The notes under the pieces are model-generated. The model worked only from the letters and a program-made list of their open reading frames with translations, did no database searches and was not told the origin of the DNA. The position numbers and the translations under genes are program-made. From Chaetoderma sp. LZ-2023a (taxonomy: Eukaryota > Mollusca > Caudofoveata > Chaetodermatida > Chaetodermatidae): 64,000 bases of DNA. The stretch spans positions 13,774,940 through 13,838,939 of the forward strand of contig CM067372.1 of the NCBI GenBank assembly GCA_034401795.1. The letters are read 5' to 3'. Below, piece by piece: positions 1-64,000 of the stretch (its first letter is position 1; each line of letters opens with the position of its first letter).

Positions 1-1959
1 GAAAGTAAAAAATATAAGCACAACCCAACTAAACCTTGGCTTACAAATGGATTAATAGCTGCCTGTCATACAAAACATCAGCTTTACATAACATTTATCA
101 AGTGTCTAACTAAATACAATGAAATTCAGTTTAAAAAATAGAGAAATAAATTAGACCAAATAATAAAATAGCTAAGAAAACATATTATCACAAGAAATTC
201 GAACAGTCTAAAAATGACATAAAAGAAACATGGAAAACGATTAAATCACTTTTAAATAAGACCAATACAGCAGAACAGACACAATTTCTTCACAATAATA
301 AGGTCATTACAGATAAATTCGAAATTCCCAATGGATTCAATGCTTATTTCGTAAATATAGGACCAGAACTTTCGAACAAAATCCAATCAACATCCAAGAA
401 ACATTTTTCTGATTACCTTGCAGGCAGCCATCAATCATCATTCTTCGCCAACCCTACTAACACTGAAGAGATCTTTGGCATTCTAAACACACCCAACCCA
501 GCCAAAAGTGCCGGAATCAATGGTTTTAAGTGGCGCATTTATAAAACCTGTGTTATGGATATCCTTATCCCACTCGGTCACATTTGCAACTTATCCCTAG
601 CACAAGGCATTTTCCCATCAAAACTAAAAATAGCATGTGTTACACCAATTTATAAAGCCAAGAATTCTACTAATTTCTCAAACTACAGGCCAGTCTCCAT
701 ACTTCCACTTTTCACCAAGTTACTAGAGCGCCTAATGTACAATCGACTGACAAATTACCTGGACGAAGAGACAATTTTATACAAATCGCAATATGGATTT
801 CATGAGAAAGATTCAACAATGTGTGCAATAACCGAAATAACCGAAAAAATTATTGAATCACTGGAAAAAACGCAAAGTATAATAGGCATCTTCTTGGACC
901 CTTCAAAAGCTTTCGATACTATCAACCACGAGATCTTACTAGAAAAGCTTGTCTATTATGGTATAAGAGGCAGTGCACTCACCTGGTTTCAGAACTACCT
1001 AAGTAAATGAACACAATGTGTATAATATAATGAGATATGCTCTGAAAACAGGCAATTAACTATGTGGTGTTCCTCGGGGATCTATTCTTGGCCCACTGCT
1101 GTTCCTTCTTTACATGAATGATCTACCTAACATATGCAAGCACATGTCATTAATACGGCTCACTGATGATACAAATGCTTTTTCCTGCGATGACAACATA
1201 GACACCTTATACAAAAAAACAAATAAGGAAATGGAAGAAATTACTAACCGGTTTTCAATAAACAAATTATCGTTGAATGTTGACGAAATAAATTATATGT
1301 TATTTACAAATCTCAAACTAATAAAAAAGATGAAATTCCAAAAATCTACATAAACAGAAGAAATTGAGGAGGCCCCATTTGCCAAATTTTTTGGGAGTAT
1401 ATTTGGATAAACATTTGACCTGGGCCAAACAAATCGAGACTGTAACAGCAAAGGTGGCAAGACGCATAGATGTCATACAAAGACTAAAACCTTACATGAC
1501 ACGAGCTGCAATTAAAACTCTACTGCACCATTGTTCTTCCACATCTCACCTACTGTAACGCTATCTGGACGAATACATACAAAACTACAAAGCCTACAGA
1601 AGAAGGCACTAAAACTCTTTTCTAAACCAGCAAAGGGCCAGACTATATTCAAGTCAAAAATGTTATTAGAACCAACGGACATAGGCAAACTACAGATGTA
1701 TACCATTGTAAAGAAGTTTCACCACAATACATTACCACAATCCATAGCTTCCAATTTCACACTAAGACCGACATCCACAAACACAACACTAGGACAAAAC
1801 ACAATCTACACACTCAATTTACAGAAATACGAAAATGACGAATTACAATAACAGCCACAAAACTATGGAACAGCACCAGTACAAAAAATATGCGATAGTA
1901 TATTAAACCAGAAATCCTTTAAGAAGATTGCCAGGGAATCTATGATCGACAAATACTAA
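1..1959 (+). pseudogene. Reverse transcriptase of LINE A, broken
   Basis: Non-LTR reverse transcriptase read in several pieces. Positions 555-1010 carry the NYRPVSILP, QYGF and FLDPSKAFDTINHEIL blocks (motif A region). The frame then shifts and has an in-frame TAA near 1057. CGVPRGSILGPLLFLLYMND follows from 1063 (motif B region). The catalytic motif C reads LTDDTN at about 1162 instead of the usual FADDTN. More breaks follow before LGVYLDKHLTWAKQI (about 1390) and the end ARESMIDKY-stop at 1957-1959. It is a dead copy, judged from several stops and frameshifts seen directly. The part upstream of 1 is outside the window. Confidence 0.85.
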
Positions 1960-2027
1960 ATTAAAATATTTATACCTGATGGTCACAGATTCTCTGTTAA
2001 TTAATGATAATACAAACCTAAGGCATT

Positions 2028-2062
2028 CCACCATCATCACCACCCCCACCACCACCACCACT
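2028..2062. repeat. (CAC/CAT)n short tandem repeat
   Basis: Short CAC-rich simple repeat in the LINE A 3' UTR. Confidence 0.8.
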
Positions 2063-2940
2063 ATAGATAAACCAACCTAACCTAATAATTGAAGTAATGT
2101 CTAAACATAAACAGACTTTACAGTTTACTTTCACTACTACTACAATTAAATAGCCCACACATGATCTATGCATCTGCCGATTTTTTACAACTTCAACTAT
2201 CTCAACTTTATACTATAGTGATGAGCTCTTCCCTGCCCCTCCCCATCCCACCCAACCTCAGTAGCTTACAAAAGTCCTATATAATAATAAACCACTCCAA
2301 ACGAAATTTAAATAAAATGAGATAATGATGTAATTAGGGAGTATATGTATAATATATGTTTATTTAAGTCAGTAACTACGTATGTGTATATGTAAATATG
2401 AATGCCATAAATATGTGTTTGAATGTCGTGCGTCTTATGTTTGTGCACATAGTGGCATATATCTATGTAAACATCAAAGTAGGGACAGCCCTATTTTTAG
2501 CATTCTGTCACTGTGCCATTGTCTTGTGATATGTGTCATATATATGTTAATGTACACATGTTTTGTAATGTGTGTAAGGAGTCCATCGCTCCATAGGCCG
2601 TGCCCTTGATGGACTGCCAGTTTAGAGTATATGTATATGTATAGAAAAACCATGAAATAAAGCAACTTTGAATCTTGAATCTTGAAAAAGGATTAGGTTT
2701 GACACCTTCGACCCCTACTCTCCATCCAATAACCACATATATACAGGAATCTTGTTAACTTTCACTTAACGTCTACAGTATATGTTTTCATACCTGTAAC
2801 CACATACTCCAAAAGGATGTACTTCAAATAGTAGGGGAATTTGCGTGTACAAGAAGAAGAAGAGGCGGACATAGAGGCTGAATAAGCCTGAGTCCACAGT
2901 GCTATCCTACGAAATCCTATGAAATCATTATGACAGGCGA

Positions 2941-3768
2941 AAATTTGAATGTATGATCAGAGACTACGATGAATTGTTGGATCTCATACAAACAATGGCA
3001 CCAAGTACCAAGATATCTGTTTCATCCATTCTACCACGACTAAACAGCAGATGTGACAACAACCTTGTAGATGTCTTCAATGGAATGTTGTGGTCCCTTG
3101 TAAATTAGCACACAGCCAACTTCATAAATAATACAGAGATATTTGGCAACCTCAATGGTGAACCACACTACAACCTATTTTGAGATGACGTTCACCATAA
3201 CCACGAAGGCCTCTGCCTATTGTCGGAAAACATCAGTTATTCTCTTCACTCTGTGACGAACACCACCTCAGAATCGCAGGATTTTTGTTATGTCCAAGCT
3301 ACACCATGGATAAGATAAACCCAGCTACAAACCAGTTCAACCATCACACAATACCAACACAACTCTCAAACCAATTCTCAGTACCAAATGACAAAATTTT
3401 AGATGTACATACAAATGAGGCATCTCAGTACACTATGTGCTACGATGAAAACACAATAACAACAACAACTTTGGAACAAGGAAGGCAGGAAATGACAAAA
3501 CAAAAACACAGAAAAGTCAGATATAAAAAAACAGGTAAAAACACTAACTGGCGAGTGCGCAGAAATCAGCACAAGATCAACAACACCAAAGCACTCTCAA
3601 ATAGCGAACAGTACAACTTCTAAAACAGTAACCAATACATGCATATACACAAATGCAGATAGTCTAATTAATCCAAAAAAAAGCTGAGCTTGAAGCATTA
3701 GTACACAAAATTCGTCCTGTCATCATACTAATCACAGAGGTGTTACCAAAAAAAACCCCACAAACATA
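2941..3768 (+). pseudogene. CR1 5' coding part: SGNH-like segment and start of endonuclease
   Basis: At 2967-3045 the translation reads YDELLDLIQTMAP...SVSSILPRL, which resembles the ILPR block of the SGNH/esterase-like domain found in ORFs of some CR1-like LINEs. A stop (about 3106) and frame changes follow. At about 3640-3768 the translation YTNADSL...KAELEALVHKIRPVIILITE matches the N-terminal part of the APE-type endonuclease, whose catalytic Glu lies in the ITE block. The frame is cut at 3768 by the Tc1 element and resumes at 5428. The family call is firm for the endonuclease and weaker for the SGNH part. Confidence 0.65.
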
Positions 3769-3792
3769 CACCTGTGCAAAAGTTAAGCACCA
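3769..3792 (+). repeat. Left terminal inverted repeat of the Tc1 element
   Basis: Starts CACCTGTGCAAAAGTTAAGC, directly after TA at 3767-3768. It is identical to the complement of 5402-5425 over 24 bp and diverges beyond. Confidence 0.95.
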
Positions 3793-4090
3793 CCCTATTT
3801 TTACGCACATGCGAGGGTATATTCATGTGCTATGAAGAAAGCAATAGCATAAACATTTATGTACCCATCCATCTTAGTGCAAGAGGTAATAATGCAACTA
3901 GAGGAATGCTGATTATGATGGTGGGGAAACACTGTATGTTTTTGTTTGAACTTGAAAACGAGGCCTGAATATGGTTACGTTGACACAACTGACAACTATT
4001 GCCCTACAGTTGACACACGTTGCTAGATTGTCATTAATGGTGTCTGAAAACGAAGTTTAACATCTGTGCACGAGTTTGAGACTGTCATTA

Positions 4091-5116
4091 TTAATACCGG
4101 GTATATCCACCTTGTGCCTGGATGACGGCCTGGACACGACGTCTCATGCTGGTCACCAACCGACTGATACGCCATTGTGGTATTCGTTGCCATTCAAGAT
4201 GGAGTGCGTCTGTTAATTCCTGTAGGTTTTGCACAGGAGGATCCCTCCTTCTCACCATGTTTCCCAGAATGTCCCAGATATGCTCAATAGGGTTCATGTC
4301 AGGGCTCCTTGCTGGCCATGGTAGGGTTTCGATGGCATTCTGGCGGAGGTATTCATGCACAGCTCTAGCACGATGTGGTCGGGCATTGTCATCCATGAAT
4401 ATAGGGTGGGTTCCAGGTGCATGATTTACAAAATGAGGGACCACAACTCTATCCAGTATGGAATCTTGATATCTTTGTCCATTTAGTGTTCCAGGTACAG
4501 TCAACAGATCCAGCTTAAAATCAAATGAGATGCACCCCCATATCATAACGGAACCTCCACCAAATGGAACTTCTTCCATGATGTTACGTTGGTCGTACGC
4601 CGTGCGTCTGGACCTCCATACACGAGTTCGACCATCTGTGGCATGAAGCAGGAACCGACTTTCATCGGACCAGTGTACCCGTCTCCAGGATCTCATGTTC
4701 CAGTGTCTTCTTTCGTTGCACCACCTCAGACGCTCCTCTTTGTGGTGTGCAGTGAGGAGAGGACGTCTGACAGGTCTCCTAGCTTTCATGCCAGCAGCAT
4801 ACAGTCTCCTTTTGACGGTAGACATTGACACTCTATTGCGCGTTTCCCATTGCTGGCTGAGCACTCTGCTGTTGGTGAATGGAGATCTCCTAACAAGGTG
4901 TACTAGGGCTCGATCATCACGGGCAGTAGTCTTCTTCGGTCTTCCAGATCTAGGCATGTCCTTCACCTCGTTAGTTTGCCCATGTTTTGCAATCAAACGA
5001 CTGATTATAGTATGATTAATGTTCAGCAGTCTGCCAATCTCTCTGCATGACATACCAGTGGTATGCATGCCTATGATTTGCCATTTCACACGATCACTTA
5101 ACCTTCGTCTTGCCAT
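4091..5116 (-). CDS. Tc1-family transposase, intact
   Basis: A 341-residue cut-and-paste transposase, of usual Tc1 length, starting at ATG (MARRRLSDR) and free of stops or shifts. The N-terminal ~110 residues hold the two helix-turn-helix units that bind the inverted repeats, with a GRPKKT basic/AT-hook-like motif at about 59-64. The catalytic triad is complete: D151 in HWSDESRF, D243 in MDDNARPH, and E278 in NPIEHIW. Exactly 34 residues separate D243 and E278 (DD34E). The glycine-rich block FGGGSVMIWGC lies near 186-195. Known role of the family: it excises the element and inserts it at TA. Intact ORF plus matching TIRs suggests recent activity, but expression cannot be seen. Confidence 0.95.
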   Translation of the reverse strand: MARRRLSDRVKWQIIGMHTTGMSCREIGRLLNINHTIISRLIAKHGQTNEVKDMPRSGRPKKTTARDDRALVHLVRRSPFTNSRVLSQQWETRNRVSMSTVKRRLYAAGMKARRPVRRPLLTAHHKEERLRWCNERRHWNMRSWRRVHWSDESRFLLHATDGRTRVWRSRRTAYDQRNIMEEVPFGGGSVMIWGCISFDFKLDLLTVPGTLNGQRYQDSILDRVVVPHFVNHAPGTHPIFMDDNARPHRARAVHEYLRQNAIETLPWPARSPDMNPIEHIWDILGNMVRRRDPPVQNLQELTDALHLEWQRIPQWRISRLVTSMRRRVQAVIQAQGGYTRY

Positions 5117-5401
5117 AGCGGTTCACAATCAAGAGCTAATTCTCTCTGTACAAATAAACCACGGTCATGAACACAAAATTCCTAATCTTGTCGCCTAAAT
5201 CTGTATGTAATGTTCTACACCTCAAACTGGACTTTTACATAACTGAACATGTGTGCTGTTTCCCGCCATGCACGGACATCAAGCGGCGTGAAGTCATGCA
5301 TGCATGTGCATTTCGTACTTGGAATTATGTCAGATAACGCGGGGACAAAAAGTATGGCAGCCTAGTTGTACCATCATGTTTCTACGTTCTATTGTTTTTG
5401 C

Positions 5402-5425
5402 TGGTGCTTAACTTTTGCACAGGTG
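5402..5425 (-). repeat. Right terminal inverted repeat of the Tc1 element
   Basis: The complement begins CACCTGTGCAAAAGTTAAGC and is followed by TA at 5426-5427. Confidence 0.95.
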
Positions 5426-6792
5426 TATATAAGCATTAGCGAATTGCAGATCGATAACTACAATCTCTCGCTAAATAGTAATCCTTCAAGAGGAGTCATC
5501 ATCTATACCCATGAATCATTGAATACTCAAAACTGTGACACCTTAAACGAGCACATGTTTAATGAATCAGTATGGAATACATGGATGACAGAGCAAAAGG
5601 AAACTAATTTTTCCTTATTAAGAAAAGATTCTTGTTGGATGCATCTACAGAAGCCCAAACTCAGGCGGCCCAAATAATAATAGCCTGCTAAATCTACTAA
5701 ACCATGCTGAGAGAGAAAATGCAGATCACATTCTTATAGTTGGAGATTTCAACTTCCCATCTATTAACTGGAGCACTGGACTTTCGGCAAATTTAGAAGA
5801 AGATGCATTTCTCAATGCAACCAGGGGTATTTTCCTACAGCAACTGGTTACTAATGTGACACAACATAGAATAAACCAGACTTCAAATCTTTTGGATCTA
5901 GTTTTAACAAACAACCAAAATATCGTCCACGAAATAACCCACCTACCTCCACTAGGTAAGAGTGGCCATGATGTTCTACAAATATCACTACACCCAGACA
6001 TCTTAAGCACAAGCAAACAAGCAGCTAAGCCAAAGTTACTGTTGAACAAAGGATGCTATACAGAAATTAGAAAGACTTAAGAACAACTGACTGGAATCAC
6101 CTGAGCGAACTTAATGCATCAGAATCTTGGAACTTCCTACACACAAAATTGATCACAATGAATGAGCATTACATTCCTACAACAAAACAACATCGCAAGA
6201 AGAAACACCTCTGGCTTGACCGCACTGCAACACATTCACTCACATGTAAAAGCTGGGCATACAAAAGGTATAATGAAACAAAGAAAACCACAGATTACAC
6301 ACTTTACAAACTTGTTAGAAACAAAGCGACAGCGAGCATCAAGAAAGCAAAACAGACATTTGAATGGAAGGTGGCAAGCGAATGCAAGGGAAATCCTAAA
6401 GCTTTTTGGAACTATGTCAAGAGTAAAATGGTGCCATGAGAATCAATTAGCAAGCTATGCAACCCATCTGATGGAACTATGACTACAGATGATAAAGAAA
6501 AATCTAATATGCTTAACAACCTTTTCTCAAGTATGTTCACCTCAGAAAATCTTCATGTTACACCAACCATCAGCCCCAGAAGTAATGGTACTGTATTAAA
6601 GGACATAATAATAACACCCATCGCCATCGAAAATAAATTGAAGGCACTTAATCCCAATAAAAGCAATGGCCCAGATGAAATACCAGTGAGAATATTAAAG
6701 GAAACTGCTAAAGAAATTAGTGCACCTTTGTGCATAATTTTCAACAAGTCTTTAGAAGAAGGTGTACTACCCGACATCTGGAAAATGGCAAA
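5426..6792 (+). pseudogene. CR1 endonuclease C-part, linker and RT N-part
   Basis: The endonuclease resumes right after the Tc1 element (ISELQIDNYNLSLNSNPSRG). It shows the GDFN block (VGDFNFPSINW at about 5739), the LLDLVLTN block (about 5892) and GKSGHDVLQISL (about 5958), the equivalent of the SDH motif. The basic linker with NPKAFWNYVKSK (about 6391) follows. The RT N-terminus then reads NPNKSNGPDEIPVRILK and EGVLPDIWKMANV, ending near 6792. Frame changes occur around 5605-5680, 6080-6150 and 6440-6480. The RT frame continues about 4.6 kb away at 11394. Confidence 0.8.
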
Positions 6793-7630
6793 TGTATGGT
6801 GTATATGTAAGCTAGCGATTTCAAACGATGAGACCTTTTATTTCTATAATGTTCTAAACTGATCCGAAATGATTTTCTTAATCGATTTTAAAACAAGAAC
6901 TTGAACAAATTTAAGAAAGGAATTTTGAGCACGTCAAGATAAGGCCAGAAATTAAATTTATTAAAAATGAATTTGGCAGCTCTACGGGATCTTTAATGCA
7001 TTGTATATTAGGTGTTGAATGGCGGACAACTTTGTCAGAGTGAGTGGGGATCATAACAAGATAGCGATTGCAGATAGACTCATTTTTTTCTTCATATTAC
7101 TTTCAAGTAGGTTTATATAAATCTTTGAAATCTAATTTATTCTTAAATTTCAAAAACTAAATATACTACCTTCGCAAATGTCTTATAGAGAAAAAAAATC
7201 ACAAAGTAAACATGACAATAATTTTTTTACAAATTTCTGGTACAATCAGAAATCTTCCATCACACAAGGTGATAGGTGTAGTTAAACTAATACAACACAA
7301 TACATCCCCTACCTTACTTTCCCTCTAAATCTTATAACCCACCCTTTAAACCATATTAATCACTTCCATATATTTCCAAGATTACTTCCACATATAAATT
7401 TTCAAATTTAATTTATCCGTAATTATCAAAAGGTTCTAAAATTTTTACATTATGCTGAGGTTTTTTTAATTAACCTATATTTCCGAATTTAAATGTTCAT
7501 AATGTCACTTCCTAAATGGTCAAGAACTGCATGTCAACTGCACGTCTCAATTCTGCACTTTACATTGGCAGTTGATTACACCGGTTATGCCGAAAACTGG
7601 TCTTCTTTGCCCAAGAACTCTAAATTTCTA
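6793..7630. other. No gene seen; left part of the 4.6-kb insert
   Basis: AT-rich sequence with no coding similarity I can recognise. The insert begins somewhere in 6793-6799. GTGTATATGT at about 6799-6808 is repeated in inverted form at about 11390-11399. Confidence 0.4.
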
Positions 7631-7633
7631 CAT

Positions 7634-7785
7634 CATTCCAAAAACAATCTGCCTCAACCACACATTCTGGTCGTACAAATAACGGTTAAGGGTAACAAAA
7701 AAACCTGATCATTCCAAAGACAATCTGCCTCAGCCACACATTCTGGTCGAACAAGTAATGGTTAAGGGCAACAAAAAACCCTGAT
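7634..7785. repeat. Two-copy tandem repeat, 76-bp period
   Basis: The block beginning CATTCCAAAAACAATCTGCC at 7634 recurs at 7710 with few changes, both carrying the CACACATTCTGGTCG segment. Confidence 0.8.
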
Positions 7786-8186
7786 TAAATAAATGAGAAA
7801 AGGAAAAAAATAAGAAAGAAAACATCATTTTAAATGTTATGGATAAAATCTACAAAGGGATAACTGGCCCATACAATAAATCACATGGAGAGATCATCTT
7901 AACCCTTTCACCAAAGCATTCCTTCCATGTCAACTTCAGAACCATAAGAAAAATAAATTGAACATCTTGAACTCAATTTGCCTGGAGAGCAATGCTGTCC
8001 AAAGACAACAATGGCCTACAGTCAAACCATTTTCAAAATAACCAACTACCCACCTATGGTTATGACCAAATTTCTATGACATTGATGAAAGCGTTACCAC
8101 AGGACAAACAGGGTCCCTCCATGAAATCAATATAAGTAAACAGAAACAGATGGTTCCCTAGCACGTCTCAACTTACATCAAGAGTT

Positions 8187-8748
8187 AAATAATAATAATA
8201 ATAATAATAATAAGTACATTTATAAAGCGCTGAATCCATGACAATGCGTGCTCTAAGCGCTAGTGCGTATAGCTATATCTACTGAGAATATGCTCGTTTG
8301 AAAAGGGTTGTTTTCAGTTGTGATTTGAAAATATCTAATGATGCTGAGTTTTTTAGACTAAGTGGTAGATTGTTCCACTCGGTGGGAGCTGCGTAAGCGA
8401 AAGTTTTGTGGCCATATGTAGTAGAATTTACTTTTGGGACGTTTAGCAGCATCTGGTTGACAGATCTGAGTGATCGACCTGGCGAATATGGTTGTACTAG
8501 TTCAGTTAAGTATGCAGGGGCAGTACCGGAAACACATTGGTAAGTCAAGCATAACATTTTGAAAGTGATTCTCTGCTCGATCGGGAGCCAATGCAAATTC
8601 TGTAAGACAGGGGTTATGTGATCATACTTTCGGTGGAGTGATATGATTCTAGCAGCGGTATTTTGTACAATCTGTAGCTTATGAATAAGTTGTTTTGGTG
8701 CACCAATAAGCAAGCTGTTACAATAATCAACTTCAAGCACCCAACGTA
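8187..8748 (-). mobile_element. 5'-truncated L2/CR1-like LINE
   Basis: Minus-strand LINE 3' end. The tail is an (ATT/AAT)n run at 8187-8213, preceded in the sense direction by a short UTR with AGCGCTTTATAAATG, a block I associate with L2-type 3' ends. Upstream of it lies the C-terminus of the RT protein. It is truncated at about 8748, as usual for LINE insertions, and lies within the insert that splits the CR1 element. Confidence 0.8.
8279..8748 (-). pseudogene. RT C-terminal fragment of the L2-like LINE
   Basis: An open frame of about 155 codons with the typical end of L2/CR1/Rex RT proteins: VDYCNSLLIGAP, KLQIVQNTAARII, the HITPVLQNLHWLP block, the TYGHKTFAYAAPTEWNNLP block and LKTTLFKRAYSQ-stop. 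The frame is clean, but the catalytic RT core is absent, so it cannot encode a working enzyme. Confidence 0.85.
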
Positions 8749-8789
8749 GCTAAATGTTTTATAACAACTTGTCTGATTAAACATTTTTT

Positions 8790-9135
8790 TTAAACTAATA
8801 ATCTAACCGGAATATGTCAAATATTTTGAAAACTATTTGACTGATGTTGAATATTTTGGAGATATCTAACGGCAACATGATAAATATTTTGAAAACTATA
8901 TATTGAATATTTTAGAATTAATCTGACTAACAGATGTTGAATATTTTAAAATCTGATTCACTGGGATGTTGAATATTTTGGAAATATCTAACTGCAACAT
9001 GATAAATATTTTGAAAACTATATGTTGAATATTTTAGAATTAATCTAACTAACAGATGTTGAATATTTTAAAAACTAACTAACTGGGATGTTGAATATTC
9101 TGGAAATATCTAAGATGTTAAATATTTGGAAACTA
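8790..9135. repeat. Degenerate tandem array, TGTTGAATATTTTGGAAA-type units
   Basis: Imperfect repeats of TGTTGAATATTTTGAAAACT with TAACTGG/AACATG spacers. The same core occurs in the MITE-like repeats at 44248-44442 and 55298-55510, so this may be an expanded piece of that family. Confidence 0.7.
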
Positions 9136-9201
9136 ATTGTCTGGAACATTAAACAACTTATTAATTTCCTAGAACATTAAGTGGTATGAACTGTAAACGG
9201 C

Positions 9202-9296
9202 CACGCACGCACGCACGCACGCACGTACGTACGTACGTACGTACGTACGTACGTACGTACGTACGTACGTACGTACGTACGTACGTACGTACGTAC

Positions 9297-9346
<50 letters not shown>
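9202..9346. repeat. Compound microsatellite (ACGC)n(ACGT)n(AT)n
   Basis: About 20 bp of ACGC, about 75 bp of ACGT and about 45 bp of AT, in direct succession. It is open in several frames on both strands only because of its composition. Confidence 0.98.
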
Positions 9347-9348
<2 letters not shown>

Positions 9349-11393
9349 GGGAAATGAATGACATACTACAGATTAAGCTTGCGATTAGTCACACGGCTAC
9401 TAAGTAGGGACCTAATCTCAGATAGGTATTGAATCATACCTCACCTCGGAAATAAGTCTGCTTTTTGCATATGTCACCCATATGTGACGTAGGCCAATTA
9501 ATGATAAAAAACGGATTTAGAAAATGAATGAATTAATAAATTGGATTGGAAATGCCCTCCATCATCTGTGGCATATGTCACTTAAAGGACATAGGCCAGG
9601 TACCGACTGGATTCGGAGAAAGTTAAAGGGCATGCATTTGCCTAGACCAGGTGACCACTGGACTAGAGCCATGGCAAGGTTTCACAAATGTGAAACCCTG
9701 TCATGTGAACATAACATCACAGCATTACAGATGTATTATAAACATGCGCAAAATATATTGTTAAAAACTAGAAGGGTTAATAATCAAATAAATATACTTT
9801 CAATATATAGGAAAATTAACAGAGCTTACCCTGTAGCTGTGGTATTTTAGAGAACGAACATGGTCTTAGTCAACATATGATAGCTATAATAAACAAAAAT
9901 AAAATAGCCGTAATCCTAATTCTTACATATAAGAGACGCAAGGGATATGCAAGGCTCAGTCAAAAAAAAAATCATCATCCCAATAATCCGTTGATCAGGA
10001 GCATATTTTGGAACCAATTTAACCAAAGGTGATTGATGCCAAAGGCAGCAATAACTTCCAGCAAAATTAACCCCAAAATATCCAACGGAATATTTCCTAC
10101 ATTATTTTGTAAACAGTTAGAGCAAAAAGCTTTAACCAAATTTATTTAATTTCATCACTCAATTTGATACAACATATATCAAATAGAAATGTAAATATTT
10201 GACCTAAGTATGGCCCATACAGTTTTATTCATAATAATTACATCTAACCTGCAATTTTTTTATATATAATAAAATATAACATATTTACAAATGTCTTTCC
10301 TGCCCTACAGCGCACGACCATAGCCAATTCTTCTCCTCATACAGGAAACAACCCATCCTAGGGAAGACGCCATGGTGTTCTCATTTGTCAACCCCATCAC
10401 CTCTGACCCCGAAGGATCCTTGATAAACCCTGACAAATGACAAAACCAGCGAGACATCCCTTCAACCTTAATTGACTGCTACCAAGCAAGGAGAGAACCC
10501 AAACCTAGTTGGTTACACATTATAAGACCAGGTTATTTCTGTAACAAAACTATATACCTCATCACACCTATTTGACGTGCCTACAATAATTCATTATAAA
10601 CTTCTCAAAAGTTCTGGGCTCAATAAAATTTGTTTCATAATATTAAATAACATCCCGAAAACATCAAAACAATTTGACAAAATACTTGACAAAACCCAGT
10701 CCAACAGTAAAAAAATCCAGGCTAACGCAAATCTACCAGACCGGGGGAGAAAACAAATCACCCCCAACCACAGCAAAACAACAAACATTTCCTCAGCGAC
10801 AAAAACATTATCACGGAACCAAAATATCTAAATCAGATACCATTGAAAAAGCGCACTATCCTAGTCATCTAAATGGGCAATTCTTCATCCAGCCAAGCAT
10901 TATTTCGTATATCTAAATGTTATATTTATAAAATAAAATAAATGTATCTTACCCCAACGGCCCTCCTATGCTGCTCCACCAATTGTAGATGTGTTGTCAT
11001 CTGGATTACAATATGGCGAATGCATGACGTTCTGCCTATCGCAGACAACCTGCACAAACTATTTTCCTAAATCTCACGCACAAGGCAAAATAGTGCCAGC
11101 ATTAACCAATCATACAGACACCATGCCATTGTCATGCAGTCATCTACCAATGCCTATCTTAAACACAGCCCTTGCCGTACAATTTGCAAGAATTTTCCTG
11201 TAAACCAGTGATATATTCCTACGCCGTCAGGTCAGATGGCTATTGCACAGACTCATGCATGAAATGACATCCCCACACATACGTCATCAGACTTAAAGTT
11301 AACTTGCCGCAACAAAAAATATGAAAATAATGAAACCCCTGACAACCACTGTGACGCAGTGACTTCACTAGCGGTGAAATCACTCCATCACAT
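9347..11393. other. No gene seen; right part of the 4.6-kb insert
   Basis: Mostly AT-rich unique-looking sequence. A CATATGTCACCCATATGTGA inverted motif lies near 9468. Short ORFs at 9524, 10577 and 10991 have no recognisable content. The CR1 coding frame resumes at about 11394. Confidence 0.4.
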
Positions 11394-12719
11394 ATACACA
11401 AAAAAGGCTCCAAAAATGACCCGAGCAACTACAGACCAATCAGTCTTACCTCTAGCTTGTGTAAGGTCCTAGAGTCATTTATAACGGACAGCATTGTAAA
11501 TTTTCTGGAAACAGCCAATCTATTTACCAAGTGCCAGTATGGTTTCAGACACAACAGATCCTGTAAAACTCAATTGCTAGAGTACCTCGAAGATATAACA
11601 GTCAAACTTGATTCAAATGAACCTATCGATGCAGTATATTTAGATTTCTCAAAAGCATTTGATACTGTGCCACACCAAAGACTCCAAACAAAACTTAGAA
11701 GCTATGGTATTGGTGACAATTTAGTAAGGTGGATATGAAGCTACCTATATAGCAGAAGACAGAGAGTAAGAATCAATGATGCAACATCAGACTGGATCGA
11801 GGTGACAAGTGGCGTGCCACAAGGAAGTGTCCTGGGACCTATACTTTTTCTGATATACCTAAATGACCTACCAGACAGTCTGACCTGCCACTGCAAAATA
11901 TTTGCAGACGGCACAAAGATATATGGAAACCCAACTACCAGTAAGATCCAGGATAACATAGACATAGTATGTAAACGGTCTCAGACATTGCAACTATCCT
12001 TCAACACAGATAAAACACATGCCCTACATTTCGGTAGAAATAACCCCCAAACTAAATAATATATGACAGATATGCCTGATATGCATCCTATATCAACATC
12101 AGAGAGAAAAAGACCTGGGAGTGCATATTGACAGAAACCTCTCTTTTGACATACATATAGGTAAGATCATCTCCAAGGTTAACAGCACAATAGGACTAAT
12201 TAAGAGAACCTTTACCAACATTGACCCATCTACTTTCACGCTCTTGTACAAGTCTCTTGTGACACCTATTCTCGAATGCTGCAACTCTGTGCATGGTCGA
12301 CAAATTTGAAAAGGCAATCACAGCTATTAGAAAGAATTCAATGATGAGCAACAAAATTTGTCCCGCAAATCAGAAAGTATAGCTGCATGAAAAAACTTAA
12401 TTTAACCTAAATTTAATGGCACTGAAATATAGACGGTTTCGAGGAGATTTAATTGAAACATTCAAGCTCATCGGGGATATATATAACATTGATAGGGCCT
12501 ACTTCTTCGAACCATCCAGTATTACACAGATCACAGGTCATAGGTTCAAGCTCAACATAACATGCAGCAATAAGGATATTCGCAAGCACTTTTTCACCAA
12601 TAGAGTGGTACCACAGTGGAATTCACTGCCAGCTACAATAGCCGAAGCAACAACAGTCGAATCATTCAAGAACAAACTAGATATCTACTTCAAAGAACGA
12701 ACATTCGAATTTGACTGAA
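11394..12719 (+). pseudogene. CR1 RT C-part (continues 5426-6792)
   Basis: Begins IHKKGSKNDPSNYRPISLTS, the stretch that in CR1 proteins follows directly on DIWKMANV, where the upstream piece ended. Then QYGF, YLDFSKAFDTVPHQRL (motif A), an in-frame TGA after VRWI (about 11736), SGVPQGSVLGP (motif B) and FADGTKIYG at about 11899. The last is motif C with the second catalytic Asp replaced by Gly. Later pieces are LGVHIDRNLSFDIHI, RFRGDLIETFKL (about 12428) and ATTVESFKNKLDIYFKERTF before the stop at about 12718. Several shifts and stops make this a dead copy. Confidence 0.85.
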
Positions 12720-13311
12720 CAGGCCATACATATACCAGCCCATCACAAAGTCATACTGCAATTCCGCAATTATAAAGTTGGCTGAGCTAGGAGTAGCCTG
12801 TGTATAGACATGAACATGCTCGGTAGCGATTTCAATTACTAGCAGATACATCCCTGCTTCCACATCTGGACTTTGTGGTTGCATGCAGAGACACAAGGTA
12901 AGCATAGAGGAGAAGATTCGGATAGCGATGAACGCAGGAAATGAAAACAACAGCAATAAGACAAACCACTGCCGCCACAAGTCAGAATGCAAACAAATGC
13001 TAGACGCAGCAGGGTGTAACCATGAGTGTAGGCGGCATACCGCAGCTAATGTGGGGAACACCCATCTGCACCACATCATTTCCACAAATCAGTGTTAACC
13101 CTTGCCAATCTGAGTTCAGAATTTTACATTTCAAATTAAATTAAAAGATGATTTGTGTTCATTTCCGGCAAATTTGCTGGAGGATTTTGCTGTAATAGAC
13201 AGCAACATCATCAACACAATTGTTGCAAATGTACACCAGTTTTTTTGTTATTGACACAGCAAAAGATGGAATATTGACAGCAGGATGGTAATGGTCAAAG
13301 TCTTAAACCAA
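12720..13311. other. No gene seen; CR1 3' flank and a dispersed repeat
   Basis: Follows the CR1 stop. Positions about 13184-13280 (ATAGACAGCAACATC...TGTACACCAG) match 44074-44165 closely, so part of this is a dispersed non-coding repeat. Confidence 0.5.
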
Positions 13312-13500
13312 ATGGTTTTGAGGAGACTTAATTAAGCAACAACAGTCCGATCGTTCAAGAACAAACTGGAAGTCGACTTCAAGGAAGGAACTTATGAATT
13401 GGATTGAACAAGCCATACAACAACAAAAACACTGAGGCAGTAATAAGCCAATGGCTTATGCCTCGTAAAATGATGATGATGATGTTGATGTTGAAGAATA
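13312..13500 (+). mobile_element. Second CR1 3' end with (ATG)n tail
   Basis: The translation near 13340 (TVRSFKNKLEVDFKEGTYELD) parallels the end of the CR1 protein at 12660-12718. After the stop comes a stem-loop, GAGGCA...TGCCTC at about 13433-13466, and an ATGATGATGATG tail. This shows what the 3' terminus of this CR1 type looks like. Confidence 0.7.
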
Positions 13501-13990
13501 CATGAGGCATATACGGAACAAGAAGAAAGATTAAAAATTATACTCATATTTCCAGGCTTGAAAGGCGTTATTAAGAAGTTAGTAGGTGCATATGGCCTTG
13601 CACCTTCAATAAGCGGCCGTCATGTCCTTTACAAATAAATCAACAATCCATATTTTATTTAAATATGCCTTTTTATTTATAAGAAACCAGTTTTCGTTAT
13701 TCATTTCATAGGATTATGATAACACTGTGGACTCGGGCTGGCTATATCCTTATTCTTACCCCTCACGAAAAGTGGCAACTCAACGTTTTTTTCTGTTTTA
13801 ATTTTACAGCTTTCTTATGGCGAAAAAAGCACCATATTGCCTTGCCGTGTAGACAATCAAAAAACCGTAGTAGCTAGTTCGAATCTAAAAGACCCTTTAT
13901 ATGTAGAATACGCTACATGTAGAACAATTGTGACAATATTGTACAAAAAATAGATGTGCCGTCCTGTCTTCTATGTTTACTTACAGATGT
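13501..13990. other. No gene or repeat recognised
   Basis: About 490 bp of AT-rich sequence with no coding similarity I can support. Confidence 0.4.
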
Positions 13991-14128
13991 TTGTATAATT
14001 AACAACCACCCTATATATTGTAATGTTCTGTTTTGTGTACATCGACTCATAGACTCTGCCTTTGATGGACTGCCCAATTGTGATGTCTGTATATTGTATG
14101 TTAAGCATGATGTAAATAATCTTGAATC
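13991..14128 (+). mobile_element. LINE 3' UTR fragment
   Basis: Contains CATAGACTCTGCCTTTGATG (14048-14067) and ends AATAATCTTGAATCT, matching the LINE A 3' end at 2590-2690. Heavily 5'-truncated copy of the same family. Confidence 0.65.
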
Positions 14129-14455
14129 TAGACGTTGGGTCAACGTTGGCAACTGGTTTGCTGATCGCAGTTGGCATTACAACGTTGGCCCAACGTTGAC
14201 TGTATTGACACTTGTTTGCCAACATTGGAAATTTCATAATAAATCAAACAAAATCAGCATAATATTCAAATTTTACTTTTCAAATTGTTAAATTATGCTC
14301 CCTGGTGTGCTATTTGAATCATTTTCATAGATTTATGCCTGTTGGCTCAACATTGGCCCAATGACGTGTTGCCAACATTGGGCCGATGAGCAAAACTACG
14401 TTGGCCCAATGTAGTGGTAAACGTTGGGCCAACATTTGCTTGCTATCAGGGTTAC
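14128..14455. repeat. Cluster of GTTGGCCCAACG inverted motifs
   Basis: At least seven copies of GTTGGCCCAACGTTG-like half or whole palindromes, in both orientations, at 14132-14215 and 14340-14440, with an AT-rich spacer between. The two clusters look like inverted ends of a MITE-like element, but exact ends and target duplications are not resolved. Confidence 0.6.
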
Positions 14456-14589
14456 ATATTAAAATGCTGTCGACATTGAAAACATTATAGATAATCTTAT
14501 TTATAGTGTTTTAACCAGATTTTGTGGCAAACGGAAAGCCCATAGTAAACCTATGGGATGGGTTAGAATCAAGATATAGTCTGTAAATG

Positions 14590-14686
14590 TTGGTAGCCCA
14601 ACATGTGCAGATGCCAGTTCAGAGCCAACATCTTCAATTTATTGAAGTTGGTGCTTTCCTGTAAGGAGAAGAAGATATAGCACTGG
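14590..14686 (+). pseudogene. LINE B RT, piece upstream of the foldback insert
   Basis: The translation IEVGAF...EEDIAL runs up to 14686. The sequence after the foldback continues VSGNAHNMEG, giving the EDIALVSGNA equivalent of the RT motif C surround (usually YADDIALVSGNA). The assignment rests on this continuation across the insert, and bases upstream of ~14640 are less certain. Confidence 0.5.
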
Positions 14687-16577
14687 GGTCATTCCATATA
14701 ATATGAACCAAAATTTTGGAATATGCAGGTCAAGAGTTACTGCCCATTGAAATTATTGTTCAGTGTCTTGCAGTTTAGTTACAGTAAATGTCAAATTTTT
14801 AAAACAAAGTAAGGTTTTGAGGGCTCTAAAATCCATGTTTATGTACTTTTTAAAGGGGAAATGATTGTTTCTTCTAATATGACATGGAAACTGGGTGTAT
14901 CTGTTGTTTCAGGCTTTGAGAGAGTATACTTTGAACAATTTTAGCCCCCCCCCCACAAAATTGGATATCACACATCTTTGACATAGGGTCATTCCATCTC
15001 ATATCACCCAAGGGCGGAAATGGCACCGACACCAATATTGACTAAATTTTGTCTATATATTATGTCTGTCACAAGAAACAAAAATATTAATTTTTATCGC
15101 GATCTGCCCAACCATTCAAGAGTTATGGCCCTTTAAAAGTTGTGAAAAATCACAAAAAACGTAAAAAATGTCTGAACAGCAAAACTTCAAACAACTATAT
15201 CTTTTGAACTAGTGGACCGAATTGGTTGTAATTTGTGTCATTTGAAAGGGAATAACACAAGGATTCTAAATATGTGATCAGAATGAGAATAGGACTAGGT
15301 TTATATATGATGACCTTTTGACCTTTGATTGACCTTGAATTTGACCTTGTGGGCAACCTGCGAATAAAAAATTTGATATGACAAATTACACCTATACATG
15401 TTTTCTACATTATGTTAAAATTTAACAGGTATAATGTTCCTAGTTTTTGCACATTTTATTTATGAAAATGGCATGCACCAGTAAAAGAACAAAAATGAAT
15501 GTGTTTTTGTTCTTTTACTGGTGCATGCCATTTTCATAAATAAAATGTGCAAAAACTAGGAACATTATACCTGTTAAATTTTAACATAATGTAGAAAACA
15601 TGTATAGGTGTAATTTGTCATATCAAATTTTTTATTCGCAGGTTGCCCACAAGGTCAAATTCAAGGTCAATCAAAGGTCAAAAGGTCATCATATATAAAC
15701 CTAGTCCTATTCTCATTCTGATTACATATTTAGAATCCTTGTGTTATTCCCTTTCAAATGACACAAATTACAACCAATTCGGTCCACTAGTTCATAAGAT
15801 ATAGTTGTTTGAAGTTTTGCTGTTCGGACATTTTTTTACGTTTTTTGTGATTTTTCACAACTTTTAAAGGGCCATAACTCTTGAATGGTTGGGCAGATCG
15901 CGATAAAAATTAATATTTTTGTTTCTTGTGACAGACATAATATATAGACAAAATTTAGTCAATATTGGTGTCGGTGCCATTTCCGCCCTTGGGTGATATG
16001 AGATGGAATGACCCCATAGCACCAAAACCAAACAAATGTAACAGTGAAGATTTTAACCCTGTAATTATTGCCCAAATATCTACCGTTCTTCCAAATAAAA
16101 AAAATTGAAATAGGTTATTTTGACATAAGAGGTGGCGAATAATAAATGTCACTAAAATAATATTAGCTGTAGTGAATTGGATAGAAATCACCTGCATATA
16201 CATTGTAATATTGTATCACAAAATTTGGATGAAAATGGGAAAAATCTAATCGACCCCTAAGACACCCCGGAAATATTTCAGCACATAATGATTGTTATTT
16301 TCATCAAGTCTGGGGACAAGACTACTAGAATAGAACGATCTAGTATTGTGAGCACTGTATTCGATGAGACGTGATGCCTCAAACATTGGATTTTCACTTC
16401 CAGATTTTCATCAGTTTTAGATAAGGGGTCTTTGAGAGGCCGGTTTTAGAAAAATGTTTTTTCATATCACTATAATATTGTGAATCCCCAACTAAAACAT
16501 CCATATACTGCCTCATACAAAGTTTGAAGAAAATCTGAGATGATGAGTGACGGGCACTGGTCCATCTTATATAGAAT
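14687..16577. mobile_element. Composite foldback element with outer and inner inverted repeats
   Basis: The outer ends are inverted: GGGTCATTCCATATAATATG at 14687 against the complement of 16556-16577, which reads GGGTCATTCTATATAAGATG. CTG occurs on both flanks and may be the target duplication. Inside lies a second element (14986-16014) with related ends GGGTCATTCCATCTCATATC, which is a near-perfect palindrome. No transposase is present. The element sits in the RT frame of LINE B. Superfamily unknown to me. Confidence 0.75.
14986..16014. repeat. ~1.03-kb near-perfect palindrome (510-bp arms, 8-nt loop)
   Basis: The left arm at 14986-15495 pairs with the right arm at 15504-16014 around the loop TGAATGTG. 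I can see only a few mismatches (for example near 15194/15805 and 15271/15723) and one 1-bp offset. Transcription through it from either side would give a long hairpin RNA. Confidence 0.95.
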
Positions 16578-17822
16578 GACCCGCTGGTGAGCGGAAATGC
16601 ACACAATATGGAGGGAATGGTAGAACTAGTAGAGCACTGTGTTAACCACAACAGACAGAAAATTAATGCGTCAAAAAGTGCATGTATCACAACAAACGTA
16701 AAAACTTCAACCTTTGAGGGGCGCCAGCCTATTATCAGTGGAATTGAAATAGCAAGCTGCCAATCAGCAATCCACCTTGGAATTAATAGAGACTCAACAG
16801 GAAAACTTCAACCTTTGAGGGGTGCCAGCCTATTATCAGTGGAATTGAAATAGCAAGCTGCCAATCAGCAATCCACCTTGGAATTAATAGAGACTCAACA
16901 GGAAAATTAGCAATCAACGAATATATAAATATGGCCAGGAGACCACTATATCAGTTCATTGGGGGCAGGCCTACATGGAAGGAATGGGATGAACCCAACA
17001 TATGGAAAGTGTTACATCATCCCAAGAATGCTGCATGGGCTGAAAGTATTGAAACAATCTAAAGCAGATAATTGTGCCCTGTAAAATTTCCAAAAGAAAA
17101 CCTTGAAACAGCTACACCATCTTTCGTATCGCTGCGCAGATGTCGCTCTATTCCTTTTGGGAGCTGAAAAGATAGAATCAATCATTGATAAGCGTGTCAT
17201 CGGCCTTTACCTGAATGTATGTAGAAATTCAGAATTCATAGAACATCAATTAGCTCTAAGACAGCTAGCGACCAAACCCCTCAATAGTAAGAGCGGGTTT
17301 TCACACATGAGCCACCTACTCAACAAGTATGACTTATCATCTGCAACAGACCTACATGTACTCCAAAACCCACCATCTCCATACATAGCAAAAAACTTGA
17401 TCAAGAAACATGTTGACAATTACTGGTGCGTTATCATGCTAGCAGACGCAGCAAAGAAAATGTCTAGTAGATTCTTGACTCTTCAGTCGTGCAATATCAA
17501 TAAGCCACACCATGTATGGACCACAGTCGCATCAGATGCCCAAGATGTTGAACATGGATGTGTGAAAGCTAAACTGCTCCCTGGATCGTACATGCTGCAA
17601 GCCAATAGAGCATGCTTCAACCAGAATGAGGTGGATCCAACATGTATCCTGTGTACTAATGCCCGAGAAGATCGCGAGCATTTTCCCTGCAGCTGCAGTA
17701 TATTCTCATCAGAAATGGAAGAATGTAAACAGAAGATGATAGAGATCCTTATGAAACATAACGAAGGTGTCCTAGCAGAAAGATCCAAATTACGAATGAG
17801 GTCTTTCTGCAGATCCTGTTAG
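16578..17822 (+). pseudogene. LINE B RT C-part with CCHC-like end
   Basis: After the foldback the frame gives VSGNAHNMEGMVELVEHCVN and NASKSACITTN. A 101-bp tandem duplication (16701-16801 and 16802-16902) breaks it. It continues through NEYINMARRPLYQF and a long open part, 17103-17822 (LYLNVCRNSEFIEHQLALRQL; KYDLSSATDL). This ends in CILCTNAREDREHFPCSC, a zinc-knuckle-like C-x2-C-x7-H-x4-C motif typical of the C-terminus of one group of LINE proteins. The clade is not certain. Confidence 0.75.
16701..16902. repeat. 101-bp direct tandem duplication
   Basis: The block starting AAAACTTCAACCTTTGAGGG at 16701 repeats at 16802 with about one change. 101 is not a multiple of three, so it shifts the LINE frame. 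Confidence 0.95.
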
Positions 17823-18010
17823 ATGCGACATTCCTGATAGATGATAAATTGCCCGAACACCACATCCTATTAGCTGCATTAGAAGCAACATCAAGACGAT
17901 ATATTCATAAAATACACCAGTTACGGTCCTTTCTTCTCACATCACTTACATTGTAAATATTTATCAGAAAAACTCGGAAGAGGATGCTCCCAATTATATG
18001 GGGAGGGACA
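17823..18010 (+). mobile_element. 3' end of LINE B
   Basis: Post-ORF sequence ending with GAGGATGCTCCCAATTATAT, a GGGGAGGGACATCC complement and the tail CAACCAACCAACCC, consistent with a LINE 3' terminus carrying a short tandem tail. Confidence 0.55.
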
Positions 18011-18122
18011 TCCAGCAACCAACCAACCCTATGGCAAAACATCCAAAGGACATTATTTTCACCGCGCATTCGTCAAGTAGCTGGTTTAGACATGTTTTTT
18101 TCCCCTGATTAATTTGGTAAAT

Positions 18123-20170
18123 TTATTTGTAGGATTTGCAGTTTTCTGAACTGCTTAGAAGATCCTGTGATAGTTTGTTCCAATCCCTAATCGTACTGGG
18201 AATAAAGCTGCATTTAAAGACGTAACTTCTTGCGTAAATTTGGTTGAAGTGGCTGTACATGCATGTTTTTTTGATTTTCCGAATTGGAGTCTGTAGACTG
18301 TCTAATGTAGGGTTGCACAATCTTTCGATTATTCGATTAATCGTGATTATATAATTCAAAATGATCGTGGAAGATTATAAAATGAAATAATCGTATAATC
18401 GCCATGTTGAAATTTTTGTTAAGACACTTTTACGCTTGTGGAACTCTGCTCGCGTTACCAATCATGGAAACAAACATCTGGCTGTCAGCCGAATGTGTGA
18501 ATGATTAAATAAACTAAATAAATAACTGATTTGTTTGTATTGACCCATGATTGGTTTTAGATGAATAAAGATTGTTCACTTGGTCGCTATTTGTCATTGT
18601 TGTTGTAATCACACACGCTTATCCTGCGTTCCCCATTCTCTGAATAACTATGCGCTAACGGTTTTTCCAAAAAAGTTCTAAAACTGATACACCGGAAATT
18701 CAACGCATTTTCTCCCGTAAAAATTCTCACCGCCTACGTTTAATGTATACCTCAAAACATCAGCGGGGAAGTGAAATTATTTGATTTGAGCGCCTAAATA
18801 TTGCGTATCCTTTAATAAAGGTCGTTTATTACATCAAAATTAATCCAAAATTTGATATAAAATGGCGTTGCGAAAAAAAATACAAATCACGTGATTCGCC
18901 TCCAATTGAAGAGTTTATTTTAGAGTGAGTACTCGGATATAAATATTCTGGAATCGGGGACTCGGAACTCGGGAATTTCTATATATTATCATTGCGCGAT
19001 AGGAACTGAGTATTATACTGATCTGAATAACGGGTACCCGTTTGATAAACTCCCGTTAGCGTATAATATCTCGCGAGAACACACCGCCTCCCATCGCAAA
19101 AGAGCCCCTGGCTCGCCAACTTAAGAAGCCGGCTATATTGTCGTTCGCAATAATTCAATTTGGATCATTTAATGTTGATCGGCGTTACAAAATCGATGCA
19201 CATTTTCTCCCGGACTTGTTTGGTATATAATTTTGGTCTTAAAATAAATTTATAAGGAAGCTATTTAATCGCGCCAAGACTGTTTTAAGCGCATTTTGAC
19301 TACAAAAGTGTGAAATAAACTTTATTATATCTTGAACATACGTGGCCTACTATTAGTATTAATCTAATAGGTGGTCGAGATTTACAAATCCGAGGCCTGT
19401 ATTGACTTCTAGAGGGGCCGGAAATGTATCATGGCAGAGATCGGTCTGAAGTAGACACACCCTGTGACACGATTGTTATTATTATACACGCTATTCTTAC
19501 ACATTTTCCTATACAATCTGCTGAGTTAGGGGGTGGGCTTCTAATAGAGTTTTGCCATTTTGAAACTACTAAGAAATCATTGGAGCTCATATGTCAAAGT
19601 TAGGGGGTGGGCTTCTATTAGAGCATAGGCTACAATTAAGCGAAATACGGTACCTTCCGTTTTCCGTCTAGAAAAATCTTGATACATTCATTTGTTTGCA
19701 ATCAGCAACTGGCGTATTCTTTCCATGTATGTATACCCATGTGCCTAACCCATAATCTTACAATCTGCAGTAGCGTAATAACGTCCTCTAAGTAGCATTG
19801 ATGTAGTTAATATAGTTCATGATTAATCGTATGATCGCGATTTTTTTTTTTAAGTGATCGCGATTATGAAAAGTGAATAATCGTGCAACCCTAGTCTAAT
19901 GGTAACTTTTGCTTGTTGCTGTAGACCTTTGTAGAACAAAATAAGGCGGTTTTGTTTCCTTCTGTTTGCCAACGGTGGGAGTTTTAGGGTTTCCATTATA
20001 TTTGTTATACTGCCTGGTTCATAGCAAAAGTTTGATTTGATAAATCTGGCTATGTCCGCCTCTTCAGTTGTCAATGAAACATCAATCTCGCACGTGACTT
20101 CCAGGCATTTTATATTCCACAATAAAGTCAAATTTCATCTCCTGATGCTTCCAAAGTTTGTCCAGTCCTA
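18123..20170 (-). pseudogene. Minus-strand LINE RT C-terminus, split by a hAT element
   Basis: The upstream piece (19902-20131) gives NIMETLKLPPLANRRKQNRL and LFYKGLQQQAKVTI. The downstream piece (18123-18307) gives SLQTPIRKIKKTCM, then RSYVFKCSFIPSTIRDWNKL. Together they match the usual end of Jockey/CR1-type RT proteins (RRxxxRLxxFYK ... RSFFPRTIRDWN). The break between them is exactly the hAT insertion at 18308-19893. Further homologous sequence may extend to about 20280. Confidence 0.75.
18308..19893. mobile_element. hAT element, non-autonomous, perfect 8-bp target duplication
   Basis: 1586 bp. The ends are TAGGGTTGCACAAT and, complemented, TAGGGTTGCACGAT. They are flanked on both sides by GTCTAATG (18300-18307 and 19894-19901), the 8-bp duplication expected of hAT elements. 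No transposase ORF was found. Internal sequence is AT-rich with ATTAATCG-type inverted motifs near both ends. Confidence 0.93.
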
Positions 20171-20299
20171 CCTCGAACTTAAGCACTGATGTAGCATTTG
20201 CTAGAGTGCTCAGTAGGCTGTTCCAGACATCAGCTACTCTATTTGTAAATGACTAAAATGAGTGTTTTGCCATTGATCCATACTTACCATTACATTACT

Positions 20300-20420
20300 T
20301 ATTGATAACAACCACATTGGTGGTTGTGCCCGAAGAATCTTAGATTTTTACAGAACTCTCTCTGTTCCAGGAACCGGGGTACATGGCCCAACAACCGGGT
20401 ACCTGTTACCATGAACCCTA
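20300..20420. mobile_element. Fragment resembling a DIRS terminal repeat
   Basis: GGAACCGGGGTACATGGCCC with AACAACCGGGTACCTG resembles the hairpin part of the DIRS terminal repeats at 21480-21530 and 34750-34790. Degenerate and without ends. Confidence 0.45.
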
Positions 20421-20429
20421 AGTCCTAGC

Positions 20430-20760
20430 TCAATTCAATTCAGGTAGATTTATTTAGTAATTACATTAATATATATAGCAACATATTTAAAAAGGTAGTC
20501 CATCTAAGGCAAAGCCTATACAGCGATGAACCCCTGATATAGTTAAACATTCACAAATACATTACATTTAACATAGCATACATAGAACATAGACTATACA
20601 TAGAATTCACATAAATTATGCAATCATTAATCTATACATGAGGCATTCATTCACACATACATACATGTATAAGTTATACATATGCACACATATACGGTAT
20701 GCATATGAACGTATGTGCATCCCAAGGTCAGAGATCACATTCTTTAATGATGATCCTTAT
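20430..20760 (-). mobile_element. LINE 3' UTR fragment, minus strand
   Basis: In the minus direction it contains GGCTTTGCCTTAGATGGACT and ends with a GAATTGAATTG tail (about 20430-20445). This parallels the LINE A 3' UTR and the fragment at 39050-39170. Confidence 0.55.
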
Positions 20761-20904
20761 GAATGAGTATATCAGTAGAGAGTCAGTGTGTTTGGTTGAT
20801 CCTAGCCCACAAGCACATATGTACACAATCTATATGGCACATACATATACAGTCTGTTTGTATACATGATCTATATGTAGTCTCACATAATTACATGTAC
20901 ACAC

Positions 20905-20917
20905 ATGCGCGCGCGCA

Positions 20918-20948
<31 letters not shown>

Positions 20949-20963
20949 GCACACACGCACACA
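20905..20963. repeat. (GCGC)/(ACGC)/(AC)n microsatellite
   Basis: Alternating purine-pyrimidine simple repeat. Confidence 0.95.
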
Positions 20964-21040
20964 TGTACAGATATATACATGCATACATATGCATACATAC
21001 AATGCATACACATATCTGTATTATAATATATATACATATA

Positions 21041-21043
21041 TGC

Positions 21044-21100
<57 letters not shown>
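21041..21100. repeat. (TA)n microsatellite
   Basis: Uninterrupted TA run of about 50 bp. Confidence 0.98.
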
Positions 21101-21102
<2 letters not shown>

Positions 21103-21104
21103 CT

Positions 21105-21384
21105 CAATTTAGCATGGTACATGTACCACCCACAGTTTTCCATATGGGCCATCTCCGTGGACTGGATTGATCCACGGGGTGGTGGTGAGACCATACAGTA
21201 CCAATGCCTATGGTTTTCCAACAGTGGCTCCTTGCCGGGAGGCTATTGTTGGTAGGCCTGTAAATACATCAATGGGTGATGTGTTTACAGGAATGGCCAC
21301 TTCAGAGGCAGACAGGGTCCTTGGCTTGGCTAGTCGGCTTTGACCCATCTGTGGTAGCAACCACTTCTGAGGAGGACACTCCCC
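21105..21384 (+). pseudogene. DIRS copy A, gag fragment 1
   Basis: Matches the gag DNA of DIRS copies 1 and 2 (compare 31340-31620), including the TAAATACATCAATGGGTGAT segment and the reading EEDTP at its end. It stops at 21384, where copy 1 begins, and resumes at 28487. Copy A is therefore the older host of copy 1. Confidence 0.8.
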
Positions 21385-21396
21385 TTCTCCTTCGAT

Positions 21397-21555
21397 CAAT
21401 ACTCACCATTCTGTTACTACTGATATACAGCTGGCCCTGACAGCGGCTCTAGGATTATAGACTTAGAAAGCTTTACCGACTCCTGGGAACCGGGTGCTCG
21501 GCTCCCAACTGCCGAGTACCCGTTTACCATAGAGCTCATTCTTGTTTGCATAGCA
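21397..21555 (+). repeat. Left inverted terminal repeat of DIRS copy 1
   Basis: Starts CAATACTCACCATTCTG and matches the complement of 28293-28449. It contains a near-palindrome (GGGTGCTCGGC...GCCGAGTACCC). The outer 12 bases (TTCTCCTTCGAT) are unique to this end. Confidence 0.9.
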
Positions 21556-21559
21556 ACAA

Positions 21560-22460
21560 GAGCAATACATGCTTTCTGCATTGAGGATTTTAGTGTTTTT
21601 TGTGAAAGAAAATCTAAGTCTTTAATCTGTGATAGTTTGTGTGTTCGTGAAAGGATTAACTAAAGGATACTATGGAGAATACCACCGAAGATAACCAGGT
21701 TGTATCGTTCTTTATTATCCATAGTTAAAAGACTTAGGTCTCTAAATTTCGCTGTGTCGCATGTTCCAATTTCTGACCCCATAGAATCTGGGATGTGTGC
21801 TAACAACGATATATGCCAGACGATCGCCTTCTTTAACCCCCAACAGGCGATCGGCAGATATGAAAATAGGTGTTATGCTACGGTATTTCTAACACGAATA
21901 TCGGCTGACGTCGTTCTCCGTAGGATCCGAGCGGGTGACGTCACACCCGGTCGCTCGGATGTTTATGTGAAGAAAACTTTTTCATTAATTCGCGCATCGT
22001 GTTCTGGGTGCTGCGTACTAAGAATGGTACCGGAAACTTTAGAATGATCAAGTTTACGTGCGATCACGATCGGTTTGCAATGATCGGTGGTTTCAAAATT
22101 CTTGAGTAGATGCGTGGTCTGCGGTTTGTTATACATTTTGTTGTTTTCTTCACATATCGTGCTGCTTTCCTTAGGAGTATAATTTATATTGATTAGTAAA
22201 TATACCCCGAATGCTATGCGATATGATTCCTGGAGCCGTTACACATCCTGGAGGATCTATTATGGGTGTGTTTAATGCCCGCCTCGTTCTTGTCGTCATA
22301 ATCAATGCGATCGTTGTTGTAACGTGGCGGGGTGGGGTGCGGGAGGGTTACAGTTAATTTATGAGTCAAATTATTTGAAAATTAATTGTCTGCCTTCCAT
22401 CCGGGTCTCGTTCCGCTTGTTTATTGTAGGTTTGTGCTTACGTTATAGGCCAAGCCAGCC
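21560..22460 (+). other. DIRS copy 1 5' untranslated/leader region
   Basis: Non-coding between the left terminal repeat and the first recognisable gag codons. It is shared with copy 2 (29560-30440), for example ATTAATTCGCGCATC at about 21985 and 29961. A promoter is expected here in this family but I cannot point to one. Confidence 0.6.
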
Positions 22461-22469
22461 CCGCCATCA

Positions 22470-24652
22470 TGTGACGGATGCCATAAGTTTGTCCGTGTCG
22501 TGTTCAAGGACCATGTCTGTTTTAGGTGTTCCCTGTGTAATATTGATCATAGGTGTAATGTTTGTGCAGTGTGGTCCGTTGAGATGATGGTTAAGTTCCT
22601 TGCCAGAAGGACTTGGCTGGGTCTGACGCGGGGTCAGACGGTCCGAGAGTAAATCGTGGAGCGCCCGGTTCGGCCGGTGGGGGTGCTCCACGTCCCCAGC
22701 TGGAGGTGGCGGAGATGGCACCGCCGGCGTGGTTTGGTCCGGCTATGCAGGGTTTTTCTGCATAGCGTTCTGCCCATGCTGGTGTCGTCCCTTCTACCAA
22801 AGGTTGGGGGGCAGTTTCTCCCCATGCCTGTTGCGGATCCTGTCCTCGGACAGGATTCTGGACTGGTTACCGAGGGGGCCGTCTCGTACGGCCCCCTGGC
22901 AGTCCCGTCTGGCTTCGGCCAGACAGGTTTCTGTTTCTCTGCGGCCACCTCCGGGTGGTCCAGTAGCGGTGGCCGGTCCGTCAGGTGTGGGAGCCGTCTG
23001 CCAGGACGGTTCCACGGTTGACTCGTCTAGTGACGACTCTTCGGAGTCTGAAGACGAGGAGGCCGAGGAGGAGAGGTTGCTGCGGCCCGTGAAGCCGCAG
23101 GTGGAGAATATGGAGGTTGATTCCGTCCTGGACGGAACCGGCCTCCATTTGTCTGGTTTGGCGCAAGCCAGGTCAGCGGCTCCGCCTGTGGCTGAGGCAA
23201 ATCCGTTACCGTGCACCGGTTCCGTGCGGCTTGGTTTGGCACCAGCCGTCACGGGAACGGGTGTGCCGGGCCGGGCGTGGTACTCACCTATCTCGCCTGG
23301 TCCGGCAGTCGGACGTGGGGTGCCGTTGGCGCCCGTGTCCGGCTATGGTTCCGCGACTGCTACGGGTCCGTACGGTTTTCCGTGCGGACCTACCCCATGG
23401 ACCGGAGTGTTTCATGGGGTGGCGGCGGAACCGTGTGGTAGCGGAGTGCCTGGCGTGTCAGCCGTGGCTCCTTGCCGGGAGGCCGTGGCTGGCAGACCCG
23501 TGAGCACGTCAACGGGTGACGTGTTTGCGGGGGTGTCTTCATCGGAGGTAGATTGGTCAGATGCTCTGGCGTGGCTAGCCAGGGTTGACCCGTCTGTGGT
23601 TTCGGCCACGGCCGATGAAGATGCGCCCCGTGCATCGATCAGGACGGGGATTTTGCCCGCGGCCCGGATCCAGTCAGTGGGACTGGATCCACGGTTCATA
23701 GAATTGTTGGATGCTATTTATAGCAAACAACTGATGACCAAGGATCAGCTCCCTGCGGCCTCCAGGGAGGTGCGGGCAAGATGTCATATTCCGCGGGGGG
23801 GAATACGACAGGTATGGTGTAGTCCTGTCGGTCACGGAGGATGACCGATGGGTACTGGGCGTCCAGAGTGCCGTGGCGGGTCGCCCCGGTCCGGCACTTG
23901 TGGACAAGTCTCAGGTACACCAGGAAAAAGTCCTGTTCCTATGCGATGAGGGTGTGAGGGCAGCGATGAGCGCTGTCAACCACTCTTATCATCTCCTTCA
24001 GTCGGTGTGGGCTGAAGCGGGGGCAGGCCACCCTGTGCCACCTGTGGCGCTTTCATGTGTCACTGACGGCCTGGTGCTGTCGATGGACGCATTGGCAAGG
24101 GTGCAAGCGTGTGTGACGAAATCCAGGAGGCAAATGGTCATTGACCATATGCGTCCGGCTACGGCAGTCAGGGAGCGTCTTCTTGGGACGCCCCTGACAG
24201 GGCCTAGCATCTTCGGTGGCCAAGCGCGGGCCATCTTAGAGGATACCGCCAGTATCGCGCAGAATCGGTTAGCGGTAAACCTACAGCTAGAGCTAGTGCG
24301 GCAAGCGCACGCACTAGGGGCTGTGGGGAAACCGCTAACGGGACAACCTTCAAAGAAGCAGAAGAAGCATAAGGGCAAGGCGAAAGCTAGGCCTGTTGAG
24401 ACTTCTGCTTCAGCTGGGTTTTCGGGGCCGCCGCCGGCGAAGAAGCCCAGGAAGGTTGTAGAGGCGCCTACCCTCCCCAATGTTGCTCCTGACCGCCCTA
24501 GAGGCAGGAAGGGCAAGGGTAAGGGTAAGGCCTCAAAGGGCGGACAGAAGGGGGCCGAAGCGTACCTGAGGGTACGAAAGCTCCCTTCATATCCGCCTGG
24601 ACCGCGCCTGTGCGACAGGAACAGCGGTGCCAGTTATACCCGTCGTGCCTAG
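22470..24652 (+). pseudogene. DIRS copy 1 gag-like ORF, frameshifted
   Basis: Starts with a Cys-rich segment at 22467-22580 (CDGCHKFV, CFRCSLCN, CNVCAVW), shared with copy 2 at 30470. Compared with copy 2 there is a one-base loss near 22603, a one-base gain near 22755 and a shift in the G-run near 23797. The acidic segment SSDDSSESEDEEAEEERLL lies at about 23026. The conserved core LDPRFIELLDAIYSKQL and ASREVRARCHIPR lies at 23680-23795. The C-part 23873-24652 has VRAAMSAVNHSYHLLQSVW and a Lys/Arg/Gly-rich tail (RGRKGKGKGKASKGG). Role in the family: nucleic-acid-binding structural protein. This copy cannot make it without frame correction. Confidence 0.8.
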
Positions 24653-26805
24653 AACGAAATGGTTCTCTCTCTCTCTCGTTAAGAAAGAGGGGGGGGGGGG
24701 GGCGGACTGCGAGCCGGACAACCCCGTTAGACGTCGAGGCGTCTATGGTGGGTGGAAGGCTCATGCGTTTCGTCGAGGCCTGGCAAGGTGTGACGTCAGA
24801 CAGTCTGGTCCTGGGATGGTTATCCCAGGGTTACATGCCGGAGTGGTGGGACTTTCCACCACAAAATCTGTCTTTGGCACCTGTCTGGACACCCGTACCA
24901 AGGGAGCCAGACAAGTTAGAAGCCGTTCAAAAGGAAGTGTCGGGTTTGCTTCTGAAGGGAGCAATAAAACCAGCAAACCGAAACACTTCAGGCTTTTATT
25001 CAAACATGTTCCTTGTCCCCAAGAGCACAGGGGGATGGAGACCCATACTCAATCTCAGGCCATTAAATTGGTTTATCCATACGCCTCGGTTCCAGATGGA
25101 AACGCCGAGGTCGGTAATGGCGGGATTAAGGAAAGGAATGTGGTGTGTATCGATCGATCTGAAAAATGCATATTTCCACATTCCTATGAATCGGAGTTGG
25201 CACAGGTTTCTGAGATTTGCGTTTCAGAATCAAGTATGGGAGTTTACAGTTCTCCCGTTTGGCCTGTCGACAGCTCCGAGGGTTTTCACAAGAGTGGTCC
25301 TTGCGGTGACAGCGTTTCTCAGAAAAGAGAACGTGGCGCTACACACCTACATAGACGACTGGCTGCTCAAGGCAGACTCGGCAGCCAGGTTGAACGTGGA
25401 TACTGCTCTGACTCTGAAGTTACTTTCAGATCTACGCTGCATAGTCAACGAGGAGAAATCCGAGTTGACGCCCACTCAACATTTCGTTTATTTGGGGATG
25501 CGATTCGACCTCGAGGAGGGCAGGGTTTACCCGTCAGAGCCCAGAGTGGTGTCTCTGTTAACCATCCTCAAGAGTTTTCGAGTGGGAAACCACATTCAGG
25601 CGAGGCGGTTCCTTCAGATGCTGGGCATGATGGTCTCCATGGAGCAGGTTATCCCGTACGCTGCTCTAATGCGAAGGCCTATCCAGTTGTATCTGATGTT
25701 TCTGTGGAAACAGAGAACAGAACCCCTGTCAAAACTGGTGCCAGTTTTGGAGCCGATAATATCGCATCTTCTATGGTGGAAACAGCGTCAGAATCTCCTA
25801 TTAGGGGTTTCGCTGCACCTACCCCACCCCCAGCTGTCCGTCTACACGGATGCATCGCTGGAAGGGTGGGGTGCCTGCCTGGGAGAACACCAGGTCTCGG
25901 GCACATGGACTCTTCCGGAGAGTCAGCTGCATATCAATCTGTTGGAAATGATGGCAGTGGAACTGGCGTTGGAAGAGTTCCTTCCGATGATCAGGGGCAA
26001 GGTGATATTGATACGGTCGGACAATTCGACAGTAGTATCATATATAAATCGCCACGGCGGGACCAGGTCGCCCACTCTGTGTATCAGGGTGTGGCACTTG
26101 ATTCAATGGTGCAGGAATTACTCGGTTGTTTTGAAAGCAGCTCATATTCCTGGCCGATTGAACATTCTGGCGGATGCTTTGTCTCGCAGACAGAGAATCC
26201 TGCCAACAGAATGGTCCCTCAACCCTCCAGTTCTGCGACGGATCTTCGAGCATTGGGGCAAACCCAACGTGGACTTGTTCGCCACAAAGGAAAATGCTCA
26301 AATCATGACATATGTCTCGCCGATTCCAGATCCAAATGCCGTCGATACAGACGCTCTGGCGATAAGCTGGAGAGGGATGCACGCTTACGCGTACCCACCC
26401 ACCATTCTTCTACCGAAGGTATTGGTGAAGGTCAGGGAGGAACCGTGTCTGGTCCTGCTAATAGCGCCATATTGGCCAAGCAGGGCGTGGTTCACGGATC
26501 TTCTAGATCTGCTGGTGGAAAATCCTGTGCAGTTGCCCGAGATTCCGAACATAATCTCCCAGGCCAAGGGACGCTTCCTACACGAGCGTCCCGAAATGTT
26601 CAAATTGACTGTGTGGATGTTATCAAACAACGTTCCACGTCGGAAGGCTTTTCTCAACAGGCTGCTTATTTCATCGCGGCTGCGAGAAGGAGGTCAACCT
26701 TCAAGTCATATAACAACAAGGTTAACAGATTTGCACACTGGTGTGAAGAAAAGGGTATTGATACCTTTCAATCCACTATCAGCAAATAGCAGACTTTCTC
26801 TGTGA
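24610..26805 (+). CDS. DIRS reverse transcriptase / RNase H / methyltransferase-like polyprotein
   Basis: 731 open codons that overlap the gag end and the recombinase start. RT: GWRPILNLRPLNWF (about 142), CVSIDLKNAYFHIP (motif A, about 178), LPFGLSTAPRVFTR (motif B, about 217) and TYIDDWLLKA (motif C, about 246). RNase H: VYTDASLEGWGACL (about 410), INLLEMMAVELAL, IRSDNSTVVSYINR and GRLNILADALSR, giving D, E, D, D. The C-terminal part (VDLFATKENAQ, AISWRGMHAYAYPP, LLIAPYWPSRAWF) matches the methyltransferase-like region of DIRS elements. The first ATG giving the conserved MVGGRLMRFVEAW is at 24745. A 14-G run near 24689 precedes it and could vary in length. Function inferred from family. Confidence 0.92.
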   Translation: MRQEQRCQLYPSCLERNGSLSLSLRKRGGGGRTASRTTPLDVEASMVGGRLMRFVEAWQGVTSDSLVLGWLSQGYMPEWWDFPPQNLSLAPVWTPVPREPDKLEAVQKEVSGLLLKGAIKPANRNTSGFYSNMFLVPKSTGGWRPILNLRPLNWFIHTPRFQMETPRSVMAGLRKGMWCVSIDLKNAYFHIPMNRSWHRFLRFAFQNQVWEFTVLPFGLSTAPRVFTRVVLAVTAFLRKENVALHTYIDDWLLKADSAARLNVDTALTLKLLSDLRCIVNEEKSELTPTQHFVYLGMRFDLEEGRVYPSEPRVVSLLTILKSFRVGNHIQARRFLQMLGMMVSMEQVIPYAALMRRPIQLYLMFLWKQRTEPLSKLVPVLEPIISHLLWWKQRQNLLLGVSLHLPHPQLSVYTDASLEGWGACLGEHQVSGTWTLPESQLHINLLEMMAVELALEEFLPMIRGKVILIRSDNSTVVSYINRHGGTRSPTLCIRVWHLIQWCRNYSVVLKAAHIPGRLNILADALSRRQRILPTEWSLNPPVLRRIFEHWGKPNVDLFATKENAQIMTYVSPIPDPNAVDTDALAISWRGMHAYAYPPTILLPKVLVKVREEPCLVLLIAPYWPSRAWFTDLLDLLVENPVQLPEIPNIISQAKGRFLHERPEMFKLTVWMLSNNVPRRKAFLNRLLISSRLREGGQPSSHITTRLTDLHTGVKKRVLIPFNPLSANSRLSL

Positions 26806-27631
26806 GCTGTTCTTTTCAGGACTAGCTCCCGTCACAGTTGCTGGATACAAGTCAGCTTTGGCATCAGTTATCCCTTGTCTAGCCAACAGGGATAGTCCAG
26901 AGGTGGCCCAGTTAAATGTGATGTTGAAGGGAATGAGCAATCTCCGACTGAGACAACCGGTAGTCATTCCAGCCTGGAGTCTATCTTTAGTGCTTAATGT
27001 ACTGGCCAAGCACCCTTTCGCACCGTTGCGTTTGGCTAGTCTAAAGCATTTGACTCTAAAGGCGGTCTTTCTATTGGCAGCTTCCTCAGCTAGAAGGCGC
27101 AGTGAGATCCATGCGCTTTCGGCAGTGAGGAACCGATTTATTGTTTCTGGAGAAGGTCTGCATCTTCTGCCAAGAGCAGAGTTTATGTCAAAGAACCAAT
27201 CTTTGAGATATCCCGGCAAACCGATCATTATACCGAAGTTAACTAGGTTTGATCATGATGCCAGTGTCTGGTGCCCGGTCCGTGCTTTGACTAAGTACAA
27301 GAAACGGACTGACTCGTTACGGTCGAACGATAGACATCTGTGGATCTGCCATAAAAAGCCTTATGGCGCCGCATCCATGGATACTATCTCTCGTTGGGTG
27401 GTTGAATGCATTCAGACTACTCACGAGATGGCGACTGGGCACCAGGTGCAAGGCGTAAGGGCACACAATGTCAGAGGAATAGCCGCCTCGACCGCCCTTT
27501 ACAATGGTGTTCCGTTAGAGGACATCATGGCCGTTGCACAATGGCACTGTGAGTCCTCATTCACGGATTACTATATGAGGGATGTGTCAGACTCAGCCAA
27601 TCCACTCGCTTTAGCTGTTTTGAAACGATAG
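26616..27631 (+). pseudogene. DIRS copy 1 tyrosine recombinase, one frameshift
   Basis: The N-terminal DNA-binding part is read inside the RT ORF in another frame (FSQQAAYFIAAARRRSTFKS, NRFAHWCEEKGIDTF). After TAG at 26787-26789 it continues one frame over as QIADFLCELFFSGLAPVTVA. The catalytic part, to 27631, has SARRRSEIHAL (Arg I, about 27087), RAHNVRGIAAS (H-x2-R, about 27459) and QWHCESSFTDYYMRD (nucleophilic Tyr, about 27540). All catalytic residues are visible. The only defect I see is a one-base shift in AGCAAATAGC at about 26781. Known role: integrates the circular cDNA. Confidence 0.85.
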
Positions 27632-28147
27632 TTAGTGACCACACTGCTTTTCACCCTTTTCTCACTTTGGTAAGAAAAGAACCTAAAGCAGGCATGGTCA
27701 GGCGAGAGGATGTCAACCAGATTGTGTCACCGATGGCCGAACCGGTGAATGGTTGGAGGCGGTACGTCTGAAGTCCAATTATCATACGGTAATTCAATAA
27801 GTGAGAGTTTTTTGTATTATGTATATGTATCATGTTCATTCATCTTATATATTCATGCTCATTCCCAGGCTAATACATGGAATATGCAGGGAGTAGTTAA
27901 CCTTCTTGGCATATTTGTGTTTTCAGGCGAGATACATGTTCGTTAGTTCTCTCCCTTTTCTTAGGAGGAAAAAGGGGGGGGGGGGGGGCTGTGACGCGAA
28001 TGTGATTCGGTTCCGTGAACTTGACGGTCCTTTTAGGTCTCCGTTAGTCAAGTTTGAAGTCTAAAATCATTCTCCAAGGGGCAAAATTAGCATTTATGGC
28101 TTGCCCCTTCCCACCAGGTTACTGATCAAATCTGGTGTATATCAGAA
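27632..28147 (+). other. DIRS copy 1 3' non-coding region
   Basis: No ORF. Contains an approximately 14-G run near 27974. Homologous to 34178-34573 in copy 2. Confidence 0.6.
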
Positions 28148-28238
28148 GTAACAGAATGGTGAGTATTGATCGAAGGAGAATGCAGGAAATGTCAATTTCC
28201 CTTTCTCCGAGATCTAACAATACTCACCATTCTGTTAC
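28148..28238. repeat. Internal complementary region of DIRS copy 1
   Basis: 28148-28180 is the exact complement of the left end (21385-21417, 33 bp). 28181-28238 is the complement of the right end (28429-28486, 58 bp). It thus holds the circle junction, with the ends meeting between 28180 and 28181, as in DIRS1. Confidence 0.95.
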
Positions 28239-28292
28239 GGACCCAGCCTCCCAGACCCACGGAGGCAAGCCATAGTTTTCTCTTGTTTGGTG

Positions 28293-28449
28293 GCTATGCA
28301 AACAATATGAGCTCTATGGTAAACGGGTACTCGGCAGTTGGGAGCCGAGTACCCGGTTCCCAGGAGTCGGTAAAGCTTTCTAAGTCTATAATCCTAGAGC
28401 CGCTGTCAGGGCCAGCTGTATATCAGAAGTAACAGAATGGTGAGTATTG
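28293..28449 (-). repeat. Right inverted terminal repeat of DIRS copy 1
   Basis: Complement of 21397-21555 with few differences. Includes the hairpin GGGTACTCGGC...GCCGAGTACCC. Confidence 0.9.
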
Positions 28450-28486
28450 TTAGATCTCGGAGAAAGGGAAATTGACATTTCCTGCA

Positions 28487-29395
28487 GTCCGTCTGTGGCA
28501 GCCATATGGATAGGGTTCTGGCCCGTGTCCAGAGTTTTAGCTTGGACCTGAAGTTTAGAGAGTTACTGGATACAATCTATGCTAAGCAGCTCTTAACTAA
28601 AGGCCAACTTCCTGTGGTCTCTAGGGAGGTGCGGGCAAGATGTCGGATTCCTAGGGTGGCATACGACAGCTACGGCTCTGTCTCCATAGTCACTGAGGAT
28701 GATTGCTGGGTACAAGGTGTCCCAAGCGCTGGGGCAGATGCTCCTGCACTGGATAGGAGCCATGCCTCTACGGAGGAAGTCCTGTAACTGTGTGGTGAGG
28801 GTGGCTATGAATGCTGTCAACCACTCCTATCGCCTACTTCAGTCGGTATGGACTGAAGCGGGGCAAGCCGCCGGTGCTGCCAGCGGCGGTATCGTGCATC
28901 AATGACGGCCTTGTGCTGTTCATGGGCGCACTTGCCGGGTGCAAGCGAGAGTGACTAAGTCACGAAGGCAGATGGTCATTGGCCATATGCGTCTGGCTGT
29001 GGCTGTCAGGGATAGGTTGCTTGGAAACCTCCTGAATGGACCCAGTATCTTTGCTGGCCAAGCTCTGGCCATCCTAGAGGACTCGGTCAACATTGTACAA
29101 AACCGACTGGCAGTTAATATGCAGCTAGAGCTAGTGCACCAAGGGCACACGCTAGGGACTGCAGGCAAGCTGCCAGTGGGTCAGTCTTCAAATAAGCACA
29201 GTGGTAAGGGGAAGGTCTCCAAGGGCGGAAGGGAATGTATCATACCTGATGGTACGATAGATCCCTTACATCTGTCTGGACCGCACCTGTGCGACAGGAA
29301 CAGTGGTGCCCGTCGAGCCTTACAGGCCTAGGCCAAAGTGGCTCTATCTTTCCATCGTTAAGAAGGGGGGGACAATGGATCGGGAGCCAGCCACC
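28487..29395 (+). pseudogene. DIRS copy A, gag fragment 2
   Basis: Continues gag of copy A after copy 1: PSVAAIWIG, then a shift, LKFRELLDTIYAKQLLTKGQ, ASREVRARC-equivalent VSREVRARCRIP, NAVNHSYRLLQSVW and RQMVIGHMRLAVAVRDRLLG. It ends in a lysine-rich tail with HLCDRNSGARRALQA-stop. Internal deletions and shifts relative to copy 1. The RT start follows (ATGGATCGGGAGCCAGCCACC) and is cut at 29395 by copy 2. Confidence 0.8.
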
Positions 29396-29559
29396 TTCTC
29401 CTTCGATCAATATTTACCATTATATTACTCATTGATAATACATCTAGCTTGCTAGCTGGCTCTAGGAATCTAGATTTAGAAAGCTTTTCCAGCTCCTGGA
29501 GTACCCGTTTGCCAGAGAGACTCATTCTTGTTTTCATAGCAACAAGAGCAATACATGCT

Positions 29560-30440
29560 TTTTGCATATAGAAAGATCTTAGAGTTTTCTCAAAGCTTTC
29601 TTTGTGCCTAATTAAGCTAGTTTCGCACCAGGCATTATTGGATTTACAGTGGAAGGAACCACTGAAGCTCAGGTCGTATTCTTTCATGTTATTCTCCAGC
29701 ATATATGGAGACTTAAGTCTCTGAAATTTCATCTGTCCCAATTTCTAACCCCGAATCTGGAATGTGTGGTTACAACGAAATATGCCATATAAGATCACCT
29801 TCCTTTAACCCCATGGCGATCTGGCAGTAATATGAAACTAGCCGTTGGCTATACGTTTTTTAACACGGAAATTGGCGTATGTTGTTCAACCATATTATCC
29901 GAGCAGGTCACGTCACACCTGTGTTATCTCTCGGATTTTTGTGGTAAAGGAAATGTTTCATTAATTCGCGCATCTTATTCTTGGTGCTGCATGCGTTTTT
30001 GTACCATAAACTTTAGAATTATGTCAAGTTTTGTGTGTTAATCACGATCTGTCTGCATTGATCGATGATTTCAAAATTCTTGGTTAGAGATGTGTGTTCT
30101 GCGGTTTTACCGTGTTCTACAGCAGTTTGTTTAATGCCTTTTGTTGTGTCCTTCGCGTATCGTTTTGGCCTTCGTGTGAAAAGTATAATTTTGAAATTAA
30201 TTCTTAAATATACCGTGAATGTAATCGATATGGTTCCTGGTTCCATGTAATACATCCTTGAGGATCAATTTATGGGTGTATTAGTGGCCTGCTATCGTTC
30301 TTGTCACCAGATTATGCGACCTTGGTTGTAACATTGTGGGTGTGGGGTGCCGGAGGGTTAACATTTAATTTATGGTCAAAATATTTGAAAATTATTTGTC
30401 TGCTTTCCATTCCTGTTCCGTTCCGCTTTCTTATTTTAGG
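29560..30440 (+). other. DIRS copy 2 leader region
   Basis: Non-coding, homologous to 21600-22460. No promoter motif identified. Confidence 0.6.
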
Positions 30441-30442
30441 TT

Positions 30443-32420
30443 TTGTGCTTAATTTTTAGGCCAAGCCTACCCCCGCCATCGTGCTTTAAGTGCCACAAGT
30501 TTGTTACGGTTGCCTATAAGGACCATGCCTGTTTTAGATGCTCCAAGTGTAATGTTGACAATAGATGTAATGTTTGTGCAGTGTGGCCGGTTGAGTTTCT
30601 AGTTGGGTTCCTTGCCCAGAAGGACTTGGCTGGGTCTGACGCAGTGCGAAAAGAAATCGGGGAGCGTCCGTTTCGGGCCCTGTGGGCACTCCTCGTCTGA
30701 AGTCGGAAGCTTCGGAGATGGCACCTCCGGCATGGTTTGGGCTCGCTATGCATGGCTTCTTGCATAGCGTCCTGCCTACGCTGGTTTCATCTCTGATACC
30801 GACGACTAGGGCAATCTCTCCATGCCCGGTACGGACCCTGTCCTTAGACAGGGTACTGGACTGGTTACCGAGGGGCCATCTCGTATGGCTCCCTGGCCAT
30901 CCTGTCGGGCTCTGGCCTGGCCTGGCGGGTACTGCTTCTCTGCAGCCACCTCCGGGTGGTCCAGTGGCGGTAGCCGGTCCGTCGGGCATGTGAGTCATTT
31001 GCCAGGACGGGTCCAGTGTTTCCTCATCCGGTGACGACTCTTCGGTGTCTGAGGATGAGGAGGCCGAAGAGGAGAGGTTGTTGCGGCCTGAGATACCGTG
31101 GGTGGAGGTCAATTCCATCCTTGACGGAACTGCTCTCCATTTGTCTGGCTTGGTGCAAGCCATGGCAGCCACTCTGCCCATGGTTGAGGCCACACCGGTA
31201 CCGGGCACCTGTCCAGTGCTGGTTGGTTTGCCACCAACAACACAGTGACAGGTGCTGCTGGCCAGGCTTGGTACACGCCTATCTCGTCTGGTTCAGCGGC
31301 CACACGTGGGGTGCCATTGGCGCCCGTGTATGGCCACGGTTCCATAACAGCTACGGGTCAACGGTTTTCCGTGCGGGCCTACTCCATGGAACAGTTTGTC
31401 TCATGGGGTGGCGGCGGAACCATGCAGTACCGGTGTTGCTGGTTTGCCAGCAGTGGCCCCTAGCCGGGAGGCCGCTGCTGATAGACCCGTGAATACATCA
31501 ACAGGTGATGTATTCATGGGGGTGTCTTCTTCGGAGATGGACTGGTCTGAGATCCTGGCTTCGTTAGCCAGGGTAGACCCATCCATAGTTCCGGGAGAAG
31601 ACATGCCCCGTCCATCGGTTGCGTCGATTCGGATGGGGGTCTTGCCCGCGGCTCAGATTCAGTCCATTGGACTGGATCCACAGTTCAAGGAGTTGCTCGA
31701 TGCTATTTATAGCAATCAACTCTTGACCAAGAGCCAGCTCCCTGCAGCCTCTAGGGAGGTGCGGGCAAGGTGCCGTATTCCCAGAGTGGTGTATGAGCAC
31801 TATGGTGTGGTACCAACGGTCATTGAGGATGACCGTTGGGTTCTTGAGGTTCAGAGCGCTGAAGCGGATGGTCCCAAACAGGCGCTTGTGGACAGTTTCC
31901 AAGCACACAACGAGGAAGTCCTGTCCCTGTGTGATGAGGGAGTGAGGGCAGCAATGAATGCTGTCAATCACTCTTATCGCTTGCTTCATTCGGTGTGGGC
32001 TGAAGCTTGGGCAGGCTGCCCTGTGCCACCTGTGGTGCTGTCTTGTATAAACGACGGCCTGGTGCTGTCGATGGATGCTTTGGCCAGGGTGCAAGTGCAT
32101 GTTGCTAATCAGTTGACCATTCAACCTTCCTCCAAGAAACAGATTATTATTATTATTATTAGAGTGGAATAGAGCAAAGCGAAAGCCAAGCCAGCTTCTG
32201 CTATTGCTGGGCCTTCGCAGCCACCTGCGACTGAGAAGGCGAGGAATGTTGTGGCGGCTCCTGCCCAACCCAGTGGTGCTCCTGATTGCCCGAGAGGCGG
32301 GAAGGGCTAGGGGAATGGCAAGGGTAAGTTCACCAAGGGCGGAAAGAAGGGTATGGTGGCTCCATTCATATTTGCCTGGACTGCGCCTGTGCGACAGAAA
32401 CAGTGGTGCCAGTTAGACCG
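30443..32420 (+). pseudogene. DIRS copy 2 gag-like ORF, broken and shortened
   Basis: The N-terminal Cys-rich part is open here (30443-30700): CFKCHKFVTVAYKDHACF, RCSKCNVDNRCNVCAVW, then FLAQKDLAGSDAV. Other pieces: APPAWFGLAMHGFLHSVLP (about 30720), the acidic segment SEDEEAEEERLL (31048), and 31396-32172 with LDPQFKELLDAIYSNQL and ASREVRARCRIPRVVY. About 240 bp of the RNA-binding C-part are deleted, and a (TTA)n run (32143-32160) with stop follows. The tail resumes near 32176 and ends HSYLPGLRLCDRNSGAS (32365-32416). Frame changes are needed throughout. Confidence 0.75.
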
Positions 32421-34177
32421 TCAAGCCAAGACCAAAATGGTTCTCTCTCGTTAAGAGAGGGGGTGGAGCGGATCATGAGCCAGACACCCGCATTAGGCAT
32501 CAATGCGCCTATTGTGGATGGAAGGCTCATGCGTTTTATCGAGGCTTGGCGAGGTGTAACGTCAGACAGTCTGGTCCTGGTATGGATATCCCAGGGGTAC
32601 ATGCCAGAGGGGTAGGATTTTCCACCACAAAATGTGTCTTTGGCAGCTGTCTGGACCCCCGTACCAAGGGAGCGAGACAAGTTAGAAGCCATTCAAAACG
32701 AAGTGTCAGGTTTGATTCTGAAGGGAGCAATAAAACTAGCAAACCATAGCACTCCAGGCTTCTATTCAAACATGTTCCTTGTCCCCAAGAGCACAGTGGT
32801 GGGGGTGGGGGGGGGGGGGGTGGATACCCATACTCAATCTCAGGCCATTGAATTGGTATATCCATACGCCTAGGTTTCAGATGGAAACTCCGAGATCGGT
32901 AATGGCAGGATTGAGGAAAGGAATGCGGTGTGTGTTAATCGATCTGAAAAATGCATAGTTCCACATTCCAATGAACAGGGGTTGTCACAGGTTTCTGAGA
33001 TTGGCATTTCAGAATCAGGTATGGGAGTTTATAGTCCTCCCGTTCGTCCTGTCACCAGCCCCAAGGGTTTTCACCAGAGTGGTCCTAGCGGTGACAACAT
33101 TTCTCAGATGAGAGAATGTGTCGCTTTACACCTACATAGATGATTGGCTTATCAAGGCGGATACGCCAGCCGGGTTAGGAGTGGATAGCGCTCTGACTCT
33201 GAAATTGCTTTCAGATCTAGGCTGGATAGTCAACAGGGAGAAATCCGAGTTGACACCCACTCAACACTTCGTTTATTTGGGGATGCGATTAGATCTCGAG
33301 GAAGGCATGGTTTACCCACCAGAGCCCAGAGTGGTGTCTCTGTTAGCCATCCTTTTTCAATTGGGAAACCACATTCAGGCGAGGAGGTTTCTTCAGATGC
33401 AGTCAGCTTTGGCATCAGTTATCCCTTGTCTAGCCAACAGGGATAATCCAGACGTGGCCCAGTTGAATGTGATGGTGAAGGGAATGAGCAATCTCCGACC
33501 GAGACAACCGGTAGTCATTCCAGCCTGGAGTCTATCTTTGGTGCTTAATGTACTGGCCAAGCACCCTTTCGAACCTTTGGGTTCGGCTAATCTAAAGCAT
33601 CCGACTCTAAAGGCGTTTTTTCTATTGGCAGCTTCCTCAGAAAGAAGGCGCAGTGAGATCCATGTACTTTCAGCAGAGAGGGACCGATTTATTGTCTCCA
33701 GAGGAGCTCTGCGATTGCTGCCAAGAGCAGAGTTTATGTCAAAGAATCAATCTGAAATATCCCGGCAAACCGATCATTATATCAAAGCTAACAAGGTTTT
33801 ATCGTGATGCCAGTGCCTGGTGTCCAGTCCGTGCTTTGACCAAGTACAAGAAATGGACAGACTCTCTACAGTCAAATGATAGACATCTGTAGATCTGCCA
33901 TAAGACGCCATATGGCGCCGCATCCATGGATTCTATCTCTCGTCGGGTAGTCGAATGCATTCAGACTACCCATGAGATTGCGACTGGGCACCAGGTGCAA
34001 TGTGCTAGGGCTTAAGATGTTAGGGGAATAGCCGCCTCAACTGCTCTATTCAATGGTGTCCCGTTAGAGGACATCATGGCTGTTGCACAATGGTACTGTG
34101 AGTCCTCTTTCACAGATTACTATATGAGGCACATGTCAGACTCAGCCAATCCACTCGCTTTAGATGTTTTGAGATGA
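32420..34177 (+). pseudogene. DIRS copy 2 RT fused in frame to recombinase remnant
   Basis: RT start with GGRLMRF equivalents, stops (TAG at about 32610) and a G-run shift near 32806. The open part 33118-33807 has TYIDDWLIKA, KSELTPTQHFVYLGMRLDL and IQARRFLQM. This runs directly into SALASVIPCLANRDN of the recombinase, so RNase H, the methyltransferase-like part and the recombinase N-terminus are missing by one deletion at about 33398. Recombinase pieces include RRRSEIHVL (with ERRRSEI for ARRRSEI), a stop at about 33891, and CESSFTDYYMRHMSDS to 34177. The conserved RAHNVRG reads RA-stop-DVRG. Confidence 0.85.
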
Positions 34178-34573
34178 TAGTTTATGGCCACACTGCTCTC
34201 CTCCTTTTGGTACTTTGAAAAGCAAAAGTAGTAAGAACAGACATGGTCAGGTGAGAGGAAGTCAACTGTATGGGACATATCTGGGCGAAAGTGTGTTGGT
34301 TGGTGGCTCCACATCTGCAATCCATAATTCATGACGCATATTTGTGTTTTCAGGCGAGATGCATATGATCGTGCATTATCTCCCTTTCTTAGGAGAAAAG
34401 GGGTGGGCTGGGGAGAGCGGTAATGTGAATGTGATTCGGTCCCAAACTTGTCGGTCTTTTTAGGTCTCCGTATGTCAAGTTTAAGTCTACGTTCTTTCTC
34501 CAGGGGCAAAAGACGCTATGTATGGCTTGCCCCTTCCCACCAAGTTACCGTCTAAATCTGGTGTTATCAATGA
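34178..34573 (+). other. DIRS copy 2 3' non-coding region
   Basis: Homologous to 27632-28147. No ORF of note. Confidence 0.55.
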
Positions 34574-34664
34574 GTAATATAATGGTAAGTATTGATCGAA
34601 GGAGAATGAAGGAAATTTCAATTTCCCTTTCTCCGAGATCTAACAATACGTACCATTATATTAC
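34574..34664. repeat. Internal complementary region of DIRS copy 2
   Basis: 34574-34606 complements the left end 29396-29428. 34607-34664 complements the right end 34858-34915. Lengths are the same 33 + 58 bp as in copy 1. One difference is visible (ACGTACC here against the ATCGTAAGT end). Confidence 0.92.
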
Positions 34665-34915
34665 GGACCCTGCCTCCCAGCCCCACGGAGGCAAGCCATT
34701 GGTATTGTCTTGTTTGGTAGCTATGCAAACAATATGAGTCTCTCTGGCAGACGGGTACCCGGTTGTTGGGAACCGGGTACCTGGTTCCAGGAGCCAGTAA
34801 AGCTTTCTAAATCTAGATTCCTAGAGCTAGCTAGCAAGCGAGCTGTATTATCAATGAGTAATATAATCGTAAGTATTGTTAAATCTCGGAGAAAGGGAAA
34901 TTGAAATTTCCTTCA

Positions 34916-35806
34916 ATCTGTGGGCGTCAATGTGCCTATCGTGGGTGGAAGGCTCATGCGCTTCGCCGAGGCTTGGCAAAGTGTGACGTCAGACAGTCTG
35001 GTGTTGGGATGGATATCCCAGGGTTACATGCCAGAGTGGTGGGACATTCCAGCCCAAAACCTGTCATTGGCACCTGTCTATCCATACTAAGGGAGCCAGA
35101 CATATTAAAAGCCATTCAAAACGAAGTGTCAGACTTGCTTCTGAAGGGAGCAATAAAGCTAGCAATCCAGAACACGCCAGGCTTCTATTCGAACACGTTG
35201 CTTGTCCCCATGAGAACAGGGGGAGTGGAGACCCGTACCATTGAATTGGTTCCTCCAAAAGCCTCGTTTCCAGATGGAAACACCGATGTTGGTAATTGCG
35301 GGGTTGAGGAAAGAAATGTGGTGTGTGTCGATCGATCTGAAAGATGCATATTTCCACATTCCAATGAAGGAAAGCTGTCACAGGTATCTATGATTCACAT
35401 TCCAGCATCTCGCTTGGGAGTTTCTAGTACTCCCATTCGGCCTGTCAACCACCCCGTGTGTCTTCACAAGAGTGGTCCCAACCCTGACAGCATTTCTAAG
35501 GAAGAAAACGTGGCATGTCACACCTACATAAATGACACGCCAGCCATGTTAGAGATGGATACTTTTCTGACTCTGAAATTGCTTTCAGAGCTAGGATGGA
35601 TAGTTAACAAGGAGAAATCTGAGTTGACACCAACTCAACATTTCATCTATTTGGAGATGCGATTCGATCTAGAGAAAGGCATGGCAAACCCATCAGAGTC
35701 CAGACTGGGTTCTCTGAAAGCCATCCTCAAGAGGAATCGAGTGGGAAACCACATTCAGGCGAGGAGGTTTCTTCAGAGCCTCCATGGAGCAGGTTATCCC
35801 GTACAC
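34916..35806 (+). pseudogene. DIRS copy A, RT fragment
   Basis: RT of copy A resuming after copy 2: GGWKAHAL in a shifted frame, then KAIQNEVSDLLLKGAIKLA, NTPGFYSNTLLVPM, the IDLKDAY-equivalent DNA near 35330, YINDT where YIDDW is expected (35526), KSELTPTQHFIYLEMRFDLE and IQARRFLQS. Several shifts. Cut at 35806 by a hAT element and resumed at 37794. Confidence 0.85.
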
Positions 35807-37785
35807 TAGAGATGGGTGGTTTCCCGATAAAACCGGGAAAATCGCGATATTATTGTTATTGTTATCGTCATCGTCTCATTTCTAAAAACTGCCAATATCG
35901 TCAAATACCGTCAGTGACGGTATTGACAATTTATATATTGTAATAATTGGATAATAAAGCATTTCATGCGAATTTAACGAGTCTGGTCTCTTCATTTCCG
36001 TATTCATGGTAGTCAAAAGCGATCATTTTCGGCACTATTATTGCCGTAAATATATGTCCATGTGTTATATACATAGCCCTACTGGTCTTAGTATAGTTAT
36101 CCTTCCATGCTCAATTAAATGTTGTTCCAATGAAGACAAGTTAAATCTGAAAATCGTAGTTGCTGACAACGTTGAATACGCAAAATAGCAGCCATTTGTA
36201 AAACAAAAATAAACTCAACTCAGCCTCGTTTTGATTATATTATTGGAATACCACCTTCGCTTTCCATAGCTGATGACGCGATTGATGTCATTACAAGGGA
36301 ATAAGACAACGACCATCCAAATATCCTAGCGGGATAAATTCACGCGCTAACTATGACGATAAATTCAAGCGATCTAATTAAACCGGTGAAGCCATAACTG
36401 TAATCCCTCTATTCTTCGCTTGTTCAAGAATAATTCACCCCACACGTGTATAAATGTCCCCTTGGCTGAGTATTGATCAGTCTTTACCAGTAATACCATT
36501 GATATGCTGAATGTGCTAAAGGCAGCCGCAATATGAATGAAACAAGCCCGGCTGATTATATTGAAAATGATTTGATTAAAATTTATTGCGCCATGACAAT
36601 AATTTCCAATCAAATTGTCTCCAAAATATTCAGCTAAGATCGGACAAGTTTTTAATAACTAATAACCTCTTAGATCATCTTTTCTAGAAGACAGCAAATC
36701 TTATAGGGTGAAATGTATTGTATTCACTAATTTCACGCGTTCTGGGTCATTGGCTCAGGTGACTATTGCGCCATCGATCTATAGGGCTATGATTTAACCA
36801 CTTTCAAGACGAATGCAGAGGCTTTATGGAAATATTAGTTAGAGGAAATAATAAATAAAGAGCTGATTAGTTTGAAAACTTTATGACCCAAAAGTTGTTA
36901 CTGACATCGACAGCAACAACTTTGAGTCAAATTGTTTTGAAATAATCTGTATAAATAGCTGATGATTATTTATTTTCACACACTCTGGTAAGTCCAGTTT
37001 ATAGGATGAAGTGTGTGATTGACTTTCATGCCGCAGTCAATAGGTCGACAATTTTCTAATGGTGTGGAATGAGGGCTGGGCGGGCAGGTGGGGTTGATTA
37101 GTCAATTCCTTATAAAACTTGACCATTTTCAATAATTAACCGTGCAGTACCAGAATTTTGCACGTCAAGTATAATAATTTAATCAGTGATCGACGATTCT
37201 TATCTACAATTCTACATTCTCTATTTTATTGCTAAAAAAATTCAGGTCATTTTGTTATCTTTATACATGCATACACGCGCGCAGCTGATCGCGTCTTCAG
37301 ACCTGGTTTGTCCATTAATTGATCATGTGCCTAATCACGTGGTCTTTCTCACGGAGCATTCATTATAAGCTTTCAATAGTAATAATAAAAACAGCTCGTG
37401 AATGCTCCACTAAACACTGCACCCTGATGACCTGGTTAAAACCAATGAAAGATACTTGAAGTTTTTAACCAATCAGATTGGACCCTTGGGATTTCCCATG
37501 GAGATTCCTGCGCACACAGTGACAGAGTTAAGGACACTTAGGCGCATCTTCCTCTTCACAATAACAAAGTAAAATGCAAAAAGGCGAGAAGAAAAAATAT
37601 TTTATTTGGTGCCGAGGCACAAATATAATACAATGTTTAGGCTTTGTTTGTTTATACATCTAAAAAGGATGCCTATTCATAAATTGGCCATATTAACCAT
37701 ATCATATCCAAAATTATTCCAAATACCGCTGTATTTTCCACAGATACCGTTATCGTCATCCCAATGGCAATACCGTCCAGCTCTA
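35807..37785. mobile_element. hAT-like non-autonomous element, 1979 bp
   Basis: Ends TAGAGATGGGTGGT and, complemented, TAGAGCTGGACGGT (11 of 14 match). Flanked by CCGTACAC (35799-35806) and CTATACAC (37786-37793): 8-bp target duplication with two transitions. Removing it restores the DIRS copy A frame (IPYTTLMRRPI). No transposase seen. Internal sequence is AT-rich and contains the inverted pair GGAGCATTCATTA / GTGAATGCTCC around 37353-37410. Confidence 0.85.
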
Positions 37786-37793
37786 CTATACAC

Positions 37794-38214
37794 TACTCTA
37801 ATGAGAAGACCTATCCAGATATATTTGATGTCTCTCTGGAAACAGAAGACAGACCTTCTATCCAAGCCGATACCAGTTTTGGAGGCGATCATGTCGCATC
37901 TTGCATGGTGGAAAGAGTGGCAGAATCTCCTAGTAGGAGTTCCGCTTCACCAACCCCACCCTCAGCTGTCCGTTTACATGGATGCATCGCTGGAGGGGTG
38001 GGGGACTGCCTGGAAGAACACCAGGTCTCAGCCACTTGGACCCTTCAAGAGAGTCAGTTGCATATCAATCTGTTAGAAATGATAGCAGTAGAACTGGGAC
38101 TGGAGAGATTTCTTCCAGAAGTCAGGGGCAAGGTGATATTAATACGGTCGGACAATTCGACAGTAGTATGATACATAAATCGTCAAGGCGGAACCAAATC
38201 TCCAACACTGTGCA
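37794..38214 (+). pseudogene. DIRS copy A, RT thumb and RNase H fragment
   Basis: TLMRRPIQIYLMSLWKQKTD continues the RT. RNase H reads VYMDASLEGWG (Asp retained, TDAS to MDAS), SQLHINLLEMIAVELG and IRSDNSTVV-stop-YINRQGG. Homology to copy 1 ends at about 38214, so the rest of copy A is lost. Confidence 0.85.
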
Positions 38215-39045
38215 TGAAAAAGTCATGGTCACTGTGACCTTGATACAGCGTTTGGCAAAACTTCTCAGCTTATATTTCAGGCTTGGTTAATCCTATTGGA
38301 ACTAAACCTCAATACATGGTTACCTATAATGTTAGGAAGCAGTATGATAACACGGAGATCACAATGTCAAAGGTCAATGCCACTGTGACAAACAGGAGAC
38401 AGGCGAGACATTTAATTCCGCAGAATTCTTGTTTGTACATTGTACCTTTCTATGTTACTCACTAATAAGTGTGAGACATTTATGGAAAAAAGTTGTATGC
38501 GATAATCTTTGACTTCATAGTTATGGTGTCGCCATGGGAAATAGCCGGTACGGGGCATTTTTTATTTATAGAAAAAATCATATTGCCGTGAGAATATGGA
38601 ACCCGTGAGAATATGAGATGGGAGTATATGTTGTTTCTGGATGAAATGCTGAGCCTATGAGTCCAGATCCTCATCTTCAATACTCATTAGCGAAACTGCT
38701 GCATTGTATCTCGAAGCAGCTATCTCCAGAGGTGCCTCGAAATTGTGAATCATTTCCTTGTTCGATCATTGCATGTCCAAGAATGCTTCGAAGACCTTCA
38801 TTGTTTGCTTTTGCCACTTCCTCATGCAGACGTTTCCGTGATTCAGCGCCCTGGATGCAAAAACTTCTGTCTGAGTCTCAATCATCATCCTCAAGTAGAT
38901 GCTGGGCGCAGGTTTCCCTATATGTCCAGATCTTCAGCCTCCATCTTTTCTAAGACTGCTACAGCAGTGTGTCTCGGTGCAGAAACCTTAAGTGCTGCAT
39001 TGAACTGGTACTTGTCCTGTTGTGCCCAGTGCTTGTCTAGTCGTG
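38215..39045. other. No recognisable gene
   Basis: Short GTCACTGTGACC-type inverted motifs near 38226 and 38385. The complement of 38690-39020 has coding-like pieces (FNAALKVSAPRHTAVAVLEK; HEEVAKANNEGLRSILGHAM) in different frames with stops. It may be a decayed protein fragment, but I cannot name a family. Confidence 0.35.
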
Positions 39046-39049
39046 ATTC

Positions 39050-39170
39050 AAATTCAATTCAATTTTTTCAATTCAATTCGAGTAAATCGTATTTGTTTAT
39101 TTATAGTAGTACTTACAAAATGCATATAGGTGGCTCATTAAAGGCAGAGCCTATGAGGTGACAGACCCCT
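39050..39170 (-). mobile_element. LINE 3' UTR fragment, minus strand
   Basis: The minus strand reads CATAGGCTCTGCCTTTAATG and ends in AATTGAATTG repeats at 39050-39080. Same family as 20430-20760. Confidence 0.6.
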
Positions 39171-40614
39171 TCGAAACTGTCTGATAAACTGTCTAGTGGC
39201 CATATTGGATCATTTTCCCGTCAAAAGCTGCCATGCTAAAGCAATCGGAAATTTTAAAATGTCTTCTCAAGAAACCAATTATAGTTGATAGGAAGCATCC
39301 TTAGGGCATGAAGATCCAACGCAACTGATTGGCCAATTTATAAACGTCTTTAAAAATCCTGGGCGATCGATTCAAAACTCATGAAATATCATGTAGGGCA
39401 AGAGCTTGTTTTTGCGATAATCACTTCTCCATAACCGCTGAATGTAGCGTGTTTGGCGGCCATATTGGATTTTTAGCTCACCTAATCAAAATGGCCAAGT
39501 GAGCTTTTAAGCGACTTCTCAAGAACCACTGGGCCGAATTCAATTATATTTAGCATAAAGTATCCTTACTGCATGGAGATCCAACTTTGTTAAAAAGAAG
39601 CCGATCGGCCAATTTGGCCAGTGGCCATCTTGGATTTTCTCCGATTTTTAGAAATGTCTTTAATAATCTTCATTGAAACCGCTTGGGGAATCAATTCAAA
39701 ACTCATAAAACATAATCTATGGCAAGAGCTAAGCCAAGTTTGTTCAAGAGAACATGATTGACCAAATGGTTCGGTAGCCATCTTGAACGACCTAGTTTTT
39801 AGTAAAATGACTTCTCCAGAACCGTTGAAAGGATCAGGGTGAAAATTTGGAGATATGATTAGGGTCTAAGAGTCATTAAAGTTTGTTCAAGGCAAGTTGA
39901 TTCATCAAAAACATGGTCGCTGTGGACAAATCTAAATGTAGCGTGTTTGGTGGCCATATTGGATTGTCTTATTTGATGGATTTTGAAGCTGAAATTGGTT
40001 TTATCTAGGTTTTTGCGTATGCTGATTTCAAATCTGCCACATTCGAAGTTGTTGGATAAACGGTTTGGCAGCCATCCTTGATCTTTTTCCCACCAACCAC
40101 TGGGATGATTTCAGGTATATTTGGCAGGAATTCTCCTTATGGCATAGAGATTCAAGTTTGTTCAGACAAAGCCAATTGGTCAATTTGGCCAGTGCCCATC
40201 TTGGATTTTGACTGATTTTTAGAAATATCTTTAAAAATCTTCTCCGAAACCGCTTGGGGCATTGATTCAAGATTCATGAAATATGATCTAGGGGAAGAGC
40301 TGAATCAAGTTTGTTCAAGGAGGCAAAAGATGTGGCCGCCATCTTGGATGACCTAGTTTTCTGGAATAAGGCCCATTAAAGTTTAAAGTTAATACGTAAA
40401 AAAAACATGACAGGTGTTGGCCCATGAACAGTTAGCATGTTTGGTGGCCATCTTGGATTTTCTGAAAATTTCTGGGACAATTTTAGTAAAACTTGGCTAA
40501 ACTTTCACAGAAATTAGATTGGTAAATTTTTCCAGTGGTCATATTGTTTTGTTCGTTTGTGCCAGTGGCCAATGCTACCAGGTGAGCGAGCTAGGCCGCT
40601 TGGGCCTCTCGTTT
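39171..40614 (+). repeat. TTTTAGCTCACC...GGTGAGCG repeat (copy 1) and preceding partial unit
   Basis: The full unit starts at 39471 (TTTTAGCTCACCTAATC, AATGGCCAAGTGAGC) and ends at 40614 (CAGGTGAGCGAGCTAGG, CCGCTTGGGCCTCTCGTTT). The body repeats the block ACCACTGGGCCGAATTCAAT and GGCCATCTTGGAT. 39171-39470 is a partial unit of the same body. Non-coding. Looks like a family I associate with molluscs. Confidence 0.75.
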
Positions 40615-40689
40615 ACAGTTGGCAGTGTTTTTATTAGTACAAATGAAGTTATGAGGCAACAACATTTCATATTTCCCTTTTCCCTACCA

Positions 40690-40930
40690 TTAAACCTTTA
40701 ACCCTTGAATTTATTCATGAAAATTTTAATTTTCTCATAGAAAATGTCCATTTGCAGACGAAGAGAAGACTATTTTTGAAAAATTTATCACTGGAATGAC
40801 TGGCTTGATTATCGAGCCAGTCATTCCATTGGTGAATTTTCAAAAATAGTCTTCACTTGCTCTGCAAATGGACATTTCTCAAGACCACTGCAAAAGCCGT
40901 TTTTGGCCGATATGAGTGTTAAAGGGTTAA
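40690..40930. mobile_element. Palindromic MITE, TTAACCCTTT family 1
   Basis: Imperfect palindrome with ends TTAAACCTTTAACCC and AAAGGGTTAA and a centre CTGGCTTGATTATCGAGCCAG. Arms carry TGTCCATTTGCAGA and its complement. Same element at 58949-59184. Confidence 0.8.
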
Positions 40931-40974
40931 TGTTTGCTACAACTGTTGTGACTATCTTATTCTATTTCCTCCAG

Positions 40975-42002
40975 GTTCTGATCGTGGCTTACTGACTAAG
41001 AGGATTGACTGAGTACAATGACGTATGTGTGTGATGTAAACGCGTGCACGGTTGCTTGTGGAAGTGCCATGGATTTGCTAGCGCACAGAATGGCTGATCA
41101 CGAGACACCAAAAGCCAGTACATGTCAAACTTGTGGCATTATATTTGTTGATAAGTTGGCCTTAGAAAGCCATCAAAATACACATGTTAAATGTAAGTGT
41201 ACATTTTGTGATGAAAGCTTCTCAACTTTGTCCTTTCTGGAGGACCATCAGCTAGCAGTTCATCAAAAACTGGATGGACAGGTAGACTCGAATACATCTA
41301 CATTCATTTGCAAATCTTGTGGCGCATGTTATTTTCAAAGTCATTACCTGCTTCGACACTATGAAACTCAACATTCTTGTTTTCACTGTTTGGTCTGCGA
41401 AGATGATTTTACATCTAAGATATTGTTGAAACAACACCAGGCAACGGCCCATGATATAGTTGACGTGGAGAATGCCGCTAAGTTGACATATAAATGCAAA
41501 ACCTGTGATGCCAGTTTTAAAAGAAAACGTAACTTTAGGCGTCACCGGGAAAATTGTGATCCTCGCTTTGCATATAGTGATGACTCTGACACTGACATGG
41601 GGAGTGATTGGTCTGTTAGCGCGGGGGACACTGACAATGATACGCCAGATGATGGCATATCTAATATGGCGAATAACGTGGAGATGAATTCACAGATGAT
41701 CAATGAAGGTGACAAAGCGGTCTCGGAACAGGCTAAAATAGCTAATGATCCTGAGTCTGTGACAAGTCCTTTGATAGAACAAATTTCTAATACATATATC
41801 TGTCCATTATGTGATCAACAGTTCAGTCACAAGCAGAATCTTATTACTCATCTGTTTAAGCTTCATAAGCAATTGTTCAGATGGAATCTTCCTAAAGAAA
41901 TTAACAGTCTTACTGTTGAGAATGCAATGAAAGCTGCAGCACCATTGAAGACATCAGGCAGTGGACAAACCTCTGCAATGGACATTGATATTAATGATAT
42001 AG
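40975..42002 (+). CDS. C2H2 zinc-finger protein gene, first coding exon (CDS from 41018)
   Basis: The exon starts after a good acceptor (pyrimidine tract then CAG at 40972-40974). 40975-41017 is untranslated, with an in-frame TGA at 41006. ATG at 41018 has A at -3. It encodes 328 residues and one base of the next codon. Seven fingers by spacing: C5/C10/H23/H28, C36/C39/H52/H56, C61/C64/H77/H82, C98/C101/H114/H119, C124/C127/H140/H145, C160/C163/H176/C180 (C2HC), then after an acidic linker C262/C265/H278/H283. The donor ATAG|GTATGT at 42002/42003 is in phase 1 and matches the acceptor at 52434. Likely a nuclear DNA-binding protein; orthologue not recognised. Upstream exons are probably outside what I can identify. 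Confidence 0.85.
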
Positions 42003-42108
42003 GTATGTACTCATGCAATACAACATCATAGCATTGCGTAACCCTTACCGCTCTGATGTCAACATTTTAAATTTTCAAATCAAAATTTTAAAAATGCGCT
42101 GGTGCACA

Positions 42109-44041
42109 TTTTTAGCCCACCTGTCCAGAATGGCCAAGTGAGCTTATGCCGTGGCGACCATCCGGCGTCCGGCAACTTTTTCTTTAAACTACTTCTCAAG
42201 AACCACTGGGCCGATTTCAATTATATTTGGCAGAAAGCATCCTTAGGGCATGGGGATCTAAGTTTGTTCAAACGAAGACGATCGGCCAATTTGGCAAGTG
42301 GCCAGCTTGGATTTTGGTCGATTTTGAGAAATGTATTTACAAATCTTCTCCAAAACCACTTGGGGGATCGATTCAAGACTGATGAAATGTCATCTAGAGC
42401 AAGAGCTGAACCAAGTTTGTTCAAGAGAAATTAATCGGTCAAATAGTATGGTGGCCATCTTGGATGACCTAGTTTTCCCGGAAAGACTTCTCCAGAACCG
42501 CCAAATGGATAAGGCCGAAATTTGGCAGATATGATTATGGACTAAAGGGTATTAAAGTTTGTTCAAGAGAAGTTAATCCGTCGGAAAACATGGCCGCCCT
42601 GGACTAATCAAAATGTAGCACATTTGGCGGCCATTTTGGAATTTTTTTATTTGATGGATTTTGAGGCCGAAATTGGTTTTGTATGTGTTTTGCGGTATTC
42701 TGATCACAAATTTGCAATTTTGAAACTGTTGGATAAACGGTTTGGTGGTCATCTTGGATAATTTTCCCGCCAAAAGCTCCCATACTAAAGCAATGGAATT
42801 TTTTTTAATGATTTCTCGAGAACTACTGGGCCGATTTCAATTATATTTGGCAGGAAGTATCCTTAGGGCATAGAAATTCAAGTTTGTTCAAACGAAGCTG
42901 ATCGTCCAATTGGGCTGGCGACCATCTTGGATTTTGGCCGATTTTTAGAAATGTCTAAAAATCTTCTCCGAAACTGCTTGGAGGATTGATGCAAACCTCA
43001 TGAAATATGATTTAGGGCAAGAGCTGAACCAAGTTTGTTCAAGAGAAATTAATCGGTCAAATAGTTTGGTGGCCATCTTGGATGACCTAGTTGTAGCGAA
43101 AACGACTTGTCCAGAACCGCTGAAGGGATTGGGCCGAAATTTGGCAGATAGGATTAGGGCCTAAGGACCATTAAAGTTTGTTCATGAGAAGTTGATCTGT
43201 CAAAAAACATGAGCGCCGTGGGCCAATCAAAATATAGCATGTTGGTGGCCATATCAGATTTTTTTATTTGATGGATTTTGAGGCCGAAATTGGTTTTGTA
43301 AGTGTTTTGGGGTATTCTGAGCCCAGATTTGCAATTTTCGAAACTGTCGGATAAACGGTTTGGTGGCCATCTTGGATCATTTTCCTGCCAAAAACTCCCA
43401 TACTAAAGCAATGGGAATTTTAAAATGTTTTCTTCTCAAGAACTACTAGGTCGATTTCAATTATATTTGGCAGAAAGCATCCTTAGGGCATAGCGATTCA
43501 AGTTTGTTCAAACGAAGCCGATCGGCCAATTGGGACGGGAGCCATCTTGGATTTTGGCCAATTTTTAGAAACGTCTAAAAATGTACTCTGAAACCGCTTA
43601 TGGGATTGAAATATGATTTATGGCAAGAGCTGAACCAAGTTTGTTCAAGGGAACTTGATTGGTCAAATGGTTCGGCGGCCATCTTGGTTGACCTAGTTGT
43701 AGCGAAAACGACTTCTCCAGAATTGCTGAATGGAGTGGGCCGAAATTTAGCACGGACTAAGGGCCATTAAAGTATGTTCAAGGGAAGTTGATCCATCGAA
43801 AAACCTGGGCACCATGGGCCAATAAAAATATAGCATGTTTGGTGTCCATGATTGGATTTTTTATTTGATGGATTTTGAGGCCGAAATTGGTTTTATATGG
43901 CTTTTTGGGTACTCTGATCTCAAATTTGCAATTTTTTAAACTGTCGGATAAATGGTTTGGTGGTCATCTTGTTGATAAAGAGCATTCTAGTTGAAATACC
44001 TATGGTCCAGGTGAGCGAACAGGCCCCTTGGGCCTCTTGTT
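42109..44041 (+). repeat. TTTTAGCYCACC...GGGCCTCTTGTT repeat (copy 2), three ~620-bp units
   Basis: Starts TTTTTAGCCCACCTGTCC and AATGGCCAAGTGAGCTTATG. Ends CCAGGTGAGCGAACAGGCCC and TTGGGCCTCTTGTT. The block ACTGGGCCGATTTCAATTAT recurs at about 42206, 42828 and 43446, a 620-bp tandem period. Repeated GGCCATCTTGGAT phrases. Non-coding. Confidence 0.85.
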
Positions 44042-44170
44042 CAACAAATTTAGTGGAAGATGTTGTTGTCATAGACAGTGTCATAGACAGCAACATCTTC
44101 CACCAAAATTATTGCAAAATGTACACCAGCTTCTTTGCTGTTAAGACGGTAAAAGATAGAATATTTAGAT
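44042..44170. repeat. Dispersed repeat shared with 13184-13280, with small palindrome
   Basis: GTGGAAGATGTTG (44052-44064) and its complement CAACATCTTCCAC (44090-44102) surround a direct repeat of CATAGACAG. The right half matches 13184-13280. Confidence 0.7.
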
Positions 44171-44175
44171 CAGTG

Positions 44176-44240
44176 GGGTCTGGGTCTGGGTCTGGGTCTG
44201 GGTCTGGGTCTGGGTCTGGGTCTAGGTCTGGGTCTGGGTC
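44176..44240. repeat. (GGGTCT)n hexanucleotide repeat
   Basis: About ten GGGTCT units with one GGTCTA variant. Confidence 0.97.
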
Positions 44241-44247
44241 ACCGTGC

Positions 44248-44442
44248 TTTAACACTTTCACCCATGAATTGCACATATCTCATTTTCAATGCAACAATAC
44301 AGGAAAACTGTTGAATATTTTGGAAATTGAATTTGACTGTAAGCCATTGCTGCCTTAGGCAAATTAATGCCAAAATATTGAAGAGAATAAGTTTTATATC
44401 GTAAAGAATATTTTTTTTCAGGATTTGTCGGTGAAAGGGTTA
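44248..44442. mobile_element. MITE, TTAACCCTTTCACC family 2, degenerate
   Basis: Ends TTTAACACTTTCACCC and GGTGAAAGGGTTAA. The core GTTGAATATTTTGGAAATTG and GCCATTGCTGCCTTAGG match 55298-55510. Confidence 0.7.
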
Positions 44443-44488
44443 ACAGTTTTTTTACATGTCCTAGGCAAGAACTACAGCATTGTAATGC

Positions 44489-45112
44489 TCTGGAAAACTA
44501 ACACAAACTACAGAGTGTTTACTCTGGGAGGCCTCTTCCAATGGAAAACTAACACAAACTACAGAGTGTATGCTCTGGGAGGCCTCTTCCAATGGAAAAC
44601 TAACACAAACTACAGAGTGTTTACTCTGGGAGGCCTCTTCCAATGGAAAACTAACACAAACTACAGAGTGTATGCTCTGGGAGTCGTCTTCCAATGGAAA
44701 ACTAACACAAACTACAGAGTGTTTACTCTGGGAGGCCTCTTCCAATGGAAAACTAACACAAACTACAGAGTGTTTACTCTGGGAGTCGTCTTCCAATGGA
44801 AAACTAACAAACTACTGAGTGTACTCTGGGAGGCCTCTTCCAATGGAAAACTAACACAAACTACAGAGTGTATGCTCTGGGAGTCGTCTTCCAATGGAAA
44901 ACTAACACAAACTACAGAGTGTATGCTCTGGGAGTCATCTTCTAATGGAAAACTAACACAAACTACAGAATGTATACTCTGAGAGTCATTTTCCAATGGA
45001 AAAATAACAAACTACAGAGTGTATGCTCTGGGAGGCCTCTTCCAATTGAAAAATAACAAACTACAGAGTGTATGCTCTGGGAGGTCTCTTCCAATGGAAA
45101 AATAACAAGTGT
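44489..45112. repeat. Minisatellite, 51-bp unit, ~12 copies
   Basis: Unit begins GGAAAACTAACACAAACTAC and includes CTGGGAGGCCTCTTCCAAT. Two variants (GAGGCC and GAGTCG) are interspersed. The unit length is a multiple of three, so long false ORFs run through both strands. Located in the intron. Confidence 0.97.
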
Positions 45113-45224
45113 AGTGATGCACGATAGTTGCAATGTACAGTACACCTAAAAACTAACTTAGAATGTTTCCAAAACAAACAAAAGTATTGCTTAGTTGTAC
45201 TGTAATCAGGTTTGCAGAAATTAA

Positions 45225-45657
45225 AAGAATTTGCTGCTGTTAATAATGTTTCCTAGTCTACTGTTAATTAAATTTGCTGCTGTGGATAATGTTTCCTAGT
45301 CTGCCTTTAATTAAATTTGCTGCTGTTGATAATGTTTCCTAGTCTACCGTTAATTAAATTCGCTGCTGTTGATAATGTTTCCTAGTCTACCATTAATTAA
45401 ATTTGCTGCTGTTGATTATGTTTCCTAGTCTACCGTTAATTAAATTTGCTGCTATTGATAAAGTTTCCTAGTCTGCCTTTAATTAAATTTGCTACTGTTG
45501 ATTATGTTTCCTAGTCTACCATTAATTAAATTTGCTGCTGTTGATAATGTTTCCTAGTCTACCGGTAATTAAATTTTCTGCTGTTAATAATGTTTCCTAG
45601 TCTACCGTTAATTAAATTTGCTGCTGTTGATAATGTTTCCTAGTCTACCGTTAATAA
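45225..45657. repeat. Minisatellite, 43-bp unit, ~10 copies
   Basis: Unit begins AAATTTGCTGCTGTTGATAA and continues TGTTTCCTAGTCTACCGTTA. Confidence 0.97.
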
Positions 45658-45699
45658 GCATTTCCAAGGGGAGGAGTTTGTGTAACAAGCTAGATAAAT

Positions 45700-45890
45700 G
45701 ATGTGTTTGTTACTACTTTAAGGTAGATCATGTTACCAATCAGCATGGTCAATGCTGATCAGATCAATGCAATGTATTTGATGGATCCAGAATTTGTAAT
45801 GGTCCAAGCGGAAAGATGTGGCTTCCATGTCATTCAGATCATGATGGAGCAGTTCAATGATTCTGTAATTGACTAGTCGATCTCATGCTT
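45700..45890 (-). mobile_element. Degraded PLE 3' end
   Basis: GTTACTACTTTAAGGTAGAT, GTTACCAATC and GGATCCAGAATTTGTAATGG parallel the 3' end of the PLE at 48360-48450. A second copy, heavily decayed and 5'-truncated. Confidence 0.6.
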
Positions 45891-46289
45891 GATCCTATTT
45901 CATCAATCACTACATTGTTCAATAGATCTCCTGGAGTTTCAGTAGATACAATTGAGAAGGCAGCAGTGTGCTGACTTGCTGCTTCCATCTTAAATTCTTC
46001 AGTAGTGATCACGCTTTTCAAAGAAACCATGTATGTTCTATTCAGCCTGTAAGATGCTTCGTTGTCCTGAGGCTAACGGTAGTGTCCGTTGAGTCTGAAT
46101 GTCACAGCACTGTTTGCGCCCTCATTTTATAGTCTTGGGCTGCACTGGGTGTACCCGGTTGTACCCGATCAGTGGGGTATGTACCTGGTTTTGGTGGAAG
46201 AATTCTATTGTTCTAGTCTGCTTGTACCCGATAGTCTTTTAAGAAAAGATGTGTGTAGTTGTACCCGGATTCGAAGATTTCTTTAGTTC
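45891..46289. other. No gene seen
   Basis: Unique-looking sequence. TTGTACCCG occurs four times between 46140 and 46280. Confidence 0.4.
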
Positions 46290-46905
46290 TTTGTCAGAAA
46301 CTGTTTCTGCGGTGGTCTTGACGAGTCAATAGCTTGCACAGTGCAGTTGTTCTGACGAGCCAGAAACTGTCTCTGAAGTGCTCTTGATGAATCAAAAATT
46401 GTCTCTGCAGTGGTCTTGACGAGTCAGAGACTGTCTCTGAAGTGGTCTTGATAAGTCATAAACTGTCTCTGCACTGGTCTTGATGAGTCAGAAACTGTCT
46501 CTGCAGTGGTCTTGATGAGCCAGAAACTGTCTCTGAAGTGGTCTAGATAAGTCATAAACTGTCTCTGCAGTGGTCTTGATGAGTCCGAAACTGTCTCTGC
46601 AGAGGTCTTGATGAGTCCGAAACTGTCTCTGCAGTGGTGTTAATGAGCCAGAAACTGTCCCTGAAGTGGTCTTGATGAGTCAGAAACTGTCTCTGCAGTG
46701 GTCTTGATGAGTCGGAAACTGTCTCTGCAGTGGTCCTGATGAGCTAGAAACTGTCTGAAGTGGTGTTGATGAGTTAGAAACTGTCTCTGCAGTGGTCTTG
46801 ATGAATCGGAAACTGTCTCTGCAGTGGTCTTGATGCGTCAGAAACCGTCTCTGCCGTGGTCTTGATGAGTCGGAAACTGTCTCTGCAGTGGTCATGATGA
46901 GTGTC
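46290..46905. repeat. Minisatellite, 32-bp unit, ~19 copies
   Basis: Unit AGAAACTGTCTCTGCAGTGG followed by TCTTGATGAGTC, with AAGTGG variants and one shortened copy near 46750. Confidence 0.97.
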
Positions 46906-46971
46906 ATTTTGCAGGACAAGAAAAGTATATTTTTGACAATTTACAACTGCGCCAGTCATTCCAGTTGTGAA
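46895..46971. mobile_element. Half of a family 1 MITE
   Basis: TTTTGCAGGACAAGAAAAGT and GCCAGTCATTCCAGTTGTGA correspond to one arm and centre of the MITE at 58949-59184. Confidence 0.55.
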
Positions 46972-48337
46972 TTTTTAATCCACCTGGCCAGAATGGCCAA
47001 GTGAACTAGTTAATGCCATGGTGACTGTCCGTCCATCATCTATCCATCCGTCATCTCTCAACTTTTGCTCTAAAACATTTCTCCTTGTACATGTCATAAG
47101 TCACTTGGAAAATTTTAACCAAATTTGCCTGGACGGATCCTATGGTTTTAGGCTCTAGAACTTCTATGTTCAGAATTTTGATTTGCCAATTTTTTGGGTG
47201 ATAATGTATAAATCTGAATTTATACAAATTTACAGAAAATTCTCAAAAATGCGTCTCCACCATAACCACTTGATGGATTTCAAACAATTTGTCTGGAAGG
47301 ATTCTATGGTGCTAGGCTGCAGAAGCACTCTTCATAATCTTGTTTGGTCAATTTTTTTGGTGAAAATCTTTACCGGACATTGTCAAAATTCATCTCTTCT
47401 TTAGCCTCTTGGTGGATTTCAACCAAATTTGGCTACTATACATGACGTAACCCTATCATTATGCGCTCCAGAACATATTTAAAAACTTTGATAAGTTTTT
47501 TGGGTGAAAATTCATGAAAAATTTACTGGAAATTGTCAAAATGTATCTCTTCCTTAGCCGCTTGGTGGACATGGTGGATTTCAACCAATGTGGCTAGAAT
47601 GACCCAATGGTGGTACGCTCAAGAACTTCTATTCAGAATTTTGATTGGTCATTTTTGGGGGGTAAAAATCTTATTAGATTTGATGAAAAATGTACTGGAA
47701 ATTGCCAAAAAAGCATCCTACTTTAAACCACTTAGTGGATTTTAAACGTATTTGGCTGAAAGAATCCTATGGTACTGTAGTAGGCTGTAAATTCAGAATT
47801 TTGATTTGTCGATTGTTTTTGGGCAATCATCTTGGATTTTCTGAAAATTTTCTGGAACTATTTAAAATGCTAATACTTAATCAATGGCCCGATTTCAACG
47901 GAACTTTGCTAGTACTATCTTCTTTGCATTAGGCTTCAAAATATCAAAAGGAACTGTTGAATGCTCAATTGTTTTGGTGACAATCTTATTATTATCCAGA
48001 AACCCCTTAAAATGTATCTCGTTAAACGACTTTGCAGATTTTACCCAAATTTGACTGACCAGTGGTAGCATCTAGAAGTTCTATTCAAAATTTGGATTGG
48101 TTGATTTTTTGGTGGCCATTTTGGATTTTCCGAAAACTTTCTGTAACCATTTAAAACGCTACGTGCTTCTTGATCAATTTTAACAAACCTTGGGTATAAC
48201 GATCCTGTGGTGGTACTGCAGTAGGCTTCAATGTATCAAATGAGAATTTTGATGGGTGAATTGTTTTGATGGGCATCTTGGATTTTCCGAAAATTATCCA
48301 TCGTGTCTATTTAAATGCAAATGGACAGTGACTAAGC
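46972..48337 (+). repeat. Diverged relative of the TTTTAGCYCACC repeat
   Basis: Starts TTTTTAATCCACCTGGCC and AATGGCCAAGTGAAC. The body repeats GGATTTCAACCAAATTTGGC and TTTTGGGTGAAAATC blocks at about 200-260-bp spacing, without a clear closing end. Non-coding. Confidence 0.6.
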
Positions 48338-48405
48338 GAAAACTTGAATTATAAAAGTTTTACTACCAGAGGTAGATGATGATTACCAATCTGCGTGATT
48401 GATGC

Positions 48406-50560
48406 CTATTGGATCCATACAATGTAGTTGATGAATCCAGAATTTTTCGCGGTCCTTGCGGGATCGTGACGTAATACTTCAATGATTCTGTGGTTGACAT
48501 CTGTGGGTCCGTGGTTGGGAAGATTAAAATGTTGTGCTACAGGTGTGTCTTTGTTGTTTTTAATATCCCTGATGTGTTCTTTGATGCGAACCTGGAATTC
48601 CCGTTTAGTTTCACCTACATATTGTTTAAGGCATTTCTTGCAGGTGAGTAAGTAAATGACATTCATGGTGTGGCAGAATGTTTTTGTTTTGATGTAATAT
48701 TTTAGCCCAGTGTGTGAGCTTTTGAAACAGTTTGTGCTGTTCATGTTTTTACAAAATATGCAGTTGTTTTTGGCGCATGGATGTATAGGGTTCGCTATGC
48801 TTTTCCCTTGTTGTCCAAATTTCCTTGGGTCTGTGAATTTAGCGGTGACTAATGTGTCCTTAAAGGATGGATTGCGTCTGTGGCCAAAGATAGGCGTCTG
48901 TAAATGTGGCCCGACATTTTGGGCTTGACTGTAGTTGTGGCCAATGGCGTTTGATTATTTTTTGGACTAGTTTACTGGGTTGGTGGAAATCAGTGATACA
49001 TGGTATCCGAGTGTTGATTTCCTTAGTTGGTTTAGGCAGGAGTAGGTCTTTATGGTTTTGTTGAATTGCTCTGTGTAGGCTAGTAATGAGGGTATCTGTT
49101 GGATATCCTCTTATTGCATAGTGGTGTACCATTTCATGTGCGTTTTTAAGGAAATCTGTTTCTCTACTGCAGATTCTTCGTAGTCTCAAAAATTGTCCGT
49201 ATGAGCTCGCTTGTTTAGAAGATTTTGGATGGGCTGATGAGTAGTGTAGATTTCCATGTGTATCTGTTGGTTTGGTGTAGAGGTCTAAGCCTAAGTGTCT
49301 ATTTGGGAGAATAAACACTTTGGTGTCCAAAAAATTGATGGATTCTGTGGATTTTTCTGCTGTGAATTTGATCGTCGGCACGGTGCGCGTTATTCATGTG
49401 TTATGAAGTTTTCCAGTGAGTCGGATCCTTTGGTCCAGATTATAAAAATATCATCGATGTAGCGGTAATATAGGGCTGGCTGTACTTCAGCTGTCCTAAG
49501 TAGTTTTTCTTCGAGTTGGGCCATGAAGATAATGACGATAATGAAGATAATGAAGATAATGAAGATAATGAAGATAATGGCATAGCTCGGTGCTAATTTC
49601 GTACCCATGGTTATGCCGCCAATTTGGAGATAATGTTCATCATTAAACTCAAAGTTGTTGCAGGTGAGCACTATTTTAAGTAATGTGAGTAATCTCCGTG
49701 ATGTTAATGTGCCGGGGCAGCTATGTACTCATAGATGTTGGGAGACAGCTCTGAGTCCTTCAGTGTGAGGGATGTTGGTGTATAGTGATGTAACATCCAT
49801 AGTAACTAGAATGGCGTGTGGTGGGATAGCGCCAAAAGTTTCTAGTTTATTTATGAAATCAGTGGTGTCCTGAATATATGATTTAATTTTGTGAAGATGA
49901 ATTTTGATATGTTCATCAACAAAGCTACTGATGTGTTCAGTAGGACTTCCATTGCCACTGATGATGGGTTTACCACAGGTGAGCGGGCCGTTCAGTTTTT
50001 TGTGTATTTTAGGAAGTAAGTAGAACCTGGCCGTACGTGGGTGGTCTGTTCTGAGACCGTTAGCTGTGTCTCTCGTGATTTCACCACTGAGAATCATGTC
50101 CGTGATGGCGGTTTCTACTTTCTCTGCGTGGTACGTGGTGAGATCTACAGTTTGTTTAATGTAGTAGTTGGTGTCACTAAGTTGTCTGATTGCTTCCTGT
50201 TTGTATAACTCCGTATCTTGGATGACGGTGGCCTGACCTTTATCAGCTTTTTTAATGACAATGGTTTTGTCATTTTTTAGCTGAGTTATAATCTTTCTCT
50301 GTGTGTTGGAAAGATTCCCATTGTTGTACCTGCGGTGGGCTTTCTTATTGATGTCATGTTTGACGGATCTGATAAAAGCATCTAGAGTGGCGTCGTTACC
50401 TGGGTTTGGTGTCCAGGTACTAGTTGGTTTGAATTTACGTGACAGTTTGTCCATAAAATTATCAGTTAGATTATTATTTGGTGTTACGGCTATGTCAGAT
50501 GTGGATGTGTTGTCGTTTTCCCAGTAGCTCTGCTCTAGAAAACTTTTATTGATTATTTGG
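48406..50560 (-). pseudogene. Penelope-like element RT with GIY-YIG endonuclease, broken
   Basis: N-terminus from about 50546 (FLEQSYWENDN) with LKNDKTIVIKKADKGQATVI and FYLLPKIHK. RT motif A VTMDVTSLYTNIP (about 49790), then one in-frame TGA (49729-49731). Motif B GTKLAPSYA is followed by an in-frame (IIF)n expansion, and motif C is YRYIDDIFIIW (about 49437). A frameshift near 49380 precedes PTIKFTAEKSTESINFLDTK. A second near 48915 precedes the HPCAKNNCIFCKNMNSTNC zinc-binding-type segment. The C-terminal GIY-YIG domain has VIYLLTC, QYVGET and R-x3-EH (48550-48660). C-terminal endonuclease places it among canonical EN-positive PLEs. Known role: target-primed reverse transcription. Confidence 0.92.
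49529..49575. repeat. 9-bp tandem expansion inside the PLE RT
   Basis: Five to six copies of GAAGATAAT (one GACGATAAT). On the coding strand they read (IIF)n, inserted between motif B and the following helix, preserving the frame. Confidence 0.9.
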
Positions 50561-50660
50561 TTACCAACACTCCCTACCCTTGGTCACGCTTATGACGCCA
50601 TAACCATGATGTCACACCTGATATTACGTCACAAGTACGTACTAACGTTGCGCTACACCA

Positions 50661-51335
50661 ATGTCCCCACACACATACTGCACAGCCTCCTTCGCCCACA
50701 GAACTTCTCGCCGACGTCATATCAGGACCATACATGGGAAAAAGGGCTTCTGGTTCTGCGAAATCTGCAATCACCACTACAGCAGGACAGAAGATTTCCG
50801 GAGACACCTTGGAGAAATACACAAAATTTTCCCAACTACAGCAGAACTGATCATCACATCCAACAATGTAGACAGTACCATTAACCAAGCATCAATAGAC
50901 GTAGCTCTAAGACAGAGCCCGCACCGGTCCCCAGCACCGCCAACGTCTCCTGTCGGGTCACGATCAGCTTCAGACCATATCCTGAATGGTGGTATTCTCC
51001 CGATTAACATCTTGGAATTAGAAAATCCACCAAATCATTATTCCTCTCCCCTTTCAAGCTGCAGAGAAACACCAAACTCCGACCTAATTAGCGGCACCAC
51101 ACCCCCTGAGGTGTTCGACCCAGGCTTTAACAGCCCTGACAGCGGGGTCTCAGGACCAACATTCGAGGAAGATTTCCTAGAGGATCAAAACACCCTGTCA
51201 CTTGATGACCCCTTCCTCCCTCTCTCACTGAACAACGAAGAAATTGATTTCCTCATTCCTGAAGAAGAGGCGAGCCGTGAAGATGGCGAACTGTCTGCAG
51301 ACAATCTGCTCCTTATCCTGAACCAATTGGACTAG
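50661..51335 (+). CDS. Two-finger C2H2 protein ORF with acidic tail, antisense to the PLE
   Basis: 224 codons from ATG at 50661; upstream in-frame stop at 50643. Finger 1 is degenerate (YCTASFAHRTSRRRHIRTIH, one Cys). Finger 2 is complete: FCEICNHHYSRTEDFRRHLGEIH, C-x2-C-x12-H-x4-H. The rest is Ser/Pro-rich and then acidic (EEDFLEDQNTLSLDDPFLPL; EEIDFLIPEEEASREDGEL), ending in LLLILNQLD. A perfect donor consensus AG|GTAAGA follows the stop at 51339-51346. Could be an ORF carried by the insert, a captured host fragment, or a separate small gene. No known PLE protein that I can recall looks like it. Confidence 0.6.
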   Translation: MSPHTYCTASFAHRTSRRRHIRTIHGKKGFWFCEICNHHYSRTEDFRRHLGEIHKIFPTTAELIITSNNVDSTINQASIDVALRQSPHRSPAPPTSPVGSRSASDHILNGGILPINILELENPPNHYSSPLSSCRETPNSDLISGTTPPEVFDPGFNSPDSGVSGPTFEEDFLEDQNTLSLDDPFLPLSLNNEEIDFLIPEEEASREDGELSADNLLLILNQLD

Positions 51336-51434
51336 AGGTAAGAAAATTATTATTCTCTGCCTCCGCTTGTTCTAATAATTTTTTTTTTAAACATCCAAAA
51401 AACGTGGATGATAAGATGTATCACTTGTATATCA

Positions 51435-51499
51435 TTTCTCCTCTGATGAGTATAACCAAACTTGGTACGAAACGCTAAGAGTCAGGATCACACTGGAAA
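51435..51499 (+). ncRNA. Candidate hammerhead ribozyme (type I)
   Basis: CTGATGA core at 51443-51449, GAAA at 51469-51472, cleavage triplet GTC at 51481-51483. Stem I: TCCT (51439-51442) with AGGA (51484-51487), extended by TTTC (51435-51438) with GAAA (51496-51499) across an 8-nt internal loop. Stem II: GTA/TAC closing, a TAA bulge, CCA/TGG and a four-base loop. Stem III is very short (C-G, G-A mismatch, C-G, loop TAA), as in hammerheads of Penelope-like elements and Schistosoma. All core invariants are present. Activity not shown. Confidence 0.7.
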
Positions 51500-51723
51500 G
51501 AATACATTAACTAGTATTCGTTAGCCAATCTTACTCCCACTATACTTCTCCATTAGACCATGATCATGGACACTCAATAAATTTATACTAAATTTATTAA
51601 GAGAGCCCTAATAGACATAATGGCCACCTACCAGTGGCCCTCTCAAGCCACCATACCAAAAACTTTAGTATCACAAGATTCCAGCTGCACAAACATGGCT
51701 GTATCCAATATAGAATGATACTA

Positions 51724-52003
51724 CCGGCTACACCACACTGTAAACCGGCTACACCTTTCAAAATCTTTACAATAATCCGGCTACGGTATCTACCTCACTG
51801 GCTACATACCAAACCAATCCGGCTACGGGATGACCCCATCCCGGCTACATCTTTCAAGTTTCTTACCAATCCGGCTACTGTAGCTACCTCTACTGACTAC
51901 ACACCCAGCCAATCCGGCTACGGGATAACCTAATCCCGGCTACACAAAGCCATAATCCGGCTACAAATTGTCTATCCCGGCTACAAAATCAAAATCCGGT
52001 CAC
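51724..52003 (+). promoter_or_regulatory. CCGGCTAC motif array with ~21-bp spacing
   Basis: CCGGCTAC at 51724, 51745, 51777, 51819, 51841, 51871, 51914, 51936, 51957 and 51977. Near matches at 51798 (CTGGCTAC), 51892 (CTGACTAC) and 51996 (CCGGTCAC). Steps are 21, 32, 21, 21, 22, 30, 21, 22, 22, 21, 20 and 19 bp, i.e. two or three turns of B-DNA. Sequence between motifs is not conserved, unlike a simple minisatellite. Looks like a protein-binding array upstream of a TATA box. Confidence 0.65.
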
Positions 52004-52031
52004 ACCGCAATGTGTAGCCGCATTTGGAAAG

Positions 52032-52038
52032 TATAAAA
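52032..52038 (+). promoter_or_regulatory. TATA box (TATAAAA)
   Basis: GTATAAAAGG lies 29 bp after the last motif of the array. A start site would fall about 52062-52067. No ORF follows closely, and the 52130 direct repeat ends the insert about 65 bp downstream of the predicted start. Confidence 0.5.
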
Positions 52039-52184
52039 GGAAGACGCAAACTGTGTATTGGCATCCAGACTCAACTTGCACATAAGTTCGCGTCAGGACA
52101 AACAACGCGCAATCAAGCTTCTCATAGAAGAAAACTTGAATTATCTTGACCATTAATTATCCTTTGATGTTGAAGTCGGGAGGA

Positions 52185-52345
52185 AGAACAAGCTGAGTAG
52201 TTGTCTTGAGAAATGATCATTTGCAGGACAATAAAAAGCTACTTTTGGAAATTTCAGTGGTATAATAATACATGTAAATTTGCAAAAATAGTCTCTTGTC
52301 AGCGAAAATTTTAATTTTGTTGAGAAATCGTAACCATTACAGTAT
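52185..52345. mobile_element. Family 1 MITE remnant
   Basis: GATCATTTGCAGGACAATAA, TTTCAGTGGTATAATAA and AAAATTTTAATTTT arms resemble the element at 58949-59184. Ends lost. Confidence 0.5.
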
Positions 52346-52434
52346 TAATTGATATAAATATAAGTAACAATTTGAGCACTCTGGGTGCTGTGGATACAGG
52401 AGTGATTAATAGAATGATCTTATTGTTTTTACAG

Positions 52435-54008
52435 ATTATTATGGTTTGTACTTAAACTATTGCTGCCATGGTTGCCAGACCTCTTTTAATACATTGGACA
52501 AAGCACTCCTTCACACCAAGATGTGTGAGAAATTATCCTTCAAACCAAGGCACACAAGACAAGATATTACAGTCATACCTGATCCACTACAGAATGAAGT
52601 GTCAGCCAGATCTGTGGAGAAGGAACGAGCTAGTGATAAACCCAGTCCAGATGAAGATGATGCTGCTGATATTAGGACAGATAAGGTAAATAACAAAGAA
52701 CAGAATAAGATCAACGATGGTGTGTATCATAAAGATGAAATTGGCAAGAAGCCAGTAGACAGTGCTACAAATGTCATATCCAGGAAAGTTGTTGTTAAAA
52801 GTGAAGCGGAAAGTCCTTCAAAGCAACTTATAAGGAATTTAACAGATAAATGTGATGTTATCTTTTACGATCGTGAAACAAACTGTGTGGTAAAGATAGA
52901 GCCTGATGACACAGGTACATCAGAGAGTCGCTCAAACTGTTTGGTAGAGAAAGAGCCGGATGTTCCAGTTCCATTGCATACACAGTCTAAGGCACCCAGC
53001 ACTACGTATGATTTGGAATGTGACGATATCCCTGTTGATCCACATGACGATGTTGTGGAAAGTGATTTTGATGAGGATGACGATTTACACCTAGAAAGTT
53101 TTGAGCAGCCAGGTGCTAATACTCTTATGTTGAATTCTGATGTACATGCTATGAGATCAAATTATGATTCTACTGTTTCTGATTCAGTTAATGCAGTAGT
53201 TCCTGATGATTCCACATTTGGTCGCCAGTCACCTGTTGTTGGTCACCAGTCCCGTGTTGTTGGTCGCCAGTCCCCTGTTGTTGGTCGCCAGTCCCCTGTT
53301 GTTGATCGCCAGTCCCCTGTTGTTTCTAAGCCATTAGTTGCATGTAATGCTGCTCAAGCACCAACATATGGTACAATTAATATTAAAGCTGAAGTGGATG
53401 ATGATTATGGTGACTCTAATTACATAAATATGAAAGCATTTGGCATATATAAGTCTTTGAGTATAAAACTTGAACCGTTATCTACAGTAGATGATAAACA
53501 AAATGTAAGCAAATCGATCCGTGACGTGGAGACGGTATGTGCTTATAGTGCCATCCATGCATTGGCACACACAGTAGCAAGCATCGATGATACTGTCAAA
53601 TCTCTTAACACGTTTCATCCTGCTCCTCCTCCTCCAGATTTAGTTGATATAGCCAACAGAGCTAAGCCCATTATCCCTGAAATAACACAGTATAATAGAC
53701 GATTAACTGGTCATGTCACAGTTACCGTACCATCATTAAATAAAGGCCACACACAGAAACAAGGTAACAGTGCTGCACATCGGACTCATGTCAAATCAAG
53801 TTCCAAGGTGACACCAGAAGTGAGAAGGTCTGTTAGAGAGCATAGGGCTGTTAAGAGAGCTTTCCCTGGTGCTACTGATTCTGATGTCCTCAGTGCTGTT
53901 GCGAGGCATGAGGAGGAGGAGGATCTTGATAATCGGTCAAGACGACTCAGTTCGAGCAAACAAATCCATATTGATAAGTCTGATCGCACGTACACGCCTC
54001 ACCACTAA
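52435..54008 (+). CDS. C2H2 zinc-finger protein gene, last coding exon
   Basis: Acceptor TTGTTTTTACAG ends at 52434. The two leading bases complete an Asp codon with the G from 42002, giving a continuous 852-residue protein. The eighth finger lies right after the junction: C339/C342/H355/C359 (C2HC). The rest is low-complexity and acidic (DSDFDEDDDLHLESFEQ-like stretch near 206-220 of the exon) with a short GRQSPVV repeat (residues ~591-625). Four sites fit the sumoylation consensus (hydrophobic-K-x-E): K450 VKSE, K482 VKIE, K646 IKAE, K673 IKLE. The C-terminus is Arg/Ser-rich. Stop TAA at 54006-54008. A transcription-regulator role is inferred from composition only. Confidence 0.85.
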
Positions 54009-54625
54009 AACTAAAAAAAGACCACTCTGACTTGAATAGTACATGACATTGTATATAGTATGTGGTCATTGCATAAAGCATTAACGACATGTAAATGTCT
54101 GGATGTCATGTGAACAGTACAGCTCAGGAAATTTCAAAAATGAAATAAAATGTACCCTTGAATGTTGTCAACATGATCAGATTGGAAGACATTGCTGACT
54201 AAGACAGCAATCCAAATAGTCAACAGAACATGTCTTACTAACTAACATGTTTGTGTTTTTGTATTGGAAACATGATAAATTATTTCTGAGCAGTACTGTT
54301 CATTTGTCTGGAGAGTGTGTGGGCATTGGCCACAAAATATCACTTTTCTAATTAGTGAATTAGTCCAAAAGTTTGTTCAACATTCCATAGAGAAAAGATT
54401 TGACTTTAAAAATATATTTGACTTTCACCTTTAGCAGAGCTTTTGCGATATGTTGAGCGTCATGACGATGGCAACGCTGGCGTTGACAGCTTCCAATCTT
54501 GGTTACAGTTTATGTTTATGCTATGTGTGTCTCAGCTATCAGGCCTTTTGTATCCAAACTATATCTATCTTTATTACTACATATCTGTTAATACTATGAT
54601 GCATTTATCTTTACATTTATGATGG
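54009..54625 (+). other. 3' UTR of the zinc-finger gene and downstream
   Basis: AATAAA at 54144-54149, about 135 bp after the stop, is the likely polyadenylation signal. No other gene seen to 54625. Confidence 0.6.
54144..54149 (+). terminator. Polyadenylation signal AATAAA
   Basis: First AATAAA after the stop at 54008, followed by a GT-rich stretch (TGAATGTTGTC). Confidence 0.6.
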
Positions 54626-54629
54626 CGGG

Positions 54630-55285
54630 ACTTGGTGCATGGTGTTGGTTGTTGGACTTGGTACATGGTGTCGGTGGTTGGACTTAGTACATGGTGTCGG
54701 TGGTTGGACTTGGTACATGGTGTCAGTGGTTGGACTTGGTGTCGGTGGCGGGACTTGGTACATGGTGTTGGTGGTTGGACTTAGTACATGGTGTCGGTGG
54801 TTGGACTTAGTACATGGTGTCTGTGGTAGGACTTAGTACATGGTGTCAGTGGTTGGACATAGTACATGGTGTCGGTGGTTGGACTTAGTACATGGTGTCA
54901 GTGGTTGGACTTAGTACATGGTGTCGGTGGCTGGACTTGGTACATGGTGTTGGTTGTTGGACTTAGTACATGGTGTTGGTGGTTGGACTTAGTATATGGT
55001 GTCAGTGGTTGGACTTAGTACATGGTGTCGGTGGATGGACTTGGTACATGGTGTTGGTTGTTGGACTTAGTACATGGTGTTGGTGGTTGGACTTAGTACA
55101 TGGTGTCAGTGGTTGGACTTAGTACATGGTGTCGGTGGATGGACTTAGTACATGGTGTCGGTGGCTGGACTTAGTACATGGTGTCGGTGGTTGGACTTAG
55201 TACATGGTGTCGGTTGTTGGACTTAGTACATGGTGTCGGTTGTTGAACTTAGTACATGGTGTCAGTTGTTGGACTTGGTACATGG
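54630..55285. repeat. Minisatellite, 26-bp unit, ~25 copies
   Basis: Unit ACTTAGTACATGGTGTCGGT plus GGTTGG, with GGTACATGG and CAGTGG variants. A few units are shortened (near 54735). Confidence 0.97.
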
Positions 55286-55297
55286 TGTCACTATAGG

Positions 55298-55510
55298 TTA
55301 ACCCTTTCACCGATATATTCCATGTATTTCAACCTCGGGGAAAAACAAACAGGAAAGTGTTGAATATTTTGAAACTAATATAACTGGAAGACATTGCAGC
55401 CTTAGGCTGCAATGGCTTCCAGTGATATTAATTTTAAAATATTCAACAAAATATTCTATTATACATCATAGAGAATTTACTTTTTCAAAGATTTGTCATT
55501 GAAAGGGTTA
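55298..55510. mobile_element. MITE, TTAACCCTTTCACC family 2
   Basis: Ends TTAACCCTTTCACCGA and TCATTGAAAGGGTTA, with a palindromic centre built on CATTGCAGCC / GGCTGCAATG. Lies directly after the 26-bp minisatellite. Confidence 0.8.
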
Positions 55511-56084
55511 TTGTCTGCATTTAGTTCTACTACTGCTAAACTCGCAGGCGTTTTATAACCAAACTTTATGCATGTATATAGTATATACCATTATTCCGGC
55601 ATTTATGTGAAGGCTAGAATTCATTCATCTCATTCTGGCCTGCATTTATGGTAAGGTGTTTACCTCTGCTCTAGCTAAATTAACCAGCCTATTATCACCA
55701 AACTATATATGTTAATGCATCTATGGCAAGGGCTCAAGGCTACGGTTCATTCATATCATTCTCTACGGTAATTTTGGTGTAGAGACTTTGACATTTCAGG
55801 GTAAGTTTTATTAAAGTTCATATGGTAACTTACTTCCAATACATTGAGGTACGCTTCCTCATTATTACTCGTCCACTTTCCATACTCTGAATGCCACGCT
55901 CACTGCTTCCATCCGTAACCATAGATGCAGAATACCAATGTTCCGAGAATTACTGAATGATCATGGAAACATCCGAGTCCCAAATATAAAACCATATTGT
56001 TTATTCGTAGTGCGATGTAAATCAATGTTTAACAAGTTTTGCAATTAGGAAGGACAGACAGATGAATAACGTGATAAGGTATGT
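55511..56084. other. No gene or repeat recognised
   Basis: AT-rich unique-looking sequence. Confidence 0.4.
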
Positions 56085-57700
56085 GCAATGAATGAGAGTA
56101 ATCTAAGGAAATGCCTGAATAGACCACATGCTTCAGTGAATGAGAGTAATCTAAAGAAATGCCTGAATAGACCACGTACTTCAGTGAATGAGAGTAATCT
56201 AAGGAAATGCCTGAATAGACCACGTACTTCAGTGAATTAGAGTAATCTAAGAAAATGCCTGAATAGACCAAGTACTTCAGTGAATGAGAGTAATATAAGG
56301 AAATGCCTGAATAGACCACATACTTCAGTGAATGAGAGTAATCTAAGAAAATGCCTGAATAGACCACGTACTTCAGTGAATGAGAGTAATCTAAGGAAAT
56401 GCCTGAATAGACCACATTTCAGTGAATGAGAGTAATCTAAGGAAATGCCTGAATAGACCACGTATTTCAGTGAATGAGAGTAATCTAAGGAAATGCCTGA
56501 ATAGACCACGTATTTCAGTGAATGAGAGTAATCTAAGGAAATGCCTGAATCGACCACGTACTTCAGTGAATGAAAGTAATCTAAGGAAATGCCTGAATAG
56601 ACCATGTACTTCAGTGAATGAGAGTAATCTAAGGAAATGCCTGAATAGACCACATTTCAGTGAATGAGAGTAATCTAAGGAAATGCCTGAATAGACCACG
56701 TACTTCAGTGAATGAGAGTAATCTAAGGAAATGCCTGAATAGACCACGTATTTCAGTGAATGAGAGTAATCTAAGGAAATGCCTGAATCGACCACGTACT
56801 TCAGTGAATGAGAGTAATCTAAGGAAATGCCTGAATAGACCACGTACTTCAGTGAATGAGAGTAATCTAAGAAGATGCCTGAATAGACCACGTACTTCAG
56901 TGAATGAGAGTAATCTAAGGAAATGCCTGAATAAGGAAATGCCTGAATAGACCACATATTTCAGTGAATGAGAGTAATCTAAGGAAATGCCTGAATCGAC
57001 TACGTACTTCAGTGAATGAGAGTAATCTAAGGAAATGCCTGAATAGACCACGTACTTCAGTGAATGAGAGTAATCTAAGTTTGCCCTGTAGGTGGGGCTT
57101 AGAATACACCTTCCGTATCCTCTGTGTGTTGTAAGAGGCGACTAAAGGAGGTAAGGGTGAGGTACCCCTGACAGAAACCTCGAGTGCTGAAGACGGAGGT
57201 TCCAGGCTGCACGGCGCACTCTAATAAACCATGGATCCACGCACTTCACGCTTATGATCATGTCGATAGTCACTTACAGGACTGGCGGTATGATCAGCGA
57301 ACGAAAAGAAGAAGAAGAAGAAGTAATCTAAGGAAATGCCTGAATCGACCACGTACTTCAGTGAATGAGAGTAATCTAAGGTAATGCCTGAATAGACCAC
57401 GTACTTCAGTGAATGAGAGTAATCTAAGAAAATGCCTGAATAGACCACGTACTTCAGTGAAGGAGAGTAATCTAAGGAAATGCCTGAATCGACTACGTAC
57501 TTCAGTGAATGAGAGTAATCTAAGGAAATACCTGAATAGACCATATACTTCAGTGAATGAGAGTAATCTAAGGAAATGCCTGAATCGATCATGTACTTCA
57601 GTGAATGAGAGTAATCTAAGAAAATGCCTGAATAGACCACGTACTTCAGTGAATGAGAGTAATCTAAGGAAATGCCTGAATAGACCACATACTCAGGTGA
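56085..57700. repeat. Minisatellite, 48-bp unit, ~28 copies, interrupted by a SINE
   Basis: Unit TGAATGAGAGTAATCTAAGG, AAATGCCTGAATAGACCACG, TACTTCAG. 48 bp keeps frames open on both strands, producing long false ORFs. One short direct insertion (AAGGAAATGCCTGAAT doubled) near 56930. Confidence 0.97.
57080..57323 (+). mobile_element. SINE-like insertion with (GAA)n tail
   Basis: A 244-bp segment unrelated to the array, starting TTTGCCCTGTAGGTGGGG, with GTAAGAGGCGACTAAAGGAG inside and an AGAAGAAGAAGAAGAAG tail. AGTAATCTAAG of the array is duplicated at 57069-57079 and 57322-57332, an 11-bp target duplication. No ORF. The tRNA-like head is not clear to me. Confidence 0.75.
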
Positions 57701-57754
57701 ATAAAGGACTGAAATGGAAGCAAATCATAACAAGCAGCCGAAAAGGAAGTGTCT

Positions 57755-58110
57755 CACACACACCTGCAGTAAAAGGGTTACTTAATGATTGTCTATTCCG
57801 CAGGAAAAATGTTACTTAGTATTGACCATTCAGCAGTAAAAGGGTTACTAGTGATTGACTATTCATCAGTAAAAAGGTTACTTAGTGATTAACCGTTCAC
57901 CATTGGACAATCAACAGTAAAGGAGTTACATAGTAATTGACCATTCAGCAGTAAAAGGGTTATTTAGTGATTCAACAATCAGCGATAAAAGGGTTACTTA
58001 GTGATTAACCATCCACCAGTAAAAGTTTTACTTAGTGATTGAACAATGAGCAGTAAAAGGGTTACTTTACTTAGAGTTATTGACCATTCAGCAGTAAATG
58101 TGTTACTCAG
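57755..58110. repeat. Degenerate tandem array, AGTAAAAGGGTTACTTAGTG units
   Basis: About eight imperfect units of 36-46 bp with ATTGACCATTCAGC spacers. Confidence 0.85.
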
Positions 58111-58948
58111 TGAATGACCATTCTAACTTTCCAAATTCATCACAGACACTGGCAATATACATGGAGTTGGAACGTGGTGTAATAAAACTTACTCCGTAGC
58201 ATTCTGCAGGATAAGGATTTAAAAAAAATCTTAATTTTAACTGTTGAATGATCAACCATTGATTAGAAATCATTTACAGCTGAATGATCAATTTTTTATT
58301 AACCCATTTGATGCTAAATAGTAAAATCTGATGACCTTTTGAATGATAAATTGCATATTAACACTTCTGTTAAATGATCAGTGGATGAATTCACTCTCTT
58401 GATCAATGACATATAACATCATAATCGACTACGCCACATGTAGGCTGATGTCATAATGAATTCCGTTTTAAAGGTTTAATAGTCTGTCAAGTTGTATTAA
58501 TTGTATGTCTTTACTATTTAATAAACATTCAGTTGAATATTTTGAAAATAGTTTAACTGGGACTGTTTATGGCAGCAATATGGCAGAAACAGTACCCAAT
58601 CAGATTAGTTTCAAAATATGCAACAGCTTACCTGTAGTTTTCTTGAAATTGAGATTCAGGGAACTTGAGATCGATCCCAACACGGGCAATGTGTGGGCGG
58701 AGCTTAGCTAGAGATGGATGGGGGCATGGCTAAAACTGGGTTCAATTGTCAATTATCGCTTTGACTGCCGAATAATTAATGTTAGCTAACTGTTAATTCT
58801 GAACGTGCAATTGCATATCAACCCTTTTACTGTTGATTAATTCTTGTACGGCTTTCACTAGTTGTATTTTCGGGTTTTGGATAATTTCTAGGATTATTTA
58901 CCACATGCTGGTAAGTTTTATAGTCTGAGACTTTTCTTGTATACCAGC
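58111..58948. other. No gene seen
   Basis: AT-rich. ATTGAATGATCA-like phrases recur. A 68-codon ORF at 58505 has no recognisable content. Confidence 0.4.
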
Positions 58949-59184
58949 TTAACCCTTTAACTCTCGAATTTGTTTAAAAAATTTTAATTTTCTCATAGAA
59001 AAAGTCCATTTGCAGACCAAGAGAAAACTATTTTTGAAAATTTACCACTGGAATGACTGGCTCGGTTATCGAGCCAGTTATTCCAGTGGTAAATTTCCAA
59101 AAATAATCTCTTTGTCTGCAAATGTACATTTCTGAAGACCACTGCAGAAGCCATTTTTTGCTGATATGAGGGATAAAGGGTTGA
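58949..59184. mobile_element. Palindromic MITE, TTAACCCTTT family 1
   Basis: Ends TTAACCCTTTAACTC and GATAAAGGGTTGA. Centre ACTGGCTCGGTTATCGAGCCAGT. Arms GTCCATTTGCAGACCAAGAG and complement. Sister of 40690-40930. Confidence 0.85.
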
Positions 59185-60640
59185 TAGAGTTTTAATTTAC
59201 ATTTACTTCTCCTTGATTATTTGTGTGATCATTTGAATCACATAGTGTTGGTCTTCATGTTTGTGCGGCCTACAGTAGACAGTATCCATCTCTAGTAGCA
59301 AGTACTGGGAAGGGAGGCTATGTGTAGGCGAGGTTTACAGCAGCTGTGTTTGATTATCATCCATCTCATCATCTCTTTTGGCACCAGAAAGACCCGGAAA
59401 CACCCACTATTTGATCTATCTTAAAGGAAGGGAAAACGGAAATAACAAATCATGTTTATTGGTAATTTTATACAATATTAAATAAACTACCATCGTTAAA
59501 AGATGGAAATGAATCAGGATTATTTAAGAAAAAGCATTTACTGAATTTAGGCGCTCTTAACTTGGAGCGAATTAGTGATGTCACTGGTGTTTTGTACTCC
59601 GCGGTGTGTCAACTGGGTGTGCAGGTGCACCTCATAGGCCTAACTGAATGTAATGAATATAGTTTTGTAAGCGGTATGAATAGTATTCTCTATAGGCTCC
59701 GACGTAGAACGATGAACTCGCTACTGCTAATTCACTATTGATCCTTTTGAAAATGTTATATTTTGAAAGTCACTGTTTCTGGTAGAAGTAAGAAATTCCA
59801 GTCAAAATGATTTCAAAATCCACTGCTGTTGTTATTACACCACAAAAACATCTATACCGTTCAATCACTACTTGCTAAATCAACTACTCTGCATTTAGCT
59901 AGCAGAATAAGATTTTTATGCTTGCTTACATACCCCCATATACCCCCATATGCCTATTCCATTTCAATATACCTTCAACCAGGCTACTGGTAGGGTACAC
60001 CACCAGCATATGCCCTGATAGAGACTGGCACCAGTCTGTACTCACTCCTTGGTGACACCTGTCACTAAGCATGTCCGCGCATGCGCAATGGAGCCCAAAT
60101 AGGAAACAGATTCACTTTTCAAATATTCTGCAAGCAGTACAGTCTGCCAATAGTTTACGTTTTTATACTTTGCGCTGAGTTCAGCTTATGTATTTGAGTT
60201 CTTCTGTTCAGGATTATGCCTTCCATGAAGTCCATCCTCCCTAAGTTATGTTTATTGAGTATTTCGTGATTTTTATTGCAATTTTATACTCTATGAATGC
60301 GTTACCGGTTTTCGTGATAGTAAACCATTTTCGTGGTAGTCAACCAATGCCTAAGTCATCATCATCATCATTTATTATCCCTCAATTACTCATCCATTTT
60401 ATTCACTTATATCTACATGTTTTAGTGCACTTTGAATTATATCCATAAGTAAATTTTGAAATCCAATAGTCTTTTCAAAAGGGATATTTGAATTAGTTTT
60501 TCCCGCCTTTTCTAAGCATGCATTTGTTTCCTTTAACTGAGACTTAAAATTTTAGAGAAGTTCCTTTAAGTTTCTTGAAGCTGCATGCTTCATTCTCTAT
60601 TTTATTTGCATTTTTAGGCGTCTGTTAAATCAATTGAGAC
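59185..60640. other. No gene recognised
   Basis: No coding similarity on either strand that I can support. A duplicated CATACCCCCATA phrase near 59931 and a CAT/CATT run near 60360. Confidence 0.4.
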
Positions 60641-61200
60641 GGTGAAGTGCACATCAGCTAAGTGCGATTGGGTCTACTCCATGGAGTTTGGGGCCATTTT
60701 TGCCTCAAATATACTCCATTAGCGATGTGCGGGTTATGCAAGGGATGGTCGCCGACTGTTTCCAAAGCATTTATATAAAGCATTTTATAGCCAAGTCTAC
60801 GTTGTCCTCCGATCGCTTCCGCTAATTCAGATGCTGTAATGGCTCTTTTTGCACATTTTGAGTCTTTTTGCGTCTTTATTGACCGTATTGACATTAGATG
60901 AGAGGATTTCGACAGCCATTCGCGCGTCAAGAGAAGAATCATCCGAGTCGGATGAGAACCGAAATGGTGGAAGCCAACTTCCCTCACGTCCAGGCAAGAG
61001 ATTCTGTCCCCGAAACCGAAATCTAAGAACTCAAAGAAAAAGCTCATTAAGGTGGTTTCGAGTACGTCACCGGGCAAAACCCACCTAAGCCCTTGAGGAG
61101 GGGCATTACCCTCAAGCAGTGGAGTCGGCGATGGAAGTCCCTGATTCAGGTGCCTATGCCAAAGTCCAATTTTCAGTAATTCCGGTAGCCAGAAATGTCA
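60641..61200 (+). pseudogene. Possible N-terminal gag-like region of a second YR-type element
   Basis: Plus-strand pieces SDAVMALFAHFESFCVFIDR (about 60827), DERISTAIRASREESSESDE (about 60898) and a lysine-rich SPKPKSKNSKKKLIKVV (about 61004) lie in different frames with stops. The acidic-then-basic layout resembles the DIRS gag but no clear homology is visible. Confidence 0.35.
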
Positions 61201-61829
61201 AGAGATCGCCTGTTCCTATCTTGTTCAAACAGGAAGTTCGGTAGCTTCCGGCTTGTCACGCACTTCCGGTAGGTGCTTGGTAGGTTCGGGTCTTCAAGAC
61301 CCAGGTCTACTTCCGGTTTCCGTTTCCGGTCCTCCTTCCGTTTCCGGTATGACTTCCGGTTTTGCCGGATATCCGGGTCCTCAGGATCCTGTTTATTTTT
61401 CAAGTTCAGGTAGGCTTTTATCCACTTCTGTTTCCGCTTCCGGTGTTAGTACTTCAGGTTCTAGTGGCTCTTCCGGTCCTGCCGGATATCTGGGTCTTGA
61501 AGACCCTATTAATTTCCTGATTTCCGGTAGGTGCACTTCCACTTCCATTTCCGGTCCTGGTGTTATCTCTTCTGCTTCTGGTTTGAGGGGTGCTCTTCTG
61601 GGTCTTCAAGATCGGGCTAAGCATTCGGTTTCTGCTTCCGCTTTTGCTGAGACTTCCGGTTTGGTCAATTATCAGGGTCTGCAGGATCCGGTTACGGCCT
61701 TATCCCAGCGCCATCTTCCGCTTCTGGTTTCCAGTTCTCCTTCCGGGGTTAGGTTTTGCACATCCGGTCAAGAGTTTCCTGGGCTTACACGTTCCTCTTC
61801 TAGTCGGTCTGAATGTAAATTAAGAAAAT
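61201..61829 (+). pseudogene. Ser/Gly-rich repetitive gag-like segment
   Basis: The open frame 61253-61954 has ~60-residue repeats: GLQDPG, AGYPGPQDPVYFSSSGR, AGYLGLEDPINFLISGR, NYQGLQDPVTALS. The DNA is marked by dozens of CTTCCGGT copies. Coding quality drops after about 61815, where the inverted segment begins. Confidence 0.5.
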
Positions 61830-63235
61830 TAGCAGACTTGAGCTATGACCTACACACAGACTCCCATTTAAAAAGATCAGAAGAAGCCTTGACTTTCGTA
61901 GAATCCTTTAAATTAGAGGAAAGAACTTCCCAAGCAGGGACATTGACCAATTGAGGGGAGGCAACTCGCAGATAATCATCCTTTGGAATCTGAACAGGAG
62001 CATCAAATTTGGGAGTGAGAGAAAATTCCTTAGAATGAACATCGTTCACAAAGAAGTCCAACATGTCAACTACAAAATTATCAACCGGGAGAACCTGAGG
62101 AGACAAAGAGGAGGAGTCAGAGGATGAAAGAGCAGACCGAAAAGAAGGCAGGTCTATAGAGAATTCATCCTTAAGAGGAAGAGAAAGACTAGAAGCAATC
62201 CACCGATGAGCCAGGGACCAGTCTTCCGAAGATGCCCTGACCAGACAAAACCTCTTCAGATCCCTGGCCCTGACTGATCTGGGAATTAAGAGTACAGAAG
62301 AGCGAGTAGGAGAGGAAGAAGATTGATGAGATAAATCAAAAGAGGTAATAGAGTCTAGAGATCTAGAAGAGGGAGGAGAGCCAGACCGCCGAGACACTTG
62401 AGGGGTTGACGCAGGCAAAGAATATGAAACTGAAGAAAAGTGGTCAGACAGAATGGGATCAACGTCACCCTGCTGACCAGAAGACAAGAGAAATGGAACC
62501 AGACCACTAGCTGAAAATCTAGAGAGAATGTAAAAGCGAGCCGACATGAATGGACGATTGAGGGAAGGGTCTCTAACAACAGAAAATAAGGAAAAATCCA
62601 GACCCGGGTCAACGATTTGAAACTCTAATTCAGGGGAAAGCACAACAGAAACTATAGGGTCAAGATGATCAAAGGATGAAGAGGCAGACGAGGAGGAAGG
62701 ATGAAGGGAAGAATTAGGATGAACAGAAGAAGAAGAGGAAGAGAGAGTAGGATCCGAAGAGCCTGGAAAGGAATTGATAGCAGAAGGAAGGCGGGAAAAC
62801 CCCGGAGGAGGAGGGATAGACAAGGACTGAAAAAGAGAGGAGGAATTAGAAACATGACTGGAGGAAAAATCTCTAGCCGAAAGAGAAGAGAAAGAAGATG
62901 AAGAAGGAAAAAAACTCTCCCTGAACTTGGGAGGAAGAACAAGAGGATGCCTAAAATCAGAAGATGAACCTGAAACTACATCACGAAAAGAGGAAGAAAA
63001 GGAACCTGAAGAAGTATCAACATTAACTGACTGAGAAAGAGACTATAGACTGAAGATTACTATATCTACTTGAATCCTGATCCGGAAGATTGCGAAAATA
63101 ATGCGAGTCTGAACTATCCCTAGGATGAGAAGGAGCATAACCGGTGCTAACTAAATTTCTATCGACAGAAACATGACTCTTATTAACCAAATGCGAATCC
63201 GAAAAAAGGGAGGCTGTTCTAAAGTCACAGGAGAG
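61830..63235 (-). pseudogene. Ser-rich gag-like segment, inverted relative to both flanks
   Basis: Minus-strand ORFs 63023-63382 and 61843-62823, with a broken stretch between. The latter (326 codons) is serine-rich and ends DDYLRVASPQLVNVPAWEVL and SSDLFKWESVC, a pattern like capsid/gag C-regions of YR or LTR elements. Both neighbours read on the plus strand, so this looks like an internal inversion. Confidence 0.5.
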
Positions 63236-64000
63236 AGGTGAGCAGGTTCCTGCTGAGGTTTTTCGCACTTTGCCCGATATTTCAAGAGGTTCTCTTAATT
63301 CTGTCTGTAGATCATTAGGTTTTATTACTTCGAAGAGAAGGTCTAGGAAGCTTTCAGAAGTTAATGTTTCTAGTAATCTCAAGAGTAATCTGATCTCGGC
63401 TCCTCCTTTCGGCCAGGATATTTTTGGTCAGTCTTCCACTAGCCTCATTCGGTCAGAATCTGAGCATCTTAGATCTTCCAGTGATCTTCAGGCTCAGATC
63501 TCTCTTTCGAGACCCTCAGTGAAGAGATACTTCCTCTGTTAAGAGCCCCAATTCCTCTCCCAGGAGGAAGAGTCTTAGACCAGATGAGTTTGGTGCGTAT
63601 CCCTCCAGGATATTTACAAACTCAAACAGATCTTCCTATTCTCAAGACCGCTCCACGGATGGGGATCATTTTGAGTCAATCTCCTCCCACCATTCTAGAT
63701 CCCAGGTTCGGCAGTTCCCATGTCTTAGGGCGAGAGGGGGCCAAGCTTATTATCGTAGACCCAGTTCACGGTCCAGAGGTCGTTCTTCTTACAGAGGCTT
63801 CCAGGGGAAGAGAGTTTGAAGGTGTGGCCTCCACCCGGGTAGGCCCAGCTCTCTTTCTTTCTCCAGTCTCTTCCCTTCCTCTTCTTTTGCCTTCGGATTC
63901 ATCGGTCCAGTGCCTTCTGCCCAACTTGCCAGTGGGAGAGTGCCTGTCTCTGTTCTGGGAGACTTGGCATACCGTCGTTCAGGAATCCTGGCTTGTAAAT
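63236..64000 (+). pseudogene. Gag C-terminus and RT start of a YR-type element, cut by window edge
   Basis: EVFRTLPDISRGSLNSVCRS and SKRRSRKLSEV from 63253. In another frame an Arg/Ser-rich tail ARGGQAYYRRPSSRSRGRSS and GFQGKRV-stop at about 63818, as in gag RNA-binding tails. Beyond it LPVGECLSLFWETWHTVVQE (from about 63927) resembles the GGRLMRFVEAWQGVTSD start of the DIRS RT at 24745. Confidence 0.5.

Follow-up and report, generated by a model that had tools for sequence, protein, structure and literature searches.

The window, a 64,000-nucleotide stretch of the Chaetoderma sp. LZ-2023a genome, contains between two copies of a 15-mer a Penelope-like element (PLE) body on the minus strand and, on the plus strand, a pseudo-LTR (pLTR) made up of a zinc-finger (ZF) ORF, a hammerhead motif, 11 CCGGCTAC-type sites, a TATA box and a leader (Table 1). 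A first, sequence-only reading had described a minus-strand, endonuclease-positive PLE ORF at this place. The PLE and its GIY-YIG endonuclease (EN) stand (25.1 bits in Pfam, cut-off 22.6), with EN downstream of the reverse transcriptase (RT); the single ORF does not, the body being in broken pieces with its 5' part missing. In other copies the body matches up to window position 50529 and is then followed by a 5' ORF of about 1.06 kb that is absent in the window. The RVT_1 score of the body is only 16.4 bits (Pfam cut-off 29.6) and its 413-aa piece has no RT match in Pfam or PDB; a YIDD motif is visible by eye. The predicted plus-strand ORF for a C2H2 protein with an acidic tail is present, the window copy having lost the first Cys pair. 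We think it rather probable, jointly with the overall explanation developed below, that the window element is a dead copy of an endonuclease-bearing PLE whose pLTR carries an extra gene.

Table 1. Features of the insertion, in window coordinates
Feature	Position	Strand	Remarks
Left target-site duplication (TSD) copy	48338..48352	.	GAAAACTTGAATTAT; 14 or 15 bp, first G ambiguous
PLE body, inverted, 5'-truncated	48351..50538	-	RT fragments and GIY-YIG in several frames, decayed
Hairpin B	48363..48375	-	CTACC-TCT-GGTAG on minus strand, at body end
GIY-YIG endonuclease piece	48406..48744	-	lacks about 25 bp close to its 3' end that other copies have
pLTR, recurrent unit	50539..52130	+	
ZF ORF	50661..51335	+	224 aa
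Minimal type I hammerhead motif	51439..51487	+	TCCT-CTGATGA ... GAAAC ... GTC/AGGA; predicted cleavage after C51483
CCGGCTAC array	51724..51984	+	10 exact sites and 1 with one mismatch; spacing 20-43 bp, mostly 20-22
Single inverted site	52014..52021	-	GTAGCCGC on plus strand, one mismatch; just upstream of TATA box
TATA box	52032..52039	+	TATAAAAG
Hairpin A	52118..52130	+	CTTCT-CAT-AGAAG, in leader; right end of insert
Right TSD copy	52130..52144	.	

Other copies had been expected to decide whether the PLE ends near 50560 without the ZF ORF; instead, 50539-52130 recurs as a unit with the ZF ORF in it. Its right end is common, since 36 of 47 pLTR matches, drawn from 40 scored of 1400 candidates, end at query positions 1564-1573 (window 52128-52137). 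The ZF ORF had also been taken for a divergent partner of the RT, and this part of the reading failed: of the 20 copies whose pLTR has an intact 5' end, a set that includes the window copy, 17 have a PLE 3' end next to the pLTR on the same strand. Sixteen of these 17 junctions fall at one place within a base or two; among the 17, L028 is counted by a 38-bp piece and L036 has lost about 20 bp at the junction. The order in same-strand copies is RT-EN, ZF, hammerhead, array, TATA. The divergent layout is peculiar to the window copy, where the RT-EN body is inverted, has lost part of its length and no longer keeps one frame, and inverted end pieces are present among the pLTR copies. One locus, L026, shows in a single line a pLTR end, the 5' ORF, RT/EN and a full pLTR, a unit of about 4.8 kb, and the pLTR runs on into the 5' ORF in L016/L017 and L032; pLTRs flanking the ORF or a tandem arrangement are seen in L026 (a partial and a full pLTR), L016 and L032. 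At ten divergent loci, same-strand EN was found upstream in seven, the hammerhead pattern, counted only at its conserved place, in six, and a TATA box at the expected place in six; downstream in L050 and L058, hammerhead and array were not found. The opposite orientation of the two parts in the window, together with body-less pLTR copies inside one TSD (L014, L015 and L018, which share it), could mean that the pLTR block is a separate element next to which the PLE lies by chance. However, the same-strand junctions, the continuation of the pLTR into the 5' ORF and the nine copies in which a TSD encloses body and pLTR together argue against this, and we regard it as highly improbable.

The 15-mer is found exactly at 48338 and 52130, the only two matches in the window at up to two mismatches; the pair alone is weak, as 6 of 100 shuffles reach two matches. 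Wide dispersal of the 15-mer had been named as a finding that would count against the insert. It occurs 17 times in the 2.44-Gb genome, versus 4 times for the reversed control, and the seven others that were retrieved show no match to the element within 1.5 kb on either side. Exact repeats lie at the predicted ends in 12 of 30 pLTR copies (15 bp in ten, 14 bp in L024, 11 bp in L034); these 12 correspond to about 10 independent insertions, three of them sharing one 15-mer. A repeat of at least 9 bp was not found at the predicted ends in 16 of the 30, two further copies falling outside the test, and an end TSD was still absent in six copies extended 2.5-3.1 kb upstream (a number that includes L031, for which the test was not valid). 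The uninterrupted site with a single 15-mer copy that the first reading had called for was found as a diverged paralogous site, L078, the one of 41 flank matches that crosses the join of both flanks: it is 73% identical (115/157), runs uninterrupted across the joined flanks and has one target copy. Because of the exact end repeats in other pLTR copies and this paralogous site, the 15-bp repeat is a true TSD, and 48338-52144 is, as had been claimed, one insertion, that of an endonuclease-bearing PLE. The insertion sits in a dispersed repeat, and L078 is a diverged paralogue of the site rather than its other allele.

The hammerhead-like ribozyme seen in the first reading holds up as a prediction. 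The full pattern occurs once in the window and in 0 of 100 shuffles (a looser core once, and in 8 of 100); the core is found in 29 of 30 copies and the full pattern in 23, in sense to the body in same-strand copies. The search pattern is lax: it also gave matches on the minus strand in L051 and L052, and elsewhere than at the conserved place in L068 and L075. Helix III consists of one base pair, and RNAfold favours another fold over the hammerhead fold (-6.3 vs +0.3 kcal/mol). Rfam Hammerhead_1 scored 11.9 bits, below its gathering score of 34, and an Rfam scan of 8 kb gave no match at E<=1; Rfam was dropped as the sole test, being too strict for the minimal form.

In other copies the ZF ORF encodes two C2H2 fingers (MDRFVCPLC...), a linker and an acidic-hydrophobic C-terminus. 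Its shared variants are depleted of amino-acid changes: nonsynonymous to synonymous counts are 22/41 for shared variants against 126/51 for singletons, with a neutral expectation of 2.83 (P=8e-7). Between divergent copies dN/dS is 0.07-0.22 where dS could be computed, and pN/pS is 0.21-0.30 in the C-terminus versus 0.29-0.56 in the linker. These substitution patterns indicate that the ZF ORF was under purifying selection. PLEs do take up host sequence between their pLTRs (PMC3846280), and the ZF ORF could be a passenger acquired from the host in this way. This is very unlikely, because the ORF was under purifying selection across families and has the same position and order of neighbouring parts in both clades.

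The phased array and TATA box of the plus-strand block are likewise borne out, CCGGCTAC occurring 10 times within the array and twice elsewhere, against 0.49 expected. Across five distant families, identity is 84% in the hammerhead, 97% in the TATA box and 74% in the motif, compared with 47% in the spacer and 35% between hammerhead and array; in the TATA region (52030-52042), 63 of 65 cells are the same as in the window. In the family of the window copy, the columns of the motif are as variable as those of the spacer (4.2% vs 4.0%). A finger code fitted three of the four strong contacts in either orientation, as about a quarter of random 8-mers would by a hand estimate. Binding of the ZF protein to its own array, offered at first as speculation, gains from the motif footprint, the conserved fingers and an array that differs between clades, and stays a prediction: the two-finger, acidic-tailed protein probably binds its own promoter array, and the element may thereby switch on its own promoter.

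A second PLE clade, about 65% identical in RT, has the same order; its finger helices differ and its sites are of the CCGGTTAC type. Its locus L068 carries ZF, a hammerhead-like motif, a CCGGTTAC array, a TATA box and, at a place like that of the inverted site, GTAACCGG; L075 and L077 are further loci of this clade with ZF, hammerhead-like motif, CCGGTTAC array and TATA box. The helices are AHRTSRRR and RTEDxRR with CCGGCTAC in clade 1, and AQRTGLRR and RLEEARG with CCGGTTAC in clade 2; single copies vary by E for G at position 3 of finger 1 (L077) and M for R at position -1 of finger 2 (L054). The array shift between clades is one contrast, the motif being constant within clade 1, and a finer search for finger-array covariation was dropped for this reason. 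A third PLE unit, L067 (RT 63%), has neither ZF nor hammerhead; six RT loci in the 64-65% band, chosen by position (L069-L074), showed no ZF or array in the stretch fetched; and L076 has hammerhead-like motifs with the array broken off. That these clades encode a dedicated trans-activator, with fingers and a roughly ten-site array having changed together, CCGGCTAC in clade 1 and CCGGTTAC in clade 2, is a generalization on which we are evenly divided.

Two other roles for the ZF protein have to be weighed. Other retroelements encode ORF1-type nucleic-acid binders, and a ZF gene with conserved fingers downstream of RT/EN, possibly on a bicistronic RNA, could be a retrotransposition accessory of this kind (a chaperone or template binder), the array serving a host transcription factor. 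However, in PDB the two fingers, which are of canonical length, are closest to DNA-binding transcription factors (ADR1, a Zif268 chimera), the acidic-hydrophobic C-terminus is kept as in activators, and array and fingers both differ between clades; this role is possible but rather unlikely. Alternatively, the protein might repress or limit the element, as copy-number control, or shield it from silencing. The sequence is compatible with either sign of regulation, but a C-terminus of this kind is typical of activators, and we consider such a role distinctly unlikely.

The insert ends adjoin two small hairpins, and the nine copies that combine a TSD with an inverted left part have their insert end 3-13 nt outside hairpin B. 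For this reason the ends suggest two internal cDNA start sites. In our preferred explanation the element would be ordered on one strand as pLTR promoter, leader, RT/EN ORF and a second pLTR with ZF ORF, hammerhead, CCGGCTAC array, TATA box and leader. Transcription would start just 3' of the TATA box and cover RT/EN together with the ZF ORF in the following pLTR; 3' of that ORF, the hammerhead would cut the read-through RNA. An element protein would nick AT-rich DNA, and each target strand would have its own internal cDNA start, one next to hairpin A and the other next to hairpin B; this would account for the fixed ends, the TSD of 14-15 bp and an inversion of the left part as in the window. 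The ZF protein, with its two fingers and acidic-hydrophobic C-terminus, would bind the array in its own pLTR and activate the promoter. Comparison of the copies supports well that the unit recurs, its order and ends, the TSDs and the selection acting on the ZF protein; autoregulation is a prediction. For an Anolis PLE, initiation is described as internal, at a stem-loop, and both strands as being cut, with start sites alike on the two; in the experiments reported, the hammerhead was dispensable for insertion in vitro and its cut site coincided with no RNA-seq read ends (PMC11167929). Two separated start sites and an RNA-end role for the hammerhead would go beyond that work and partly against it. 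Since start sites in Anolis are no different on one strand than on the other, we hold the whole explanation (a PLE with a ZF-carrying pLTR, a self-activated promoter and a two-site cDNA start) slightly less firmly, and still find it likely on balance.

PLEs are little studied and their promoter control is hardly known. A PLE with a zinc-finger gene, or one encoding a binder of its own motifs, was not found in the literature searched, and, judged by that literature, an activator encoded by the element together with an array of its sites would be a first among PLEs. The best reading is a new PLE variant with a two-finger, acidic-tailed protein encoded in the pLTR. If the generalization across clades is true, each clade would have a private transcription circuit, in which the hammerhead would define where the RNA ends downstream of the activator gene. 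Element-encoded DNA-binding proteins acting on repeated motifs of their own element are found in Spm (TnpA) and VANDAL (VANC); those are DNA transposons, whereas the element here is a retroelement and the binding is predicted.

The two end hairpins predict where each target strand primes cDNA, a later step of insertion that the published in vitro account leaves to validate (PMC11167929). The element shares with EN-positive Penelope/Poseidon PLEs, as described for Anolis PAc (PMC11167929) and Adineta Pen (PMC3846280), an RT and GIY-YIG ORF, pLTRs, a hammerhead, ends at defined internal start sites, inverted end pieces, tandem copies, TSDs and AT-rich targets. It differs in the size of its pLTR, about 1.6 kb against 193-218 bp in Adineta, in the ZF gene and motif array that this pLTR holds, and in a TSD of 14-15 bp (8-10 bp in Adineta; PMC3846280). 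Its hammerhead lies about 550 bp upstream of the TATA box, that of PAc at the start codon, and its end hairpins lie at opposite ends of the RT/EN ORF, whereas PAc has two adjacent start sites, alike on both strands (PMC11167929). Terminons of bdelloid rotifers are PLE relatives that likewise carry hammerheads and extra ORFs, but they are large and telomere-attached, with no ZF among the accessory ORFs named in that account (PMC6431247); the element here is internal, inserted with a TSD inside a dispersed repeat, and its unit in L026 measures about 4.8 kb. Animal retrozymes share type I hammerheads and tandem copies, but as described they are small and non-autonomous (PMC7229834), whereas the element here encodes RT/EN and a zinc-finger protein.

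The window's genome (2,438,752,110 bases) was searched with the block that holds the zinc-finger (ZF) ORF (query 50565-52144). With 40 of 1400 candidates scored, at least 47 matches were obtained, 36 of which end at query 1564-1573, where the right 15-mer starts. We aligned 30 copies of the block, including the window's. In 28 of the 29 other loci the alignment with the window stops at 52128-52136, by hairpin A (CTTCT-CAT-AGAAG) or a slightly altered form of it; in the remaining one (L033) it ends sooner, and the hairpin is found further on. In L016, L017 and L032 the copy continues past this point into the 5' ORF, so that the right end is not an insertion end there. A same-strand Penelope-like element (PLE) 3' end adjoins the block in 17 of the 20 copies with an intact 5' end (16 detected by script, and L028 through a 38-bp piece). 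The junction sets 48351-48352 against 50539, with an 11-bp overlap, in 16 of these; L036 has lost ~20 bp. The other three are the window, whose RT/EN body (minus strand) and ZF block (plus strand) lie in opposite orientation, and L016 and L017, which have nothing adjacent and appear to be a single locus present in two contigs. None of the ten copies with a shortened 5' end has an adjacent same-strand body; in two of them (L033, L038) the adjacent body is inverted. Finally, L026 reads in one line from a terminal repeat (pLTR) end through a 5' ORF part and RT/EN to a full pLTR. Together with the same-strand junctions, this plan identifies the block as the pLTR and the window copy as an inversion product. 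Thus the recurrent unit anticipated by the sequence-only reading exists, with a constant right end, but the divergent layout of ZF ORF and RT/EN that it proposed does not belong to the element. Inverted left parts like the window's occur in L010, L012, L021, L024, L028, L034, L036 and L038, and comparable inverted ends are described in published PLEs (PMC3846280). Judged by its sequence, the window copy is dead, since the 5' ORF part is absent, RT lies in several frames, EN is short by ~25 bp and its ZF ORF has lost the first Cys pair.

The exact 15-mer GAAAACTTGAATTAT at 48338 and 52130 had been put forward as a possible target-site duplication (TSD) of one insert. Alone it proves little, because at least two near matches also occur in 6 of 100 shuffles and 17 exact copies are present in the genome; seven other occurrences that were fetched have no element match within 1.5 kb. 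The TSD is proven by other copies and an uninterrupted site. The right flank is repeated exactly upstream in 12 of the 30 copies (window included), over 15 bases in ten, 14 in L024 and 11 in L034; L014, L015 and L018 have one common 15-mer and are probably a single insertion, copied afterwards. Nine copies combine a TSD with an inverted left part, and in these the duplication joins the element 3-13 nt outside a further hairpin, hairpin B (CTACC-TCT-GGTAG). No repeat of at least 9 bp was found in 16 of the 30, two more being outside the test. Extension by 2.5-3.1 kb upstream revealed no TSD at an end in L011, L013, L022, L026 and L029; L031, likewise extended, was compared with the wrong flank and gives no valid result. 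A search with the joined flanks (40 of 2029 candidates scored) yielded 41 matches: the window accounts for two, 38 are confined to the left flank and end near 48324, and one, L078, crosses the join in an uninterrupted alignment (157 columns, 115 identical) with a single copy of the 15-mer's counterpart. Therefore, the element inserted into a dispersed repeat, and L078 is a diverged relative of that repeat without the element. An empty site with one counterpart of the 15-mer exists, but it is paralogous, not allelic.

Features in and around the insert (window coordinates)
Feature	Position	Observation
Dispersed repeat hosting the insertion	about 48180-48324 and 52145-52290	38 further left-flank matches, 79-90%; L078 across both flanks
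CRE-like half-sites TGACGCC, ATGTCAC, TTACGTCA	50580-50632	pLTR start to ZF ORF, found by eye; possibly a separate ZF ORF promoter
Host-like ORF, 520 aa (+)	52446-54008	no Pfam match
Tandem repeat tracts	44425-44996 and 46500-46919	probably satellite-like; the former has long frames on either strand
G+C-rich region	22001-36000	G+C 45-57% vs 34-45% in remaining 2-kb bins

The 520-aa ORF starts ~400 bp downstream of the pLTR TATA box, which points toward it; the pLTR could act as its promoter.

The ZF ORF recurs with the element, as had been supposed. A protein search in which 150 of 1300 candidates were scored gave at least 151 matches, with identities in the list reaching down to 48%, and many of those listed retain open frames. 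In other copies the protein (MDRFVCPLCTASFAHRTSRRRHIRTIHEKKGFWFCEICNHHYSRTEDFRRHLGDIHK...) carries a pair of C2H2 fingers joined by a linker of canonical length; a variable stretch follows, and the end is acidic-hydrophobic. In several of these copies the frame is broken. Pfam zf-C2H2 scores were 22.1 bits (L010) and 18.6 (L051), both below the cut-off of 25.2, and the top PDB sequence match was ADR1 (E 1.8e-4). We compared variants among 27 copies, three near-duplicates of the 30 having been removed. Variants common to at least four copies were amino-acid-changing in 22 cases and silent in 41, as against 126 (7 stops) and 51 among singletons, with a neutral expectation of 2.83 (Fisher P 8e-7); the class found in 2-3 copies (21 and 20) was excluded. 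Shared variants fell on 10/216 first, 11/216 second and 40/216 third codon positions; they occupied 54/783 non-coding positions, so that the non-coding part is constrained too. Selection acted on the source elements, with old copies decaying neutrally. ZF dN/dS was 0.07-0.22 between divergent copies with computable dS, silent sites being saturated in many divergent pairs, and 0.16-0.32 within the window family (one pair, 1.00). One ZF match (C9:10384983-10385651) sits within a 1095-aa open frame.

Ten divergent loci (ZF identity 46-75%) were read. An upstream same-strand EN was present in 7/10, and the hammerhead pattern and the TATA box were each at the expected place in 6/10. Downstream parts are absent from L050 and L058, part of RT and EN is gone from L052, and inverted pieces lie upstream in L053 (RT) and L054 (ZF). 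A deletion in L052 (G000:C15:116643352-116646757) fuses RT in phase to ZF in a 710-aa open frame. In five distant families (L053-L057), conservation of the window sequence is 84% for the hammerhead, 97% for the TATA stretch and 78% for the leader, against 35-40% for the spacers. Their CCGGCTAC sites are 74% kept versus 47% for the sequence between, a difference (0.269) reached by none of 260 shifted masks (top mask 0.242), on an alignment that may be motif-anchored, a bias favouring motifs. Close window-family copies show no motif versus spacer difference.

The RT search, with 101 of 12980 candidates scored, returned at least 105 matches, whose identity ranges between 100% and 60%. L068, a 66%-band unit between tandem copies on C3, has in order EN, a ZF ORF, a hammerhead-like motif, an array of ten CGGTTAC sites, of which eight read CCGGTTAC, and a TATA box. 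Its ZF, 49% identical to that of L010 across the fingers, gave at least 151 matches when 150 of 1917 candidates were scored; seven matches reach 98-100% identity, and consequently this second clade was active more recently. Further members have five CGGTTAC sites (L077, with E replacing G in finger 1) or four (L075, with a damaged finger 1), and L076 is broken off. Six RT loci chosen by position had no ZF or array at the stretch fetched, and ZF and hammerhead are absent from L067 (G000:C5:56350000-56353600), a unit of a third, tandem family with period 5679 and a weak GCGGGTA repeat before the TATA box. The region G000:C9:13233185-13243402 (L065, L066) has 2789-bp tandem units with RT/EN, and no pLTR was detected in the unit read; the first and last units are identical across 1851 bases, reflecting either recent amplification or an assembly artefact.

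Helix positions -1/3/6 are H/S/R (finger 1) and R/D/R (finger 2) in the window's clade, and Q/G/R and R/E/G in L068. Under the finger code as we assume it, applied post hoc, three of four strong predicted contacts fit the first clade's array whichever way it is read, and both orientations set a clade-differing residue against the clade-differing base. By a hand estimate ~1 in 4 random 8-mers would fit equally, so that the ZF may at most possibly bind its own array, with which the code is compatible.

The hammerhead motif (TCCT-CTGATGA-...-GAAAC-...-GTC|AGGA, helix III being one base pair) has its core in 29/30 copies and the full pattern in 23/30. It is sub-threshold in Rfam, and the free RNA favours another fold. 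Minimal type I hammerheads are reported for PLEs (PMC7229834). That of an Anolis PLE required its protein in vitro and was dispensable for insertion in vitro, and RNA-seq shows no ends from it (PMC11167929).

A PLE with a ZF gene was not found in the literature searched (including PMC11167929, PMC3846280 and PMC6431247, with few subscription papers and Repbase outside the scope); an earlier description is possible. The plan, ends, TSDs, selection and conservation of the element are established by its copies. We propose that transcription from the TATA box would run across RT/EN and the ZF ORF of the next pLTR, and that the hammerhead would cut the RNA behind this ORF. cDNA might start by hairpin A on one of the cut strands and, on the other, by hairpin B at the end of the RT/EN body, and two such start sites would yield the inverted left part; the ZF protein may bind the array and activate the promoter. 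In the Anolis PLE both strands are cut and extended, with an internal start beside a stem-loop, which fits this proposal; however, the same start sites serve both strands there (PMC11167929), unlike the two separate sites proposed here.
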